A stretch of 64,000 nt of DNA from Bacillus gaemokensis (GTDB taxonomy: Bacteria > Bacillota > Bacilli > Bacillales > Bacillaceae_G). Position 1 is the first letter of the stretch; each line of letters begins with the position of its first letter. The notes beneath the pieces are model-generated. The model searched no databases. It was not told where the DNA came from and saw only the letters and a list, made by a program, of their open reading frames with translations. Where the stretch lies: positions 84,357-148,356 of the forward strand of contig NZ_LTAQ01000001.1 in the NCBI RefSeq assembly GCF_001590835.1, given 5' to 3'. The position numbers and the translations under genes are program-made. Positions 1-64,000 of this stretch are shown here, piece by piece.

Positions 1-1
1 A

Positions 2-244
2 TCAAACAGATCCCAATTCATTAATCCGAAAAACGGCGATCTACCTCGTTTAGATAAGTATTTCTTTGAAAATACTGTTTTCTATAATGAGCAACCGTAC
101 TGTGAATTAATACGTGCAGATTTCTTTGAACTAGATTTTTCGCCATGCCTAACACCAATAAATGAGGAATTTGATACACTGCGTGAAAAAATTGTATTAG
201 ATCTTACTTTGAAAGTTTTACAAACTCAACAAGTAAACGTTTAA
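2..244 (+). CDS. C-terminal end of an unrecognised protein (cut by window edge)
   Basis: An open frame enters from the left edge and ends at a TAA at 242-244, giving about 80 residues. Composition is that of a real protein: rich in Phe, Tyr, Asp and Glu, with a final amphipathic stretch (residues about 60-75, TLREKIVLDLTLKVL) that could be a helix. I do not recognise the family. It runs opposite to the replication block of the element and towards the ArpU remnant, so it may be a late-side or cargo gene. The start lies outside the window. Confidence 0.5.
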   Translation, partial: SNRSQFINPKNGDLPRLDKYFFENTVFYNEQPYCELIRADFFELDFSPCLTPINEEFDTLREKIVLDLTLKVLQTQQVNV

Positions 245-374
245 CATACCTGAAGTCATCATCTCTTTGGTGGCTCTGTCCTTGAAAGAGTCCAATATAC
301 TTAGGGCTCTTTTTAAATTTTAAGTACCCCTTAACTCGAAGAAGAACCTCGCATCCAGCTTGGTTTTGTTCTTC

Positions 375-482
375 TTAATGTTTCATCTGGACACGAAATG
401 CTTTGTAGTTTTTCAGCACTTTCACCACAAGTCTACGCATCCCTTTTTCATTAATGTCTTCAAAGAATGACAATTGGCTCAT
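375..482 (-). pseudogene. Remnant of an ArpU-type phage late transcriptional regulator
   Basis: ATG at 482 follows a good ribosome binding site (AGGAGGGG, about 9 bases upstream). The 35-residue frame begins MSQLSFFEDINEKGMRRLV, which resembles the start of ArpU-family phage regulators (about 130-150 residues). A TAA stops it at 375-377. The same frame continues past the stop with EEQNQAG, which also looks ArpU-like, and then loses resemblance before running into the convergent gene ending at 244. I read this as a gene with a nonsense codon and a lost 3' part. ArpU proteins are thought to drive late phage genes, so loss would fit a phage that no longer makes particles. The family call rests on memory of a short N-terminus only. 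Confidence 0.42.
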
Positions 483-746
483 ACGATACGCTTCCCCTCC
501 TGCATAATTTTCTGAATCTCGTCCATACTGTAAATAAACCGTCATTTATCAGATTGCCACTTACTAAGCACGGTTTTCTTTTTTTAACATGGCAGTTAGC
601 CTTGCTAGCTGCTCTTTTGTTTTTTGTTATCACTTTCTTAGTTCGGTGCTCATATATTATTTTGAGGCAAAAAACTAATGCTTCTGGGATGAAAAAGGTA
701 TTCTTTTACATCCACTGAATTAACTTCATTATTTCATTTCCTCTTT

Positions 747-775
747 AAAGAGCACTGTTCAAAGGTGCTCTTTTC
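747..775 (+). terminator. Rho-independent terminator
   Basis: Stem AAAGAGCAC (747-755) with GTGCTCTTT (765-773), nine-base loop, followed by a short T run. Confidence 0.7.
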
Positions 776-873
776 TGTATGGAGATTTTTAATCAAATGA
801 AATTTTTGTTATTTTGTAACGAAAATAAACTTTAAGATATAACGTTATGAGTATAAAGCATTTTAATTTTTCT

Positions 874-903
874 AAAGAGCACTTATTTAGTGCTCTTTTT
901 TAT
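874..903 (+). terminator. Rho-independent terminator
   Basis: Stem AAAGAGCACT (874-883) with AGTGCTCTTT, five-base loop, then a six-T run. It would end transcripts from the putative promoter at 814-843. Confidence 0.75.
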
Positions 904-1027
904 GTGAAATTTAGATACCAAATAAAGTTTTTATACAATAAGACTTTATACCATTCTGTCCAATCATCCTTTGTACTTTTTAGATAATATATACAGACAA
1001 ATAAAGACAAGGGGATGAAATACTACG

Positions 1028-1519
1028 ATGGCTGATTATTTTTATAAAGATGGTAAAAAAATTTATAAAAAACGATATCAATCGCATTCTCACCATCAAA
1101 AAGATAACTGTTTTGTTGAAACTCATACAATTGCCGGTACGGGAACAAATTTAACTGGAAATATACCTCTAAATGTTTTCCTACCAACTAATACTTCAAG
1201 AACACTTTTTGAAGATTTTACTAATAACCATAATAAAACATTACTTCAATTTTTTGTTACCGGTACTTCTGCACCCATTGGAGTAACTATTCAAACAAGA
1301 GGTTCTCGCTTACCAATTACCGCTATATTAAGCCCCACTGAAACAAGAATATTTCAAGTAGAAGATTTTCAAAGTCTCATTCTTTCAAATGCTACTACTG
1401 ATGATGCGGGTAGTCTTGGTGTATTTATCCAAAAAACGTTCTGCATCTGTTGTAATGATAGAAATCATAGAAATGATTATTGCGATGAATATTACAGTGA
1501 ATACGACTATGATTGTTAG
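1028..1519 (+). CDS. Putative endospore-appendage-like protein (DUF3992/Ena type, tentative)
   Basis: 163 residues. The N-terminus (1-35) is basic and His-rich. The middle (about 45-135) is a Thr/Ser-rich beta-type domain with a PTETRIFQVEDFQSLIL segment that resembles the proline-turn / 'TRSFTV..LQSI' pattern of DUF3992 proteins, the family of the B. cereus endospore appendage subunits (Ena). It ends in a CICC motif and a Tyr/Asp/Cys tail, again typical of Cys-linked spore surface proteins. There is no signal peptide or membrane segment. A purine-rich GGGG box lies about 13 bases upstream of the ATG. A terminator follows at 1532. It is monocistronic and opposite to the replication block. If the call is right, the element brings its own spore-surface protein; otherwise this is an unknown beta-rich Cys protein. 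Confidence 0.5.
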   Translation: MADYFYKDGKKIYKKRYQSHSHHQKDNCFVETHTIAGTGTNLTGNIPLNVFLPTNTSRTLFEDFTNNHNKTLLQFFVTGTSAPIGVTIQTRGSRLPITAILSPTETRIFQVEDFQSLILSNATTDDAGSLGVFIQKTFCICCNDRNHRNDYCDEYYSEYDYDC

Positions 1520-1531
1520 ATAAAATCAAAC

Positions 1532-1564
1532 AAAGGAACTCTTAATATATAGGGTTCCTTTTCT
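1532..1564 (+). terminator. Rho-independent terminator of the Ena-like gene
   Basis: Stem AAAGGAAC / GTTCCTTT with the loop between 1540 and 1553, followed by TTTTCTGTT; 12 bases after the stop of the gene at 1028-1519. Confidence 0.8.
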
Positions 1565-1648
1565 GTTCCCCACTATCATCCAATCATTCTCAATTTTCAT
1601 ATTTATTCATCTTCTATTCATAATTCCCCTACAAAATAGCGTTTTTGT

Positions 1649-1768
1649 TTAAATTCCCTTATTCACCCAGTAAATAATACTTATAATAACGATGTAATAC
1701 ATCCAAAATTCTTTTGTTTTAGCTGGTTCGATATAGTAATGTTTTATAAAAGCAATAAACCTTTTCAT
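1649..1768 (-). CDS. Small membrane protein, 39 residues
   Basis: ATG at 1768 overlaps the TAA of the preceding gene (TAATG), so translation is probably coupled. The product has a basic start (MKRFIAFIKHYY) and a hydrophobic stretch at about residues 22-35 (FWMYYIVIISIIYW) that could cross the membrane once. It is the last gene of the minus-strand block before the convergent Ena-like gene. Function unknown; phage holin-like or regulatory roles are possible but unsupported. Confidence 0.5.
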   Translation of the reverse strand: MKRFIAFIKHYYIEPAKTKEFWMYYIVIISIIYWVNKGI

Positions 1769-1926
1769 TACTTATATCCCAAAATTACCCTTACATGTTG
1801 TATTAACTGCTCACGACCCATCTTTGTATAACCTTTTATTTTATTATGTCTACAAACTGATTTGAGTTGTTTTAATGGCCACTCTTCCACTGGTGGAATG
1901 TTAATAGTGATGGTTTCTTCACTCAT
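1768..1926 (-). CDS. Small protein with SAP / Rho-N-like helical domain
   Basis: 52 residues starting MSEETITINIPPVEEW. A strong ribosome binding site (GGAGGG) precedes the ATG at 1926. The segment from about residue 15 to 48 (PLKQLKSVCRHNKIKGYTKM then GREQLIQHV) has the helix-turn-helix-extended pattern of SAP or Rho-N-terminal domains, which bind nucleic acid. A longer frame reaches 2019 but has no start signal there. It is coupled to the next gene by a TAATG overlap. Likely a phage small DNA- or RNA-binding protein. Confidence 0.6.
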   Translation of the reverse strand: MSEETITINIPPVEEWPLKQLKSVCRHNKIKGYTKMGREQLIQHVRVILGYK

Positions 1927-1960
1927 CTTTGTTCCCTCCAAAATAAGGATTTTGTTTAGT

Positions 1961-2053
1961 TTAGCTTTCAGAATGGATCTGAATGCCACCTTCTTTTTCG
2001 ATTTGTTCCCAAAGTTCATCCAAAGTCATTTCCTCAACTGGTTTCTTTTTCAT
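1961..2053 (-). CDS. Very small acidic phage-type protein, 30 residues
   Basis: ATG at 2053 follows AGGGAG with about 8 bases spacing. The 30-residue product (MKKKPVEEMTLDELWEQIEK then EGG...) is charged and probably helical. It lies in the same direction and 34 bases before the SAP-like gene. Function unknown; the start signal is the main support. Confidence 0.4.
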   Translation of the reverse strand: MKKKPVEEMTLDELWEQIEKEGGIQIHSES

Positions 2054-2171
2054 TTCTCTCATTCTCCCTTTCTATTCAAATAATTCTTTTTCACATTCTT
2101 TTCACGTTTTCTTCACACATATAGAGAAGTAGTCATGTTACACTTACACTTGAAATACGATATTCTTTTCA

Positions 2172-2197
2172 GTAGGCCCCTACTTCGAGTAAGGGCC
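2172..2197. terminator. Hairpin between phage genes, possible terminator
   Basis: An imperfect inverted repeat, TAGGCCC with GGGCCTTA flanking TAC/GTA, sits between the gene ending at 2229 and the next minus-strand gene. There is no strong T run on either side, so it may be a processing or attenuation hairpin. Confidence 0.35.
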
Positions 2198-2228
2198 TTA
2201 CTCATTTAAAATAACTATTTTGTTTAAA

Positions 2229-2864
2229 TCAGCTGACTGCTGCAGTTTCTTCTTTCTGCTGAGATTCTTTATTTAACTCTTGTCCCATCTTCATTAACAG
2301 ATCTCGGAAATGAGTAAAATCTCCTCTATTGTCATAACCAGCGGAATACGTATAAATTCTCGATTTCCCTAGATTATGAGATTGATATTTTTGATAGTGT
2401 TTAGCTTCTTCTAGGATGAAAAAGAACGCTACGTTTTCCCATTCTTTTTCTACCCAAGCCATATAAAACGTCTCAATACCATAATGTGCAAAATAATCAT
2501 CAAAACTCGCAATGAATCTTTCTTCTCCATCTACTCCAACTACACGATTGTATTCCAAATCGTCAAATGGTTTTATTTCAACTGGGCATTCTTTCTCTAT
2601 CCACTCATAATGTTCCCTAACAGCTTCAGTTTCATCGTCATTCCAAGACTCACGATCTTCATCTACACAAAACTTTAAATGATCTGGATCAAAATAATCT
2701 GAAATATCTTCGCTGTATGGAATAAAGCGGTCTCTTTTCTTCTGAACAACATGAAAGGCATCACATGTATGTCTGTTATCATCCGCACCTGGATATTGTT
2801 TTTCACTAAATAACTTTAAAAACTCAGCCTGTTTTTCTGTTAATTCAACTGTTACCTTTGTCAT
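2229..2864 (-). CDS. Conserved phage-type hypothetical protein, acidic, 211 residues
   Basis: A soluble acidic protein without signal peptide or membrane segment. It begins MTKVTVELTEKQAEFLKLF, then has many aromatic residues and Asp/Glu clusters (about 35-130). It ends in a low-complexity QQKEETAAVS tail. A GGGGAATGAGAG box precedes the ATG at 2864. I recall similar proteins from Bacillus and Listeria phage early regions but know of no function. It sits downstream of the replication genes in the same direction. Confidence 0.6.
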   Translation of the reverse strand: MTKVTVELTEKQAEFLKLFSEKQYPGADDNRHTCDAFHVVQKKRDRFIPYSEDISDYFDPDHLKFCVDEDRESWNDDETEAVREHYEWIEKECPVEIKPFDDLEYNRVVGVDGEERFIASFDDYFAHYGIETFYMAWVEKEWENVAFFFILEEAKHYQKYQSHNLGKSRIYTYSAGYDNRGDFTHFRDLLMKMGQELNKESQQKEETAAVS

Positions 2865-2901
2865 CTCTCATTCCCCATTTCTTAATAAAATTCAAATTGT
2901 A

Positions 2902-3093
2902 TTAAATTAATTGTGTTTTCCGTTCATCTACACGAGTTACTTTTCCATTCTTATATACAAATGACTGTTCACCATGACCGCTTGTTGGTGGTTCTATCTG
3001 ATGAACTTGTCCATCTTTCACGACATAAATCATATTTTCAGCTAAAGAAATTTCAGCTTTCATTTCTGCAATACTTTCTCTAATGATTGTCAC
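2902..3093 (-). CDS. DUF3954 / XtrA-like small phage protein
   Basis: 63 residues from a GTG at 3093, chosen because GGGAG lies 8 bases upstream; an ATG at 3108 would contain that site within the coding sequence. The product has the recognisable core ENMIYVVKDGQVHQIEPP then SGHGEQSF and NGKVTRV, matching DUF3954 proteins of Bacillus phages, related to XtrA of PBSX-type prophages. These are predicted compact beta proteins of unknown role, usually found in the early operon after the replication genes, as here. Confidence 0.65.
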   Translation of the reverse strand: MTIIRESIAEMKAEISLAENMIYVVKDGQVHQIEPPTSGHGEQSFVYKNGKVTRVDERKTQLI

Positions 3094-3169
3094 CGGAACC
3101 ACTCCCATATGTGTTATAATTACTTTGTCGAATAATTATGTCGGGAGCAATCTCGGCTTTTTTATTTGG

Positions 3170-3532
3170 CTATAAATATTGCACAACATTTTCTGGAAAA
3201 AATGACTGTTCCATTGATAAATGAAGTCGTATCGGAATTGGATCTTTATTATCTCTTGCTTTTTTACAAAGTTTCTCAGCGTCTTCCCAATCAAAATGCT
3301 TGTCCTCCACTCGTTTATAACGCCAAATTCCAATCGTGTAATCTTCAAATAGTTCATAACGATCATCAGGTGCTGTCGTTGGCTTCAATTCATCGATTGC
3401 TTTTGCCTGACGTGGCACTTGGACAACTACGTCAGCAAAACGTAATTGTGAATTTAAACGATGAACATGGGCTTTCTTAGGGTCAAATGATACAACTGGT
3501 TCAACATCAAATATTGTCAACTGCTTTGGCAT
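3170..3532 (-). CDS. Phage-type hypothetical protein, 120 residues
   Basis: ATG at 3532 is preceded by GGAGGG at 9 bases. Its first 26 bases overlap the end of the preceding gene, typical of a tight phage operon. The protein starts MPKQLTIFDVEPVVSFDP and is mixed alpha/beta by composition, with basic and acidic patches and no membrane segment. No family recognised. Its position just after the helicase gene suggests an accessory role in the element's replication module, but nothing in the sequence proves it. Confidence 0.6.
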   Translation of the reverse strand: MPKQLTIFDVEPVVSFDPKKAHVHRLNSQLRFADVVVQVPRQAKAIDELKPTTAPDDRYELFEDYTIGIWRYKRVEDKHFDWEDAEKLCKKARDNKDPIPIRLHLSMEQSFFPENVVQYL

Positions 3533-3698
3533 TGTTCTTTCCCTCCAATACCTGCAAACCTGCTTTTAAAATCCCTTCAAGCCGCGTTAAAGTTAATTGA
3601 TCCAATGTTCGCCCATTTATTTCAGCTAATCCTAAACCTAGTAATTTACGAATGATAAATAGTCTTCTGCGTTCAACTTCTTGTCGTAGCAACATCAT
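3507..3698 (-). CDS. FbpA-like small basic phage protein
   Basis: 63 residues. The stretch LLRQEVERRRLFIIRKLLGL then LDQLTLTRLEGILK resembles the short 'Fur-regulated basic protein' (FbpA) family, which is common in Bacillus phages as well as in the Fur regulon. Its ATG overlaps the helicase stop (ATGATG at 3698-3693), so translation is coupled. In phages the function is unknown. The resemblance is to a short family and is only moderately secure. Confidence 0.55.
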   Translation of the reverse strand: MMLLRQEVERRRLFIIRKLLGLGLAEINGRTLDQLTLTRLEGILKAGLQVLEGKNNAKAVDNI

Positions 3699-5026
3699 TG
3701 CACCTCCTGTCTAGGTTGATCATTAAACCTACGCTCTAAATTAACAAACTTACTAAACTCTTTAACCAAAGCTAGTTCTACACTTCCTACAGGTCCGTTT
3801 CTTTGCTTGGCAATTATAATTTCAATCATATTTTTGTTTGGCGTTTCCCTATCGTAATAATCCTCACGATATAAGAGTGTGATAATGTCTGCATCCTGTT
3901 CAATTTGTCCTGTTTCACGTAAGTCTGATGGCATTGGTCGTTTATCTTGTCTGCTCTCTACCGCACGACTAAGTTGCGATAAAGCAACTACACACACGCC
4001 TAATTTTCTAGCCATTAATTTCAATTTACGACTAATCTCGCTTAATTCTTGCATCCTATTTCCTTTGTGCTTTGGATCACCTGTAATAAGCTGCAAATAA
4101 TCAATCATGACTAATACCTTTTTGCCTGGGTGCTTACGTTTGAGCTTTCTTGTTTTGCTATAGATTTCTTGCATTGTCATACCAGCATCATCGTAAATCT
4201 CAAGAGGTAATTTATTAATGATTCCCATAGCTTTTGAAGCCTTATTCCAATCATCTAAGTTAAATGATTTCTTTGGGTTTTTCATTTTCATCGCGTCCAC
4301 GTTTCCAACGCTAGAAACCATTCGTTTGAGTAATTGTTTGTTGCTCATTTCAAGCGAAAATATGGCTACTGCTGTATCTGTTTCAGCTGCATGATATGAA
4401 ATATTAAGCGCAAATGCTGTTTTTCCCACCGACGGACGAGCACCAACAATAATTAAATCTCCCTCTTGAAAACCAGAAGTCATATTGTTCAATTCTGTAT
4501 ATCCAGTGTTAATTCCAGTTAAATCACCAACATCTAATTGCATTTCCTTGTATAGATCAACTAATGTTCCATTCAAATCAAATTCTTCCGAGTATCCTGT
4601 TTCCTCAATCGCATTCAACTGATCAACCGTGTTACTAATTGCGCTAATATCTTTATCATTTTGGATACGATTGTATAAGTTCCCAGCAACTTCTTGAGCA
4701 TGACGCATTTTCCAAGATTCGATAACTAAACCTTCGTGATATGAAAAGTTCTTTGTTGTAGGAACTGAATCAGCTAGATTAATAAAAAAGTCAATCCCAC
4801 CGATTTGCTGTATAAAAGCCTTATCAAACTTTGCAACAAGTGACACAAGATCTATCGGGTTTTCATCACCATCTAATTCACGCATAGCTTTAAAAATGAC
4901 TTGATGTGTTGGAAGTGCGAATTGATTTTCTTTTAACTGACAATCTTTAATCAAATCTCCTTCCAAGATAATAGCTCCCAAAACACTTTGTTCTGCTTCT
5001 ACATTGCGAATGATTTCTTTACTCAT
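3695..5026 (-). CDS. dnaB: Replicative DNA helicase, DnaB family (phage type)
   Basis: 443 residues, full length for the family. N-terminal DnaB domain at 1-110 (EAEQSVLGAII..., primase/loader interaction). C-terminal RecA-like ATPase from about 160, with Walker A GARPSVGKT at 195-203, MIDYLQL (Walker B region) near 310, and the Q-loop/arginine-finger region ARKLGVCVVALSQLSR. I start at ATG 5026, which overlaps the TGA of the upstream replication gene (ATGA), rather than the GTG at 5035. It unwinds DNA at the fork; a phage copy is normally loaded by the DnaD-like organiser encoded just upstream, which is broken here, so loading may now depend on host DnaD/DnaI or may not occur. Confidence 0.93.
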   Translation of the reverse strand: MSKEIIRNVEAEQSVLGAIILEGDLIKDCQLKENQFALPTHQVIFKAMRELDGDENPIDLVSLVAKFDKAFIQQIGGIDFFINLADSVPTTKNFSYHEGLVIESWKMRHAQEVAGNLYNRIQNDKDISAISNTVDQLNAIEETGYSEEFDLNGTLVDLYKEMQLDVGDLTGINTGYTELNNMTSGFQEGDLIIVGARPSVGKTAFALNISYHAAETDTAVAIFSLEMSNKQLLKRMVSSVGNVDAMKMKNPKKSFNLDDWNKASKAMGIINKLPLEIYDDAGMTMQEIYSKTRKLKRKHPGKKVLVMIDYLQLITGDPKHKGNRMQELSEISRKLKLMARKLGVCVVALSQLSRAVESRQDKRPMPSDLRETGQIEQDADIITLLYREDYYDRETPNKNMIEIIIAKQRNGPVGSVELALVKEFSKFVNLERRFNDQPRQEVQ

Positions 5027-5971
5027 TGCGCCCACCCATTATTCTGTAAAAACACTTGAAGTTCTTCTTCAGTAGGAATACTTTCTTTCCAAGATTCTTG
5101 TTGGTTTAATACTTGCTTAGTCGATTTAGATAAACCTTTTTGTTGGTAAGCTGGCTGTTGTTGTACCTTCACCGTTCGCTTAGCACGAAACTCTTTATCA
5201 GCTGCATCAACATCAGCTACTGTTTTCAGACCTTTAAGATGCCAATCTCGTAAAATGGTATTTACGTAAGACATGTTTCTAGTATTTTTTTCTAAAGCAA
5301 TCTCCATCGCCTTAACAACAAGTTCTGCATTTAAGTCATCTTCCCAAGCTTGAATACCTTCTGCGATAAAAGGAGTAATAAGTCCGAAATTTTGTTCGTA
5401 AAAAGAAATTGGATTAACTTCAACAACATCCGCACATTCTTCTTGTTGTTCTTTTTCTTTTTCTTTTTCTTTTTCTTTTTCTTTTTCTTTTTCTTCTTCT
5501 TTTTCTTCTTCCTTACAAGGGTCTTCGAAGCCCCTTCAAACGGACTGATAAATACTCCCTAATACGAGAAATTTTAAAGTCTTGTTGTTCTTCTAATTGC
5601 AAACAAGTTTCATAAAAATCAACTAAAAAATCTTGATCTTTCACAGATTGGATTTCTTTTAAAACACACTTTTCAATGTTTACATTTTTAATCGGATTGA
5701 ACTTTAACCAGTTAATTAAAAATAATTCTTTTGTTTTTTGGTTATAGTTAATTTTTCCGTACTCAGCAAAACGCTCTAATAGCTTCATAACAGTTTCGCG
5801 GTTATATCCTGTATCTGTTTCAATAATGCGAAGTGGAAGCTCATAAATGCCTGATTGAGACGTTTTACTGTTTGTCATTAATTACAAGTAAAAATACTTT
5901 TCCTCCGGTGTAAGATCTAAAACAAATGAATCCTGCCAAAATGAAACATGTACTGGTCTATAAACTGCCAT
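5023..5971 (-). pseudogene. Broken phage replisome organiser (DnaD-like), nonsense plus frameshift
   Basis: ATG at 5971 with GGGAGG 8 bases upstream starts MAVYRPVHVSFWQDSFV then LTPEEKYFYLY-LMTNSKTSQ, the N-terminus of phage replisome organisers. An in-frame TAA at 5882-5884 sits where the family has a Tyr codon (TAT). The frame then runs from 5878 to a stop at 5513. The C-terminal DnaD/DnaB_2 domain (EIALEKNTRNMSYVNTILRD, then WHLKGLKTV) continues in another frame to 5023. Deleting one G from a run of four (plus strand CCCC, 5531-5534) would join the frames through a Lys/Glu linker. So two separate lesions are needed to explain it, unless the G run is a sequencing error or a programmed shift. 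The protein would bind the element's origin and load the helicase. Products of re-initiation at 5878 and in the 3' frame are possible but would be split domains. Confidence 0.8.
5451..5492. repeat. Hexanucleotide repeat (CTTTTT)x7 coding a Lys-Glu linker
   Basis: Seven exact copies of a 6-bp unit, with degenerate units up to 5512. On the minus strand it reads (AAAGAA)n, giving Lys-Glu repeats between the two domains of the replisome organiser. Whole-unit changes keep the frame, so length can vary without loss of function. Confidence 0.9.
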
Positions 5972-5972
5972 A

Positions 5973-6149
5973 TTATTCATCCTCCCGTTTACATATCGCA
6001 AATCCGTTTTCTATACGTAACAAGCGATAATTCTTGTATCCTGTTGTTAAATATTGTTTTACTAAGTAATTTAGGTGCTGCTCTGATGTCGCTTGCTGAA
6101 ATATCTTAGGATTCAGCAACACTCTATGTAATGATTTGTCTAAAAGCAT
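5973..6149 (-). CDS. Small phage-type hypothetical protein, 58 residues
   Basis: I choose the ATG at 6149, which has GGAG 8 bases upstream; a GTG at 6158 would include that site. The product starts MLLDKSLHRVLLNPKIFQQA and ends in a basic segment YRLLRIENGFAICKREDE. Its last codons contain the ribosome binding site of the replisome organiser gene, so the two are in one transcript. No family recognised. Confidence 0.55.
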   Translation of the reverse strand: MLLDKSLHRVLLNPKIFQQATSEQHLNYLVKQYLTTGYKNYRLLRIENGFAICKREDE

Positions 6150-6162
6150 ACAACACACTCCA

Positions 6163-6191
6163 TTGTTATATCGCTTTCGACTTGGTATAAT
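6163..6191 (+). promoter_or_regulatory. Strong vegetative-type promoter facing against the operon
   Basis: TTGTTA (6163-6168), exactly 17 bases, TATAAT (6186-6191), with TG one base before the -10 box (extended -10). It points to the plus strand while all neighbouring genes are on the minus strand. Confidence 0.7.
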
Positions 6192-6197
6192 TAACCT

Positions 6198-6256
6198 AAC
6201 TTAATTTTTGAAAGCTATTGATCTATCACTCTGCCAAGTGATAGATTTTTTATTTT
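6198..6256 (+). ncRNA. Candidate small RNA of about 55-60 nt
   Basis: Downstream of the promoter at 6163-6191 there is no reading frame. A perfect 10-bp stem (ATCTATCACT / AGTGATAGAT, 6221-6230 and 6237-6246) is followed by TTTTTTATTTT. This makes a complete promoter-terminator unit. The end overlaps the 3' end of the convergent gene at 6250-6540, so the RNA would be antisense to its last codon and trailer. Function unknown. Confidence 0.5.
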
Positions 6257-6540
6257 CTACGTATTACTAAGGAGGCATTAACTCCTTTTACTTTTACTCT
6301 TAAATCTTTAATCACTACACGATAACTCATCGATGCCTCATGTTCTTCTTTTGTATCACGAAGCATTTTAAATTCTTTCATACATCGCTCCAGTTCTTCT
6401 TCCCAGCGATTTGATTCTTCGGCAGATTTTGCATTAAACATGTTATGAATGCATGCAATCATACAGTTATGAAGTTTATTCGCAAATGAATAGTCCCCTG
6501 GAAGAACTAGATCATGAAGACGATCGTATTTATGTGTCAT
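6250..6540 (-). CDS. Phage-type hypothetical protein, 96 residues
   Basis: ATG at 6540 follows AAGGAGGCGTAATTC, a strong ribosome binding site. The protein starts MTHKYDRLHDLVLPGDYSF, has a charged helical middle (about 40-70) and a basic C-terminus (VKVKGVNASLVIRRK). No membrane segment and no family recognised. It lies in the early minus-strand block of the element. Confidence 0.55.
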   Translation of the reverse strand: MTHKYDRLHDLVLPGDYSFANKLHNCMIACIHNMFNAKSAEESNRWEEELERCMKEFKMLRDTKEEHEASMSYRVVIKDLRVKVKGVNASLVIRRK

Positions 6541-6656
6541 GAATTACGCCTCCTTCCTATTTGAGTTGATGCTGTACGCATCGTTACAACCAGAAAGTCG
6601 TTTTGTAGGGGTACGAGGAACAATTCCTTTCTGGTCATAACGACAAGCACAGTGGC

Positions 6657-6686
6657 TTGTCCAAATGATTAATAAAATGTTATAAT
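6657..6686 (+). promoter_or_regulatory. Putative plus-strand promoter within the minus-strand block
   Basis: TTGTCC (6657-6662), 18-base spacer, TATAAT (6681-6686) with the extended -10 form TGTTATAAT. It faces the end of the gene at 6720-6941. Confidence 0.5.
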
Positions 6687-6692
6687 TGCTTT

Positions 6693-6740
6693 ATCAAATT
6701 GTTTCAGAGCTACTGTTGTCTAGGCGGTAGCTTTTTCTTT
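6693..6740 (+). ncRNA. Candidate small RNA of about 45-50 nt
   Basis: A short non-coding stretch follows the promoter at 6657-6686 and ends in a stem (AGCTACTG pairing with CGGTAGCT, one T-G wobble) and TTTTTCTTTT. The terminator overlaps the last codons of the convergent gene at 6720. Same architecture as the unit at 6163-6256. It could instead be only a terminator-like palindrome at the gene end. Confidence 0.4.
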
Positions 6741-6941
6741 TGCCCATTTATGTTTTAATGTAAATGATGCTTCAATAATTTTGATTCGGATTCCCACTAA
6801 CTTCTTCTCTTGCTTTAACTCCACGGATTTTTCATCATCATTAAATGTTTTAGCTATTTTTATTTCACCAGTTAACTTGGCATCATAACGAATTAGTTCC
6901 TTATACTCTCCTAAGCTTGGATTCTTGTAATCTACTGTCAT
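6720..6941 (-). CDS. Phage-type hypothetical protein, 73 residues
   Basis: ATG at 6941 follows AGGAGGAAGTGTAA, a strong start signal. The product begins MTVDYKNPSLGEYKELIRYD, and the rest is rich in Lys and Glu with alternating beta-like hydrophobics (LVGIRIKIIEASFTL). Soluble; no family recognised. The gene lies 14 bases after the end of the HTH gene at 6956-7543 and is probably co-transcribed with it. Confidence 0.55.
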   Translation of the reverse strand: MTVDYKNPSLGEYKELIRYDAKLTGEIKIAKTFNDDEKSVELKQEKKLVGIRIKIIEASFTLKHKWAKEKATA

Positions 6942-6955
6942 TTACACTTCCTCCT

Positions 6956-7543
6956 TTACAAAACTTTTGTTAAAGCCATTAAGCTATCTACCGATTGAAT
7001 AATAACGTTTTCCGACATAGCCTTTTGTAACCAGCTTCTTTGTATTTGCTCCATAATGCCAAAATGCACTTTTTCTAAAGCTTGTACTACACATTGCGTG
7101 GCTTGGATTGTATCGAAAATTTCCTTTGCATGAACTGCGTATTCATGTTTCCTCTTTTCATCCAGTTGCCATGATCTTGTTGTAACTTGCAAGTTCATAA
7201 TTTCCTTTGCTGCCACAATCCCCTCTTCAGCTTGTTTAATGTAGTTCATCAATTGTAAATTCACATCTTGAGTTAAACGTGGATCTGTAGGCGGTAAACC
7301 AACACCATAAATATGCTTAATCGCTTGTTGATTTAACTTCGCTCCCGTGGCATGACACCAATCCATTGCAAGCTCAAACTCTGGTTTAGAAAGTCCTGAT
7401 TCAATACGAGTTAATCGTTCATGTGTAATACCAAGGTACTTAGATAGTCCTTTCTTAGTTTTCAAATGAACATCGTCACAACATTCTCTAGCATTCTGTA
7501 ACAATTCCCCTATTGCTGAATTGCAGTATATGCTTGTTCCCAT
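6956..7543 (-). CDS. Phage HTH (Xre-type) regulator, 195 residues
   Basis: The N-terminal part (about 10-65) has a helix-turn-helix of Xre type: IGELLQNARECC, TKKGLSKYLGITHERLTRIE (recognition-helix region) and SGLSKPEFELAMDWC. The C-terminal 120 residues form a helical domain with no recognised family. A GGAGGCGAACAAAT site precedes the ATG at 7543. In Bacillus and Listeria prophages proteins of this size and layout lie between the Cro-like gene and the replication genes, as here, and are thought to control or assist early functions. DNA target unknown. Confidence 0.65.
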   Translation of the reverse strand: MGTSIYCNSAIGELLQNARECCDDVHLKTKKGLSKYLGITHERLTRIESGLSKPEFELAMDWCHATGAKLNQQAIKHIYGVGLPPTDPRLTQDVNLQLMNYIKQAEEGIVAAKEIMNLQVTTRSWQLDEKRKHEYAVHAKEIFDTIQATQCVVQALEKVHFGIMEQIQRSWLQKAMSENVIIQSVDSLMALTKVL

Positions 7544-7633
7544 ATTTGTTCGCCTCCATATTAAGTTTTTAAATGGTTACAATGAATTTAGTACATACAT
7601 AACTTGTCTATTTTTTATGTAAAAAGAGAGGAG

Positions 7634-7882
7634 CTATTCCTCAACGTTTTCTTTCACTTGCATTTCTTTGATGATGGCCCAACCAGCCTCGTAATATGCT
7701 TGAAGGATTTTATCAATCTCCTTTTGCGGTTTAGGTTCAGGAGCCACAACGTAGACTTTCGTTTTTCCAAATTCATAAGTCGCTGCATATTCTTCTTGTT
7801 GGCTCATGGTGTCACCTCTTGAAGTGCTTTTTATATGTTTATGCTGTTGATCTATTGGTACTGCCATTTGAAGTACTGACAT
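7634..7882 (-). CDS. Small phage-type protein with two possible starts
   Basis: Two in-frame ATGs have good ribosome binding sites: 7882 (GGAGGTGAGAAA, 82 residues, MSVLQMAVPIDQQ...) and 7807 (AAGAGGTGACACC, 57 residues, MSQQEEYAATYEFGKTKVYV). The conserved-looking part is the shorter form, with KVYVVAPEPKPQKEIDKILQ and YYEAGWAII. The longer start is listed because its site is the stronger. The upstream start lies 15 bases after an operator copy (7898-7912). Function unknown; similar proteins occur beside phage repressors. Confidence 0.5.
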   Translation of the reverse strand: MSVLQMAVPIDQQHKHIKSTSRGDTMSQQEEYAATYEFGKTKVYVVAPEPKPQKEIDKILQAYYEAGWAIIKEMQVKENVEE

Positions 7883-7897
7883 TTTCTCACCTCCATA

Positions 7898-7912
7898 GAA
7901 ACATTTCGTTTC
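7898..7912. promoter_or_regulatory. Phage repressor operator copy 3
   Basis: GAAACATTTCGTTTC: inverted repeat GAAAC-N5-GTTTC, identical to the copy at 8125-8139. It lies between the Cro-like gene stop (7917) and the next gene's start (7882), so it could control a separate promoter for the downstream early genes. Confidence 0.7.
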
Positions 7913-7916
7913 CTTT

Positions 7917-8108
7917 TTAATCAAAAAAAAGATCATCAATTGTAGTTTTATAAAAATTAGCTATTCTTTTGGCTAATTCTAATGAAGGTGTCCTATCGCC
8001 TCGTTCAATTGCTCCTAACATTTGAGGAGTAATTTTCAACTTCTTTGCTAAGACTATTCTCGATTGACCACTTCTAAACTCGATCATTTTATTTCTTTTT
8101 TTATCCAC
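7917..8108 (-). CDS. Cro-like Xre-family regulator
   Basis: 63 residues forming a single helix-turn-helix domain (SRIVLAKKLKITPQMLGAIE then RGDRTPSLELAKRIANFY and DDLFFD at the end). GTG start at 8108, with GGGGGTG 6 bases upstream. It is divergent from the ImmR-type repressor at 8225 and separated from it by two operators, the standard cro/cI arrangement. It probably competes with the repressor for the GAAAC-N5-GTTTC sites and favours early transcription. Confidence 0.8.
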   Translation of the reverse strand: MDKKRNKMIEFRSGQSRIVLAKKLKITPQMLGAIERGDRTPSLELAKRIANFYKTTIDDLFFD

Positions 8109-8124
8109 TAGTTCACCCCCTAAA

Positions 8125-8139
8125 GAAACATTTCGTTTC
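8125..8139. promoter_or_regulatory. Phage repressor operator copy 1
   Basis: GAAACATTTCGTTTC, directly beside the TATAAG -10 box (minus strand, 8145-8140) of the Cro-like gene. Confidence 0.75.
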
Positions 8140-8158
8140 CTTATACCTCTAATATAGA

Positions 8159-8173
8159 GAAACTAAACGTTTC
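8159..8173. promoter_or_regulatory. Phage repressor operator copy 2
   Basis: GAAACTAAACGTTTC, centre 34 bp from copy 1. It abuts a TATAAT box (8174-8179, plus strand) for the repressor gene and covers the -35 region of the minus-strand promoter, so one protein bound here could act on both directions. Confidence 0.75.
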
Positions 8174-8224
8174 TATAATTAAGAAAAAAAGCACCTATTC
8201 TTATTTAGAAAGAGGGAAGAATTT

Positions 8225-8659
8225 ATGCTTGGAAAAAAGATTTCAGAACTTAGGAAAAAACAAAAACTAAGTCAATATGAGCTTGCTGAACGATTGGGCT
8301 TTTCAAGAGGAAAATTAGCTAATTATGAGCAAGGTCAGCGTGAACCAGATTATGATACCTTAAAGAAAATCGCAGATTTTTTTGAAGTATCAACAGATTA
8401 TTTATTAGATAGGACACAAAAAAAAGAAATGGTATCTAATGAACCATCTAATTTATCTATTAAAGAAGAACGTGATATTGCCAAGGACTTGGAAAAAACT
8501 TTAGAAGATCTAGAGAATAGTGAGGATGCCCTTATGTTCGATGGTGAACCTATGGATGAGCATACAAAGGAAATGATTCGTATCTCTCTGGAAAATTCTA
8601 TGCGCATGGCAAAACAACTTGCCAAGCAAAAATTCACTCCAAACAAGTATAAGAAATAA
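8225..8659 (+). CDS. ImmR-type phage repressor (Xre family)
   Basis: 144 residues. The N-terminal HTH_3 domain is at 5-60 (ISELRKKQKLSQYELAERLG, SRGKLANYEQGQREPDYDTL, then ADFFEVSTDYLL). An acidic linker follows, then a C-terminal helical region (about 85-140) as in ImmR of ICEBs1 and phi105-type repressors. AGAGGGAAGAATTT precedes the ATG. The ImmA-type protease gene starts 15 bases after its stop, so this is a repressor / anti-repressor-protease pair. It most likely binds the three GAAAC-N5-GTTTC operators and keeps early genes off; the protease would cleave it on induction. Confidence 0.87.
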   Translation: MLGKKISELRKKQKLSQYELAERLGFSRGKLANYEQGQREPDYDTLKKIADFFEVSTDYLLDRTQKKEMVSNEPSNLSIKEERDIAKDLEKTLEDLENSEDALMFDGEPMDEHTKEMIRISLENSMRMAKQLAKQKFTPNKYKK

Positions 8660-8674
8660 TGAATGGAGCGAAAA

Positions 8675-9103
8675 ATGGACATTAAACAATACGCACTCAA
8701 AATCGCAGAAAAACACGGAACTACAAACCCATTTGAAATTGCTAGACGAAAAAATATTATTGTGTTGTTTGAAGACCTTGGGAATACTCTTGGTTTTTAC
8801 AACACCTATAAACGCTTTAAATTCATTCATATCAATAATCAAATTGATGAAATAATACAACGATTTGTTTGTGCACACGAATTAGGACATGCTTTACTTC
8901 ACCCTAAATCAAATACCCCCTTCTTGCGTAATCAAACATTCTTTTCAGTAGATCGATTAGAAATTGAAGCGAATACTTTTGCTGTGGAATTATTGCTTAC
9001 TGATGAAATAGTTTCTGAATATAAAAATACCAATCTATCTATTCAAGAGGTTGCGGAAATCCATGGGATTCCAAGAGGATTTGCTCGTTTAAAAACGTAT
9101 TAA
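8675..9103 (+). CDS. ImmA/IrrE-family metallopeptidase
   Basis: 142 residues from the ATG at 8675, chosen for TGGAG 6 bases upstream rather than the ATG at 8663. The zinc motif HELGH is at 68-72, followed by a downstream Glu in EIEANTFAVELLL, which fits the third zinc ligand of this family. ImmA cleaves the ImmR repressor after activation and so triggers excision and early transcription in ICEBs1-like elements. In a sporulation-excised element it may link stress induction to mobilisation, separate from the sporulation route. Confidence 0.88.
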   Translation: MDIKQYALKIAEKHGTTNPFEIARRKNIIVLFEDLGNTLGFYNTYKRFKFIHINNQIDEIIQRFVCAHELGHALLHPKSNTPFLRNQTFFSVDRLEIEANTFAVELLLTDEIVSEYKNTNLSIQEVAEIHGIPRGFARLKTY

Positions 9104-9132
9104 TATAAATTTATAGGTTAGGAGTTACATAG

Positions 9133-9858
9133 ATGAAAATCTTTTTCTCATTTTTATTCGTAATAGCGATTATTGCTACATTCGTTTTATTAATCACATC
9201 ATTAGTATTTCGTTTTAAAAAGAAAACGAACACTTCGAAATATTTCAAGTTTACTGGTATAGCCTTTGCTTTATCTATCATTTCGCTAATTATAGTTAAC
9301 ATGAATATGACACCACAAGAAAAACAAGAGATTCTTGCTAAACAGCAAGCTGAAGAAAAGCAAAAAACCGAAGAGAAACAAAAAGCTAAAGAACAAAAGG
9401 AAGCTGAAGAAAAGCAAAAAGAGTTTGTATCCTATGCTCAAAACATCAGAGGCGGAAACTTTATTAAAGATATGAAGCTTAACAATAATGAAGCTGAAAT
9501 TACATTCCATGATTCATTTGTATCTTATAAATCAGCTAATCCTACTAGTACAAATACAGAAGAACAATATAAACAATATTTTTCAACTGGAGATGCTATT
9601 GAGAAAATGTCTGTAAGTGAACCTGCTAGATTACTAAGACAATTCCCTAATTTAAATACCGTAAAAATGACTCTTCCATTCGATGGGAAAACATATAGTA
9701 CTAGTTTGGATAGAAAATCTTTGAATTCATATCTTGGATTTAAAATTGAAGATTTAAAAGTTGAAGATCAGTCTTGGAGTAAAAAGTTTAATAATCCATA
9801 CGTATATGATAAGAAAAAACGTATGGATTTCTTTGAGAAATTCGTTACGACCTACTAA
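9133..9858 (+). CDS. Membrane-anchored protein with coiled-coil linker, unknown function
   Basis: 241 residues. Two hydrophobic segments at about 2-26 and 38-58 (IAFALSIISLIIVNM) anchor it in the membrane. A Lys/Glu/Gln-rich coiled coil follows at about 62-100 (QQAEEKQKTEEKQKAKEQ...). A globular C-terminal domain (about 100-241) of mixed composition is probably on the outer face if both segments cross. TTAGGAG precedes the ATG by about 10 bases. It lies 29 bases after the ImmA gene and 25 before another membrane gene, in the cargo position between immunity genes and recombinase. Superinfection exclusion is a possible role (inference from position only). Confidence 0.65.
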   Translation: MKIFFSFLFVIAIIATFVLLITSLVFRFKKKTNTSKYFKFTGIAFALSIISLIIVNMNMTPQEKQEILAKQQAEEKQKTEEKQKAKEQKEAEEKQKEFVSYAQNIRGGNFIKDMKLNNNEAEITFHDSFVSYKSANPTSTNTEEQYKQYFSTGDAIEKMSVSEPARLLRQFPNLNTVKMTLPFDGKTYSTSLDRKSLNSYLGFKIEDLKVEDQSWSKKFNNPYVYDKKKRMDFFEKFVTTY

Positions 9859-9883
9859 AATAAAAAAGGAAGGAAACGAGAAC

Positions 9884-10696
9884 ATGGATATAAGTTTATT
9901 AAATAATACTGATTTTTTCAAAGCTCTTCCAGCTGTTAATTTATTAATAAATTTATCACTGACTATATTATTTGGTTCAGCTGTTTTTACGTTTAGACAA
10001 TTCTTCTTAGTGACAACAACCACTCATGTAGATCGTCTCTTTCTTGACAGCACGCAACAAAAAAAAATAGACCTTTCTAACTTTTTTGTTGGAGCATTAT
10101 TGATGTGTTATACGTATGGTATTATAAGTACAACTTTCCATTTTAATTCTTATAATACCTTAATGCATAACAAAGATATATTGCGTTTCTTTCTCTTAAC
10201 TTCCTTAGTTATTTTAATTATTATTTATCCTATTTTTAGTACGGTAATTTATAAAAAGTTAAGAAAATGTAATCCTAATAAAATTATAAGAATTAGAAAA
10301 TTAATCAATTACTTAACATTCTTATTCGTTTTACAAGTTTTAAGCGGGGGAATCTTTTGGTCATTTTGTTTTAGTGGTATTGTACTAGATTCAAAAGACT
10401 CACAATTATATTCTATAATTGTGATATTATTCATTATGTTAATTTTCCTACATACTAACTCATTAATGAAAATTCACAGATTATCTCGCCCTAAATACCA
10501 AACAAAAGAAATAACTAAAGAACAATTAAACGCTATTCAAGCCAGTGTACCATTAATCCATATACATATAATTGATGATAAAAGAACTCTATGCATTCAA
10601 GCTGATAAAAAGCTTAAAGATCATTTTTATGTATGTGATTTTTCTTCAGAAATATACCTAGAGTATAAAATACACGAACATTTTACTTTAAATTAA
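9884..10696 (+). CDS. Multi-pass membrane protein, unknown function
   Basis: 270 residues from the ATG at 9884, preceded by AAGGAAGGAAACGAG; an upstream in-frame ATG at 9761 lies inside the previous gene. There are about five hydrophobic segments, near residues 17-38, 63-85, 98-125, 142-165 and 175-195. A hydrophilic tail (about 200-270) is probably cytoplasmic, starting KIHRLSRPKYQTKEI. Codon use is AT-rich. No family recognised. It is the last gene of the repressor-ImmA-membrane unit and is followed by a terminator, so it may be expressed from the lysogenic promoter along with the protein at 9133. Confidence 0.65.
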   Translation: MDISLLNNTDFFKALPAVNLLINLSLTILFGSAVFTFRQFFLVTTTTHVDRLFLDSTQQKKIDLSNFFVGALLMCYTYGIISTTFHFNSYNTLMHNKDILRFFLLTSLVILIIIYPIFSTVIYKKLRKCNPNKIIRIRKLINYLTFLFVLQVLSGGIFWSFCFSGIVLDSKDSQLYSIIVILFIMLIFLHTNSLMKIHRLSRPKYQTKEITKEQLNAIQASVPLIHIHIIDDKRTLCIQADKKLKDHFYVCDFSSEIYLEYKIHEHFTLN

Positions 10697-10712
10697 TCAT
10701 TAACATAGCAAT

Positions 10713-10735
10713 AAAGCTCCTATCCAGGAGCTTTT
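10713..10735 (+). terminator. Rho-independent terminator
   Basis: AAAGCTCCT / AGGAGCTTTT with a short ATCC loop, 16 bases after the membrane gene stop. It separates the repressor unit from the recombinase gene. Confidence 0.85.
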
Positions 10736-10811
10736 CTTATACCGTTAATTCCATTTACTTCTTCTATCTCTCTATTTCTCGTATAATAACTAATAACAAG
10801 GAGGTCTAACT

Positions 10812-12359
10812 ATGAAAACCGCAATCTACCTACGTAAATCCCGTGCGGATCTCGAAGCTGAGGCACGCGGTGAAGGTGAAACATTAGCAAAACATCGCAC
10901 TACCCTACTGAAAATCGCTAAGGAAAAAAATTTAAATGTTCTAGCTATCCGTGAGGAAATCGTTTCTGGTGAGAGTTTAGTTAAACGTCCTGAAATGTTG
11001 GCCTTACTTGAAGAAATTGAAGACAACAAGTATGATATTGTTCTTTGTATGGATATGGACCGTTTAGGTCGTGGTGGTATGAAAGAACAAGGAATCATTT
11101 TAGAGACGTTTAAACGCTCGAATACGAAGATTATGACACCAAGAAAGACTTATGATCTTAATGATGAGTGGGACGAAGAATACAGCGAATTTGAAGCGTT
11201 TATGGCACGTAAAGAATTAAAGATTATTACTCGTCGTATGCAACGTGGTCGTATAGCAAGCGTAGAAGCTGGGAATTACCTTGGTACAAATGCACCGTAC
11301 GGATATGATATCCATCGTTTAAATAAACGAGAACGTACATTAGCTATTAATCCAGAGGAAGCTTCTGTCGTACGCATGATATTTGAATGGTACGCAAATG
11401 AAGATATGGGTGCCTCTGTCATTACGAACAAATTAAATCAACTTGGCTACAAGAGCAAGCTAGGAAACGATTGGAATCCATACAGTGTATTGGATATGTT
11501 AAAAAATAATATTTATATCGGAAAAGTAACGTGGCAAAAAAGAAAAGAAGTGAAACGTCCAGATAGCGTAAAACGTAGCTGCGCGAGACAAGATAAATCG
11601 GATTGGATTATTGCAGATGGAAAACATGAGCCTATTATTTCAGAAAGCTTATACGAAAAAGCACAGGAGAAATTAAATACGAGATATCATGTTCCTTATA
11701 ATACGAATGGATTAAAGAATCCACTAGCTGGGGTCATAAGATGCGGGAAATGCGGATATAGCATGGTGCAACGTTATCCTAACAAACGAAAGTATACAAT
11801 GGACTGTAAACATCGTGGTTGTGACAACAAATCAAGCTATACAGAGTTAATTGAAAAACGTTTACTCGAGGCGTTAAAGGAATGGTATATAAACTACAAA
11901 GCTGATTTCGATAAAAATAATCAAGACAGTCTTTCAAAAGAAAAACAAGTAATACAAATAAATCAAGCTGCTTTACGCAAGCTTGAAAAAGAATTAGTGG
12001 ATGTGCAAAAGCAAAAAAATAATTTGCACGATTTATTAGAACAAGGCGTTTATACTGTTGATATGTTTTTAGAACGCTCTAATGTTGTATCAGATCGTAT
12101 GAATGAAATTACTGCAATGATGGAGAACCTTCAAAAAGAAATTAATAATGAAGTCAAAAAAGAAAAAGTAAAGAAAGATACAATTCCTCAAGTAGAGCAT
12201 GTATTAGATCTGTATTTCAAAACAGATGATCCAAAGAAAAAGAATAGCCTGTTAAAGTCCGTTTTGGAAAAGGCTGTTTACACGAAAGAAAAATGGCAAA
12301 GGCTCGATGATTTCAAGCTTGTGCTTTACCCTAAGCTCCCTAAAGATGGCGACAAATAA
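10812..12359 (+). CDS. Large serine recombinase of the dpaB-intervening element
   Basis: 515 residues. The N-terminal resolvase/invertase domain is at 1-145 with the nucleophile Ser10 in YLRKS and the DRLGR motif near 83-87. The 'recombinase' domain follows (about 165-290). A zinc ribbon comes next, with Cys311, Cys314, Cys332 and Cys337, then a coiled coil (about 370-455). This is the layout of large serine integrases such as SprA of SP-beta. AAGGAGG lies 8 bases before the ATG. The gene stops 20 bases from the end of the dpaB fragment, next to the attachment site. Role: cuts and joins the two att sites to excise the element and restore dpaB. A small directionality factor is normally needed; I could not identify one in the window. 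Expression is likely tied to sporulation, but no clear sigma-E or sigma-K promoter can be assigned by eye. Confidence 0.92.
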   Translation: MKTAIYLRKSRADLEAEARGEGETLAKHRTTLLKIAKEKNLNVLAIREEIVSGESLVKRPEMLALLEEIEDNKYDIVLCMDMDRLGRGGMKEQGIILETFKRSNTKIMTPRKTYDLNDEWDEEYSEFEAFMARKELKIITRRMQRGRIASVEAGNYLGTNAPYGYDIHRLNKRERTLAINPEEASVVRMIFEWYANEDMGASVITNKLNQLGYKSKLGNDWNPYSVLDMLKNNIYIGKVTWQKRKEVKRPDSVKRSCARQDKSDWIIADGKHEPIISESLYEKAQEKLNTRYHVPYNTNGLKNPLAGVIRCGKCGYSMVQRYPNKRKYTMDCKHRGCDNKSSYTELIEKRLLEALKEWYINYKADFDKNNQDSLSKEKQVIQINQAALRKLEKELVDVQKQKNNLHDLLEQGVYTVDMFLERSNVVSDRMNEITAMMENLQKEINNEVKKEKVKKDTIPQVEHVLDLYFKTDDPKKKNSLLKSVLEKAVYTKEKWQRLDDFKLVLYPKLPKDGDK

Positions 12360-12379
12360 GCGTTTGCTTTTTGTCGTCA

Positions 12380-12817
12380 TCATGTTGGTGTAATTAGGTT
12401 TACACCATTAAGACCAAGAGCATCATTTGTTGAAACAGCTAACACAACAGGTTTCCCATTTCGAAGGGTTGCCTTCGCTGCCATTAATACCGGAGAATCT
12501 GTCATTGCGTTCGCAAATTTGCTCATTGAATTTCCTGTTAAAGGGGCAATCACCATGCAATCTAACGGGATTTTCGGACCAAGTGGTTCGGCTCCTACAA
12601 TAGAATTGATAACCTTATTTCCTGTTATCCCTTCAATTTTTTCAATCCACTCCGCCCCTTCACCAAACCTAGTATTTGTTGTTTGGACAGTATATGAGAC
12701 AACTGGCAGTACTTCTGCCCCTTCTTCAATCAATTTCTCTAAATGTGGCATAACTTCCTCATACGTACAATGTGAACCTGTAAATCCAAAGCCAATTCGC
12801 TTTCCTTTCAAGCTCAT
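12380..12817 (-). CDS. dpaB: Dipicolinate synthase subunit B, 5' part only (interrupted by element)
   Basis: DpaB (SpoVFB) is a flavoprotein-fold subunit that works with DpaA to make dipicolinic acid in the mother cell. The normal protein is about 200 residues. Here 141 native residues, starting MSLKGKRIGFGFTGSHCTYE and ending GLNGVNL, are followed by Ile-Thr-Pro-Thr and a TGA, all from the element. The missing part, about 55-60 residues, must lie beyond the other end of the element. The start overlaps the dpaA stop (ATGA at 12817-12814). There is no frameshift or nonsense codon in the native part, so the gene looks preserved and repairable by excision, not decayed. Downstream genes expected in the same operon (asd, dapG, dapA) are separated from dpaA by the element. 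Confidence 0.93.
   Translation of the reverse strand: MSLKGKRIGFGFTGSHCTYEEVMPHLEKLIEEGAEVLPVVSYTVQTTNTRFGEGAEWIEKIEGITGNKVINSIVGAEPLGPKIPLDCMVIAPLTGNSMSKFANAMTDSPVLMAAKATLRNGKPVVLAVSTNDALGLNGVNLITPT
12387..12406. other. Attachment (att) site at the element/dpaB junction
   Basis: GGTGTAA (12387-12393) and TTACACC (12400-12406) form an inverted repeat with a 6-bp centre TTAGGT. On the dpaB strand the first half is dpaB coding sequence (the GVNL codons) and the second half is element sequence. A crossover in a short palindromic context between dpaB and element DNA is what a serine recombinase site should look like. The true crossover is probably in or near the central six bases. Confidence 0.65.
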
Positions 12818-13716
12818 TTTCCATTCTCCTCTCTTGCAATTATATCTGCCGTTAATAGCTGAGAAAGAACATTTGCTAAAATTTGTCCTGCTGTTTTTGG
12901 GGCAACAATTCCCGGAAGACCAGGTGCTAGCAACGCTTTAACTCCTCTCTTCTCCGCATAACGAAAATCTGTACCACCCGGCTTAGAAGCTAGATCAATA
13001 ATTAACGTGTGCGCTGGCATCTGCGAAATAATACTTGCTGTTACAACGAGGTGTGGAATTGTATTAATGACAATGTCAATATCACTTACTTCTTTCTCGA
13101 TATCTTGCATATAAAAAGGAGAGAACATCATTTCCGAAATACGAGCAATATGTTCCGAACGCCTCGCTCCTACCTTGACATGCGCCCCTAATGATTGAAA
13201 AGCTCTAGCCACACTCATCCCGGTTCTACCAAATCCTAAAACCATTACATTCGATCCATGAATTGTATAATCCGTATGTTGAATGACCATCATTATTGTT
13301 CCCTCTACTGTTGGAATAGAATTGTAGATTGCCACATCATCACGGTCAAATAATCTCACAAGTTTTCGATTTGTAGTGGACACAATATGTTCTAAATAAG
13401 GGGTACCAATACCTGAATATATAGTGAAATTTTCTGGAGTTTTTTCAATCTGTTCTTTCGTAACTGTAACCTTTTCATTCGAAAAAATAGTATCTACTTC
13501 ACCTTTCGCATTTGTTCCTGCTACCGGTAAAATAATCGCATCCAAAGAAGTGAAATCTAGATCTTGCATACTTTCTTTTGCTGCCCCTGTAAAACCGTGA
13601 TCTAATTGATCAAATCCTATTAATGAAAGTTTCGCATCAAGTTCAACTAACTTGCGAATCACTTCTAGCTGCCTTGCATCTCCTCCTATGACAGCAATGT
13701 GCATCTCAGTCAACAT
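12814..13716 (-). CDS. dpaA: Dipicolinate synthase subunit A
   Basis: 300 residues, the full family length. N-terminal MLTEMHIAVIGGDARQLEVI and a central NAD(P)-binding Rossmann segment VMVLGFGRTGMSVARAF (about 155-175); C-terminal APGLPGIVAPKTAGQI is characteristic. With DpaB it oxidises the dihydrodipicolinate-pathway intermediate to dipicolinic acid, which is then moved into the forespore. AGGTG lies about 10 bases before the ATG at 13716. Expected to be mother-cell (sigma-K) controlled by analogy with B. subtilis; I see no unambiguous sigma-K promoter. The gene itself is intact. Confidence 0.96.
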   Translation of the reverse strand: MLTEMHIAVIGGDARQLEVIRKLVELDAKLSLIGFDQLDHGFTGAAKESMQDLDFTSLDAIILPVAGTNAKGEVDTIFSNEKVTVTKEQIEKTPENFTIYSGIGTPYLEHIVSTTNRKLVRLFDRDDVAIYNSIPTVEGTIMMVIQHTDYTIHGSNVMVLGFGRTGMSVARAFQSLGAHVKVGARRSEHIARISEMMFSPFYMQDIEKEVSDIDIVINTIPHLVVTASIISQMPAHTLIIDLASKPGGTDFRYAEKRGVKALLAPGLPGIVAPKTAGQILANVLSQLLTADIIAREENGK

Positions 13717-14089
13717 TCCCTACTTCACCTTCTTTTTCTTTCATTTATAAGAAAAGTGCCTACTTTTTCTTTTTCCTCCACAGCATATGTAATGTATAAG
13801 CTTTGGGTGATTGAATTCAAACGGGAAACTTCAATATATATATCAATTTAAATATTAAAGTTTTTAAATTGATCAATGATACTTGTCCCCAAAATGAAAA
13901 AGTTAATATAAAAGCACATAACCATCTACTAATCCTCTACATATATTATCAGTGTATTGACAAGCAAGTACGAGCTGATTGTACTGAAGAAATTAGTTCT
14001 CATGTTAGCTTGCTTTCATTACTAGCTGTATTATTAGAACTTTTGGTAGTATTATGAATTTTATTTTTGTGTTGAATGGAGGGAGTCTT
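13717..14089. other. Divergent intergenic region between dpaA and the YjcZ cluster
   Basis: About 370 bp, AT-rich, containing the upstream region of dpaA on one side and of the first YjcZ-type gene on the other. A frame at 13869-14057 lacks a ribosome binding site and is not called. On the dpaA side TATACATTA (minus strand) resembles a sigma-K -10 box but without a well placed -35. Sporulation promoters in both directions are expected here. Confidence 0.5.
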
Positions 14090-14209
14090 TTGGCTGAACA
14101 AAAAGGATACGGATACGGATACGGCTGCGGTGGTTATGGCCGCGGGTTTGCTTTAATAGTCGTATTATTTATTTTGCTTATTATCGTTGGTGCTGCTTGT
14201 ATTCGTTAG
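14090..14209 (+). CDS. YjcZ-family small sporulation protein, copy 1
   Basis: 39 residues from a TTG start with GGAGGGAG 7 bases upstream. The Gly/Tyr repeat head ([18 protein letters not shown]) is followed by one hydrophobic helix ([18 protein letters not shown]). Proteins of this type are annotated as the YjcZ family and are abundant in B. cereus-group genomes; they are presumed to sit in a spore membrane or coat. First of four tandem copies sharing leader, ribosome binding site and TTG start. Confidence 0.8.
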
Positions 14210-14250
14210 TTTTATGAAGTCCATTTTTATATAAAGGGGAGGGAAATCTC

Positions 14251-14370
14251 TTGGCTGAACAAAAAGGATATGGATACGGATACGGCTGCGGTGGTTATGG
14301 CCGCGGGTTTGCTTTAATAGTCGTATTATTTATTTTGCTTATTATTGTTGGTGCTGCTTGTTTTTGTTAG
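14251..14370 (+). CDS. YjcZ-family small sporulation protein, copy 2
   Basis: 39 residues, TTG start with GGGGAGGG upstream. Nearly identical to copy 1 in sequence and at the DNA level, differing at the C-terminus (CFC instead of CIR). The close identity of the two, including the 5' leader, points to recent tandem duplication. Confidence 0.8.
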
Positions 14371-14410
14371 TTTATGAAGTTCATTTTTGTATAGAAGGGG
14401 GGAAAATCTC

Positions 14411-14545
14411 TTGGCTGAACAAAAAGGATATGGATATGGATACGGCTGCGGTGGTTATGGAGGATTTGCTTTACTAATCGTGTTGTTTATTTTGCTTATC
14501 ATCATTGGAGCAAGCTGTTGGGGGGGCCGATACGGTGGTTATTAA
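14411..14545 (+). CDS. YjcZ-family small sporulation protein, copy 3
   Basis: 44 residues, TTG start with GGGGGGAAAA upstream. Same Gly-Tyr head and membrane helix as copies 1 and 2. The arginine in the head is lost (GGYGGF), and a longer C-terminal tail CWGGRYGGY appears, shared with copy 4. It belongs to a second subtype of the cluster. Confidence 0.8.
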
Positions 14546-14589
14546 GTGACACCTCTCTTACACCTTTGTATAGAAAGGGGGAAAATCTC

Positions 14590-14739
14590 TTGGCTGAACA
14601 AAAAGGATATGGATATGGATATGGATATGGATACGGCTGCGGTGGTTATGGAGGATTTGCTTTACTAATCGTGCTATTTATTTTGCTTATCATTATTGGA
14701 GCAAGCTGTTGGGGGGGCCGATTTGGTGGTGGTGGTTAA
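14590..14739 (+). CDS. YjcZ-family small sporulation protein, copy 4
   Basis: 49 residues, TTG start with AAAGGGGGAAAA upstream. Same subtype as copy 3 (tail CWGGRFGGGG), but the Gly-Tyr head is expanded by two extra GY units, an in-frame growth of the GGATAT hexamer repeat. An upstream in-frame ATG at 14518 lies inside copy 3 and has no start signal. Confidence 0.8.
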   Translation: MAEQKGYGYGYGYGYGCGGYGGFALLIVLFILLIIIGASCWGGRFGGGG

Positions 14740-14774
14740 GTAACACCTTTCGTATCTCTTTAAAGTCAAATAAT

Positions 14775-14806
14775 GGATTGCTTCACATAATGTGAAGCAA
14801 TCCTTA
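14775..14806 (+). terminator. Terminator-like hairpin after the YjcZ cluster
   Basis: Near-perfect palindrome GGATTGCTTCACA-taa-TGTGAAGCAATCC, 13-bp stem. The T run after it is weak. Confidence 0.65.
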
Positions 14807-14859
14807 ATATAACATATGTTTAAGACAACCCATAGGTTCGTTGCAAAAGGAGGAAAAAA

Positions 14860-15306
14860 ATGAACTCAGCACCGTTTTTTACCAAAAAATCTTCATGTCA
14901 GTGTTCATCTATTACAAAGAATGAGGAACGAAAAATAAAAAATTCATCTCAAAAAAAAATTTTTAAACAGCGAGCAAAAACAAATAAATACATTAACCTC
15001 CCACCAAATCAATCTTCTAAACAAACAACGAGCAGAGTAAATAAAACGCAAGACCAAGTTCCTAAATCTAGTGCCTCTTTCCCATTCCAAATTAATATTC
15101 CTTATTTCAATATACACATAGATTCGACAGAATTGCTCACGATTGCTAAATCTGTATTGGCAGAAACTTTATTAAGGAAATTGCAAGATCCAAAATTTTT
15201 AATGGATATTTTAAATAGTGAAGGTGGAAATAAATTATTTAATTTAGCGGGTAATTTGTTCAATACTAGTGATAAAAAAACAGAACCCAATAATAATGGA
15301 AAGTAA
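14860..15306 (+). CDS. Basic protein of unknown function in sporulation neighbourhood
   Basis: 148 residues. AAAGGAGG precedes the ATG by 7 bases. The first 75 residues are low-complexity, Lys/Ser/Gln/Asn-rich, with CQCS near position 13-16. The C-terminal half (about 75-145) is more ordered, with the helical stretch ELLTIAKSVLAETLLRKLQD. There is no signal peptide or membrane segment. It has the look of a minor spore coat or spore-associated protein, but I do not recognise a family. Its neighbours on both sides are YjcZ-type genes, which supports a sporulation role by context only. Confidence 0.6.
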   Translation: MNSAPFFTKKSSCQCSSITKNEERKIKNSSQKKIFKQRAKTNKYINLPPNQSSKQTTSRVNKTQDQVPKSSASFPFQINIPYFNIHIDSTELLTIAKSVLAETLLRKLQDPKFLMDILNSEGGNKLFNLAGNLFNTSDKKTEPNNNGK

Positions 15307-15469
15307 TTTCAATCTATCTTATAAGTAATACTTAAAGGATTCTATTTACAAAAATATCTTAAACTCCCTAATCTATCCGCCTTCACCTTGTCCTCTAGGC
15401 AAGTTATAAAATATACGCATTAGATATATCACTATATCTTTAGTTAAGATCTCTCTTATAAAAATCGAT

Positions 15470-15493
15470 AAACCTATAGACATATAGGTTTTC
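15470..15493 (+). terminator. Rho-independent terminator-like hairpin
   Basis: AAACCTATA-gaca-TATAGGTTT followed by TCTTATT, between the basic protein gene and the fifth YjcZ-type gene. Confidence 0.6.
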
Positions 15494-15519
15494 TTATTAA
15501 TACGAAAGGGGGTGTTACA

Positions 15520-15624
15520 ATGAGCAATAATTATTTCACTTTAATTATAGTCTTATTTATTCTACTTATTATTGTGGGCGCTTCTTGTAATTATAATTAC
15601 GTTGATCCAGTAGACCCAGGTTAA
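15520..15624 (+). CDS. YjcZ-family small sporulation protein, fifth gene
   Basis: 34 residues from an ATG with AAAGGGGGTG 7 bases upstream. It lacks the Gly-Tyr head but keeps the hydrophobic helix ([19 protein letters not shown]), followed by an Asn/Tyr segment and VDPVDPG. It is clearly related to the tandem copies through the helix and the conserved GASC motif. Confidence 0.7.
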   Translation: MSNNYFTLIIVLFILLIIVGASCNYNYVDPVDPG

Positions 15625-15819
15625 TTCAAATAACTTCTGCAATACTATTAAAAATCATTATATATATTATCATTCCTCGGTACTAAACACTGTGTAATAT
15701 TTTTCAAATTAGTCCTCCCTTATAAATATAAAGATAGTCTGTAAAATACAATATTGTTCCTAGCTGAACCAAAACTATCTATATTATCTTTAAATTATAA
15801 TTTTGTAACATATTTGTTT

Positions 15820-16053
15820 CTATCGCAAATCAAAAATAATCATATCATGACCAACCTTTTTAATCCGGCTCCATTCTACCCTTACCTCCTGCTGCTCCCT
15901 TTTAAATCCACCCCATTTTCCTACCGGTATAATGAGAGCTTGAATCTTTCCATCTTTCTCATCTATTTCTAAATCAGCATGGCCTAATACTCCCATTTTT
16001 TCCGCTCGTTCCAAGTCCACAATTTCTTTTCCACTTAATTCGCTTAATCGCAT
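15820..16053 (-). CDS. ymxH: YlmC/YmxH-family PRC-barrel sporulation protein
   Basis: 77 residues from the ATG at 16053, chosen for AAGGAGG 8 bases upstream; the frame runs further up without a start signal. It is a single PRC-barrel-like domain (MRLSELSGKEIVDLERAEKM, GVLGHADLEIDEKDGKIQAL then VEWSRIKKVG). The family lies next to spoVF or mlpA in many Bacillus species and is sporulation-associated; its molecular role is not established. Order mlpA-ymxH-dpaA as in B. subtilis. Confidence 0.88.
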   Translation of the reverse strand: MRLSELSGKEIVDLERAEKMGVLGHADLEIDEKDGKIQALIIPVGKWGGFKREQQEVRVEWSRIKKVGHDMIIFDLR

Positions 16054-16335
16054 ATAAATCTCCTCCTTATCAGACACATATGAAGTACAAATCTCTAATT
16101 TCACTCTATAATAAGTACCTATTCTACATGTCTATAAAAAATGTCCAGAATATTTCAATTCAATAAAGCGAAACCTCCATTAGTGGCAAGCCTTCATCCA
16201 CCACCTAGCTTCTTTTCTTTTTCTGAATCTTAAGGTGAGGATATCACTTGCCCACAAATAGGTGAATAAAGCTGAACTTCTATAAACCAAAGCTTCTTTT
16301 CTCATTTTAAACTTAGCTATACTGAGATGAATTAA
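16054..16335. other. Intergenic region upstream of ymxH
   Basis: About 280 bp between the mlpA terminator and ymxH. No reading frame or RNA gene is evident. It should hold the ymxH promoter. Confidence 0.4.
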
Positions 16336-16379
16336 CAAAAAATAACCGTATCTCATGCAAAGAGATACGGTTATTTTTC
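16336..16379 (-). terminator. Terminator of mlpA
   Basis: AAAAATAACCGTATCTC stem with GAGATACGGTTATTTTT, seven-base loop, T run on the minus strand. Confidence 0.88.
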
Positions 16380-16380
16380 T

Positions 16381-17619
16381 TTATTTCATTCCTTTTGGCA
16401 GCTCGCCATTTGGGCTAATAAGTGCCGCAGAAAATTCATTTGTAAACATATTGCGAATTAATGCATCTACATCTGTTTTCGTTACATTATTTACACTCTC
16501 AATGATTTCATCAAGAGAACGATGTTTTCTTAGAAGCAGTTCGTTTTTCCCATTACGACTCATACGGCTATTCGTACTCTCTAAACTTAACATAAGATTT
16601 CCTTTTAGCTGTTCTTTACTATTAACAAGTTCTTTCTCTGTAATGCCTGTATTTTTCAACGTCTCTAAGGTTTCTTGCATCGTCTCATACAGAGTATCTA
16701 ATTGTTGACTCCCTGTACCTCCATAAAGTGTTAACATTCCAGTATCTTCATAGGAAGAATGATAAGAGAAGACTGAGTATGCTAAGCCACGTTGTTCACG
16801 TACTTCTTGGAACAAACGACTACTCATACTACCACCTAATACATTATTCAATACAATTAAGTTATAAATATCTTCATGGCCCATTTGTAATCCTTGATAC
16901 CCTAAACATAAATGGGCTTGTTCTGTTTCCTTTTTACGAGCGACTTTATTAAAATGAAAAATCGGGCTATGTACTTGTTCACGATTTGTTGTTCCTTCAT
17001 AATCACCAAAATATTGTTCCACTGTTTGAAGGAATGCTTCATCAATATTTCCAGCAATCGAAACTACAACATTTTCAGGTGTGTAGTGATCTTTTATATA
17101 TTGACGGAGTGTATCACCTGTGAATGTTTCAAGCGTTTCCTCTGTTCCTAAAATCGGATATCCAAGTGGATGCGTTTCATAAGTTGCTTTCGTTAACATA
17201 TCGTGTACGATATCATCTGGCGTATCTTCATACATTTTAATTTCTTCGAATACAACATTCTTTTCTTTCTTCAATTCTCCCTCATCGAATGTTGAATTAA
17301 AGAACATATCGGCTAGAACATCTAGCGCATATTTCGCATGCTCATCCAATACTTTTGCATAGTAACATGTGTATTCTTTTGAAGTAAACGCATTTACTTG
17401 ACCACCAATGCTATCAAACGACTCAGCAATTTCTCTCGCACTACGTGTCTCTGTCCCTTTAAAAAACATGTGTTCTAGAAAGTGAGATACTCCATTGTTT
17501 TTTTCATTTTCATTTCTTGAACCTGCATGAATCCATATACCAATCGCAACTGAACGTACAGTTGGTATATTCTCCATAACGATTCTTACACCATTTTTAC
17601 AAGTATATTTTTTAATCAA
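16381..17619 (-). CDS. mlpA: M16-family zinc peptidase (processing peptidase-like)
   Basis: 412 residues from a TTG start at 17619, chosen because AGGAGG lies about 8 bases upstream; this matches the family length. The inverted zinc motif HFLEH is at 46-50, with the third-ligand region EEIKMYED near 120-130. The C-terminal half is the non-catalytic M16 domain. It is related to B. subtilis MlpA/YmxG and to mitochondrial processing peptidase beta, and is cytoplasmic (no signal peptide). The B. subtilis homologue affects extracellular protease gene expression. A strong terminator follows at once. Confidence 0.92.
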   Translation of the reverse strand: MIKKYTCKNGVRIVMENIPTVRSVAIGIWIHAGSRNENEKNNGVSHFLEHMFFKGTETRSAREIAESFDSIGGQVNAFTSKEYTCYYAKVLDEHAKYALDVLADMFFNSTFDEGELKKEKNVVFEEIKMYEDTPDDIVHDMLTKATYETHPLGYPILGTEETLETFTGDTLRQYIKDHYTPENVVVSIAGNIDEAFLQTVEQYFGDYEGTTNREQVHSPIFHFNKVARKKETEQAHLCLGYQGLQMGHEDIYNLIVLNNVLGGSMSSRLFQEVREQRGLAYSVFSYHSSYEDTGMLTLYGGTGSQQLDTLYETMQETLETLKNTGITEKELVNSKEQLKGNLMLSLESTNSRMSRNGKNELLLRKHRSLDEIIESVNNVTKTDVDALIRNMFTNEFSAALISPNGELPKGMK

Positions 17620-17705
17620 AAACTTTCCTCCTAATGCCAGTTTCTCTAAATAATTGCTATTATTTAATGATAACAAGTTTGAACACGAATGTCATGCAAA
17701 TGTAT

Positions 17706-18605
17706 TTAATCAATACGTTTTTCATCTAGTAACTCCGTAATATTTCCAACTTTATATCCTTCTTGTTTTAATTGTGCAATCATCGTATCTAAGGCCTTTG
17801 CTGTGGAAGATGTCGGATGCATCAATACAATGGCCCCTGGATGTATTTTTCGCATTACACGTTGCAGCAACACTTCTGGTTCCGGACGTTTCCAATCAAT
17901 CGTATCAACCGTCCACATAATTGTCCCCATTCCGAACCCATCTGCCACTTCTACCACTTCGTCACGAAAACTTCCACTTGGAGGTGCAAACCATCGTACT
18001 TTTTGATTTGTAGTTGCCTCAATAATTTGATTTGTCTTTTGTAACTGTTCTTGTATCTCGCTTCGAGACAGCGTTTTCATGTCAGGATGTGTATAAGAAT
18101 GATTCCCTACTTCTTGCTTTGCATCCACAATCATTTTCGCAAACCTTACGTTCTCTTTCACCCAACGCCCTTCTAAAAAGAACGTTGCTTTTACATCATA
18201 TTTTTTCAATGTTTCTAATATACGTGGAAGATACTCATTTCCCCAAGCTACATTTATCGTTAACCCCACCATTTTTTTATGTGGATGCCCACGATAAATG
18301 GGTGATGGAGACAGATCTTCCAAATGTACACTTGGAGATATTTCTCGATATGTCAATTGCTTCTCATCAAATCCTCTTAACTTCTTCATATTATTATATG
18401 ACGCCTCAATATCAATTTCTTTCCCATTATATCCGGGTGTTGCTTTCCAAATTTTATCAATCACTGCATTTTGGGGAGCAATGAAATATTGCTTTGCTTG
18501 TTTTTGAATTTCTTCATAAAGATCATCTTTTGCAAACACTGAATACGAATATAGGCCCATACCAAAAAAGAATATAACTATAAATAAAAATATACGTTTT
18601 CTCAT
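17706..18605 (-). CDS. ylxY: NodB-type polysaccharide deacetylase-like protein with lost catalytic motif
   Basis: 299 residues from the ATG at 18605 (GGGAGG upstream). The signal peptide or anchor is at 1-25 (RIFLFIVIFFFGMGLYSYSV). The NodB domain runs from about 110 to 295. Motif 1, normally TFDDG with the catalytic and metal Asp pair, reads TINVAWGNE (116-124), so both Asp are missing. Motif 2, the metal-binding HSxxH, is kept (HSYTH, 169-173). Later NodB motifs (APPSGSFRDEV and IVLMHPT) are recognisable. The same replacement occurs in B. subtilis YlxY as I recall. It is likely a non-catalytic or altered cell-wall-binding protein acting at the sporulating cell surface. Confidence 0.88.
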   Translation of the reverse strand: MRKRIFLFIVIFFFGMGLYSYSVFAKDDLYEEIQKQAKQYFIAPQNAVIDKIWKATPGYNGKEIDIEASYNNMKKLRGFDEKQLTYREISPSVHLEDLSPSPIYRGHPHKKMVGLTINVAWGNEYLPRILETLKKYDVKATFFLEGRWVKENVRFAKMIVDAKQEVGNHSYTHPDMKTLSRSEIQEQLQKTNQIIEATTNQKVRWFAPPSGSFRDEVVEVADGFGMGTIMWTVDTIDWKRPEPEVLLQRVMRKIHPGAIVLMHPTSSTAKALDTMIAQLKQEGYKVGNITELLDEKRID

Positions 18606-18733
18606 ATATACCCTCCCATTAACTATCAAAAAAGAAACACCACTTTCTTCTTATCTTTGTTAATTTGAGCGTTATAATGAAAATTATACCTTTTTATCTT
18701 TAAAAATCTATGTTGTAAATCTTTTTTTATATA

Positions 18734-18762
18734 ACAAAAAAAGCCAGAAATTCTGGCTTTTT
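18734..18762 (-). terminator. Terminator of pnp
   Basis: AAAAAGCCAGAA / TTCTGGCTTTTTTT palindrome just after the pnp stop. Confidence 0.88.
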
Positions 18763-18770
18763 ACTTCATT

Positions 18771-20918
18771 TTATTCTTGTGTACTTTCTTGTTTAGAAGC
18801 TTCTTCTTTTGCCGCTTCTTTTTCTTGCTCTTCTTTTAGCAATACTTTTCTAGATAAGTTTACACGACCTTGTTTGTCAATTTCGATAACTTTTACTGAA
18901 ATCTCGTCACCGATTTTTACAACATCTTCTACTTTACCTACACGCTCAAGTGCAAGTTCAGAAATATGAACAAGACCGTCTTTACCACTGAATAAACCAA
19001 CGAAAGCACCGAATTTTTCAACGCGTTTTACTTTTCCTAAGTAAATTTCGCCTACTTGTACTTCACGAACAATATCTTCGATGATTTTCTTCGCCTTCTC
19101 ATTCATCTCTTGATCGATAGATGAAATAAAGACTGTACCATCTTGTTCAATATCAATTTTAACGCCAGTTTCTTCAATAATTTTGTTAATTTGCTTACCG
19201 CTCGGTCCAATAACATCACGGATTTTGTCCGGATTAATTGCCATCGTAATAATTTTTGGAGCATACGCAGACAGCTCTTTACGAGGCTCAGCAATAGCAG
19301 ACAACATATGATCTAAAATGTGCATACGGCCAACTTTTGCTTGTTGTAATGCTTCTTCTAAAATTTCACGAGATAAACCATCAATTTTAATATCCATTTG
19401 TAACGCTGTTACACCTTGTGCTGTACCTGCTACTTTAAAGTCCATATCGCCTAAGTGATCTTCCATACCTTGGATATCAGTTAAAATTGTGTAGTGCTCA
19501 CCAGACTTTACAAGTCCCATTGCAATACCTGCAACTGGCGCTTTAAGTGGAACACCTGCGTCCATCATCGCTAATGTACTACCACAAATACTTGCTTGTG
19601 AAGTAGAACCATTTGATTCTAATACTTCTGATACAAGTCGAACTGTATACGGGAAGTCTTGCTCAGATGGAATAACCGGTTCAAGAGCACGTTCACCTAA
19701 TGCTCCATGACCGATTTCACGACGACCTGGTCCACGCATCGGTCTTGTTTCCCCTACACTAAAGGAAGGGAAATTATAATGGTGCATAAAGCGTTTTGAT
19801 TCTTCTACACCAAGACCGTCTAAAATTTGCACATCTCCTAATGCTCCTAATGTACAAATGCTTAGAGCTTGCGTTTGTCCACGTGTGAATAAACCAGAAC
19901 CATGCGTACGAGATAAAATACCTACCTCAGATGCTAAAGGACGTATTTCATCACCTTTACGTCCATCTGGACGGATCTTTTCAACTGTAATAAGACGACG
20001 TACTTCTTCTTTTACAATTTTAGATAAAACTTCATTTACTTGTCCTAATGTTTCAGCATCAGCTTCATTAGCCTCATAATGCTCAATCACACGCTTTTTC
20101 ACTTCGTTAATTGCATCTTCACGCGCGTGTTTTTCATGTACTTGAATCGCAGCATGCATATCTTTCTCTGCCATTTCGCGTACGACTTGATTGATTGTAG
20201 CATCTACTTCATATAATTTCACTTCTGTTTTTTCTTTACCAACAGCTTGTACAATCTCTTCTTGGAAAGCAACTAGACGTTTAATCTCATCATGACCAAA
20301 CATAATCGCTTCTAACATTGTTTCTTCAGGTACTTGATCTGCCCCTGCCTCTACCATGTTAATTGCATCTTTCGTTCCAGCTACAACAAGGTGAATATCA
20401 CTTTTTTCTTGCTGCTCTACTGTTGGGTTAATAATGAATTCTCCGTCAATACGACCAACTGTTGCACCAGCGATTGGGCCTTCAAATGGAATATCTGAAA
20501 TCGATAACGCTAAAGAAGAACCAAGCATAGCTGCCATTTCGGAAGAACAATCCTGGTCAACACTCATAACAATGCTGACAACTTGCACTTCGTTACGGAA
20601 ACCATCTGCGAACAGTGGACGAATTGGTCGGTCAATTAAGCGACTCGCTAAAATCGCTTTTTCACTTGGACGGCCTTCACGTTTAATAAAGCCACCTGGA
20701 ATTTTTCCTACTGCATATAAACGCTCTTCGTAATTTACTGTAAGTGGGAAGAAATCTACATTTTTTGGCTCTTTTGATGCAGTTGCTGTAGATAGAACTG
20801 CTGTGTCGCCATATCTTACTAATACTGCTCCGTTCGCTTGCTTTGCAAGCTGACTTGTTTCAATTGTTAGCTGACGACCAGCTAAATCTATCGAGAAGAC
20901 TTGCTTTTCTTGACTCAT
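18771..20918 (-). CDS. pnp: Polynucleotide phosphorylase
   Basis: 715 residues. Two RNase PH-like domains (about 10-225 and 315-545) flank a helical domain. A KH domain follows (about 555-615, [20 protein letters not shown]), then an S1 domain (about 620-690) and a charged tail. It degrades RNA from the 3' end with phosphate, is the main 3'-5' exoribonuclease of Bacillus, and is also needed for competence and cold growth. GAGAGGGG precedes the ATG. Order rpsO-pnp with a terminator in between, as in most bacteria. Confidence 0.98.
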
Positions 20919-21048
20919 TTAAGTACCCCTCTCAATTTAAAATATTCAATTCTTCTATGTAAATGGATAATATATCACAATATTCTTCCTCTAGTATTAC
21001 CGAAATTTAAGTAAGATATAAAGAGTAGAAGATATATTTTTACCTAAC

Positions 21049-21076
21049 AAAAAAGCGGGAATATTCCCGCTTCTTT
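21049..21076 (-). terminator. Terminator of rpsO
   Basis: AAGCGGGAATATTCCCGCTTTTTT, six-bp GC-rich stem, directly after the rpsO stop. Confidence 0.88.
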
Positions 21077-21078
21077 GA

Positions 21079-21348
21079 CTATCGACGTAAGCCAAGTTTT
21101 GTGATTAATTCACGGTAACGTGTGATATCGCTATTACGAAGGTAAGTAAGTAAGTTACGACGTTTACCAACCATCTTTAATAGACCACGACGTGAATGAT
21201 GATCTTTCTTGTGAGTACGTAAGTGCTCGTTTAGAGTGTTAATTTGCTCCGTTAGGACAGCAATTTGAACCTCTGGAGAACCAGTATCTGTCTCATGAGT
21301 TCTAAATTGTGCAATGATTTCATTTTTACGCTCTTGTGTTAAAGCCAT
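21079..21348 (-). CDS. rpsO: Ribosomal protein S15
   Basis: 89 residues, full length ([19 protein letters not shown] then [28 protein letters not shown] is the rRNA-binding part). It binds 16S rRNA early in 30S assembly. TTAGGAGGTG precedes the ATG. It has its own promoter and a structured leader of about 85 nt, so S15 autoregulation is likely. Confidence 0.99.
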
Positions 21349-21443
21349 CCTATTTCACCTCCTAATAATTAAACCCCCAATTACCTAGCAATCGTCGGTG
21401 AGGTCGCAATGCCAAGCAATGGTTGTCATAAAGTACATAACAT

Positions 21444-21472
21444 AGAATACTACTTTTCGTTCGAAAAAGCAA
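21444..21472 (-). promoter_or_regulatory. rpsO promoter and start of S15 leader
   Basis: On the minus strand TTGCTT (21472-21467), 17-base spacer, TATTCT (21449-21444). It overlaps the last codons of ribF. The transcript leader from about 21437 to 21349 contains paired segments (GCAATG/CATTGC), consistent with an S15-binding leader. Confidence 0.65.
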
Positions 21473-22421
21473 GTATATTCTTCGTAGTACTAAAATATTC
21501 TTGGGCTGTTTTCTTATCTTTTGCAATTTGTGTAACTAACTCATCGATACCATTAAATTTTTTCTCTTCACGGATACGCATATGCCACTCAACAACAACA
21601 ACTTGATCATATATCTCTTCATTGAAATGGAATAGATGCACTTCAATAGACAACCTGCGCTCATTTTCTTTGAAAGTTGGCTTATATCCGATGTTACATA
21701 CCCCATCATGCCACTCATCATGAACTTTCATTCTTACAGCATATACACCAATTGGTGGAAGCAGATACTCATCACTTAAAGCTACATTAGCTGTTGGAAA
21801 ACCAATTTGACGTCCACGTTTATCCCCATGAACAACTGTACCCTCCACTGTGTAGGCTCTACCTAAAATAGATGGAATTTGTTCCATTTCTCCATTTCCA
21901 ATCAATTTTCGCAATGCCGTGGAACTTACTTTTTCTTCTTGAAATTCAACTTTTTCAATCACGGTCTGTGTAAACTCCCCTCTTGCATGAAATGGTAAAG
22001 TCTCCATTGTCCCTTTTCCTAAGCGTCCGTACGAATAATCAAAACCTGCTACTACATGTTTTACATTTAGTCCAATTATATATTCATCTACAAATTGTTG
22101 TGGCAACAACCCAGCAAATGATTCATCGAATTTCACCACATACAACATATCAATCCCTAAGCTTGCAATTACTTTTTCTTTCATACGCATTGGCGTAATA
22201 TACTCCACATGCGCTTCTTTTTTCCCTAATACAACAGATGGGTGTGGATGAAACGTCATGACAGCACTTTTACATCCTCTTTCATCCGCTATTTTTTTTG
22301 CTGCTCGAATTACACGCTGATGTCCTAAATGAATGCCATCAAAATATCCTAATGCCATTACAGTAGGTGGTAACTCTACTTTATTTTGTTCATGTGGATG
22401 AGTTAAATGAATGAGTCTCAC
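21450..22421 (-). CDS. ribF: Bifunctional riboflavin kinase / FAD synthetase
   Basis: 323 residues from the GTG at 22421, the usual size; AGGTG lies 10 bases upstream, and the frame further up has no start signal. The N-terminal nucleotidyltransferase domain has GYFDGIHLGH at 25-34 (adenylylation of FMN). The C-terminal flavokinase domain (about 185-305) has GRQIGFPTANV. It makes FMN and FAD from riboflavin. Position truB-ribF-rpsO is conserved in Firmicutes. Confidence 0.97.
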   Translation of the reverse strand: MRLIHLTHPHEQNKVELPPTVMALGYFDGIHLGHQRVIRAAKKIADERGCKSAVMTFHPHPSVVLGKKEAHVEYITPMRMKEKVIASLGIDMLYVVKFDESFAGLLPQQFVDEYIIGLNVKHVVAGFDYSYGRLGKGTMETLPFHARGEFTQTVIEKVEFQEEKVSSTALRKLIGNGEMEQIPSILGRAYTVEGTVVHGDKRGRQIGFPTANVALSDEYLLPPIGVYAVRMKVHDEWHDGVCNIGYKPTFKENERRLSIEVHLFHFNEEIYDQVVVVEWHMRIREEKKFNGIDELVTQIAKDKKTAQEYFSTTKNILAFSNEK

Positions 22422-22464
22422 GCTTGAATTCACCTTTTTCTGTAATAATCCTTCCAATAATTCA

Positions 22465-23388
22465 TTATAGCTTTAGTTCTTGATTATTCACAAGTACTTT
22501 CATCGGCTTTAGCATGCCAGGGTGTTTGGGGTAATGTTCATAAATTGCTAAGCAACGTTCATTCGTATCAAATACTGTAATAAATGGTGCTGTTACTTGT
22601 AATTCATTCTTTAAAAACATACCATTCTTTATTTTTTCTGCTTGTTTTTCATCTACGACCATTTTCGGAAATTTACTTAACGCTTCATCAATTGAGATAA
22701 AAATAGACCCTACTGTTCCATTTTGCATGTTTTCTTCAATTTCTTCAAATGATATGCAATCTTCCAATAAAAACTCTCCTGAAGCTGTTCTCACTAGGTG
22801 TGACATATGCGCTGGAAAACCAAGCTTTTCACCAATCATAACTGCTAACGTTCTTACATACGTTCCTTTACTACACGTAACACGGAAGCGGAATGAAATA
22901 TTCTTCCCTTCAAACACTTCACGATCATCAAGTAACGTAAATTCATGAATTGTTATCGTGCGAACTGGACGTTCAACTTCTTTTCCTGCTCTTGCATATT
23001 CATATAACTTCTTCCCATTTACTTTCACAGCTGAATACATTGGCGGTACTTGTTCAATTGTACCTGTTAATTCTGCTAGTGCCGCTTCCACTTCTGCGCG
23101 TGTAATCATCCGATTTACATCTTGTTTTTCCACCACTTCACCAGACGCATCTTCAGTCGTTGTTGAAAATCCTAGTGTAACTTCACCTTCATATGTTTTT
23201 GTTTCACTCGTTAAAAACTGTGCGATTTTCGTAGCACGTCCTACACAAATCGGCAATACCCCTGTCACATCTGGGTCTAATGTCCCCGTATGCCCTATAC
23301 GTTTCTCTCTTAATATTTTCCTTAACTTAAATACGCAATCATGTGACGTCATGCCTTTCGGTTTATGTAACAATAATACACCTTCCAT
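22465..23388 (-). CDS. truB: tRNA pseudouridine-55 synthase
   Basis: 307 residues. Catalytic Asp38 lies in GHTGTLDPDVTG (32-43); RVTCSKGTYVRTLA and the C-terminal PUA-like part (about 235-300) are as expected. It isomerises U55 in the T-loop of all tRNAs. GAGGTG precedes the ATG. A dispersed repeat separates it from rbfA upstream. Confidence 0.97.
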   Translation of the reverse strand: MEGVLLLHKPKGMTSHDCVFKLRKILREKRIGHTGTLDPDVTGVLPICVGRATKIAQFLTSETKTYEGEVTLGFSTTTEDASGEVVEKQDVNRMITRAEVEAALAELTGTIEQVPPMYSAVKVNGKKLYEYARAGKEVERPVRTITIHEFTLLDDREVFEGKNISFRFRVTCSKGTYVRTLAVMIGEKLGFPAHMSHLVRTASGEFLLEDCISFEEIEENMQNGTVGSIFISIDEALSKFPKMVVDEKQAEKIKNGMFLKNELQVTAPFITVFDTNERCLAIYEHYPKHPGMLKPMKVLVNNQELKL

Positions 23389-23422
23389 ATATTCACCTCA
23401 TCGTTATACTTTTGTAGAGGAT

Positions 23423-23566
23423 GTTCAAAAAGTCCGGTAAAGATAGCTATCGCATTTCTTCGTTACGTTTCCAGTCCGGTACTCATGTAGGTCCATCTAC
23501 ACTCCGTATCCTCCTGGCTTCCGTGCCTCGAACTGCTCGGCTCTCTCTTTATCCTCCTTTTTGAAC
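23423..23566. repeat. B. cereus-group dispersed repeat (bcr-like), 144 bp
   Basis: The unit is bounded by perfect 10-bp inverted ends GTTCAAAAAG (23423-23432) and CTTTTTGAAC (23557-23566) and contains no reading frame. Internally it has GC-richer text than its surroundings (for example CTCGAACTGCTCGG), with short self-complementary parts (AGTCCGGTA / CCAGTCCGGTAC direct repeats). I recall near-identical copies scattered in B. cereus-group intergenic regions, which fits the bcr repeat class; the exact bcr number cannot be given. It lies between truB and rbfA, inside the nusA-infB operon. Confidence 0.7.
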
Positions 23567-23626
23567 ACTCACTTGTATGCAAAAATTACTTTCTATTGAA
23601 AAAATGGATAGACAATTGTCTATCCA

Positions 23627-23983
23627 TTATTCTTCGCGTTTACCGTCTTTATTAATTTCATGTAAAAGCGTGTCAATTCGATGTCCATAAGCAATTGACT
23701 CATCGAATTCAAAGGTAATTTCAGGTGTTTTACGAAGACGAATACGTTGCCCAATTTCAGCACGAATAAACCCTTTTGCCTTCGCTAACCCTTTTAAAGT
23801 ATTTTCTTTCTGTTGTTCGTCTCCTAAAACAGAAATATATACTTTGGCAATTTGTAAATCCCCACTTACTTGCACATCTGTTACTGTAACAAATCCAATA
23901 CGCGGGTCTTTAATTTTACGGCTAATAATTTCGCCTAATTCTTTTTTCATTTGCTCGCCCACACGGTTCGCACGTAGTTTCAT
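23627..23983 (-). CDS. rbfA: Ribosome-binding factor A
   Basis: 118 residues, a single KH-like domain ([20 protein letters not shown] then [17 protein letters not shown]). It helps 16S rRNA 5' end maturation and late 30S assembly, notably in the cold. AGGTG precedes the ATG by 7 bases. Last gene of the infB cluster before the dispersed repeat. Confidence 0.97.
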
Positions 23984-23998
23984 AACAATTCACCTCAT

Positions 23999-24280
23999 TC
24001 AATACCATTCCAATTGCGTTATCGTACGTTCAATTTCAGGAAATGAATCGATATACGCAAGTACACGATTCATTTCTTTTTCGCAGACAACACGATTTGA
24101 GGATACAGAAACAATAGCAATTTCTGTACGTTGCCATACATCTTGGTGTCCTACTTCAGAAACAGATACATTGTAGCGCTGCTTAACCCGAGTTAACACA
24201 CGTTGTAAAATTGCTCGTTTCTCTTTTAAAGAATGCACATCATAGATCATACACTCGAATGAGAGTGAAGCGATGATCAT
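23999..24280 (-). CDS. ylxP: YlxP / DUF503 family protein
   Basis: 93 residues ([40 protein letters not shown]). A small alpha/beta ferredoxin-like family always found between infB and rbfA in Bacilli. Its ATG overlaps the infB stop (ATGA). Proposed to take part in ribosome-related functions from context only; biochemical role not established. Confidence 0.93.
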
Positions 24281-26346
24281 CGCTTCACTTCTTCCATAAT
24301 GTAAGCTTCAATAACGTCCCCTTCTTTAAGATCATTATATTTTTCAATTGTGATACCACACTCATAGTTTTGTGCAACTTCTTTTACGTCGTCTTTGAAA
24401 CGTTTTAACGTATCAAGTTGTCCTTCATAAATTACTACACCATCACGGATAATACGTACGCCGCTATCACGTGTAATTTTACCGTCTGTTACGTAACATC
24501 CTGCGATTGTTCCAACTTTCGTTACTTTGAACGTTTGACGAACTTCCGCTTGACCGATTACTTTTTCTTCGAATTCTGGATCAAGCATACCTTGCATTGC
24601 TGCTTCAATCTCTTCGATTACTTTGTAAATAATGCGGTGTAAGCGAATATCAACATTTTCTAACTCAGCTGTACGCTTCGCGTTTACATCAGGACGTACA
24701 TTAAATCCGATTACAATTGCATTTGATGCAGAAGCTAAAATAACATCAGATTCAGTAATTGCACCTACGCCTGTGTGGATGATTTTTATTTTTACACCTT
24801 CAACATCAATCTTACGAAGTGATGCTGCCATTGCTTCAACAGAACCTTGTACGTCTGCTTTCACAATTAGATTAATTTCTTTCATTTCGCCTTCTTGAAT
24901 TTGTTGGAATAAATCTTCAAGGCTTAATTTAGATTTTTCACCACGCTGTGCAAGCAATGCTTGTTGTGCACGTGATTCACCGATTTGGCGTGCTTTCTTC
25001 TCATCAGCAAATGCCATAAAGCGATCGCCCGCTTGTGGTACTTCGTTTAACCCTGTAATTTCAACAGGAGTAGATGGACCAGCAACTTTCACACGACGTC
25101 CAATATCGTTTACCATCGCACGAACACGTCCGAACGATGTTCCAACAACAATTGGATCTCCCACTCGAAGCGTACCGTTTTGTACAAGTAATGTTGCAAT
25201 TGTTCCTTTACCTTTATCAAGCTGTGCTTCAATTACAGTACCTGTTGCATAACGGTTTGGATTTGCTTTATATTCTTCTACTTCACTTACAAGAAGAATC
25301 ATTTCTAATAAATTGTCAATTCCTTCACCTTGAATTGCAGAGATTGGTACGAAAATTGTGTCACCGCCCCAAGCTTCTGGAACTAATTCGTATTCGGTTA
25401 ACTCTTGCATTACACGGTCTGGATTTGCAGCTGGTTTATCCATTTTATTCACTGCAACAATAATTGGTACTCCAGCTGCTTTCGCATGGCTAATTGCCTC
25501 AACTGTTTGTGGCATAACACCGTCATCAGCTGCAACAACAAGAATTGTAATATCTGTAACTTGTGCACCACGTGCGCGCATTGTTGTAAATGCTGCGTGA
25601 CCTGGTGTATCTAAGAACGTAATTTTCTTGTCGTTTACTTCAACTTGGTATGCACCAATATGTTGTGTAATTCCACCAGCTTCGCCAGCAGTTACTTTTG
25701 AATTGCGAATAGAATCAAGTAATGTTGTTTTACCATGGTCAACGTGTCCCATAATTGTAACAACCGCTGGACGCTCTTTTAAGTTTTCTTCATCATCTTG
25801 TTCATCAATGAATGTTTCAAACTCAGTTTCACTTACAATTACTTCTTCTTCTACTTCAATCCCGTAATCACTAGCGATTAACTCAATTGTATCTTTATCT
25901 AAATCTTGGTTAATTGTCGCCATAATCCCTAGCATAAAGAGCTTTTTAATAAGTTCAGATGGCTCTTTCCCTAGTTTTTTTGCAAGTTCACTTACTGTAA
26001 GAGATCCAGAGAAAGTGATTTTATCTGGTGTTTCTACAACTTGTGTTTGTTGTCTTCCAGCAAAGTTTTCTTGACGCTTGTCTTCATTTCCCTTGCCTTT
26101 TTTCTTTTTCTTATTATTGCTGTTCTTTTTACTGCGAACAACTTTTTCTTCTACTTCAAACTCATCTGCAACAGAAGGTTTTTCTGTTCCATTATTATAT
26201 TGTTTATCTAAGTTATTTACTACTTCATCGTCTAACATTGTCATATGATTCGAAACCTCGATATTCATTTCTTTTAGTTTTGTAATAATATCTTTACTTG
26301 AGACATTGTGTTTTTTTGCATATTCATATACTCGAATTTTACTCAT
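24277..26346 (-). CDS. infB: Translation initiation factor IF-2
   Basis: 689 residues from the ATG at 26346 (GGGGTGAAGGT upstream); an earlier in-frame start at 26406 would overlap ylxQ and has no signal. IF2_N domains lie near 1-55 and 110-165 around a Lys/Asn-rich linker. The GTPase domain has G1 GHVDHGKT at 200-207, and NKMD and SAI motifs follow. Domains II-IV, including the fMet-tRNA-binding C2 domain, complete the protein. It brings initiator tRNA to the 30S subunit and promotes subunit joining. Confidence 0.98.
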
Positions 26347-26350
26347 ACCT

Positions 26351-26662
26351 TCACCCCCGGTAAGTTGTATCGAGCATGCTACGCAGCTTTTTCGCAAAGC
26401 CCTCATCTAACACGGCTACAACGACTCGCTCTTCTCTCCCAATCGCATGCCCTAATTGTTGTCGATTTTCGACTTTTCTCATTGGTACGTTGTAGTACGT
26501 TGTTTTATCCGTGATACGTTTTGTAGTATTCGCTGACGCATCTTCGGAAAGAAGTACAAGCTTCGCTTTCCCACCTCGTACTTCTTTTAATACAAGTTCT
26601 TCACCCGAAATAATTTTTCGAGCTCGGTTTGCTAGCCCTAAAAACGATTTCCAATCAGACAC
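26351..26662 (-). CDS. ylxQ: L7Ae-family ribosomal protein YlxQ
   Basis: 103 residues, L7Ae/L30e fold ([20 protein letters not shown] then [18 protein letters not shown]). Such proteins bind kink-turn RNA. GTG start directly after the preceding stop (TAAGTG). Conserved nusA-rnpM-ylxQ-infB order. Confidence 0.93.
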
Positions 26663-26938
26663 TTATTTCGACTCCTTCTCAACAAGCTCAAGAAGCTCTT
26701 CATAAAGGGAACTGTCGACTTTCGCTTTTAGATGATGTTCCAAAACGTTTTTCTTTTGCGCTTGTAGTATGCATTCTTTGTCTTTTGACAAGTATGCACC
26801 GCGTCCTGATTTCTTTCCAGTTAAATCAATGGACACTTCGCCCTCTTTGGAACGAACAATGCGAACGAGCTCACGCTTGGATTTCATTTCTTGCGTTGCA
26901 ATACATTTACGTAACGGAACTTTTCGATTGCTCACAAT
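26663..26938 (-). CDS. rnpM: RNase P modulator RnpM (YlxR)
   Basis: 91 residues from the GTG at 26938. AGAGGTG fits this start, while the ATG at 26944 would be immediately against it. Conserved [20 protein letters not shown] and [14 protein letters not shown] motifs (a YlxR fold with RNA-binding arginines). The B. subtilis and relatives' protein binds the RNase P RNA and tunes its activity. It lies 8 bases after nusA. Confidence 0.92.
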
Positions 26939-26946
26939 CATCACCT

Positions 26947-28047
26947 CTATTCGATTTCGTCTTCAACTGAATCGAATACGATCATGTTGTCTTCTTCTGT
27001 TACTATGCCAAGTTGCTTCGCATCAGACTCGCTTTTAATATCAATTTTCCAGCCAGTTAATTTCGCTGCAAGACGTGCATTTTGCCCACGTTTACCAATT
27101 GCTAATGAAAGTTGGTGATCTGGAACAACAACAGTTGTTGCTTTTTCTTCTTCATTCACAAGTACTTTTACAACTTGTGATGGACTTAAAGCATTCGCTA
27201 CGTATTCAATTGGATCATTGGACCAGCGAACAATATCAATTTTTTCACCTTTTAGTTCATCTACGATGCGTTGTACACGTTGTCCTTTTGGACCTACGCA
27301 AGAACCTACTGGATCAACATCAATATTCTCTGCATATACAGAAATTTTAGAACGATCGCCCGCTTCACGTGCTACAGAACGAATTTCTACAGTTCCATCA
27401 TAAATTTCTGGTACCTCAATTTCAAATAAACGTTTTAAAAGACCTGGATGTGTACGTGATACGTAGATTTGTGGTCCTTTTGTCGTTTTTTCTACTTTTG
27501 TGATGAACACGCGAATACGATCATGCGGTTTATACTGCTCGTTCGGCATTTGCTCACTTACTGGTAGTAATGCTTCTACTTTTCCTAAGCTTACATAAAT
27601 AAAACGAGCATCTTGACGTTGTACAATACCAACCATGATATCTTCTTCGCGGTCACTAAATTCTGAATAAATGACACCTCGTTCGGCTTCACGTACACGT
27701 TGTGTCACAACTTGTTTCGCAGTTTGTGCTGCGATACGTCCAAAATCTTTTGGCGTTACTTCAATTTCTACTACGTCGCCATCTTGATAGTTTGGATTGA
27801 TATACCTTGCTTCTTCTACAGAAATTTCAAGACGTGGATCAAACACATTATCAACAACATCTTTACGTGCTAAAACTTGAATTGTTCCCACTTCTGGGTT
27901 AAAGCTAACACGCACGTTTTGTGCTTGATTAAAATTGCGCTTATAAGCAGAGATTAACGCTGCTTCAATCGCATCAATAATAATATCTTTGCTAATACCT
28001 TTTTCTGATTCTAATACGAGCAAAGCATCTAACAACTCAGTGCTCAT
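26947..28047 (-). CDS. nusA: Transcription termination/antitermination factor NusA
   Basis: 366 residues: N-terminal RNA polymerase-binding domain (1-125), S1 (about 135-200), then KH1 and KH2 (about 230-345, [20 protein letters not shown] and [12 protein letters not shown]-type GXXG motifs). It lacks the acidic C-terminal repeats of E. coli NusA, as normal for Firmicutes. It strengthens pausing and intrinsic termination. Second gene of the rimP operon. Confidence 0.98.
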
Positions 28048-28064
28048 GACGATCCCCCTTCTTA

Positions 28065-28535
28065 CTAAAACGTAACAGCAAGTCGCGCATTCGCAACTTT
28101 GTCCATTGGAATTTGGATTTCTTTTTTACGTGTTTTAATTGTTAATAGTAGTGTAATTGTTGTACCATCATAGGAAAGTAGTTTTCCTTCAAACATCTTT
28201 TCACCATCAATCGGCTCATATGTTTTAATTGCCACTTGCTTTCCTACCGCTTGCTGGAAGTCTTTTTCTTTCTTTAATGGGCGTTCCGCTCCAGGAGATG
28301 ATACATCCAAAAAGTAAAGATGAGGAATTGGATCCTCTTTATCTAAAGCTTCGCTTAAACGTTCACTTACCGCGCCGCATTCTTCAATGTCTACTCCTGT
28401 CTCTGAATCGATGGATACGCGTAGGAACCAGTCTTGTCCTTCTTTCACATATTCTACATCTACAAGTTCAAGATTTAACTCTTCAACAATCGGCTGCGCA
28501 AGTGTTTCAACAACTTCTGTGACTTTCTTATCCAT
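28065..28535 (-). CDS. rimP: Ribosome maturation factor RimP
   Basis: 156 residues from the ATG at 28535 (AAGGAGG 7 bases upstream). N-terminal alpha/beta domain ([38 protein letters not shown]) and C-terminal SH3-like domain (about 90-155). It acts early in 30S assembly. First gene of the rimP-nusA-rnpM-ylxQ-infB-ylxP-rbfA operon. Confidence 0.96.
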
Positions 28536-28761
28536 AAACAGCCTCCTTTCTGCCGCCATGTACAATTTGAAAGAAAAAACTCCGCCTCATTTAAAACGGT
28601 CTATCTTATTCTTTCTCGTTAGCTAACAAAAGCCCCTGCCATTGAGCAGGGAATATCTGTCTTAGTATTACCAAATTTAAGAAGTAAAACTTGTAACAAA
28701 ATATGTATATACGACAGAAATGCTCACCTACATCCGTAGGTAAAACATAGATATTAACACG
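28536..28761. other. Leader / promoter region of the rimP operon
   Basis: No gene in the 334 bp between polC and rimP. Besides the polC terminator (28762-28790), the minus strand has a second hairpin CCCTGC-tcaatg-GCAGGG followed by GCTTTTG (about 28645-28626), inside the likely rimP leader. It could be a regulatory attenuator. I could not assign a promoter with good spacing. Confidence 0.4.
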
Positions 28762-28790
28762 AAAGAGTGGGTTTCCCCACTCTTTTTTTT
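28762..28790. terminator. Terminator downstream of polC
   Basis: AAAGAGTGGG-ttt-CCCCACTC followed by eight T on the plus strand and TTT on the minus strand; stem of eight GC-rich pairs. Confidence 0.75.
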
Positions 28791-28869
28791 GCACAATATA
28801 CATGACATGGTTATCTCGGTTAATAGTATAACATAGCAAATAGCGATTTGCAAAGAATTTTCCTGCCTG

Positions 28870-31800
28870 TTAGAACAGTGATAATTGGTTTTTATCCGGC
28901 AAATCTCCTAAACAACCTTGGCTATCTAAATACTCAATGATTGTTTTAGAAAGCTTACTACGCTGCTGTAAATCTTCTTTTGATAGAAACTCGCCGTTTT
29001 CACGTGCTTCTACAATACTTAAGGCCGCATTCGTACCAAGACCAGGTATCGCATTAAATGGAGGAATTAACGTATCTCCATCAATAATAAAGTCAGTTGC
29101 ATGCGAGCGGTATAAATCAACCTTTTGGAATGAATAGCCACGTTCGCACATTTCAAGGTTCATTTCTAATACCGTTAGTAAACTTTTCTCTTTCGGCGCT
29201 GCATCTAACCCTTTTTGGGCAATCTCATCAATTCGTGCTCGAATGGATGCTGAACCTTTTACCATTGCATCTACATCAAAATCATCTGCACGTACTGTAA
29301 AGTATGCGGCATAGAACAAGAGTGCAAAATGTACTTTGAAATAAGCTATACGTACAGCCATAAGTACATATGCAGCCGCATGGGCCTTAGGGAACATGTA
29401 CTTAATCTTTTTACAAGAATCAATATACCAACCAGGTACATTGTTATTCCGCATTTCCTCTTCCCACTCTTCTGGTACACCTTTACCTTTACGCACCGAT
29501 TCCATAATTTTAAACGCTAATGACGGGTCTAATCCTTGATAAATTAAATACACCATAATATCATCACGACAACCGATAACTTCGCTCAGTGTACATGTAC
29601 CGTTATAAATCAATTCATTGGCATTACCAAGCCATACATCCGTACCATGAGATAATCCAGAAATTTGGACAAGCTCAGAGAATGTCGTCGGCTTTGTTTC
29701 TTCTAACATCTGTCTTACGAATTTCGTACCAAACTCTGGTATACCCAGTGTACCTGTTTTACAGTTAATTTGTTCTTCTGTTACTCCTAAAGACTCTGGT
29801 CCAGAGAAAATTTTCATCACTTCTGGATCATCTGTTGGTATTGTCTTCGGATCCACTCCACTTAAATCTTGAAGCATACGAATAACGGTCGGATCATCGT
29901 GCCCTAATATATCTAGTTTTAATAAATTATCATGGATAGAATGGAAGTCAAAGTGTGTTGTTCTCCACTCCGCTCCTACTGAATCAGCAGGAAACTGAAT
30001 TGGTGAAAAATCAAAAATATCCATGTAATCTGGTACAACGATAATACCACCTGGATGCTGACCTGTTGTACGTTTTACACCAGTACACCCTGAAACTAGT
30101 CGATCCACTTCAGCATTTCGAATCGTTAAGTTATGATCAGATGCATAACCTTTTACATAACCATAAGCTGTTTTCTCCGCGACTGTACCAATTGTTCCAG
30201 CGCGATATACATAGTCTTCACCGAACAGTACTTTCGTATAATTATGAGCGCGTGGTTGGTATTCTCCAGAGAAATTCAAATCGATATCGGGAACCTTATC
30301 TCCTTTAAAACCAAGGAACGTCTCGAACGGAATATCATGTCCATCTTTTACATATGCAACATTACATGTTGGACACTCTTTATCCGGTAAGTCAAAACCA
30401 GAACCTACAGAACCATCATTAAAGAACTCTGACTGCTTACAATTCGGACACACATAATGCGGTGGTAATGGATTTACTTCCGTAATCTCCATCATTGTCG
30501 CAACAAACGATGACCCTACCGATCCTCGCGAACCTACAAGATAACCGTCTACAAGTGATTTTTTCACAAGCTTATGTGAAATTAAATAAATAACGGCAAA
30601 TCCATGTCCAATAATACTTTTTAATTCTTTTTCTAGACGAGCTTCTACGATTTCTGGTAGTTCTTCGCCATAGATGCTACGTGCCATTTTATAACTCATA
30701 TCACGCGTTTCATCATCTGCGCCTTCAATTTTCGGTGTATATAAATCATCTTTTACTGGATGGACATCTCCAATTAACGATGCAATCTTTTGTGTATTTG
30801 TCACAACAATTTCTTTTGCTTTCTCTTCTCCTAAGAATGAGAAGCACTCTAACATTTCGTCTGTTGTGCGGAAGTATACAGGTGGCAATGAATGACGATT
30901 TAATGGGTTTGCCCCGCCTTGTGAGCTAACTAAAATTTTACGATACATTGCATCTTCTGGATCTAGATAATGTACATTCCCCGTAGCAACAACAGGCTTG
31001 TCTAATGTTTCACCTAATTTTACTAAGTTAGAAATAATTGTTTTTAATTGCCCCTCATCTCGCACAAGTTCAAGCTCTACTAAATGACGTAATACGACCG
31101 GAGGCATAACCTCAATATAATCATAAAACTGTGCAATTTCCTCCACTTCTTCCGGCGCCTTTTGCATCATCGCTTCAAACACTTCACCTTTATCACAAGC
31201 CGTACCAACTAATATACCTTCGCGATATTTTTTTAATAACGAACGCGGCACACGTGGTACGCGGTAAAAGTAATTCAAATGAGAATACGAAACAAGTTTA
31301 TATAAATTCTTCAATCCAATATCCGATGTTGCAAGTAGTGTCGTGTGACTCGGACGTCCACGTTTATACGCATCTCCTTGCCCCATACTGTCATTTAATT
31401 GATCGTGATATTCAAAACCTTTTTCAATCACATCTTTTAACATCTTTACAAGTAAATAACCTGTTGCTTCCGTATCGTAAATCGCACGGTGATGTTGTGT
31501 TAGCTCGATGTCAAGTTTTTTACACATTGTGTTTAAACGATGATTTTTCATCTCCGGGAATAAGAACCTAGCTAATTCCAGTGTATCAATAACTGGATTT
31601 TTTGGCTTTTCTAAACCACATTTCTTAAATCCAACATTTAAAAATCCCATATCAAAACTTGCGTTATGCGCAACAAGTGTATGGTCACCCATCCATGCTT
31701 CAAATTTCTTAAACACTTCTCCTACTTCTGGTGCATCCGTTAGCATATCATCTGTTATGCCTGTTAATTCAATGATTGTTGCCGATAATGGTTGATGCGG

Positions 31801-33171
31801 ATTCGCAAAGGATTCAAAGCGATCAATAATTTCGCCATCTTTGACTTTTACAGCAGCTAATTCGATAACGGTATCATAGACAGCTGATAAACCTGTCGTT
31901 TCGACGTCAAAGACAACATATGTTTCATCTGCAAGTAATCGATGTACTTCATTATACGCAATTGGAACACCATCGTTTACAAGATTGGCTTCTACCCCAT
32001 AAATGACCTTTACACCTGCTTTTTTACCTGCAGAATACGCCTCTGGGAAAGACTGTGCAACGGCATGGTCTGTAACCGCTATTGCTTCATGTCCCCATTT
32101 TCCAGCTTGGGCAACAAGCTTAGATACTCCAGTAACAGCATCCATTTGACTCATTGGTGTATGCAAGTGAAGTTCTACCCGCTTTTCGCCTTCAGGTGCT
32201 TTATCTTTACGAGAAGGTCCCGTTATTTCGTTAATATCGTTCGCAATCATTACTAAGTCCCGAACAAATGTATCATTTTGAACAGATCCTCGCGCTTTTA
32301 CCCACATTCCTTTTTTCAATGATTGTAGAAGTGGAAGATCTTCTTTATCGCGTGAGAACATCTTAATCATGATAGAATCCGTATAATCTGTTATTTTTAA
32401 AGTCAATAACGTACGTCCACTACGGAGTTCTTTTGTTTCCACATGAAAGACATAACCTTGTACTGTTTTTCGTCTTTCTTCATCTTGAATTTCACGCATC
32501 GGTGTAATTTCTTCATCCGGTTTAATAAGATAACCAAGTACAATAGGTCCTTCATGCACAACATCGCTCTCTTCAGCTTGCTTCTTTGCCATTTCTTCCA
32601 TAGCTTGTACAACACGCTGACGATCTTCTTGCTGCGTTTGTTCACGAAACTTTTGAACTTCCTCATCATTTTGTTTAATATTTGTTTCTAGCTGAAAGCG
32701 AGGGAATCCAAAGACTTCATATTGATCTCCTACCGACTTGGCAAGATTTTTCTTTAACGCAGTAGATTCTAACTCATTATTTACATCTAGTAATAACTTC
32801 ACTCCATTTACATGTGGAAGCTGCGTTTTTAAATATGCAAACATTGGAGAAAAAGTGATTCGATCCGTACAAAGTGGCCAATATGCTTTGACCTGTTCCT
32901 CCGTAAATTGTTTATTCTCTGTTTGTAGTGCAAATGACGTTTTGGCAATATGTGAAAACGACTGCTTGAGCTGCGTTTCTAACAGTTCATATAATTCTGT
33001 TGGTAAAATTCGCGGTACCTGCAAATCAAAATGCCAACTCTTATTTTCTTTATCAACAAGCAATCTTTGGATGCCGCCACCTTGTAAATATTGATTTATA
33101 AGATTTTCAGGCATTTGCAATTGCTGAAGCAAAATTTGAAATCGTTCTTGTTGTTCATTTGTTAACGACAT
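28870..33171 (-). CDS. polC: DNA polymerase III alpha subunit, PolC type
   Basis: 1433 residues from the ATG at 33171 (AGGAGGTTGCTC upstream). Order as in all PolC: N-terminal domains, OB fold, PHP domain ([15 protein letters not shown] near 335), DEDDh proofreading exonuclease inserted in PHP ([11 protein letters not shown] near 420), then polymerase core with zinc-binding Cys cluster ([18 protein letters not shown]) and the active-site [11 protein letters not shown] segment near 975. It is the main replicative polymerase of low-GC Gram-positives. Monocistronic, between proS and rimP. Confidence 0.98.
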
Positions 33172-33265
33172 GAGCAACCTCCTTCCATCTGCTATTATAA
33201 ATTGAAATGTTCCGTTCAGCAAAGAAGGTTTTTTCCTTCTTCACTAAAAAGTTTACTCTACAAAG

Positions 33266-33296
33266 AAAGAGAAGGTACCTCACTTAGAGGTACCTC
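33266..33296 (-). terminator. Terminator of proS
   Basis: GAGGTACCTC-taagt-GAGGTACCTTC followed by TCTTTCTTTG on the minus strand. Confidence 0.7.
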
Positions 33297-33299
33297 TTC

Positions 33300-35000
33300 T
33301 TATTTTAAAATATTTGCAATGTACGCATGAAGTTCTTCCACTTTTACTTCAGCAGATTCATTTGTCGCACGTACTTTTACTTCTACAATACCTTCATCTG
33401 CTTTTTTACCAACCGTTACACGAACTGGAAGACCAAATAAGTCCGCATCAGCAAATTTAACACCTGCGCGCTCTGCACGATCATCTAACAATACTTCATA
33501 ACCTTGTTCTTGTAATGAACTATAGATATTTCCGCCTACTTCACGCTGTACATCAGATTTCATATTTACTGGAATCACATGTACATGGAACGGCACGACT
33601 GCTTTCGGCCAAACTAAGCCATTCTCATCATTAAACTGCTCAGCAACCGCTGCTACTGTACGAGATACCCCAATACCATAGCAACCCATAATAAGAGGTT
33701 TCGTTTTTCCATTCTCATCAAGGAACGTTGCATTCATAGCTTCACTATAGCGAGTTCCTAATTTAAATACATGTCCTACTTCAATTCCGCGAGCAAAGCG
33801 AATTGTTCCATGTCCATCTGGAGATTGGTCTCCTTCTTGAATGAAACGCAAATCTGTATATTGACTTACTTTGAAATCACGCTCTGGATTTACATTTACA
33901 TAATGGAATCCTTCTTCGTTTGCACCACAGCAACCATTTACAACTGCTGCTACAGCATGGTCAGCAATTACTTCAACATCACCTGTTACACCCATCGGTC
34001 CTAAAGAACCAACTTCACAATTTAGTAGTTCTCTTACTTCTTCATGAGAAGCGAGTTCAACAACTGAAGCGCCGTATACATTTTTCACTTTAATATCATT
34101 TACTTCATGATCTCCACGAACAAGTACAACAACGAATTTCTCATCTACTTTAAATACCATAGATTTAATACAATTCGATGCTTCGATATTTAAGAAGGTA
34201 GAAACTTCTTCAATTGCTTTTTGATCTGGCGTTGCTACTTTTTCAAGTTCTTTTTCTGCTTCATCACTCTTTGTATAAGAAACAACAACAGGAGCCATTT
34301 CAATATTCGCTGCATAATCAGATGTATCAGAATACGCAATTGTATCTTCTCCTACGTCAGATAATGCCATAAACTCATGTGTATCTTTACCACCCATTGC
34401 TCCAGAATCAGCAATAACTGCACGGAAATTCAATCCACAGCGAGCAAAAATATTAGAATACGCTTGATATAGACCGTTATAAACTTCATCCAAACTTTCT
34501 TGTGTTGCATGGAAAGAGTAAGCATCTTTCATTAAGAATTCTCTTCCGCGTAATAAACCGAAACGAGGTCTTTGCTCATCACGGAATTTTGTTTGAATTT
34601 GATACAGTGTTAACGGTAACTTTTTGTAAGATTTAATTTCATCACGTACAAGATCTGTAATAACTTCTTCATGCGTTGCTCCTAACGCAAACTCACGATC
34701 GTTACGATCTTTCATACGCATTAACTCAGATCCATAAGAATACCAACGACCTGATTCTTGCCATAATTCCGCTGCTTGTAATGCTGGCATTAATAACTCT
34801 ACAGCTCCTGCACGTTCCATCTCTTCTCGAACAATACGTTCCACTTTATGCAATACTTTCAGTCCAAGGGGTAAAAAGCTGTAAATACCAGAAGCATTTT
34901 GACGCATGAATCCTGCACGAAGTAGCAATTGATGACTCTTAATCTCAGCATCAGCTGGCACTTCACGTAATGTAGGGCTAAATACCATACTTTGTTTCAT
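33300..35000 (-). CDS. proS: Prolyl-tRNA synthetase
   Basis: 566 residues, the bacterial type with an editing domain inserted between class II motifs 2 and 3. Motif 2 region [20 protein letters not shown], editing domain about 225-380 (with [12 protein letters not shown]), motif 3 [13 protein letters not shown], then the C-terminal anticodon-binding domain (about 470-560). It charges tRNA-Pro and hydrolyses misacylated Ala-tRNA. I see no T-box leader in the 130-bp upstream gap, which instead ends with the rseP terminator. Confidence 0.98.
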
Positions 35001-35035
35001 CTATTCGCACCTCTTTAATTTACTCTAATACGCAG

Positions 35036-35067
35036 TAAAACCCCCACCTCAAATTAGGTGAGGGATT
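35036..35067 (-). terminator. Terminator downstream of rseP
   Basis: CCCTCACCTAATTTGAGGTGGGGG followed by TTTTA on the minus strand. Confidence 0.85.
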
Positions 35068-35131
35068 ACGACTCTAAGAGTTCTATTCATTTCATTCATT
35101 ATTCATAAAAAACTATACGTTTCACTTTATT

Positions 35132-36394
35132 TTACAAGAAAAACTTCCGGATGTCATTCCACGTTACAACTAACATAAGTAACATTAATAACGCAAATCC
35201 AATAAAATGAACCATTCCTTCTTTTTGACGATCGATTGGTTTCCCGCGCAAAGCTTCAATTAAGAAGAAGAACAAGCGTCCGCCATCAAGAGCAGGAACC
35301 GGTAATAAGTTAAATAAACCAAGATTTATACTTAGCACTGCTGCCAAGCTAAGGACACGTGTAATTCCATAATCCACCACTTGATCTGTTAAATTATAGA
35401 TTCCTACTGGACCTGATAAATCATTAATAGAAAATTGACCTGTCACTAATTTTACAAGGGAATCAAAAATTAATTTTGTCCATGTATATGTCTGCTCAAA
35501 ACCTGATTTAATAGAACCAAAAATAGATTTCTCTACAGGAGAGTACACACCAATTTTACCAATCTTTTCTTTCCCCTCTGTATCAGCTGCCGGTGTTACT
35601 TTCACATTAAATTGTTCACTGTCACGCTTTACCTGCAGCGTGATTTCTTTATTTGGGTTTTCACGTACAATTGTTACAACATCTTTCCATGTACTTGTAT
35701 TTTTCCCATCAATCGCTTGAATTGTATCATCTTGTTTCAATCCCGCTTGCTCGGCGACACTATCCTTCATTACTTTCCCAACCATTGGCTTGTCAATAGG
35801 AACCCCTTGTACAAATCCAAGGATAACAAAAATAACAAATGCAAGAATAAAGTTCATAGCAGGACCTGCAAAAATTGTTAATGCACGCTGACCTAACGTT
35901 TTAGAACCAAACTGCCTTTTAAACGGAGCAATTTGTATTTCTTCCCCCGCTGAAACAATACGAGCTTTTTCGTTCACACGAAATGTTTGCAAATCTTCCT
36001 CATACTCTTCGTAGCCAGAGATTGTAAGGTTATATTCTAAATCAGCTTGTTCTACTTCAATCACACGAACATTCGGATACTTTTCGCGCCCGTCTAAAAC
36101 TAATTTCATAACCTCTTCATTTTCATTTAAAACCAGTCCAACTTTTGTTCCCGGTTTTAATTCAACCGTTTCCGCATCTTCACCAGCCATTCTAACATAG
36201 CCGCCAAGCGGAAGTAACCGAACCGTATAAATTGTTTCATTCTTTTCAAATGAAAATATTTTTGGTCCAAAACCAATTGCAAACTCGCGGCATAAAATCC
36301 CAGCTCTTTTTGCAAAATATAGATGCCCTAGCTCATGGAAAAATACGAGTGCACCGAAAATTAATATAAAGGCAATCGCTGTATTCAATTCCAT
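35132..36394 (-). CDS. rseP: Intramembrane site-2 zinc protease RseP/RasP
   Basis: 420 residues from the ATG at 36394. Zinc motif HELGH at 20-24 in the first membrane segment; a central PDZ domain (about 190-280, QAGLKQDDTIQAIDGKNTST); second active-site motif NLLPVPALDGGRLFF near 355-370; last membrane segment near the end. It cuts anti-sigma factors such as RsiW and signal peptide remnants in the membrane. Spaced 11 bp from dxr, as in B. subtilis (dxr-rasP). Confidence 0.96.
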   Translation of the reverse strand: MELNTAIAFILIFGALVFFHELGHLYFAKRAGILCREFAIGFGPKIFSFEKNETIYTVRLLPLGGYVRMAGEDAETVELKPGTKVGLVLNENEEVMKLVLDGREKYPNVRVIEVEQADLEYNLTISGYEEYEEDLQTFRVNEKARIVSAGEEIQIAPFKRQFGSKTLGQRALTIFAGPAMNFILAFVIFVILGFVQGVPIDKPMVGKVMKDSVAEQAGLKQDDTIQAIDGKNTSTWKDVVTIVRENPNKEITLQVKRDSEQFNVKVTPAADTEGKEKIGKIGVYSPVEKSIFGSIKSGFEQTYTWTKLIFDSLVKLVTGQFSINDLSGPVGIYNLTDQVVDYGITRVLSLAAVLSINLGLFNLLPVPALDGGRLFFFLIEALRGKPIDRQKEGMVHFIGFALLMLLMLVVTWNDIRKFFL

Positions 36395-36405
36395 AACCAC
36401 CTTTG

Positions 36406-37548
36406 CTAAATTTGTTCCATCACAAACCGTCTTGTGGCCGCATCAATTTCTTGAATTTCCTCTAAGCTCGGACGTGCAATGACATTGTGATGGTGCATTG
36501 CTTTTTCAATAAGGTCTTCTACTGTTAAGAAACCAATTTTCTTTTGTAAAAAGGCCGCTACAGCTACTTCATTCGCTGCGTTCATTACAGCCGGCATGCT
36601 CCCGCCAGTCTTTCCAGCTTCATAAGCAAATCGTAGGCAACGGAAACGTTCTTGATTCATCTTTTCAAAATGCAATGTTCCGATTTCCCATAGGTTTAAC
36701 TGTTTTGTATCTAAAAGAGGTAATCGATCAGGGTATGTAAGTGCATATTGAATTGGTACACGCATATCTGGTGAACCGAGCTGCGCCATTACACTACGAT
36801 CCTCAAATTCAACCATAGAATGAATAATGCTTTCTTTATGTAAAACAACATCGATTTGCTCATAAGGTATGCCGAAAAGCCAATGTGCTTCAATTACTTC
36901 AAGCCCCTTATTCATCATTGTAGCAGAATCAATTGTAATTTTCGAACCCATTGACCAGTTTGGATGACGAAGCGCATCCTCTACTGTCACATGATGCAAT
37001 TCATCTCTCGTTTTATCACGGAAGCTCCCGCCTGAAGCTGTAATGATTAATCGAGAGATTCGCTTTTCATTTTCTCCATTCAAACATTGAAAAATAGCAG
37101 AATGCTCACTATCTACCGGAAGTAACGACACATTATGTTTACGCGCAGCTTCCATTATGATATGTCCCGCAGTTACTAAAGTTTCTTTGTTCGCAATTCC
37201 AATTGTTTTTTTCGCCTCAATTGCACGGAGTGTTGGTAACAATCCTACGCTACCTACAACAGCATTTATTACAAATTCTGTACTCGGATGAAGAGCTACC
37301 TCTAATAGTCCTTCATTACCATATACTACTTTCGTATTTCCAGAAACGGATTGTAACTTTACAACATCTTCCTCTCTTTGTACGGAAACAAGTCGAGGAG
37401 AAAACTCTTGAATAACTTTTACTGCGTAGTCAATATTTTTCCCTACAGAAAAAGCAACGAGACGGAATTGGTCTGGGTGCGAGCGTAATACATCTAATGT
37501 TTGTGTCCCAATTGACCCGCTTGCACCTAATAAACTAATGTTTTTCAT
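36406..37548 (-). CDS. dxr: 1-deoxy-D-xylulose 5-phosphate reductoisomerase
   Basis: 380 residues. NADPH-binding [16 protein letters not shown] at 5-20, the metal and substrate motif [13 protein letters not shown] near 150, and the SGGSFRD and [19 protein letters not shown] motifs in the catalytic part. It is the first committed step of the MEP isoprenoid pathway. Clustered with uppS and cdsA, which use isoprenoids and lipids for cell-envelope synthesis. Confidence 0.98.
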
Positions 37549-37571
37549 GACTCAGGCCCCTCGTTCATTGA

Positions 37572-38363
37572 TTAAATGTATTGTAATAAGAAATATAGGA
37601 TCGGTAAAACAAACAGCCAGCTATCTGTTCGATCTAATATACCGCCATGTCCAGGCAAGATGGTACCTGAATCTTTTACGCCATAATGACGTTTAAATGC
37701 AGACTGTACTAAGTCACCAATTTGTCCAAAAATAGAAATTGCGATTGTAGCAACAATTAAAATTCCTACACTGTTTTCAACTGGATAAAACATATTGTAT
37801 ACAAGCGCAACGATAATTCCGCAAACAATACCGCCTAATGAACCTTCTATCGTTTTATTCGGGCTAATCTCTGGCCACAATTTTCTTTTGCCAATCGCTT
37901 TCCCTATGAAATATGCGCCTGAATCAGTTGCCCAAATGACAAATAATGCATAGAACACATAATGGATTCCCATTATTCTCGTTTCATTTAAATATAAGAA
38001 TCCCATTGCAACATATGTTGTTGCCATAAGTAAAAATGAAGCATTGTCAAAAGTAAATGTATTCTTAGAAAGGACTGTATATGATAAAAGTAATAAAACA
38101 ATCACAAATGTGATTTCTAATTTACCTAATTCAATCCAATTAAACACTTCTGATGCATTACTTGGAACTAAAATAATCCACAATAATAATGCAGCTAGAA
38201 CTGTTGGTACCGAAATAAGTGTAAGCTTGTTCATACGAATCAACTCATACAACCCTATAGAAGCAAGTGCATACACTAAAACTGTAAAAGGCACGCCACC
38301 GTAAATTACGATGGGAATGAATAGCGCGGCAGCAATCACTCCAGTAATAATTCTCTGTTTCAC
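37572..38363 (-). CDS. cdsA: Phosphatidate cytidylyltransferase
   Basis: 263 residues from the GTG at 38363 (AGAGGG 7 bases upstream; a TTG two codons earlier would be too close). Eight or so membrane segments. C-terminal CDP-diglyceride synthetase signature VKDSGTILPGHGGILDRTDS. It makes CDP-diacylglycerol from phosphatidic acid and CTP. Order uppS-cdsA-dxr. Confidence 0.96.
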   Translation of the reverse strand: MKQRIITGVIAAALFIPIVIYGGVPFTVLVYALASIGLYELIRMNKLTLISVPTVLAALLLWIILVPSNASEVFNWIELGKLEITFVIVLLLLSYTVLSKNTFTFDNASFLLMATTYVAMGFLYLNETRIMGIHYVFYALFVIWATDSGAYFIGKAIGKRKLWPEISPNKTIEGSLGGIVCGIIVALVYNMFYPVENSVGILIVATIAISIFGQIGDLVQSAFKRHYGVKDSGTILPGHGGILDRTDSWLFVLPILYFLLQYI

Positions 38364-38380
38364 TACCAAACCCTCTCTTT

Positions 38381-39157
38381 CTACACGCCTCCGAATCTGC
38401 GCCCTCTATGTTGAAAGTCTGTAATCGCATTTAGCAAATGTTCCTCAGTAAAATCTGGCCAATACACATCTGTAAACCAAAGCTCCGAATACGCAATTTG
38501 CCATAACATGAAATTACTAATACGCAGCTCACCACTTGTACGAATAAGCAAGTCTGGATCAGGTAAAGAACTCGTCATTAAGTATGAAGAAATCATTTCT
38601 TCATTTACATCTTCTGAGCCAACTTTCCCTTCTTCGCTATCTTTCATCATATGTTGCACAGCAGAAACGATTTCATCGCGACTCCCATAGTTTAACGCAA
38701 AATTGAGAATTAATCCCGTATTCTCTTTTGTATCTTCCATGGCCTTTTCCATCGCTCTACGTGTATGCGTAGGAAGACGATCTTTTTGTCCGATTACTCG
38801 AACTTGTACATTTTCCTCAATTAGTTCCGGTAAAAATGTACCTAGAAATTCTTCTGGAAGCTTCATTAAATAATCGACTTCCTTTTTCGGTCTTTTCCAA
38901 TTCTCAGTAGAAAAAGCATAAAGGGTTAACACTTTCACATCAAGTTTACTTGCAAATTTCGTGATCTTTTTTACAACTTGCATTCCTTCATGATGTCCCG
39001 CGATACGAGGCATTGCTCTTCTCTTTGCCCATCTTCCATTACCATCCATAATAATAGCGATATGTTCTGGGATGTATCCTTTTTTTACTTTTTCAATGAG
39101 ATGATCAAACGATGTGACCTTTTTACCTTTAAAAAAAGGAAACTTTTTAAACATCAT
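38381..39157 (-). CDS. uppS: Undecaprenyl diphosphate synthase
   Basis: 258 residues (MMFKKFPFF start; GGAGGG upstream). Catalytic Asp38 in IMDGNGRWAKRR, the FSTENWKRP motif, and the C-terminal substrate-binding RTSGELRISNFMLWQIAYSE. It condenses IPP units to the C55 carrier lipid precursor for peptidoglycan and teichoic acids. Confidence 0.98.
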   Translation of the reverse strand: MMFKKFPFFKGKKVTSFDHLIEKVKKGYIPEHIAIIMDGNGRWAKRRAMPRIAGHHEGMQVVKKITKFASKLDVKVLTLYAFSTENWKRPKKEVDYLMKLPEEFLGTFLPELIEENVQVRVIGQKDRLPTHTRRAMEKAMEDTKENTGLILNFALNYGSRDEIVSAVQHMMKDSEEGKVGSEDVNEEMISSYLMTSSLPDPDLLIRTSGELRISNFMLWQIAYSELWFTDVYWPDFTEEHLLNAITDFQHRGRRFGGV

Positions 39158-39195
39158 TCATACCCTCCAACAAGCAGACGTATGCCTAAAAGTGT

Positions 39196-39221
39196 AAAAA
39201 GACCCCCTTAAGAAGAGGGTC
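39196..39221 (-). terminator. Terminator of frr
   Basis: GACCCTCTTCTTAAGGGGGTC followed by TTTTTACAC on the minus strand. Confidence 0.85.
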
Positions 39222-39242
39222 ATATTTGCGAAGGAATCGCTA

Positions 39243-39800
39243 TTACACTTCCATAATTTCTTTTTCTTTGTTTTTTGCGATTTCGTCAACTTTTGCAATA
39301 TATTTATCTGTTTCTTTTTGGATATCTTCTGTATATCCTCTTAAATCGTCCTCTGTAATGTCACCTGCTTTTTCAAGCTTTTTAAGATCATCATTAGCAT
39401 CACGGCGTACATTACGAACAGCAACTTTTGCTTCCTCAGCATATTTCTTAACAGTTTTTACCAGGTCTTTACGACGTTCTTCTGTTAATGCAGGGAATGC
39501 AATACGAATTACTGATCCATCATTAGAAGGGTTTAAACCTAAATCTGCTTTTAAGATTGCCTTTTCAATATCACCGATAGACGTTTTATCATAAGGTTGA
39601 ATCACAAGTAAACGTGCTTCAGGAACTGTGATGTTCGCTAATTGCACAACAGGTGTTGGTGCACCATAATAATCAACTTGTACCTTATCTAAAGCAGACG
39701 CGCTTGCACGACCAGCACGAACTGAAGCTAATTCACGAGAATAAGCACTAACTGCTTTTTCCATTTTTTCATTTGTAGCTTTTAATACTTGTTGTCCCAT
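39243..39800 (-). CDS. frr: Ribosome recycling factor
   Basis: 185 residues, a tRNA-mimic with a long three-helix bundle (1-30 and 105-185) and a small beta domain. Signature [20 protein letters not shown]. It splits post-termination ribosomes with EF-G. Two bases separate it from pyrH. Confidence 0.98.
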
Positions 39801-39802
39801 AT

Positions 39803-40525
39803 TTATTTCCCCCTTACAATTGTTCCAATATTTTCGCCTAAAACGGCACGTTTAATGTTTCCATTTTCCATAACTGAGAATACAATTAGTGGAATATCGT
39901 TATCCATACATAAAGAAGAAGCAGTAGAATCCATTACACCTAAACCTTCTTTTAATACATCTAAGTAAGTAAGTGTTTCATATTTCGTGGCTGTTGGATC
40001 AATAGATGGATCTGCATTATACACACCATCTACATTGTTTTTCGCCATTAAAATAACATCAGCTTCAATTTCTGCCGCACGTAGCGCTGCAGTTGTATCT
40101 GTAGAGAAATAAGGGTTACCTGTACCTGCTGCAAAAATAACAACACGTTTTTTCTCTAAGTGACGAATTGCTTTACGACGAATGTACGGTTCTGCCACTT
40201 GACGCATTTCAATGGACGTTTGAACACGTGTTTGAATACCAATGTTCTCTAAGCTATCTTGAAGAGCTAATGAGTTCATAACCGTCGCTAACATGCCCAT
40301 GTAATCTGCTCCTGCACGATCCATGCCCATTTCACTTCCGATTTTCCCACGCCAAATGTTACCGCCACCTACAACAACAGCAACTTCTACATCAAGCTCT
40401 GCAATTTCTTTTACTTGTTCTGCTACTGATTTAATAACAGATGGGTTAATTCCAAACCCTTTTTCACCAGCTAAAGCTTCACCACTTAACTTTAGCACGA
40501 CACGATTATATTTCGGTTTACTCAT
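39803..40525 (-). CDS. pyrH: Uridylate kinase
   Basis: 240 residues, amino-acid-kinase fold. ATP site [28 protein letters not shown] and [17 protein letters not shown] motifs. It phosphorylates UMP to UDP; in Bacillus it is GTP-activated and UTP-inhibited. A terminator between tsf and pyrH suggests its own promoter or attenuation. Confidence 0.98.
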
Positions 40526-40557
40526 AATGAACCTCCAATTGCTTACATCTTTATTTT

Positions 40558-40584
40558 AAAAAAGGGAACACAATGTGTTCCCTA
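40558..40584 (-). terminator. Terminator of tsf
   Basis: AGGGAACACATTGTGTTCCCT, near-perfect palindrome, then TTTTTT on the minus strand. Confidence 0.88.
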
Positions 40585-40591
40585 GTCTGTA

Positions 40592-41479
40592 TTAGTTGTT
40601 ACCTTTTACTTGGTTCATTACTTCTTCAGCAAAGTTGTCTTCACGTTTCTCGATACCTTCACCAACAGCATAGCGAACGAAACCTTTTACTGTTCCGCCT
40701 TTAGACTCAACAAACTGACGAACTTTTAAGTCAGGGTTTTTAACAAACACTTGATCAAGTAAGCAAATCTCTTCGAAGAATTTACCTAGGCGACCTTCAA
40801 CCATTTTAGCAACGATTTTCTCTGGTTTGCCTTCATTTAACGCTTGTTGTGTTAATACTTGACGCTCATGTTCAACCTCTTCAGCTGTTACAGCATCGCG
40901 GTCGATGTATTTAGGGTTAACAGCTGCAATGTGCATCGCTACATCTTTCGCTGCATCTTCTTCTGTAGTTCCTTCAAGAACTGCTAATACACCAATACGT
41001 CCACCCATGTGTAGGTAAGCGCCGAATGCATCTGCATCAGTTTTTGACACAATTTCAAAACGACGAAGTGTAAGTTTTTCACCAATTTTAGCAATAGCTT
41101 CATTGATGTGAGCTTCTACTGTTTTGTCGTTTGCAATTGTTTGAGCCATAGCTTCTTCAACAGTTGCAGGTTTGTTAGTTAATAAGTGAGCAGCTAATTC
41201 TTTTATTAAAGCTTGGAAACCTTCGTTTTTAGCAACAAAGTCAGTTTCAGAGTTAAGCTCTAAAATAACTGCGTCATTTCCATTTGCTTCAATATAAGTT
41301 AAACCTTCAGCAGCAATGCGGTCTGCTTTTTTCGCAGCTTTCGCAATACCTTTCTCACGTAAGAAATCAATTGCTTTCTCCATGTCGCCATTCATTTCTG
41401 TTAAAGCTTTTTTGCAGTCCATCATACCTGCGCCAGTTTTTTCACGAAGTTCTTTTACCATTTGTGCAGTGATTGCCAT
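40592..41479 (-). CDS. tsf: Elongation factor Ts
   Basis: 295 residues from the ATG at 41479 (AGGAGG upstream). N-terminal UBA-like domain with the [20 protein letters not shown] signature, core with [11 protein letters not shown]. It exchanges GDP for GTP on EF-Tu. It follows rpsB with an intervening terminator. Confidence 0.98.
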
Positions 41480-41514
41480 ACTTTTCATCCTCCTAAAATA
41501 TGTATTTATACCTT

Positions 41515-41553
41515 AAAAAAGGTGATAAAAGGCCGAACCCCTTATCACCTTTC
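41515..41553 (-). terminator. Terminator / attenuator between rpsB and tsf
   Basis: AAAGGTGATAAGGGG...TTTTATCACCTTTTTT, a ten-bp stem followed by T run on the minus strand. It probably lets part of transcription continue into tsf. Confidence 0.8.
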
Positions 41554-41561
41554 CAAATTTG

Positions 41562-42467
<906 letters not shown>

Positions 42468-42584
42468 CTACTTCTTAAATTTAATCCTAGTATTACCACT
42501 CTATTTCGTCTTTAAGCAATCATCTCCAATCTAGTATAGTTCCAGCGTTTCCACTCATCAAAATACAATAAATCTCTTAGAAAG

Positions 42585-42619
42585 AAAAAAAGCTCCCCTC
42601 AGGTGAGGAGAGCTTTTTC
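42585..42619 (-). terminator. Terminator of codY
   Basis: AAAAAGCTCTCCTCACCTGAGGGGAGCTTTTTTT-type palindrome right after codY. Confidence 0.9.
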
Positions 42620-42624
42620 AACAA

Positions 42625-43404
42625 TTAGTTTGTTTTTAGTTTAGCAAGTTCATGTAAAAACTTGTCATTTAATACTTTAATGTATGTTCCTTTCATACCT
42701 AAAGAACGAGATTCAATCACGCCTGCACTTTCTAATTTACGCAGTGCGTTTACGATTACAGAGCGAGTAATTCCAACGCGATCAGCAATTTTACTTGCAA
42801 CAAGTAAACCTTCTGTCCCGTTCAATTCTTCGAAAATATGTTCGATCGCTTCTAACTCACTATATGATAATGAGCTAATTGCCATTTGAACAACAGCTTT
42901 ACTACGTGCTTCCTCTTCGATTTCTTCTGCTTTTTCACGTAAGATTTCCATGCCTACTACAGTTGAGCTGTACTCAGCAAGGATTAAATCATCATCTAAG
43001 AATTCTTGACCTAGACGAGCTAATACTAATGTACCTAGGCGCTCACCACCACCAACGATCGGTACGATTGTTGTTAAACCTTGACCGAATAATTCTCTAT
43101 TTTCCACTGGGAACGCAGTGTAGTCACTATCCACACCTAAGTTTGAAGATGTTTCTGTAACATTGAATAAGCTTTGCGTATATTCTTCTGGGAATTGACG
43201 CTCTGCAAGCATTTGCTTCATACGCTCATTTTCAATTTGTTGGTGGATTGCATATCCTAGTAATTTACCACGACGACTTACGACGAATACATTCGCTTCA
43301 ATCACTTCACACATTGTATCTGACATTTCTCTAAAGTTTACAGGCTTTCCTGCTGCGCTTTGTAATAAAGCATTTAATTTTCTTGTTTTTGCTAATAATT
43401 CCAT
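42625..43404 (-). CDS. codY: GTP- and branched-chain-amino-acid-sensing global repressor CodY
   Basis: 259 residues. N-terminal GAF-type domain (1-155) binds Ile/Leu/Val; C-terminal winged HTH (about 200-250, [20 protein letters not shown]). It represses nutrient-starvation, sporulation and virulence genes in rich conditions. Last gene of the xerC-hslV-hslU-codY operon, as in B. subtilis; the terminator follows. Unlike B. subtilis no motility genes come next. Confidence 0.98.
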
Positions 43405-43481
43405 TTCAAAAGTTCCTCCTACATGTTACTTACATATTTTTTCATCACTTGGAAACTAGGGCGAGTCACCTGATGACACTA

Positions 43482-44873
43482 TTACAAAATAAACTGGCTC
43501 ACATCTTTATTTTTAGCAATCGTCGCTAATTTCTCCTCGACATATTGAGGTGTTATCGTTATTTTCTCTAACGTAATTTCAGATGCTTCAAATGATAAAT
43601 CTTCAAGAAGTTTCTCCATAATAGTATGAAGTCTTCTCGCTCCAATATTATCTGTATCTTGATTGACTTGATAAGCAATCTCGGCAATCTTACGAATAGC
43701 TTCGTCTGAAAATTCAATTTCTATACCTTCAGTGGCTAATAATGCTATATATTGTTTCACTAAGGCGTTATCAGGTTCAACAAGAATTTTAACAAAATCC
43801 TCCACTGATAGTTTTGTTAATTCCACTCGAATCGGGAATCTCCCTTGCAATTCCGGAATTAAATCAGACGGTTTGGACATATGAAACGCACCAGCTGCAA
43901 TAAATAAAATATAATCAGTTTTCACCGAGCCATATTTCGTTGCAACGTTCGACCCTTCTACAATCGGCAAAATGTCACGCTGCACACCTTCACGCGATAC
44001 ATCCACACTATTCGACTGCTTACCAGCAATTTTGTCAATTTCATCAATAAAAATAATCCCGAGCTGTTCAGCACGATAAACAGCCTCTTGTGTAACTTCA
44101 TCCATATCAATTAAGCGCTGTGCTTCCTCATTTGTCAAGACTTTTCTTGCTTCTTTCACAGAAAGCTTACGTTTTTTTGTTTTTTTCGGCATAAAATTCC
44201 CAAGCGCATCCTGGAAATTCATCCCCATTTGTTCCATACCTGTCCCTTGCAGCATATCAAACATCGAGGATTGCTGTTCCGTCACTTCAATCGATACAAT
44301 TTCATCCTCAAGTAAGCCAGCAGCAAGCTTTCTTTCAACATCTTGACGTTTTTTTTCAATTTCCGTGTCATCTTGCGCTTCAGATGTCTGATTAGAGTTT
44401 TGATTTCCGCCAAACAACATTTCTAACGGGTTTTTAAATCCTGATTGTTTTTCAGGACTAGGTACCAAAATTTCAACAAGTCGTTGATCCGCTTGCTCCT
44501 CAGCTTTATCTTTAACTTTAACTACCATTTCTTCTTTCACAATACGAACAGACGTTTCGACAAGATCGCGTATCATAGACTCTACATCCCGACCCACATA
44601 TCCAACTTCTGTGAATTTGGTCGCTTCAACCTTAATAAAAGGAGCTCCAACGAGCTTCGCCATTCGTCGTGCTACCTCTGTCTTTCCAACTCCTGTCGGT
44701 CCAATCATTAAAATGTTTTTCGGAGCAATTTCATCGCGCAAATCTTCCGCTAGTTTACTGCGACGATATCGATTTCTAAGTGCTACTGCAACCGCTTTTT
44801 TCGCATCTTTTTGACCTATAATGTATTGATCCAATTTTTCTACAATTTGACGCGGAGTAAAATGTAAATGCAT
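43482..44873 (-). CDS. hslU: HslU (ClpY) AAA+ ATPase
   Basis: 463 residues from the ATG at 44873 (AGGGAGG upstream). Walker A GPTGVGKT at 58-65, an intermediate domain about 110-240 with Gln/Met-rich part, Walker B FIDEIDKI near 268. It unfolds substrates for the HslV peptidase. Separated from hslV by 22 bases. Confidence 0.97.
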
Positions 44874-44895
44874 ATAAAATGCCTCCCTTACGATT

Positions 44896-45438
44896 CTACA
44901 ATTCTTCCACAATTATATTGTGATTTGTATACACACAAATATCGCCAGCAATCTCTAAACTCGCTTTTGCAATCTGTTTTGCTGTTAAATTTTCACTCGC
45001 ATGTTGCTTTAAAGCACGACCAGCTGCAAGCGCATAATGCCCACCTGAACCAATCGCTAAAATACCGTCATCTGGCTCGATTACTTCCCCTGTACCTGAA
45101 ACAAGAAGAAGCGTTGTTTGATCCATGACAATTAGCATCGCTTCCAATTGACGTAGCATTTTATCACCACGCCATTGTTTTGCCATTTCAACTGCTGCAC
45201 GTTGTAAGTTTCCGTTATACTCTTCTAGTTTCCCCTCAAACATTTCAAAAAGAGTAAAAGCATCTGCAACAGAACCTGCAAATCCAGCTAACACTTTCCC
45301 TTGAAATAGTTTTCGAACTTTACGGGCTGTGTGTTTCATCACAACAGCGTTACCAAACGTTACCTGTCCGTCACCAGCCATTGCACACTCTCCATGATGA
45401 CGAATTGCAAATATTGTAGTAGCGTGGAAATTCCCCAT
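44896..45438 (-). CDS. hslV: HslV (ClpQ/CodW) peptidase
   Basis: 180 residues, 20S-proteasome beta-type fold ([34 protein letters not shown]). Start [10 protein letters not shown]: relative to E. coli HslV, whose mature N-terminus is Thr-Thr, there is a short extension as in B. subtilis CodW. The residue after Met is Gly instead of Ser, so no Ser/Thr nucleophile is exposed by Met removal alone; the Thr-Thr pair at 7-8 is present. AAAGGAG precedes the ATG. Confidence 0.96.
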
Positions 45439-45480
45439 AGAAAAAACTCCTTTATATGTTTTTATAGCTTTAAAAGCAAT

Positions 45481-46380
45481 TTATGCCCGTGGGTGATGCT
45501 TCATGTAAACAGAACGCAATCTTTCTTTTGAAACATGTGTATAAATTTGTGTCGTTGATAAATTTTCATGACCTAATAGTTCTTGTACAGTACGTAAATC
45601 TGCTCCTTCATCTAACATATGCGTAGCAAATGTATGCCTTAACATATGTGGACTCATTCGCATCGTAAGTGAAGCCTTTTTAATAAGCTCATTTAAAATA
45701 TAACGCACACCTCGATCTGTTAACGGCGTACCCTTGGCATTTAAAAACACCATTTGAGAGTGGTCCTCTGTTTTTTTAGCTAACTGCTTTCTCCCGTTTT
45801 CTATATAAGTAATTAAAGCATCTTGTGCATAGCTTCCAAACGGAACATATCTTTGTTTTTTACCTTTTCCCATCACTAGAATTGTCCCCACTGAAAAATC
45901 AATGTCGGTAAGTTGTAAATTCACGCATTCACTCACACGAATCCCCGTTGCATACATGAGTTCTAATAAAGCTTGATTCCTTTGACCAAGCGGTATTTCT
46001 GGATCAGATACTTCAAATAATTTTTCTAGCTCTTCATTGTACAAAAACTTTGGGATTGACCATTCTTTTTTGGGGAGTGACGCAAGTGCGAACGGATTAT
46101 CTTCGCGATATCCTTCACGCATCAAAAAACGATATAAACTTCGTAAGCTTGATACTTTCCTTGCGACAGATTTACGGGCTAGCTTTTTATCATGTAACGT
46201 CGTTAAGTACAAACGAACATCTATGTATGTAACGTCTAAAAAAGAGGATATGCCTTCTTGCTCCATAAATTGTACAAAATCTTCTAAATCATTTTGATAA
46301 CTTGCAATTGTATATTTTGAATAATTTCTTTCAATTTGTAAATATCCAACGAATAATTGTAACAATTTCTTCACATTCAC
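45481..46380 (-). CDS. xerC: Tyrosine recombinase XerC (CodV)
   Basis: 299 residues from the GTG at 46380 (GAGG 8 bases upstream). The catalytic set is complete: Arg148, Lys172, His245, Arg248, His271, Tyr280. N-terminal SAM-like core-binding domain at 1-95. It works with XerD at dif to resolve chromosome dimers. First gene of the codV-codW-clpY-codY operon. Confidence 0.96.
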   Translation of the reverse strand: MNVKKLLQLFVGYLQIERNYSKYTIASYQNDLEDFVQFMEQEGISSFLDVTYIDVRLYLTTLHDKKLARKSVARKVSSLRSLYRFLMREGYREDNPFALASLPKKEWSIPKFLYNEELEKLFEVSDPEIPLGQRNQALLELMYATGIRVSECVNLQLTDIDFSVGTILVMGKGKKQRYVPFGSYAQDALITYIENGRKQLAKKTEDHSQMVFLNAKGTPLTDRGVRYILNELIKKASLTMRMSPHMLRHTFATHMLDEGADLRTVQELLGHENLSTTQIYTHVSKERLRSVYMKHHPRA

Positions 46381-46396
46381 ATAACTCACCTCAATA

Positions 46397-46432
46397 AAGG
46401 CTACTAAATCGTATCACAACTCAGTAGCCTTT
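46397..46432 (-). terminator. Terminator between trmFO and xerC
   Basis: AAAGGCTACT ... AGTAGCCTTT, ten-bp stem with a 16-base loop. Confidence 0.75.
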
Positions 46433-46445
46433 GCAAGAAATTTAA

Positions 46446-47750
46446 CTAAATATTTACAAAATTTCGAATTGTTTCTAAAGCGCGTGTTGCGTACGCTTCA
46501 TTTCGTTCTTGTTTCTTTTTAATTTTCTTTTCTAACGGCATAAATAAACCGAAGTTTGCATTCATCGGCTGGAAATTTTTTGCATTTGTTGCAGTGATAT
46601 AATTCGCCATACTTCCCATCGCAGTTACAGGAGGTAATACAACAGGATCCTCTCCTTGTACAAGACGAGCAGCATTAATCCCCGCTAACAATCCTGAGGC
46701 AGCTGATTCTACGTACCCTTCCACACCTGTCATTTGTCCTGCAAAGAATAAATCGTCACGATGTTTATATTGATAGGTTGGACGAAGTAACTTTGGTGAA
46801 TTGATAAATGTATTACGATGCATGACACCATAGCGTACAATTTCTGCATTTTCTAATCCAGGAATCAATTGTAATACCTCTTTTTGTGGTCCCCACTTTA
46901 AGTGCGTTTGGAATCCAACAATATTGTATAACGTTCCTGCCGCATCATCTTGACGCAACTGAACAACTGCATATGGCGTTTTCCCTGTTTTCGGGTCTTC
47001 TAATCCAACTGGTTTCATTGGTCCAAATAACAATGTCTGTCTACCACGACCTGCCATAACTTCTACCGGCATACAACCTTCAAAGAAAACTTCTTTCTCA
47101 AATTCTTTTAACGGCACTGTCTCCGCAGCAATTAAAGCATCATAGAAACGATCAAACTCTTCCTCTGTCATCGGACAATTTAAGTATGCCGCTTCCCCTT
47201 TATCATAACGAGATTTTAAATACACTTTATTCATATCAATGCTATCTTTCTCTACAATCGGTGCAGCAGCATCATAGAAATAAAAATAATCTTCACCTGT
47301 TAATTCTTTTAACTGCGCAGAAAGATCAGGAGATGTAAGTGGACCAGTTGCGATAACAGTTGGCCCTTCCGGAATTTCTGTAATTTCTTCATTCATCACA
47401 GTTACGTTCGGATGGTTTTTCACATACTCCGTTACTTTCGCTGCAAACTCATGACGATCTACTGCTAAAGCTCCTCCTGCCGGCACAGAACATTCATCGG
47501 CCGCACGAATAATAACAGAGTCCATTAGACGCATCTCTTCTTTAATAACACCAACAGCGTTTGTTAACGTATTTGCACGAAGTGAATTACTACATACTAA
47601 CTCAGCAAATTTATCTGTATGATGGGCTGGCGTTTGCCTTACCGGCCTCATTTCATATAATTTGACTTGGACACCACGTTTTGCAATTTGGTAAGCTGCT
47701 TCGCTTCCTGCAAGACCTGCGCCAATGACATTTACTATTTGTGTTGTCAT
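46446..47750 (-). CDS. trmFO: Folate- and FAD-dependent tRNA (uracil-54) methyltransferase
   Basis: 434 residues from the ATG at 47750 (AAAGGTG upstream). FAD-binding [19 protein letters not shown] at the N-terminus and the family motifs [17 protein letters not shown] and [13 protein letters not shown]. It makes T54 in tRNA with methylenetetrahydrofolate as carbon donor, as is usual in Gram-positives. Confidence 0.97.
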
Positions 47751-47777
47751 ATATATCACCTTTCCTTTTCTATCCCG

Positions 47778-47809
47778 AAAAAAATGTGAGCAGTTACGCT
47801 CACATTTGT
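47778..47809 (-). terminator. Terminator of topA
   Basis: AAATGTGAGCGTAACTGCTCACATTT followed by T run, overlapping the topA stop. Confidence 0.85.
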
Positions 47810-49878
47810 TGTTCTTCTTCATAATCACAAGAAATACATTGTACTTGAACGCCTTTTTTCAACTTCTTCTCTACAAGCATACCTTCACACTTCGGACACT
47901 TCCGGCCAATTGGCTTATCCCAAGATACAAAGTCGCATTCTGGATATGTACCACATCCATAGAAAAGACGTTTCTTTTTATTGCTTCGTCGTTCAATAAT
48001 TTGTCCTTTATCACATTTCGGACAAGTTACACCGATTTCTTTCACAATCGGCTTGGTATTACGGCAATCAGGGAAATTAGAACACGCCATAAACTTCCCG
48101 TATTTACCCATTTTAAAGACCATCGGGTGACTACACAATTCACAGTCTTCCCCAGCGGGCTCATCTTTAATTTCTACTTCTCGCATTTCCTTCTCCGCTT
48201 TTTCCAAACGGGGTTCAAATCCTACGTAGAAATCATCAACAATTTTTACCCAATTCGCTTTGCCATCTTCTACTTCATCAAGATTTTGCTCCATATTGGC
48301 AGTGAATTCAATGTTAATAATTTCCGGGAAAAACTCTAAAATAAGTTCAATTACAATTTCACCAAGTTCAGTAGGAATAAATCGTTTATTGTCTAATGCA
48401 ACGTACCCTCGTTTTTGAATCGTTTCGAGTGTTGGTACATACGTAGACGGTCTCCCAATTCCAAGCTCTTCAAGTGTCCGGACTAAACGAGCCTCTGTAT
48501 AACGTGGTGGTGGTTGTGTAAAATGCTGCTTTGGATCCATATCTTTAGAAAATACAGTTTCTCCTATTTCTAAAGGAGGTAACATTTTATCTTTTTCTTC
48601 CGCACCATCATCTTTTGATTCCACGTATACCTTCATAAAACCTGGAAATTTCACTACTGATCCACTTGCTCGGAATTGAACATTATTATTAATGAGTCTC
48701 GCTGTAACAGTATCCATTATAGCAGATGCCATTTGACTTGCAACAAATCGCTCCCAAATCAATTTATACAAACGATGTTGATCACGACTTAAGAAACTTT
48801 TCAATTCCTCTGGCTTTCTCATTACAGAAGTTGGACGAATCGCTTCATGCGCATCTTGTGCGTTTGCTTTTTTCGTTTCCTTCTTCTTCTCTGTTCCTAT
48901 GTATTCCGAACCAAACGCTTCAGTAATGTAAGAGCGAGCTTCTTCTTGAGCGGTTTCTGATATACGCGTTGAGTCTGTTCTCATATACGTAATAAGACCT
49001 ACAGTACCTTGTTTACCTAAATCTATCCCTTCGTATAGCTGCTGTGCAAGCATCATTGTTTTCTTCGCTCGCATATTTAATTTACGTGCTGCTTCTTGCT
49101 GTAGGGAAGACGTTGTAAATGATAATGCAGGGTTCCGTTTTCGCTCTTTTTTCGTGACATTTTCAACTGAAAACGCATTGTCTTTCATTTTTTCAAGTAT
49201 GTCATTTACTTGTGCTTCATTTGTTAACTGAACTTTTTCTCCATTTACGCCGTAAAAAGATGCTTCAAATACGTCTTTTCCTTTTACAAATTCTGTTTTA
49301 ATTGTCCAGAATTCTTCGGGAATAAAGCTTTGAATTTCTTTTTCACGATCGATAATTAATCGAACCGCTACAGATTGTACACGTCCTGCACTTAATCCTT
49401 TTTTGACTTTCTTCCATAATAAAGGACTAATATTATAACCAACAAGGCGATCAAGTATTCGTCTTGCTTGTTGTGCATCTACTAAATCCATATTAATCGC
49501 ACGAGGATGCTTAAATGACTCTTTAATCGCATCTTTTGTAATTTCATTGAATACAACTCGGCAATCCGATTCAATATCTACATTCAGCGTATTCGCTAAA
49601 TGCCAAGCAATCGCTTCTCCTTCGCGGTCTGGATCGGCTGCGAGATAGACTTTTTTTGCTTTTTTTGCTGCTGATTTTAAATCTTTTAAAACAGGACCTT
49701 TACCACGGATGGTAATATATTTCGGGGTGAAGTTGTTTTTCACTTCTATCCCCATTTGGCTTTTAGGTAAATCGCGAACATGTCCCATAGACGCGACGAC
49801 TTTGTATTTTTTCCCTAAATATTTCTCAATGGTTTTCGCCTTAGAAGGCGACTCCACGATTACGAGGTAATCTGACAT
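47800..49878 (-). CDS. topA: DNA topoisomerase I
   Basis: 692 residues. Toprim domain ([20 protein letters not shown]), active-site Tyr in [11 protein letters not shown] (about 295-305), and three C-terminal Cys4 zinc ribbons ([45 protein letters not shown]). It relaxes negative supercoils. Between dprA and trmFO as in other Bacillus. Confidence 0.98.
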
Positions 49879-50022
49879 GCTAGTGCCTCCTTAAGAGGTG
49901 GATTCAAGTCTTCATTAATCTTATTGATTTCTCTTGTTTTTGTCAATCAAGAATGAGTATAACATACATTGCCAATCTACCATTTGTCAATAATTGTTTA
50001 ATAAAAACATGAAAATATAAGG

Positions 50023-50892
50023 TTAATTTAAAAATTCTTCAAGAATATCCTCTGCTTTTTGAACAAGTTTTGCCCCTTGCTGAATAAGTTGATTTGTCCC
50101 TGCTGCACTTTCCGTAAAAATAGGTCCAGGAAGAGCAAATACTTCTCTATTTTGTTCTAAGGAAAGATCTGCCGTAATAAGCGATCCACTCTTCGCTTTC
50201 GCTTCCACCACTAAAATCCCTTGACAAAGTCCGCTTATAATTCGATTTCTTTTTGGAAAATACCATTTTCGCGGGGGATAATGAGATGGATATTCTGTTA
50301 ATAAGAGCATGTGCTCTTTCCACATGTTATAAAACTGATTATTTTCTTTTGGATACATATATTGTAATCCATGCCCTAATACAGCGATGGTCGGACTCTG
50401 CCGCTGTACTGTAACCTCGTGGGCAAACGTGTCAATTCCACTTGCAAAACCACTAACAATTACCCACCCTTCATCTATCAGTGGTCGCAAAATAGATTGT
50501 ATACTATCTTTCCCATATAGAGATGGTTTTCTCGTTCCAACCACTGCATATTTTTTCACTTTACTAAGTAGCTCTCTCTTTCCTTTTCCATATAAAATAA
50601 AGGGAGGATCCGGTATTTCACGCAATAATTTTGGATAGTCCTCATCCCATATTGTGACATAAAAGTTTTGATTTTTTTCTAAATGACGAATGCACTCGGA
50701 GGGCGTTGATTTTTGTAGAAACTTTGCTAATTCAGAAGATGCCTTCGGAGTTAATCCTGCATATTTTTCGAATTGTTTCGGGCCAAAATTATACAATTCC
50801 TTCAACTCTGGATCAAGCTGTAACAACCGATTTAATGCTTTCCAATAATCCGCCAACATGTAATGAAGATGAAGCAATCGTTCCTTTTTCAC
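50023..50892 (-). CDS. dprA: DNA processing protein DprA (Smf)
   Basis: 289 residues from the GTG at 50892, with GGAG 7 bases upstream. Rossmann-like core: YAVVGTRKPSLYGKDSI, VSGFASGIDTFAHEV, then FPKRNRIISGLCQGILVVEA. It loads RecA on incoming single-stranded DNA during transformation. Intact here even though competence in this group is limited. Confidence 0.95.
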   Translation of the reverse strand: MKKERLLHLHYMLADYWKALNRLLQLDPELKELYNFGPKQFEKYAGLTPKASSELAKFLQKSTPSECIRHLEKNQNFYVTIWDEDYPKLLREIPDPPFILYGKGKRELLSKVKKYAVVGTRKPSLYGKDSIQSILRPLIDEGWVIVSGFASGIDTFAHEVTVQRQSPTIAVLGHGLQYMYPKENNQFYNMWKEHMLLLTEYPSHYPPRKWYFPKRNRIISGLCQGILVVEAKAKSGSLITADLSLEQNREVFALPGPIFTESAAGTNQLIQQGAKLVQKAEDILEEFLN

Positions 50893-50940
50893 AATCATTC
50901 TCCTTACCCATAATTTTCGTTATGTAAACAAAAAATGTGT

Positions 50941-50973
50941 AAAAAGACACCCTCTTATATGAAGGTGTCTTTC
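50941..50973 (-). terminator. Terminator of sucD
   Basis: AAAGACACCTTCATATAAGAGGGTGTCTTTTT on the minus strand. Confidence 0.88.
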
Positions 50974-50980
50974 AAAAAGA

Positions 50981-51883
50981 TTAATAGTTTTTACAAGTTT
51001 CAAATAATCCTGTTTCTTTTAGAACAGAGATTAATGTTTCACCCATAACAGCTGGTGTTTCAGCAACTTTAATACCACAAGCTTCCATTGTTTTAATCTT
51101 TTCAGCAGCTGTTCCTTTACCACCAGAAATAATAGCACCAGCATGCCCCATACGCTTACCAGCAGGCGCTGTTTGACCACCAATGAATCCAACAACAGGT
51201 TTTGTCATATTCGCTTGTACCCACTCAGCAGCTTCTTCTTCTGCTGTTCCACCGATTTCACCAATCATAATAACAGCATGTGTTTCTTCATCTTCATTAA
51301 ATGCTTTTAACGCATCAATAAAGTCCGTACCATTAACAGGATCACCACCGATTCCTACAGCAGTTGATTGACCGATTCCTTCCTGTGTTAATTGATGTAC
51401 AGCTTCATATGTTAATGTACCAGATCTAGATACAATACCTACATGACCTTTTTTATGAATATATCCTGGCATAATACCAATCTTACATTCATCTGGTGTA
51501 ATTACACCAGGACAGTTTGGTCCAAGTAAACGTGTATGTTTACCTGCCATATATTTCTTTACTTTTACCATATCTAATACAGGAATTCCTTCTGTAATAC
51601 ATACTACTAAATCAATCTTTGCATCCACAGCTTCCATAATTGCATCAGCCGCAAAAGCGGGTGGAACGTATACAACTGAAGCGTTTGCTCCTGTTGCTTT
51701 CACTGCATCTTCTACCGTATCAAACACCGGTACACCTTCAATATCAGTGCCGCCTTTACCAGGTGTTACACCACCGACAATTTTCGTACCATATTCAATC
51801 ATTTGTTTTGTATGGAATAAACCTTGAGAACCAGTAATACCTTGTACAATAACTTTTGTATCTTTATTAACTAATACGCTCAT
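50981..51883 (-). CDS. sucD: Succinyl-CoA synthetase alpha subunit
   Basis: 300 residues. CoA-binding Rossmann domain ([20 protein letters not shown]) and the phosphohistidine motif [20 protein letters not shown]. With SucC it converts succinyl-CoA to succinate with ATP formation in the TCA cycle. GGGGGAG precedes the ATG; 19 bases after sucC. Confidence 0.98.
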
Positions 51884-51902
51884 TTTTCTCCCCCGCTTTC
51901 TA

Positions 51903-53063
51903 TTAGCCCACTAGCGAAACAATTTTTTGTGCACCGTCTGCCATAGATTCTGCTGCAACAATATTTAAACCAGATTCATTTAAAATCTTCTTACCTAACT
52001 CTACATTTGTACCTTCAAGACGAACAACAAGCGGTAATTCAAGACCTACTTGTTTCGTTGCTTCAATAACACCTTCTGCAATTACATCACATTTCATAAT
52101 GCCTCCAAAAATGTTAACAAAAATACCTTTTACATTTTTGTCAGAAAGGATAATTTTGAATGCTTCTGTAACTTTTTCAGCTGTAGCACCGCCACCAACA
52201 TCTAAGAAGTTAGCTGGGTCGCCATGGTAATGTTTAATGATATCCATTGTTGCCATCGCTAGCCCTGCGCCGTTAACCATACAACCGATATTTCCATCTA
52301 AAGGAATATAGTTTAAGTCGTATTTAGAAGCTTCAATTTCCTTTGGATCTTCTTCTTCAAGATCACGAAGTTCTAAAATATCTTTATGACGATATAATGC
52401 ATTAGAATCAAAATTCAGTTTCGCATCTAATGCCATAACTTTCCCGTCACCTGTTGTAACAAGCGGGTTAATTTCTGCAATAGAACAATCTTTTTCGATA
52501 TAAGCACGATATAAGCCCATCATGAACTTCACAGCTTGTCCAACAAGCTCTTTTGGAATATTGATGTTGAATGCGATTCGGCGCGCTTGGAATCCTTGTA
52601 ATCCTACTGCAGGATCGATATATTCTTTAAAGATTTTTTCAGGTGTTTTTTCTGCTACTTCTTCAATTTCTGTTCCGCCTTCTTCAGACGCCATTAAAAC
52701 AACTTGAGAAGTTGCACGGTCTAAAACAAGACCTACATAATATTCTTTTTTAATATCGCATCCCTCTTCGATAAGTAAGCGTTTTACTTCTTTACCTTCA
52801 GGACCTGTTTGATGCGTAACAAGCGTAGTACCTAATATACTTTCCGCATATGTACGAACTTCTTCTAAATTTTTCGCCACTTTTACACCGCCAGCTTTGC
52901 CGCGTCCACCAGCGTGAATTTGCGCTTTTACTACACATACACTCGTTCCTAATTCTTTCGCTGCTTCTACAGCTTCTTCTACTGTAAAGGCAACCTTCCC
53001 GTTTGGAACGCTAACCCCATAGCTTCTAAGGACTGCCTTACCTTGATACTCATGGATATTCAT
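51903..53063 (-). CDS. sucC: Succinyl-CoA synthetase beta subunit
   Basis: 386 residues. ATP-grasp domain (1-235, [38 protein letters not shown]) and C-terminal ligase CoA domain ([11 protein letters not shown]-type motif near 310). It forms a pair with sucD. Confidence 0.98.
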
Positions 53064-53231
53064 AGTCCCATCCTCCCCTGTTTTCCTATTTTACTCGAAA
53101 AGTTTTTTAATGTTTAAAAAACACTACATTGCCATTGTATAAAATGATTGCCACGCTGTCTACAATAAAGTGTCAGAAAACTGAAATCGCTTTATTCTTT
53201 TTTGAAAATAATAATGTTAACCTACAAAAAT

Positions 53232-53265
53232 AAAAAAATAAGCTGTGTATTCACAACTTATTTTT
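53232..53265 (-). terminator. Terminator of rnhB
   Basis: AAATAAGTTGTGAATACACAGCTTATTTTTTT, overlapping the rnhB stop codon. Confidence 0.8.
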
Positions 53266-54031
53266 GGATCATCTCTTTAATTGGTGCAAATGTTTTCCGA
53301 TGTTCTTCTAGTACACCGTATGTTTCAATTGCTTGTAAATGTTGTTTTGTCCCATACCCCATATGTTGTTCAAATCCATATTCTGGATATTTTTTTCCGA
53401 GCTCCTTCATCATGCGATCTCGCGTTACTTTCGCAACGATAGATGCAGCTGAAATAGAAATACTTTTTGCATCCCCTTTAATAATGGACGTTTGCGGAAT
53501 TGGTGTCGGAAGTTTCATCGCATCAATTAATAAATACTCCGGTGTGCACGATAAATTTGCAACAGCATCTAGCATTGCTTGTTTCGTTGCTTGATAAATA
53601 TTTATCTCATCAATTACTACCGGCGGTACAATTCCAATCCCAATCGCCACTGCCTGTTTTTGAATTTCATCGTAAAACTGCTCACGCTTCGCTTCACTTA
53701 ACTTTTTAGAATCATTTAATCCTGGTATATAGAACTCTTCTGGAAGGACGACAGCAGCCGTAACCACAGGACCTGCTAACGGACCTCTTCCTACTTCATC
53801 AATTCCAGCAATATAAGAGAGCCCCTTTTCTCTTAACGCCTGCTCATATTTTGACATCTTTAAAAATTGCTCTCTTTCTTTTCGTGACTGCTCTTTTTGC
53901 TTATGCCATTTCACAAGCAATTTTTGAACACCTTTTCGCTCATCATTTCCTAGCATTTGAAAGCGTTCATCTTCTTCTGCTGTAATTTCTCGCAGCAAAC
54001 ATTCTACCTCTTGAATCGTTAACTTTTGCAC
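53258..54031 (-). CDS. rnhB: Ribonuclease HII
   Basis: 257 residues from the GTG at 54031 (AAGGAG 10 bases upstream); the longer frame above lacks a start signal. The first 70 residues are a basic helical extension usual in Bacilli. The catalytic core begins [13 protein letters not shown] with Asp78 and Glu79, and LLIDAMKLP carries the third Asp. It removes misincorporated ribonucleotides and RNA-DNA hybrids. Confidence 0.96.
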
Positions 54032-54108
54032 CTTGCGTACACTCCTTCTCAAGATTACTTCAATACTAAACGATACATTTATCAACTCTCTTTAAAAATA
54101 ATCAAAAA

Positions 54109-54136
54109 GAAAAGACGTACAAACGCACGTCTTTAT
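54109..54136 (-). terminator. Terminator of rbgA
   Basis: AAAGACGT-GCGTTTGT-ACGTCTTTTC on the minus strand, just after the rbgA stop. Confidence 0.8.
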
Positions 54137-54996
54137 ACCTCTTCTACAAACTCATCCGGTGTTTCAAATGTCATTTTTCCAAGTTTACCACTACGTAGTT
54201 CACGAAGAACAAGTTCTGATGTTTTATCATAATCAATCATTCCACCGCCCATTAAGCAGCCTCTATTTTTACCAACTGCATCAAACAATTCGACAATTTC
54301 TTCAGGTATTTCACTTAATTTATAACGTTCTTTTAACCGCTCTGGATATTGTTTCTCCATAAATCGAAGTGCATATACAGCAACATCTTGTAAATTTAAA
54401 ATAGAATCTTTAATGGCACCAGTTGTCGCCAGACGTAGTCCAACCATTTCGTCCTCGAATTTCGGCCATAAAATACCCGGAGTATCTAAAAGTTCCATCT
54501 CTTTACCGACTTTAATCCATTGCTGTGCTGTTGTAACACCTGGACGATCACCAGTTTTCGCAATGTTTTTCTTTGCTAATTTATTAATCAATGTAGATTT
54601 CCCGACGTTCGGAATACCAACAATTAGAGCACGAATAGCTCGTGGTCTAATACCTTTTGCAATCATTTTATCAAACTTTTCTTTCACAAGTACTTTACAA
54701 GCTGCAGCAATTTCTTTCATACCTTGTCCAGCTTGCGCATTAATCGAAATTGCTTTATGACCCTTTTCTTCAAAATAAGCAATCCATTGCTTCGTTACAC
54801 GATCATCCGCCATGTCTGCTTTATTTAAAACAACGAGCCTTGGTTTATGAGTAATAATTTCATCAATCATTGGATTTCGAGATGATAAAGGTAAACGAGC
54901 GTCTACAAGTTCAATTACAACATCGATTAACTTTAACTTTTCTGTTACTTGGCGCCTCGCTTTTGCCATATGCCCTGGAAACCATTGAATTACCAT
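54133..54996 (-). CDS. rbgA: Ribosome biogenesis GTPase RbgA (YlqF)
   Basis: 287 residues. Circularly permuted GTPase: G4 NKAD at 58-61 comes before G1 [10 protein letters not shown] (about 125-135) and G3 DTPGIL. The C-terminal ANTAR-like domain binds rRNA. It is essential for late 50S assembly in B. subtilis. It lies next to lepB and rplS, whose product belongs to the same subunit. Confidence 0.97.
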
Positions 54997-55017
54997 GTTG
55001 CCACCTTCTTTTTTCGT

Positions 55018-55569
55018 TTATTTCACAATACGAGCATCTTTTAATGGCCAATATAACATATTCGCTTTACCGATTACTTGGTCAATTGAAATTGTCCCAA
55101 TGGTACGACTATCTTTACTAAAACGACGATTATCCCCTAATACAAATAATTGCCCTTTTGGAACAGTCTTTTTACCTGTAATTTCTTCAAGCTTAAAATC
55201 ATATGTGAGTGGTCCATCAGCAAGTTGCTTTTTCTGTTTGTCTAGATACGGCTCCTCGTAAGGTTTTCCGTTAATATATAGCTTATCATTACGATATTCA
55301 ATTTGATCGCCTGGCAAGCCGATAACGCGTTTAATATAATCCTTTTCTTCCGTTGCTCGGAATACAATTATATCAAAATGTTTCGGTTCTCCGATGTGAT
55401 AGCCAATTTTATTAACAATCATTCGATCACGGTCATGAAGTGTCGGTGACATTGATACACCATCTACTAGAATTGGCGCAAAGAAAAACTGTCTAATAAC
55501 ACCAGCTAATACAACAGCAATTAAAATGGCCTTGATCCATTCCCAAAGTGAACTCTTCTCTTTCTTCAT
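55018..55569 (-). CDS. lepB: Signal peptidase I
   Basis: 183 residues from the ATG at 55569 (GGAGGGG upstream). One N-terminal membrane segment (about 10-30), catalytic Ser39 in VDGVSMSPTL and Lys80 in DYIKRVIGLPGD, and the box E GDNRRFSKDSR near 150. It cleaves secretory signal peptides on the outer face of the membrane. Chromosomal type I enzyme of the SipS/SipT sort. Confidence 0.96.
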   Translation of the reverse strand: MKKEKSSLWEWIKAILIAVVLAGVIRQFFFAPILVDGVSMSPTLHDRDRMIVNKIGYHIGEPKHFDIIVFRATEEKDYIKRVIGLPGDQIEYRNDKLYINGKPYEEPYLDKQKKQLADGPLTYDFKLEEITGKKTVPKGQLFVLGDNRRFSKDSRTIGTISIDQVIGKANMLYWPLKDARIVK

Positions 55570-55629
55570 GCATTTCCCCTCCACAGTTATGTAAGCTGCT
55601 CGTATTATATCAAAAATCCATATAGATTG

Positions 55630-55661
55630 GAAAAAGGGAGCTTGTGCAATTACAAGCTCCC
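55630..55661 (-). terminator. Terminator of rplS
   Basis: GGGAGCTTGTAATTGCACAAGCTCCC followed by TTTTTCC on the minus strand. Confidence 0.88.
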
Positions 55662-55670
55662 ATACATTTC

Positions 55671-56015
55671 TTATCGAATTTCTTTAATACGTGCTTTTTT
55701 ACCGCGAAGGTTACGTAAGTAGTATAACTTAGCACGACGTACTTTACCACGGCGAAGTACTTCGATTTTCGCGATTCTTGGTGTGTGAACTGGGAATGTA
55801 CGCTCAACACCTACGCCGTAAGAAATTTTACGAACTGTGAATGTTTCACTAATTCCGCCACCACGACGTTTAATTACAACACCTTCAAAAAGCTGAATTC
55901 TCTCACGAGTACCCTCAACTACTTTTACGTGTACACGTAAAGTGTCACCAGGACGGAATGAAGGTAGGTCAGTTTTTAATTGGCCTTTTGTAATATCTGC
56001 GATTAATTGTTGCAT
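55671..56015 (-). CDS. rplS: Ribosomal protein L19
   Basis: 114 residues from the ATG at 56015 (AAAGGAGAG upstream). [20 protein letters not shown] and [20 protein letters not shown] are the family signatures. It lies at the 30S/50S interface. It has its own promoter and leader. Confidence 0.99.
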
Positions 56016-56108
56016 ATTCAATTCTCTCCTTTAAACAGATGCTCTTATAAAGTCTTTAATAAATTACAGCGGAACACCGTTAATACGGCCACTGTTTTCA
56101 GTAGCACA
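56016..56108 (-). ncRNA. L19 leader region
   Basis: About 90 nt between the predicted start site and rplS, with a central segment ACTGAAAACAGTGGCCGTATTA then ACGGTG and CACCGT-like pairing. It has no reading frame. An L19 leader RNA upstream of rplS is a described element in Bacilli; the assignment here is by position and local pairing. Confidence 0.5.
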
Positions 56109-56114
56109 AATGTT

Positions 56115-56143
56115 ATAATAGCACATTGCTAGGCCTGTTGCAA
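56115..56143 (-). promoter_or_regulatory. rplS promoter
   Basis: On the minus strand TTGCAA (56143-56138), 17-base spacer, TATTAT (56120-56115). It lies just after the trmD stop. Confidence 0.75.
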
Positions 56144-56162
56144 TAGAAAATATATGAAGTTG

Positions 56163-56897
56163 TTACTGTTCTTCTTTCATTTGCTCTAGCCATTTTTCCT
56201 CTTGCTTTGATAATTGACGTCCTTCAAGTAAATCCGCCCTACGCGTATATGTACGGCGCAATGATTCTTTATGACGCCATTCTTCAATATTTTTATGATT
56301 ACCCGACATAAGTACATCTGGTACCTTCATGCCGCGAAAATCTGCCGGACGTGTATAGTGTGGATGTTCTAATAAACCTGTGCTAAAGGAATCTTCCACC
56401 TGTGAATTCTGATTTCCTAGCACCCCCGGTAAAAGGCGTACAACACTATCAGTCACAACCATAGACGCTAATTCTCCGCCTGTTAACACATAATCGCCAA
56501 TAGAAATCTCATCTGTTACAAGATGTTCACGAATCCGTTCGTCATACCCCTCATAATGACCACACACAAAAATGACATGTTCTTCCCCAGCCAACTCTTC
56601 CGCCTTTTTCTGCGTGAAACGCTCTCCTTGCGGACACATTAATACGACCCTTGGTTTACACGCTGTTTCTTTTGTTAGTGTCTCTACAGCATCAAAGATG
56701 GGCTGTGGGGTCAATACCATACCTGCACCGCCACCATACGGATAATCATCTACACTGTTATGTTTACTTGTCGTATAATCACGAAAATTTACAACTCGAA
56801 GCTTAACCGCTTCTTTTTCTTGCGCTTTTTTTAAAATCGAAGATCCGAACACACCCGTGAACATCTCTGGAAATAATGTTAAAATATCGATTTTCAT
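56163..56897 (-). CDS. trmD: tRNA (guanine-37-N1) methyltransferase
   Basis: 244 residues. SPOUT trefoil knot with the SAM-binding stretch [18 protein letters not shown] and the N-terminal [13 protein letters not shown] signature. It methylates G37 to prevent frameshifting. Its ATG overlaps the rimM stop by one base (TAATG). Confidence 0.98.
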
Positions 56898-57412
56898 TAT
56901 AGCAATCCTTCCATTACATGAATGGTTACTAATTTATTTTCAATGTTAACTTGCAGTACAACATCATCAATGTACGGAATTAAAAGTTCTTTTCCTTTCG
57001 GGCCTTTAATCACCCACACATCATTTGCACCTGGAGATAGAATTTCTTTTATTGTTCCTAATTTTTCCCCATCTTCTGTCACAACTTCGCAACCAATGAT
57101 TTCATGGTAATAATACTCACCTTCAGCAAGCTCACCTAGTTGCTCTTCTGGCACTTTTAATAGAGAACCTTTAAACTTCTCCACTTCATCGACGTTGTTA
57201 TACCCTTCAAACATCAATAAATCAAACGTCTTATGTTGACGATGGGAAGTTATTTTTACTGGAAGTGGTTCTGTTCCTTTTTCACTCCATATGTATAATG
57301 TATTCCCTACTTTATATCGCTCTTCCGGAAAATCAGTACGAGAAATGACACGGATTTCTCCTCTAACACCATGAGTATTTACAATTTTCCCTACATTAAA
57401 CCATTTTGTCAT
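56897..57412 (-). CDS. rimM: Ribosome maturation factor RimM
   Basis: 171 residues from the ATG at 57412 ([20 protein letters not shown]); an upstream ATG at 57421 is possible but gives a non-standard N-terminus. N-terminal beta-barrel, C-terminal PRC barrel (about 95-170). It assists 30S head assembly with S19. Confidence 0.95.
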
Positions 57413-57491
57413 AAACAGCATGTCACCCCTGTTTTCTATATAAGTTAAGCATTTCCATTCTATAAATAGAACATGCAATTTCTCTCAAAAT

Positions 57492-57525
57492 GTTAAAAAA
57501 GGGAGAGGAACAGATCCTCGCCCTT
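57492..57525 (-). terminator. Terminator between khpA and rimM
   Basis: AAGGGCGAGGA-tctgt-TCCTCTCCCTT, eleven pairs with one mismatch, then TTTTAAC on the minus strand. Confidence 0.8.
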
Positions 57526-57532
57526 TTAACAT

Positions 57533-57760
57533 TTATTGAATTTCCAATGTGACTTTTTCATGATTATGATGTCCCACTGAATACAAGAGCATCCGAATTG
57601 CCTTCGCAACTCGCCCTTGCTTTCCAATGACTTTTCCAACATCCTCAGGATGTACAGTTAATCGATATTTTATCTCTCCGTTGCAAAGTTCCTGTGTAAC
57701 CTTCACATCTTCAGGATGATCTACAAGAGGCTTGACGATCGTTTCGATTAACTCTTTCAT
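57533..57760 (-). CDS. khpA: KH-domain RNA-binding protein KhpA (YlqC)
   Basis: 75 residues from the ATG at 57760 (GAGG 8 bases upstream). A single KH domain with the GxxG loop in VGKVIGKQGRVAKAIRMLLY. KhpA pairs with KhpB/Jag and affects cell wall and envelope gene expression in Firmicutes. It follows rpsP by 14 bases. Confidence 0.94.
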   Translation of the reverse strand: MKELIETIVKPLVDHPEDVKVTQELCNGEIKYRLTVHPEDVGKVIGKQGRVAKAIRMLLYSVGHHNHEKVTLEIQ

Positions 57761-57774
57761 AGCCATTGCCTCAA

Positions 57775-58047
57775 TTACTTACCTTGTTTAGATAAGTGGA
57801 ATTTCTCCATGATACCTTGGTTAGAGAACAGATTACGAACTGTATCAGATGGTTTTGCACCATTTCCTAACCATTTTAATGCTGCTTCTTCGTTGATTTT
57901 CACTTCCGCTGGTTGAGCAACCGGATTGTAAGTACCGATTTCCTCAATGAAACGTCCGTCACGAGGAGAACGAGAATCTGCAACAACTACACGATAGAAA
58001 GGAGTTTTTTTAGCTCCCATACGTTTTAAACGAATTTTAACTGCCAT
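57775..58047 (-). CDS. rpsP: Ribosomal protein S16
   Basis: 90 residues ([20 protein letters not shown]). GGAGGTG precedes the ATG. Early 30S assembly protein. Start of the rpsP-khpA pair, about 100 bases after ffh. Confidence 0.99.
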
Positions 58048-58148
58048 TTATAAAGCACCTCCGAATTTATTTCACACAGATAATTATATTAGCAAAAAGA
58101 CTATTGCTTTGTAAAGTATTTTTTCTTAACAGAGCTATCTTTTTTTCC

Positions 58149-59498
58149 TTACATGAATGGAAACTTCAATCCACCTAGTCCTTTTTTCTTACCTTTTTGC
58201 ATGCCTGTCATCGTTTTCATCATTTTTTTCATATCATCAAACTGTTTAATTAAACGATTGATTTCTTGAACGGTTGTACCGCTACCTTTGGCAATGCGTT
58301 TTTTACGACTAGCATTGATTATTTCCGGTTGTTCTCGTTCTAATTTTGTCATAGAACGAATAATTGCCTCAATATGCCCAATTTGTTTTTCATCAACTTG
58401 TGCATTTTTCAGCCCTTTTATTTTATTCGCACCAGGAAGCATCCCTAGCAATTCATCAAGCGGTCCAAGTTGACGCACTTGTCCAAGTTGCTCTAGGAAA
58501 TCATCGAGTGTAAACGAAAGCGTACGCATTTTCTGCTCAAGTTCTTTTGCTTTTTCTTCATCAACTGTAGCTTGCGCTTTTTCAATTAATGTTAGCACGT
58601 CACCCATACCTAAAATACGGGATGCCATGCGCTCAGGATGAAAGGCTTCGATTGCGTCTAATTTCTCACCCATACCAGCAAATTTAATCGGCGTATTTGT
58701 TACAGCTTTAATAGACAACGCCGCACCACCGCGCGTATCGCCATCTAATTTTGTTAACACAACACCTGTTAAACCGAGCTGATCATGGAAACTCTGTGCA
58801 ACATTAACCGCATCTTGTCCTGTCATCGCATCGACAACTAGGAATATTTCATCTGGCTTAGCAACCTCTTTCACTTTCGCTAATTCATCCATCAGTTCTT
58901 CATCAATATGCAGACGACCTGCTGTATCAATTAAAACATAATCATGATGATCTTCTTTTGCTTTTGCAATCGCTTGTTTCGCAATTTCAACTGGACTTAC
59001 TTGATCCCCTAATGAGAAAACAGGCATGTCCAATTGCTTCCCTAATGTTTCAAGCTGTTTAATGGCTGCAGGACGGTAAATGTCAGCTGCAACAAGCATC
59101 GGTTTACGATTATGCTTTTTACGAAGCAAATTCGCAAGCTTGCCTGTTGTTGTCGTTTTACCTGCTCCTTGCAAACCAACCATCATAATAACAGTTGGCG
59201 GCTTATTTGCGACAGCAATTTTACTTTGCTCCCCGCCCATAAGGTCTGTAAGTTCTTCCTGTACAACTTTAATTACCTGTTGTCCAGGTGTTAAACTCTT
59301 CATTACATCTTGTCCGACAGCACGCTCAGACACACGCTTCACAAAATCTTTTACTACTTTAAAGTTAACGTCTGCTTCTAAAAGTGCAAGACGAACTTCT
59401 CTCATCATTTCTTTTACGTCGGCTTCAGAAACTTTCCCTTTGCCACGGATTTTTTGCATCGTCTGTTGAAGTCGGTCGGCTAATCCTTCAAATGCCAT
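58149..59498 (-). CDS. ffh: Signal recognition particle protein Ffh
   Basis: 449 residues. N domain (1-85), G domain with GLQGAGKTTTTGKLA near 105-120 and TKLDGDTRGG, and the Met-rich M domain (about 300-449), ending GLGGLKFPFM. It binds signal peptides and the SRP RNA. 12 bases after ylxM. Confidence 0.98.
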   Translation of the reverse strand: MAFEGLADRLQQTMQKIRGKGKVSEADVKEMMREVRLALLEADVNFKVVKDFVKRVSERAVGQDVMKSLTPGQQVIKVVQEELTDLMGGEQSKIAVANKPPTVIMMVGLQGAGKTTTTGKLANLLRKKHNRKPMLVAADIYRPAAIKQLETLGKQLDMPVFSLGDQVSPVEIAKQAIAKAKEDHHDYVLIDTAGRLHIDEELMDELAKVKEVAKPDEIFLVVDAMTGQDAVNVAQSFHDQLGLTGVVLTKLDGDTRGGAALSIKAVTNTPIKFAGMGEKLDAIEAFHPERMASRILGMGDVLTLIEKAQATVDEEKAKELEQKMRTLSFTLDDFLEQLGQVRQLGPLDELLGMLPGANKIKGLKNAQVDEKQIGHIEAIIRSMTKLEREQPEIINASRKKRIAKGSGTTVQEINRLIKQFDDMKKMMKTMTGMQKGKKKGLGGLKFPFM

Positions 59499-59510
59499 AT
59501 TGCCGCCCTC

Positions 59511-59843
59511 CTAATCTAATTTTTCGATAGCTTCAACAACTTGTTTCATCTCTTTATTCACATGCTCTTCTTCGCTGATTAGCTGTTTTAGCTTTGCAAC
59601 AAGTCGCTGTCGCTCTTGAAACTTTTGAAGTAATACTAATTTCTCTTCATATTCTTCAAGCATCGCTTCAGTCCGTTTAATATTATCATACACGGCTTGG
59701 CGACTTACATCAAATTCTTCTGCAATTTCACCAAGAGATAAATCATCCAAATAATAAAGCGACATATAACTTCTTTGTTTTTGCGTTAACAACGATTGAT
59801 AAAAATCAAATAAATAATTCATTCTCGTTGTTTTTTCGAGCAT
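59511..59843 (-). CDS. ylxM: YlxM, HTH protein associated with the SRP genes
   Basis: 110 residues. N-terminal sigma-70 region 4-like HTH ([20 protein letters not shown] then [11 protein letters not shown]) and a C-terminal coiled helix. It is always next to ffh and ftsY and is reported to modulate SRP in streptococci. It lies between two terminators and ffh. Confidence 0.94.
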
Positions 59844-59943
59844 GTTGGATCATCCTTTGTTAAGTGATTTCCCTTTACATGAATTAGTTTACATGGAGTA
59901 GAAAAGAGTGTCAAGTTTTTTTCTTAACATGGCATATTTTTTA

Positions 59944-59973
59944 CAAAAAAGAAGCGGTAATACCGCTCCTTTT
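59944..59973 (-). terminator. Terminator of ftsY
   Basis: GGAGCGGTA-ttaccgct pairing (AGCGGTAATACCGCT) followed by TCTTTTTTG on the minus strand. Confidence 0.85.
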
Positions 59974-59975
59974 AC

Positions 59976-60965
59976 TTACACTTCTTCTTTTTCAACTAGA
60001 TTTGCAAACAAACCATAAACATATTGTTCTGGATCAAATTGCTGTAAGTCATCCATTTGCTCTCCCAGCCCAACGAACTTCACTGGTACATCCATCTCAT
60101 TACGAATCGCCAATACGATACCACCCTTAGCAGTACCGTCTAATTTTGTTAAAACAATACCTGTAACATTCGTTGCTTCACGGAATGTTTTAGCTTGACT
60201 TAAACCATTTTGTCCTGTCGTTGCATCAATGACAAGTAATACTTCATGTGGAGCCCCTGGAACTTCACGTTCAATGACACGTTTTACCTTCTCCAGCTCT
60301 TTCATTAAGTTTATTTTGTTCTGCAAACGACCTGCTGTATCACATAGCAAGACATCCACTTTACGCGCCTTTGCCGCTTGAACAGCATCGTACATAACAG
60401 CCGCCGGATCAGAACCAGAGCCTTGTTTAATAACTTCTACACCAACTCGATCTCCCCATACTTCTAGCTGTTCAATTGCACCTGCACGGAACGTATCGCC
60501 TGCTGCTAGTAAGACAGACTTTCCTTCTGATTTAAATTTATGTGCCATCTTACCAATTGTAGTTGTCTTTCCTACACCATTCACACCAACGAATAAAATA
60601 ACAGTTAATTGATCCTGTTGCATATTAATTTCATTACTAAATTCTTGATCACCTTTGTATATCCCTACTAACTTTTCTGAGATAACAGCTTGTACTTCTT
60701 TCGGATTCTGAATATTACGACGCTGCACTTCTTCTTTCAGCTGATCAATAAGTTCCATCACTGTCGCAACCCCAACATCTGCCCCAATTAAAATTTCTTC
60801 TAATTCTTCAAAGAAATCCTCATCGACTTTACGATAGCGATACACTAGATCATTTACTTTATCCGCAAATGAATTTCTCGTTTTTTCTAACCCTTGCTTA
60901 AACTTTTCAGTTACCGTATCTGTCTGCTTTGAAATCTTTTCTTTTAATGTTTTAAAGAAACTCAT
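59976..60965 (-). CDS. ftsY: SRP receptor FtsY
   Basis: 329 residues from the ATG at 60965 (GGAAGGATG upstream). Short basic/acidic helical start instead of the long A domain of E. coli, NG domain with GVNGVGKTTTIGKMA near 128-142 and DTAGR and TKLDG motifs. It docks SRP-ribosome complexes at the membrane. 14 bases after smc. Confidence 0.98.
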   Translation of the reverse strand: MSFFKTLKEKISKQTDTVTEKFKQGLEKTRNSFADKVNDLVYRYRKVDEDFFEELEEILIGADVGVATVMELIDQLKEEVQRRNIQNPKEVQAVISEKLVGIYKGDQEFSNEINMQQDQLTVILFVGVNGVGKTTTIGKMAHKFKSEGKSVLLAAGDTFRAGAIEQLEVWGDRVGVEVIKQGSGSDPAAVMYDAVQAAKARKVDVLLCDTAGRLQNKINLMKELEKVKRVIEREVPGAPHEVLLVIDATTGQNGLSQAKTFREATNVTGIVLTKLDGTAKGGIVLAIRNEMDVPVKFVGLGEQMDDLQQFDPEQYVYGLFANLVEKEEV

Positions 60966-60979
60966 TCTTCTCATCCTTC

Positions 60980-63900
60980 CTATTCACTTGTAACAAGTTC
61001 TTCTTCCTCGTCACCTAAACGAACGGAAACAAGTTTAGAGATACCCGATTCTTGCATTGTTACCCCATAAAGTACATCTGATTCTTCCATCGTACCTTTT
61101 CGGTGTGTGATAACAATAAACTGCGTTTCGTCACTAAATTTTTTCAAATACTGTGCAAACCGAGCTACATTTGCCTCATCAAGAGCAGCCTCTACCTCAT
61201 CTAGTACACAAAACGGAACAGGTCTCACTTTCAAAATCCCAAACAGCAACGCTATCGCTGTTAGCGCACGCTCTCCGCCTGAAAGTAAACCTAAATTTTG
61301 CAGTTTCTTTCCTGGTGGCTGCGCTACAATATCAATACCCGTATTTAATAAATCTTGTGGATTTGTCATTACTAAATCCGCTCTACCGCCCCCGAACAGT
61401 TCACAGAAGACAGACTGGAATTCTTTACGAATCGCTTCGAATATAGTTGAAAAACGTTTTTTCATCTCTTCATCCATTTCCATAATAACTTGATGCAATG
61501 TCGACTTCGCTTCTTCTAAGTCATCCCTTTGCTCAAGTAAGAACGTATGTCGTTCCGCTACACGTTCATATTCATCAATCGCCCCTAAGTTTACTGTTCC
61601 GAGCTCCTCGATAGATAATTTAATTAATTTCACCTTTTTGCGCGCATCTTCTGCCGGCATTGTCATTGTATATTTCATTTTTGCTGCTTCAAATGAAATA
61701 GTATACGTTTCCCTCAAATGTTGCAATCTATTTTCTAACTCAACATCAAGACGATTAATTTTCACTTCTTGATCTTTTAAAACTTCAAGAATATATTTAT
61801 ATCGCCCTTTCGTCTCTTTTACTTCGCATTCTAACTGTTCTACCCTCTCCTGCAACGTAATACGTTGTTCACGACGAGAACGAATCAATTCTGATGTTTG
61901 ATTACGATCATGCGCTTTCTTATCAATCATGTTTGTAATTTGCTCTTCACCACTTGAGTTCGATGTCATCTCTTGTTTTAAGAACGCTAAATCTTCTTTT
62001 GTTTTCACAAGTGTTTGCTTTGTTTCTTCTTGTTCTTTCGTTAAGCGATCCACTTTTTCTTTTTGGTTGGACAAACGTTGCTGCTTTTCTGCCGCTTTCA
62101 CTTTCAGCTCCGTCATCTCCGTCTGAACCTTTTCTTTCGAAGAATGTTGCTCGCTTTTTTGTTTTGTTAAGGAGACAATTTTCCCATCTAACCCTGCAAT
62201 CTCTGTTTGAAGATTTACTAATATTCCTTCTAATTCTTCTTTACGCCCTTGCATTTTTATTTGATCTTGTAAAAAACCTTCTATTTCTAAATCATAGATA
62301 GATAAACGATCATTAATACGATGTTCTTCTAACTCTAGTTGATTAATTTCTTCTTTTAACTTCTGCTCATCCACACGTTCTTCTTCTACACCATGACGTA
62401 ATTCTTTTACTTTTAATTCTTTTTCTTGAATTTCTTGCTTCAATGCTTTAACCAAGTTTTCTAACTTAAACGTTTTTTCTTCCATTTCAACAAGCTTCTT
62501 ACTCCACTCTTCTAGTTCACGCTGACGCCCTAATAAAGAAGATTTGGCTTGTTTTACAGCCCCACCAGTCATGGAACCACCCGGATTCACAACATCGCCC
62601 TCAACTGTTACAATACGGTAGCGATACTGTAATTGTTTAGCTAACTCATTGGCCCCTCTTAAATCCTTTGCAACAACAACTGTACCTAATAAATTCGAAA
62701 CAATGTTTTCATATTTATTGTTGTAATGTACTAACTCTGCTGCTACACCAATAAACGACGGGTGTTGTTTTACAATGCGTAACTGGTCAAACGATAAAGA
62801 TCTTCCTTTAATAACCGCCTGAGGTAAAAACGTTGCACGGCCATGCCTGTTTTGTTTTAAAAAGGCAATTGCAGCACGGGCATGCTCTTCTGTTTGTACA
62901 ACAACGTGCTGCATCGCGGCACCAAGAGCAATCTCCATTGCAACCTCATATTCTTTCGGTACAGTAAGAAGCTCTGCCACCGCTCCTTCAACGCCCTGAA
63001 TCTTATTTTCACGAGCTTTTAATACTTCGCGCACCCCTTGATAAAATCCAGAATAATCTTCTTGCATTTCTTCTAGCATTTCTTTCCGGGAACGAGCTTG
63101 CTGAACAAATTGATATGCCTGATATAACTTTGTTTCATTTTCACTATACTGCACCTTACATTTTGCAAGCGCCGCTTCTGTTTTTTGTATATTTGTAATA
63201 ATATTTGTAACTTTTTCTTTTACTTGCTCATAACTATCCACAAGCTTTGTCTTTTTAGAAGTAATTTGCATACGCATTTGTACATATTTTTCATTTTCTT
63301 CATCAAGACGTTGATTTTTAGAACTTTGTTGTTTAAATTGTTCTTCAATCATTGATAGCTCATTACGATAGCTTGCTTGTTTATTTAAAAGTTCAATATA
63401 ATCCCCTTTTAAATGCTCAATTTGCTCTTCCAAGTTTTCTGCATATGTAGAAAGGAGTTTCTCATTCTCGTGTAATTTTTGTTCTAACTCTTTTACTTGA
63501 TTTGCAAATTCCATTAATTCTTCTGTACTTGTTTTAATTTCACCATCATATGTCTGCGCTTTTTCTGTCAACTCAACAATCAACTGCTCTAGCTGCGCGC
63601 AATGCGTCGTTGCATTTTGCTTTCGTTCTTTTAATAACTCCCGCTGTCCTTCTAGTTTTTCTAACTCTTTACTAGAAAGTAGGAGAACTTCCTGTAAGGA
63701 GTCTACAGATTCATCAATTGCTTGCAACTGCGCACGTAGTTCTTCAAGATTTATTTCACTTTTTTGTAGATACGTGGACATTTTCACTTCTTCATCTTTA
63801 TTGTGCCCAAACTGTTTTCGAAGCGTCTCCCATTTTTCATGTAATTCTTCAATTTCATATACAATAAGAGCTGCCTCTACTTTTTCTAACTCTTCTTTTT

Positions 63901-64000
63901 TCTCAAGATAATCTTTCGCAATAGAAGCTTGTCTTTCAAGTGGCTCTACTTGACTGCTTAATTCATGAATGATATCTTGCACACGATTTAAATTTTCTTG
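60980..64000 (-). CDS. smc: Chromosome condensation protein SMC (N-terminus cut by window edge)
   Basis: 1007 codons of a protein normally near 1190. Present are both long coiled coils, the hinge (about the middle of the fragment: GVEGAVAELLTVPKEYEVAM to VVNPGGSMTGGAVKQAKSSL) and the C-terminal ATPase half with the ABC signature LSGGERALTAIALLF and Walker B CVLDEVEAALD. The N-terminal Walker A half lies beyond 64,000. With ScpA/ScpB it forms condensin for chromosome segregation. Confidence 0.98.
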   Translation of the reverse strand, partial: QENLNRVQDIIHELSSQVEPLERQASIAKDYLEKKEELEKVEAALIVYEIEELHEKWETLRKQFGHNKDEEVKMSTYLQKSEINLEELRAQLQAIDESVDSLQEVLLLSSKELEKLEGQRELLKERKQNATTHCAQLEQLIVELTEKAQTYDGEIKTSTEELMEFANQVKELEQKLHENEKLLSTYAENLEEQIEHLKGDYIELLNKQASYRNELSMIEEQFKQQSSKNQRLDEENEKYVQMRMQITSKKTKLVDSYEQVKEKVTNIITNIQKTEAALAKCKVQYSENETKLYQAYQFVQQARSRKEMLEEMQEDYSGFYQGVREVLKARENKIQGVEGAVAELLTVPKEYEVAMEIALGAAMQHVVVQTEEHARAAIAFLKQNRHGRATFLPQAVIKGRSLSFDQLRIVKQHPSFIGVAAELVHYNNKYENIVSNLLGTVVVAKDLRGANELAKQLQYRYRIVTVEGDVVNPGGSMTGGAVKQAKSSLLGRQRELEEWSKKLVEMEEKTFKLENLVKALKQEIQEKELKVKELRHGVEEERVDEQKLKEEINQLELEEHRINDRLSIYDLEIEGFLQDQIKMQGRKEELEGILVNLQTEIAGLDGKIVSLTKQKSEQHSSKEKVQTEMTELKVKAAEKQQRLSNQKEKVDRLTKEQEETKQTLVKTKEDLAFLKQEMTSNSSGEEQITNMIDKKAHDRNQTSELIRSRREQRITLQERVEQLECEVKETKGRYKYILEVLKDQEVKINRLDVELENRLQHLRETYTISFEAAKMKYTMTMPAEDARKKVKLIKLSIEELGTVNLGAIDEYERVAERHTFLLEQRDDLEEAKSTLHQVIMEMDEEMKKRFSTIFEAIRKEFQSVFCELFGGGRADLVMTNPQDLLNTGIDIVAQPPGKKLQNLGLLSGGERALTAIALLFGILKVRPVPFCVLDEVEAALDEANVARFAQYLKKFSDETQFIVITHRKGTMEESDVLYGVTMQESGISKLVSVRLGDEEEELVTSE

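What the first reader, a model, noticed from the sequence alone, without database searches (positions are those of the whole stretch)
10812..12817. dpaB (spoVFB) is split by a recombinase-bearing element: a probable sporulation-excised intervening sequence
The sequence shows a clean dpaB reading frame for 141 codons, then four foreign codons and a stop, and within 20 bp the end of a full-length large serine recombinase (Ser10, zinc Cys311/314/332/337). dpaA upstream is intact and the dpaB part has no decay. DpaB is needed for dipicolinic acid and spore heat resistance, so a sporulating host must excise the element in the mother cell. Known parallels are skin in sigK, SP-beta in spsM and, as I recall, a spoVFB-intervening element (vfbin) in B. 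weihenstephanensis KBAB4. Whether this copy is the same element or a different phage at the same site is open.
Basis: partly seen in the sequence, partly recalled or inferred. Interest (0 to 1): 0.92.

Follow-up and report, generated by a model that had tools for sequence, protein, structure and literature searches.

The report
Prophage splitting a spore-resistance gene
In this Bacillus genome a prophage sits inside dpaB, a gene needed to make the spore compound dipicolinic acid, and comparison with relatives suggests that the phage cuts itself out during sporulation and points to the small phage protein that probably triggers the cut.

Summary
In detail: dpaB matches its family for 142 residues, then stops after foreign codons, 20 bp from a full-length large serine recombinase, with intact dpaA beside it. 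This is the known vfbin kind of element (spoVFB-intervening, B. weihenstephanensis KBAB4); KBAB4's copy was not found in the collections, so identity is untested. The window starts inside the prophage, so its own dpaB 3' half is out of view.

Relatives supply both ends. Eleven Gottfriedia-type genomes break dpaB at the same place beside a 55-57% identical recombinase. Both junctions were read in nine: mostly ~2.8-kb mini-elements with a repeated core and inverted arms. Both dpaB halves there are under strong purifying selection, most simply explained by a joined product.

New lead: a 57-aa protein (window 7634-7807, -) accompanies the recombinase in 38 of 38 B. cereus-group loci and 11 of 11 Gottfriedia-type elements. 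Over 397 Bacillales genomes it occurs in 18 of 18 with this recombinase (51-58% identity) and 1 of 379 others, always divergent from it; three of these relatives abut a broken sigK. I predict that it is the missing directionality factor. Excision itself was not testable here.

The parts
1..12392 (.). Right-hand part of the dpaB-intervening prophage as far as the window holds it (the element continues left of base 1)
   Evidence: IMG/VR record IMGVR_UViG_2724679201_000002 is identical over 812-12359 and 1-922; phage helicase, repressor and integrase families
10812..12359 (+). Large serine recombinase, 515 aa, catalytic Ser10
   Evidence: Pfam PF00239, PF07508, PF13408; phrog_95 integrase, E 4e-110; SPbeta YokA in PDB, E 1.5e-43
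12374..12397 (.). Recombination junction: element arm (about 12374-12392, length by analogy with the Gottfriedia-type arms) and core attag (12393-12397) where phage and dpaB meet
   Evidence: Junction conserved in L103 and L114; four records end at this core
12380..12817 (-). 5' part of dpaB (spoVFB), residues 1-142, then foreign codons and stop
   Evidence: TIGR02852, 250 bits; alignment with 80 relatives
12814..13716 (-). dpaA (spoVFA), intact, 300 aa
   Evidence: ORF list; 71-72% identical dpaA lies next to dpaB in the Gottfriedia-type loci
7634..7882 (-). Small protein, proposed recombination directionality factor: 57 aa from the internal ATG at 7807, 82 aa from the upstream ATG at 7882; which start is used is not known
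   Evidence: Present in 38 of 38 B. cereus-group provirus loci and 11 of 11 Gottfriedia-type dpaB elements; co-occurrence with the recombinase
8225..8659 (+). Phage repressor-like HTH protein
   Evidence: PF12844/PF01381
8663..9103 (+). ImmA/IrrE-type metallopeptidase beside the repressor
   Evidence: PF06114
7917..8108 (-). Cro-like regulator just upstream of the small protein
   Evidence: phrog_8 and similar regulator families
3695..5035 (-). Phage DnaB-like replicative helicase
   Evidence: phrog_19, E 8e-105

Best explanation
The window holds the recombinase end of a prophage that integrated into dpaB at codon ~142 by large-serine-integrase recombination. SHOWN: the split, the recombinase, phage early genes, the same junction in independent strains. 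STRONGLY INFERRED (about 0.9): the other end of the element carries the last ~57 codons of dpaB, and in the mother cell of a sporulating host the recombinase rejoins the two parts, while the forespore keeps the prophage. INFERRED (about 0.65): the direction of the reaction is set by the 57-aa protein at 7634-7807 acting as recombination directionality factor, made when the phage is induced and in the mother cell. The element is of the vfbin kind.
For: Domain and residue tests of the recombinase. dpaB family match ends where the phage begins. Related elements (recombinase 55-57% identical) split dpaB at the same place in 11 genomes, L122 and L130-L139; the 3' half was found beyond the element in 10 of the 11, the eleventh (G013) lying at a contig end. 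In nine loci both junctions were read: core AATTTAATG on both sides and arms that are inverted repeats (17 of 19 bases in the L122-type pair), the layout of an integrase attP. Selection: dN/dS 0.013 for the dpaB 5' half (11 genomes), 0.052 for the 3' half (8), 0.096 recombinase (10), 0.31 small protein (11). Recombinase distances follow host dpaA (Spearman 0.89, 45 pairs of 10 genomes), so the element looks inherited with the host. Small protein: 18 of 18 genomes with the recombinase at E<=1e-150, 1 of 379 others; Fisher 3e-30, or 2e-17 with the ten Gottfriedia-type genomes counted once; on the same contig and divergent in all 18 (coordinates); no match in 50,697 phage records. Four of 38 provirus records end at the att core, as expected if reads from joined and unjoined DNA were mixed. 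Sporulation-specific expression of the vfbin recombinase is stated in PMC5595907 (passage).
Against: The dpaB 3' half was not seen for this strain or in the B. cereus-group records searched. No excision, transcript or joined product was measured. In Gottfriedia-type loci an internal start before the 3' half was not excluded (L079 has a mechanical ORF, 13039-13395, that runs into it). The E<=1e-150 cut was set after seeing the gap, and that call scored only three candidates per genome. The small protein has no recognised family and no structural match; co-occurrence shows partnership, not its nature. One genome (G145) has the small protein without the recombinase. A sporulation promoter could not be assigned in the window: a TATAAT-like box is kept before the recombinase, which fits vegetative expression as well. 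The record ends at the core may have other causes; only one of the four (L111/G051, 33,931 bp) was matched to a contig of the same length.
Confidence: 0.85

Rival explanations
1. The prophage is an ordinary lysogen that simply inactivates dpaB. The strain either sporulates poorly or makes spores without dipicolinic acid, and there is no regulated excision.
For: The dpaB 3' half was not seen in this strain. In the twin record no ORF scanned between the small terminase and the endolysin was assigned to large terminase, portal or capsid, so the phage may be decaying.
Against: The dpaB 5' part keeps its protein sequence (135 of 142 residues against L103 at 351 of 426 bases). In Gottfriedia-type genomes both halves are under strong purifying selection. 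The recombinase and the small protein are kept in mini-elements that hold little else.
Confidence: 0.08
2. The dpaB junction is an assembly artefact, a chimeric contig of prophage and chromosome.
For: The twin record is a scaffold with an unmerged 99-bp overlap and an N at its join.
Against: That join is at window base 1, 12 kb from the dpaB junction. The dpaB junction recurs in L103 and L114, and four more records end at it; 11 other genomes break dpaB at the same place.
Confidence: 0.01
3. The true directionality factor is another gene, and the 57-aa protein is a different obligate partner of the recombinase, for example a repressor or stabiliser of it.
For: The protein has no recognised fold. 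The Gottfriedia-type mini-elements also keep ORF178 under selection (dN/dS 0.26, 10 genomes), and it could be the factor there.
Against: ORF178 has no homologue among ORFs of the window and L081-L121 by profile search, so it is unlikely to be a shared factor. Size (57-65 aa) fits SprB (58 aa) and Skr (64 aa).
Confidence: 0.3

Closest known systems
vfbin, the spoVFB-intervening element of B. weihenstephanensis KBAB4 (Abe et al. 2013; seen only through passages of citing papers)
   Same: Same target gene, prophage-like, B. cereus group, recombinase-driven
   Different: No sequence of that name was returned, so identity is untested. A 2019 paper (passages) lists split genes including 'spoIVFB' (probably meaning spoVFB) and says that some rdf genes had not been identified; a candidate is proposed here
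SPbeta in spsM with SprA/SprB (B. subtilis; PMC4191935 passages)
   Same: Serine recombinase plus a 58-aa factor in a prophage; the factor is needed for excision and excision restores the gene in sporulation
   Different: Recombinase only distantly related (28.6% to SPbeta-like phages); SprB was not compared letter by letter
skin in sigK with SpoIVCA/Skr (B. subtilis; PMC6957869 passages)
   Same: Defective prophage splitting a mother-cell gene; small factor (64 aa) near the recombinase
   Different: Other gene. Relatives of the window's recombinase abut a sigK 5' half in three genomes (L203, L207, L209)
gin in gerE with GirC/GirX (B. cereus ATCC10987; PMC5595907 abstract and passages)
   Same: Serine recombinase plus extra factor, sporulation-time joining, same species group
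   Different: gin carries no phage genes and three recombinases; this element is a prophage with one large serine recombinase seen in the part held

Membership tests
Sporulation gene-intervening element (vfbin kind) | Lies inside the coding region of a mother-cell sporulation gene | tested here: met
   dpaB interrupted at residue 142. That dpaB is a mother-cell gene comes from the literature (passages)
Sporulation gene-intervening element (vfbin kind) | Both parts of the gene flank the element | tested here: inconclusive
   5' part seen; 3' part would lie left of the contig start. Both parts seen in 10 of 11 Gottfriedia-type relatives
Sporulation gene-intervening element (vfbin kind) | Carries its own site-specific recombinase | tested here: met
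   Stop codon 20 bp from the dpaB remnant
Sporulation gene-intervening element (vfbin kind) | Excised in the mother cell, restoring the gene | not testable with these tools
   Only indirect: selection on both halves in relatives, records ending at the core
Identity with vfbin of KBAB4 | Sequence match to the KBAB4 element | not testable with these tools
   No listed row or 75 is named KBAB4; IMG/VR rows and G handles bear no organism names
Large serine recombinase | Resolvase, recombinase and zinc-ribbon domains with catalytic serine | tested here: met
Recombination directionality factor (57-aa protein) | Found with its recombinase | tested here: met
   18 of 18 genomes with the recombinase at E<=1e-150; 1 of 379 others
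Recombination directionality factor (57-aa protein) | Switches the recombinase to excision | not testable with these tools
   Needs a recombination assay
Recombination directionality factor (57-aa protein) | Shared fold with a solved factor such as SprB | tested here: inconclusive
   Model pLDDT 75.7, hairpin plus helix; no significant match

The most novel reading that the evidence does not exclude
The 57-aa protein is the directionality factor of a whole clade of recombinases that repeatedly split mother-cell genes (dpaB, sigK), and in Gottfriedia-type bacteria the dpaB element has been stripped to a domesticated ~2.8-kb developmental switch (recombinase, factor, one extra gene) kept by selection across species.
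Probability: 0.6. Interest if true: 0.75.

Novelty: new member of a known kind. Interest (0 to 1): 0.62.

Why it matters
It makes an open point testable: the partner protein that lets the dpaB recombinase cut the phage out. It also suggests that dpaB is a repeated target: besides the vfbin-type site, two other positions (near residues 86-89 and near 131) carry different elements. And it offers a natural minimal system, about 3 kb, for studying how bacteria keep removable DNA inside an important developmental gene.

Tried and rejected
Own genome: not held; relatives of the window not drawn. Left end of this prophage: the dpaB 3' peptide of L001 was not found in viral contigs nor in 37 provirus records (that tool warns that an empty answer without a positive control shows nothing); a degenerate DNA pattern found one record, an element in a distant host (G060); att-arm-like sequence was not found in 14 fetched record ends. 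ORF178 as a general factor: rejected, no homologue among ORFs of the window and L081-L121. Fold match of the small protein: none; a missing match does not exclude a shared fold. Ena identity for window 1028-1519: no Pfam family. Mother-cell promoter for the window's recombinase or small gene: could not be assigned. Gottfriedia with prophage: 0 papers hold both words. spoVFB with prophage: 7 papers, four of them on such elements (passages seen), three not opened. dpaB with prophage and sporulation: 2 papers, neither opened. yhbH: in PMC9341999 the passages only list YhbH among prophage-encoded proteins. Paper PMC5499854 is not held.

Full report
WHAT IS THERE. The recombinase has all three domains of a large serine recombinase, Ser10 and the four named cysteines. 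The dpaB part matches TIGR02852 up to residue 142 and then stops; 79 of the 80 relatives aligned continue to 195-202 aa, and the other, L079, is split too. dpaA is complete. Left of the recombinase come phage early genes: repressor, ImmA-like peptidase, Cro-like regulator, DnaB-like helicase.

SOURCE AND LIMITS. The own assembly is not held. An IMG/VR record (G001) is identical over the sequence it shares with the window. That record shows that window base 1 is a contig start: 99 bases are repeated unmerged at the join, followed by an N. So the far end of the prophage, with the expected dpaB 3' half, is out of view. In the record's left part I found endolysin, holin, a lipase (with weak matches to tail-fibre families), a small terminase and an HNH gene, but no ORF assigned to large terminase, portal or capsid; of the 17 ORFs listed there nine were scanned against PHROGs (eight, one). 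The element may be a defective prophage, or the scaffold may have gaps. By best matches of the small protein the host is a B. cereus-group member; the species was not determined. None of the 80 titled loci is a B. cereus-group species; the genomes of later calls are unnamed.

THE SAME SITE ELSEWHERE. 38 IMG/VR loci (L081-L118) carry an 89-100% identical recombinase. Of these 38, 32 stop at the recombinase stop codon, four stop at the junction core (37-38 bases after it), L114 runs 56 and L103 1,869 bases beyond; the last two show dpaB. In the GTDB family of G007, 12 of 19 genomes have a related recombinase at E<=1e-80. Eleven of the 12 (55-57% identity) sit in dpaB at the same place; the twelfth, G015 (36-38%), sits beside a truncated yhbH. 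Of the seven without it, G004, G005, G006, G008 and G011 have full-length dpaB, as has G015 (for the first five, for G015); G009 and G010 were not seen there. Contig lengths link G013, G022 and G018 to Gottfriedia acidiceleris, Gottfriedia sp. NPDC056225 and Bacillus sp. EAC; L079, whose contig is that of G007, is Bacillus sp. AFS041924.

MINI-ELEMENTS. Both junctions were read in nine loci: in eight dpaB is parted by about 2.8 kb, in the ninth (L142) by 3.0 kb. The genes seen are the recombinase, a divergent small gene (58-65 aa) and ORF178; for L079 only ORFs of 80 aa or more were listed besides. L141/L148 (G018) is a larger version with further genes between. The core is repeated at both junctions and the arms are inverted repeats, 17 of 19 bases. 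dN/dS is far below 1 for both halves of dpaB. The 3' half is cut off from dpaB's own start, so selection on it is most simply explained by a joined product; an internal start was not excluded. Recombinase distances follow host dpaA distances. In the recombinase tree (quick method, 152 rows, window and six of the 38 B. cereus-group loci) the Gottfriedia-type and B. cereus-group dpaB elements fall together with support 92, below the tool's 95 mark, and the three sigK-adjacent elements lie in three separate places.

THE SMALL PROTEIN. A 57-aa protein at window 7634-7807 (-) is found in 38 of 38 B. cereus-group loci and in 11 of 11 Gottfriedia-type elements (37-48% identity), but not in the loci L119 or L143. 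Of the three genes seen in the mini-elements it is, with the recombinase, one of the two also found in the B. cereus-group loci. A search of 5.8 billion proteins gave 71 relatives by sequence and 99 by profile; those with names are mostly B. cereus group and Gottfriedia-type. None was found in 50,697 phage records. I searched 397 Bacillales genomes (the same draw, as far as the listed handles show) for both genes. The recombinase at E<=1e-150 is in 18; the small protein is in 19, namely those 18 and G145. The cut was set after seeing the gap between 7e-163 and 7e-144, and one search scored only three candidates per genome. Nine further genomes have recombinases at 1e-101 to 7e-144 without the small protein. 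Ten of the 18 are Gottfriedia-type dpaB elements; of the other eight, three (L203, L207, L209) end in a sigK 5' half (sigK 3' halves not sought), and five have no target assigned. All 18 pairs are on one contig and divergent, with gaps of 0.1-13.7 kb in the ten computed. Two pairs of rows in the protein lists share species and contig length (Bacillus cytotoxicus P0076/P0204, Anaerobacillus alkalidiazotrophicus P0190/P0213). Known factors are of like size: SprB 58 aa, Skr 64 aa. The model is a hairpin and a helix of middling confidence, without a structural match. In eight of ten Gottfriedia-type loci aligned the small gene is preceded by CATACAAT, in two by CATATAAT; that this resembles a sigma-E -10 box is recalled, not tested.

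OTHER BREAKS IN dpaB. In a census of 397 genomes (order of G007) 381 have dpaB at E<=1e-10; 12 show two pieces: ten Gottfriedia-type genomes, G120 and G160. G120 and G160 break near residues 86-89, beside recombinases 30-31% identical to the window's; their ~21-kb and ~11-kb inserts look mostly non-phage by eye, not by family scan. The IMG/VR record G060 breaks near residue 131 around ~27 kb with a 524-aa recombinase-like ORF beside the 5' half (it matches the G120 and G160 recombinases at 26-27%). The match table was cut, so single-piece matches were not all inspected; eight other weak ones were rechecked, all near full length, one (G241) with two stops inside.

MECHANISM. Integration: recombinase joins phage and dpaB sites. 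Mother cell: recombinase plus directionality factor rejoin dpaB, so dipicolinic acid can be made; the forespore keeps the split gene and hands the prophage on. Steps shown here: the split, the sites in relatives, the selection, the partnership. Steps inferred: mother-cell timing and the role of the small protein. For vfbin itself, sporulation-specific expression and excision are stated in papers seen as passages.

VERDICT. A new member of a known kind, with one new and testable claim (the factor) and one new variant in related genomes (the mini-elements). Whether either is already in print was checked only with the searches; no title or abstract start listed there names either, and the 2013 paper on vfbin itself was not seen.

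Noticed in passing
L143:8810-10012 (-), genome G015: yhbH (sporulation protein, TIGR02877) is cut at profile position 342 of 371 beside a 36-38% related serine recombinase and phage-like genes: a likely yhbH-intervening prophage. The 3' end was not sought.
   Followed up: partly
L203, L207, L209: Three relatives of the window's recombinase end in a sigK 5' half cut at profile position 143-145: likely sigK-splitting elements of this recombinase clade, each with the small protein on the same contig. The sigK 3' halves were not sought.
   Followed up: partly
L167/L168 (G120) and L169 (G160): dpaB split near residue 86-89 by ~21-kb and ~11-kb inserts with 30-31% related recombinases and cargo that looks mostly non-phage.
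   Followed up: partly
L153, L154 (record G060): dpaB of a distant host split near residue 131 by a ~27-kb prophage; both halves lie in one record.
   Followed up: partly
L141:543-4815: The dpaB element of Bacillus sp. EAC carries large surface-protein-like genes (they look like WxL-type proteins; recalled, not tested) as cargo.
   Followed up: no
L121:7027-7922 (overlaps window 1-244) and window 1028-1519: Prophage cargo of unknown role: a DUF7852 protein, and a protein that reminded me of spore appendage (Ena) proteins but matches no Pfam family.
   Followed up: partly
window 14054-14739: Three tandem small ORFs with [12 protein letters not shown] repeats and a hydrophobic tail, near dpaA; likely spore-associated small proteins (recalled).
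   Followed up: no
L199 (G145): A lone copy of the small protein with no related recombinase in the genome at E<=1e-40; possibly a remnant.
   Followed up: partly
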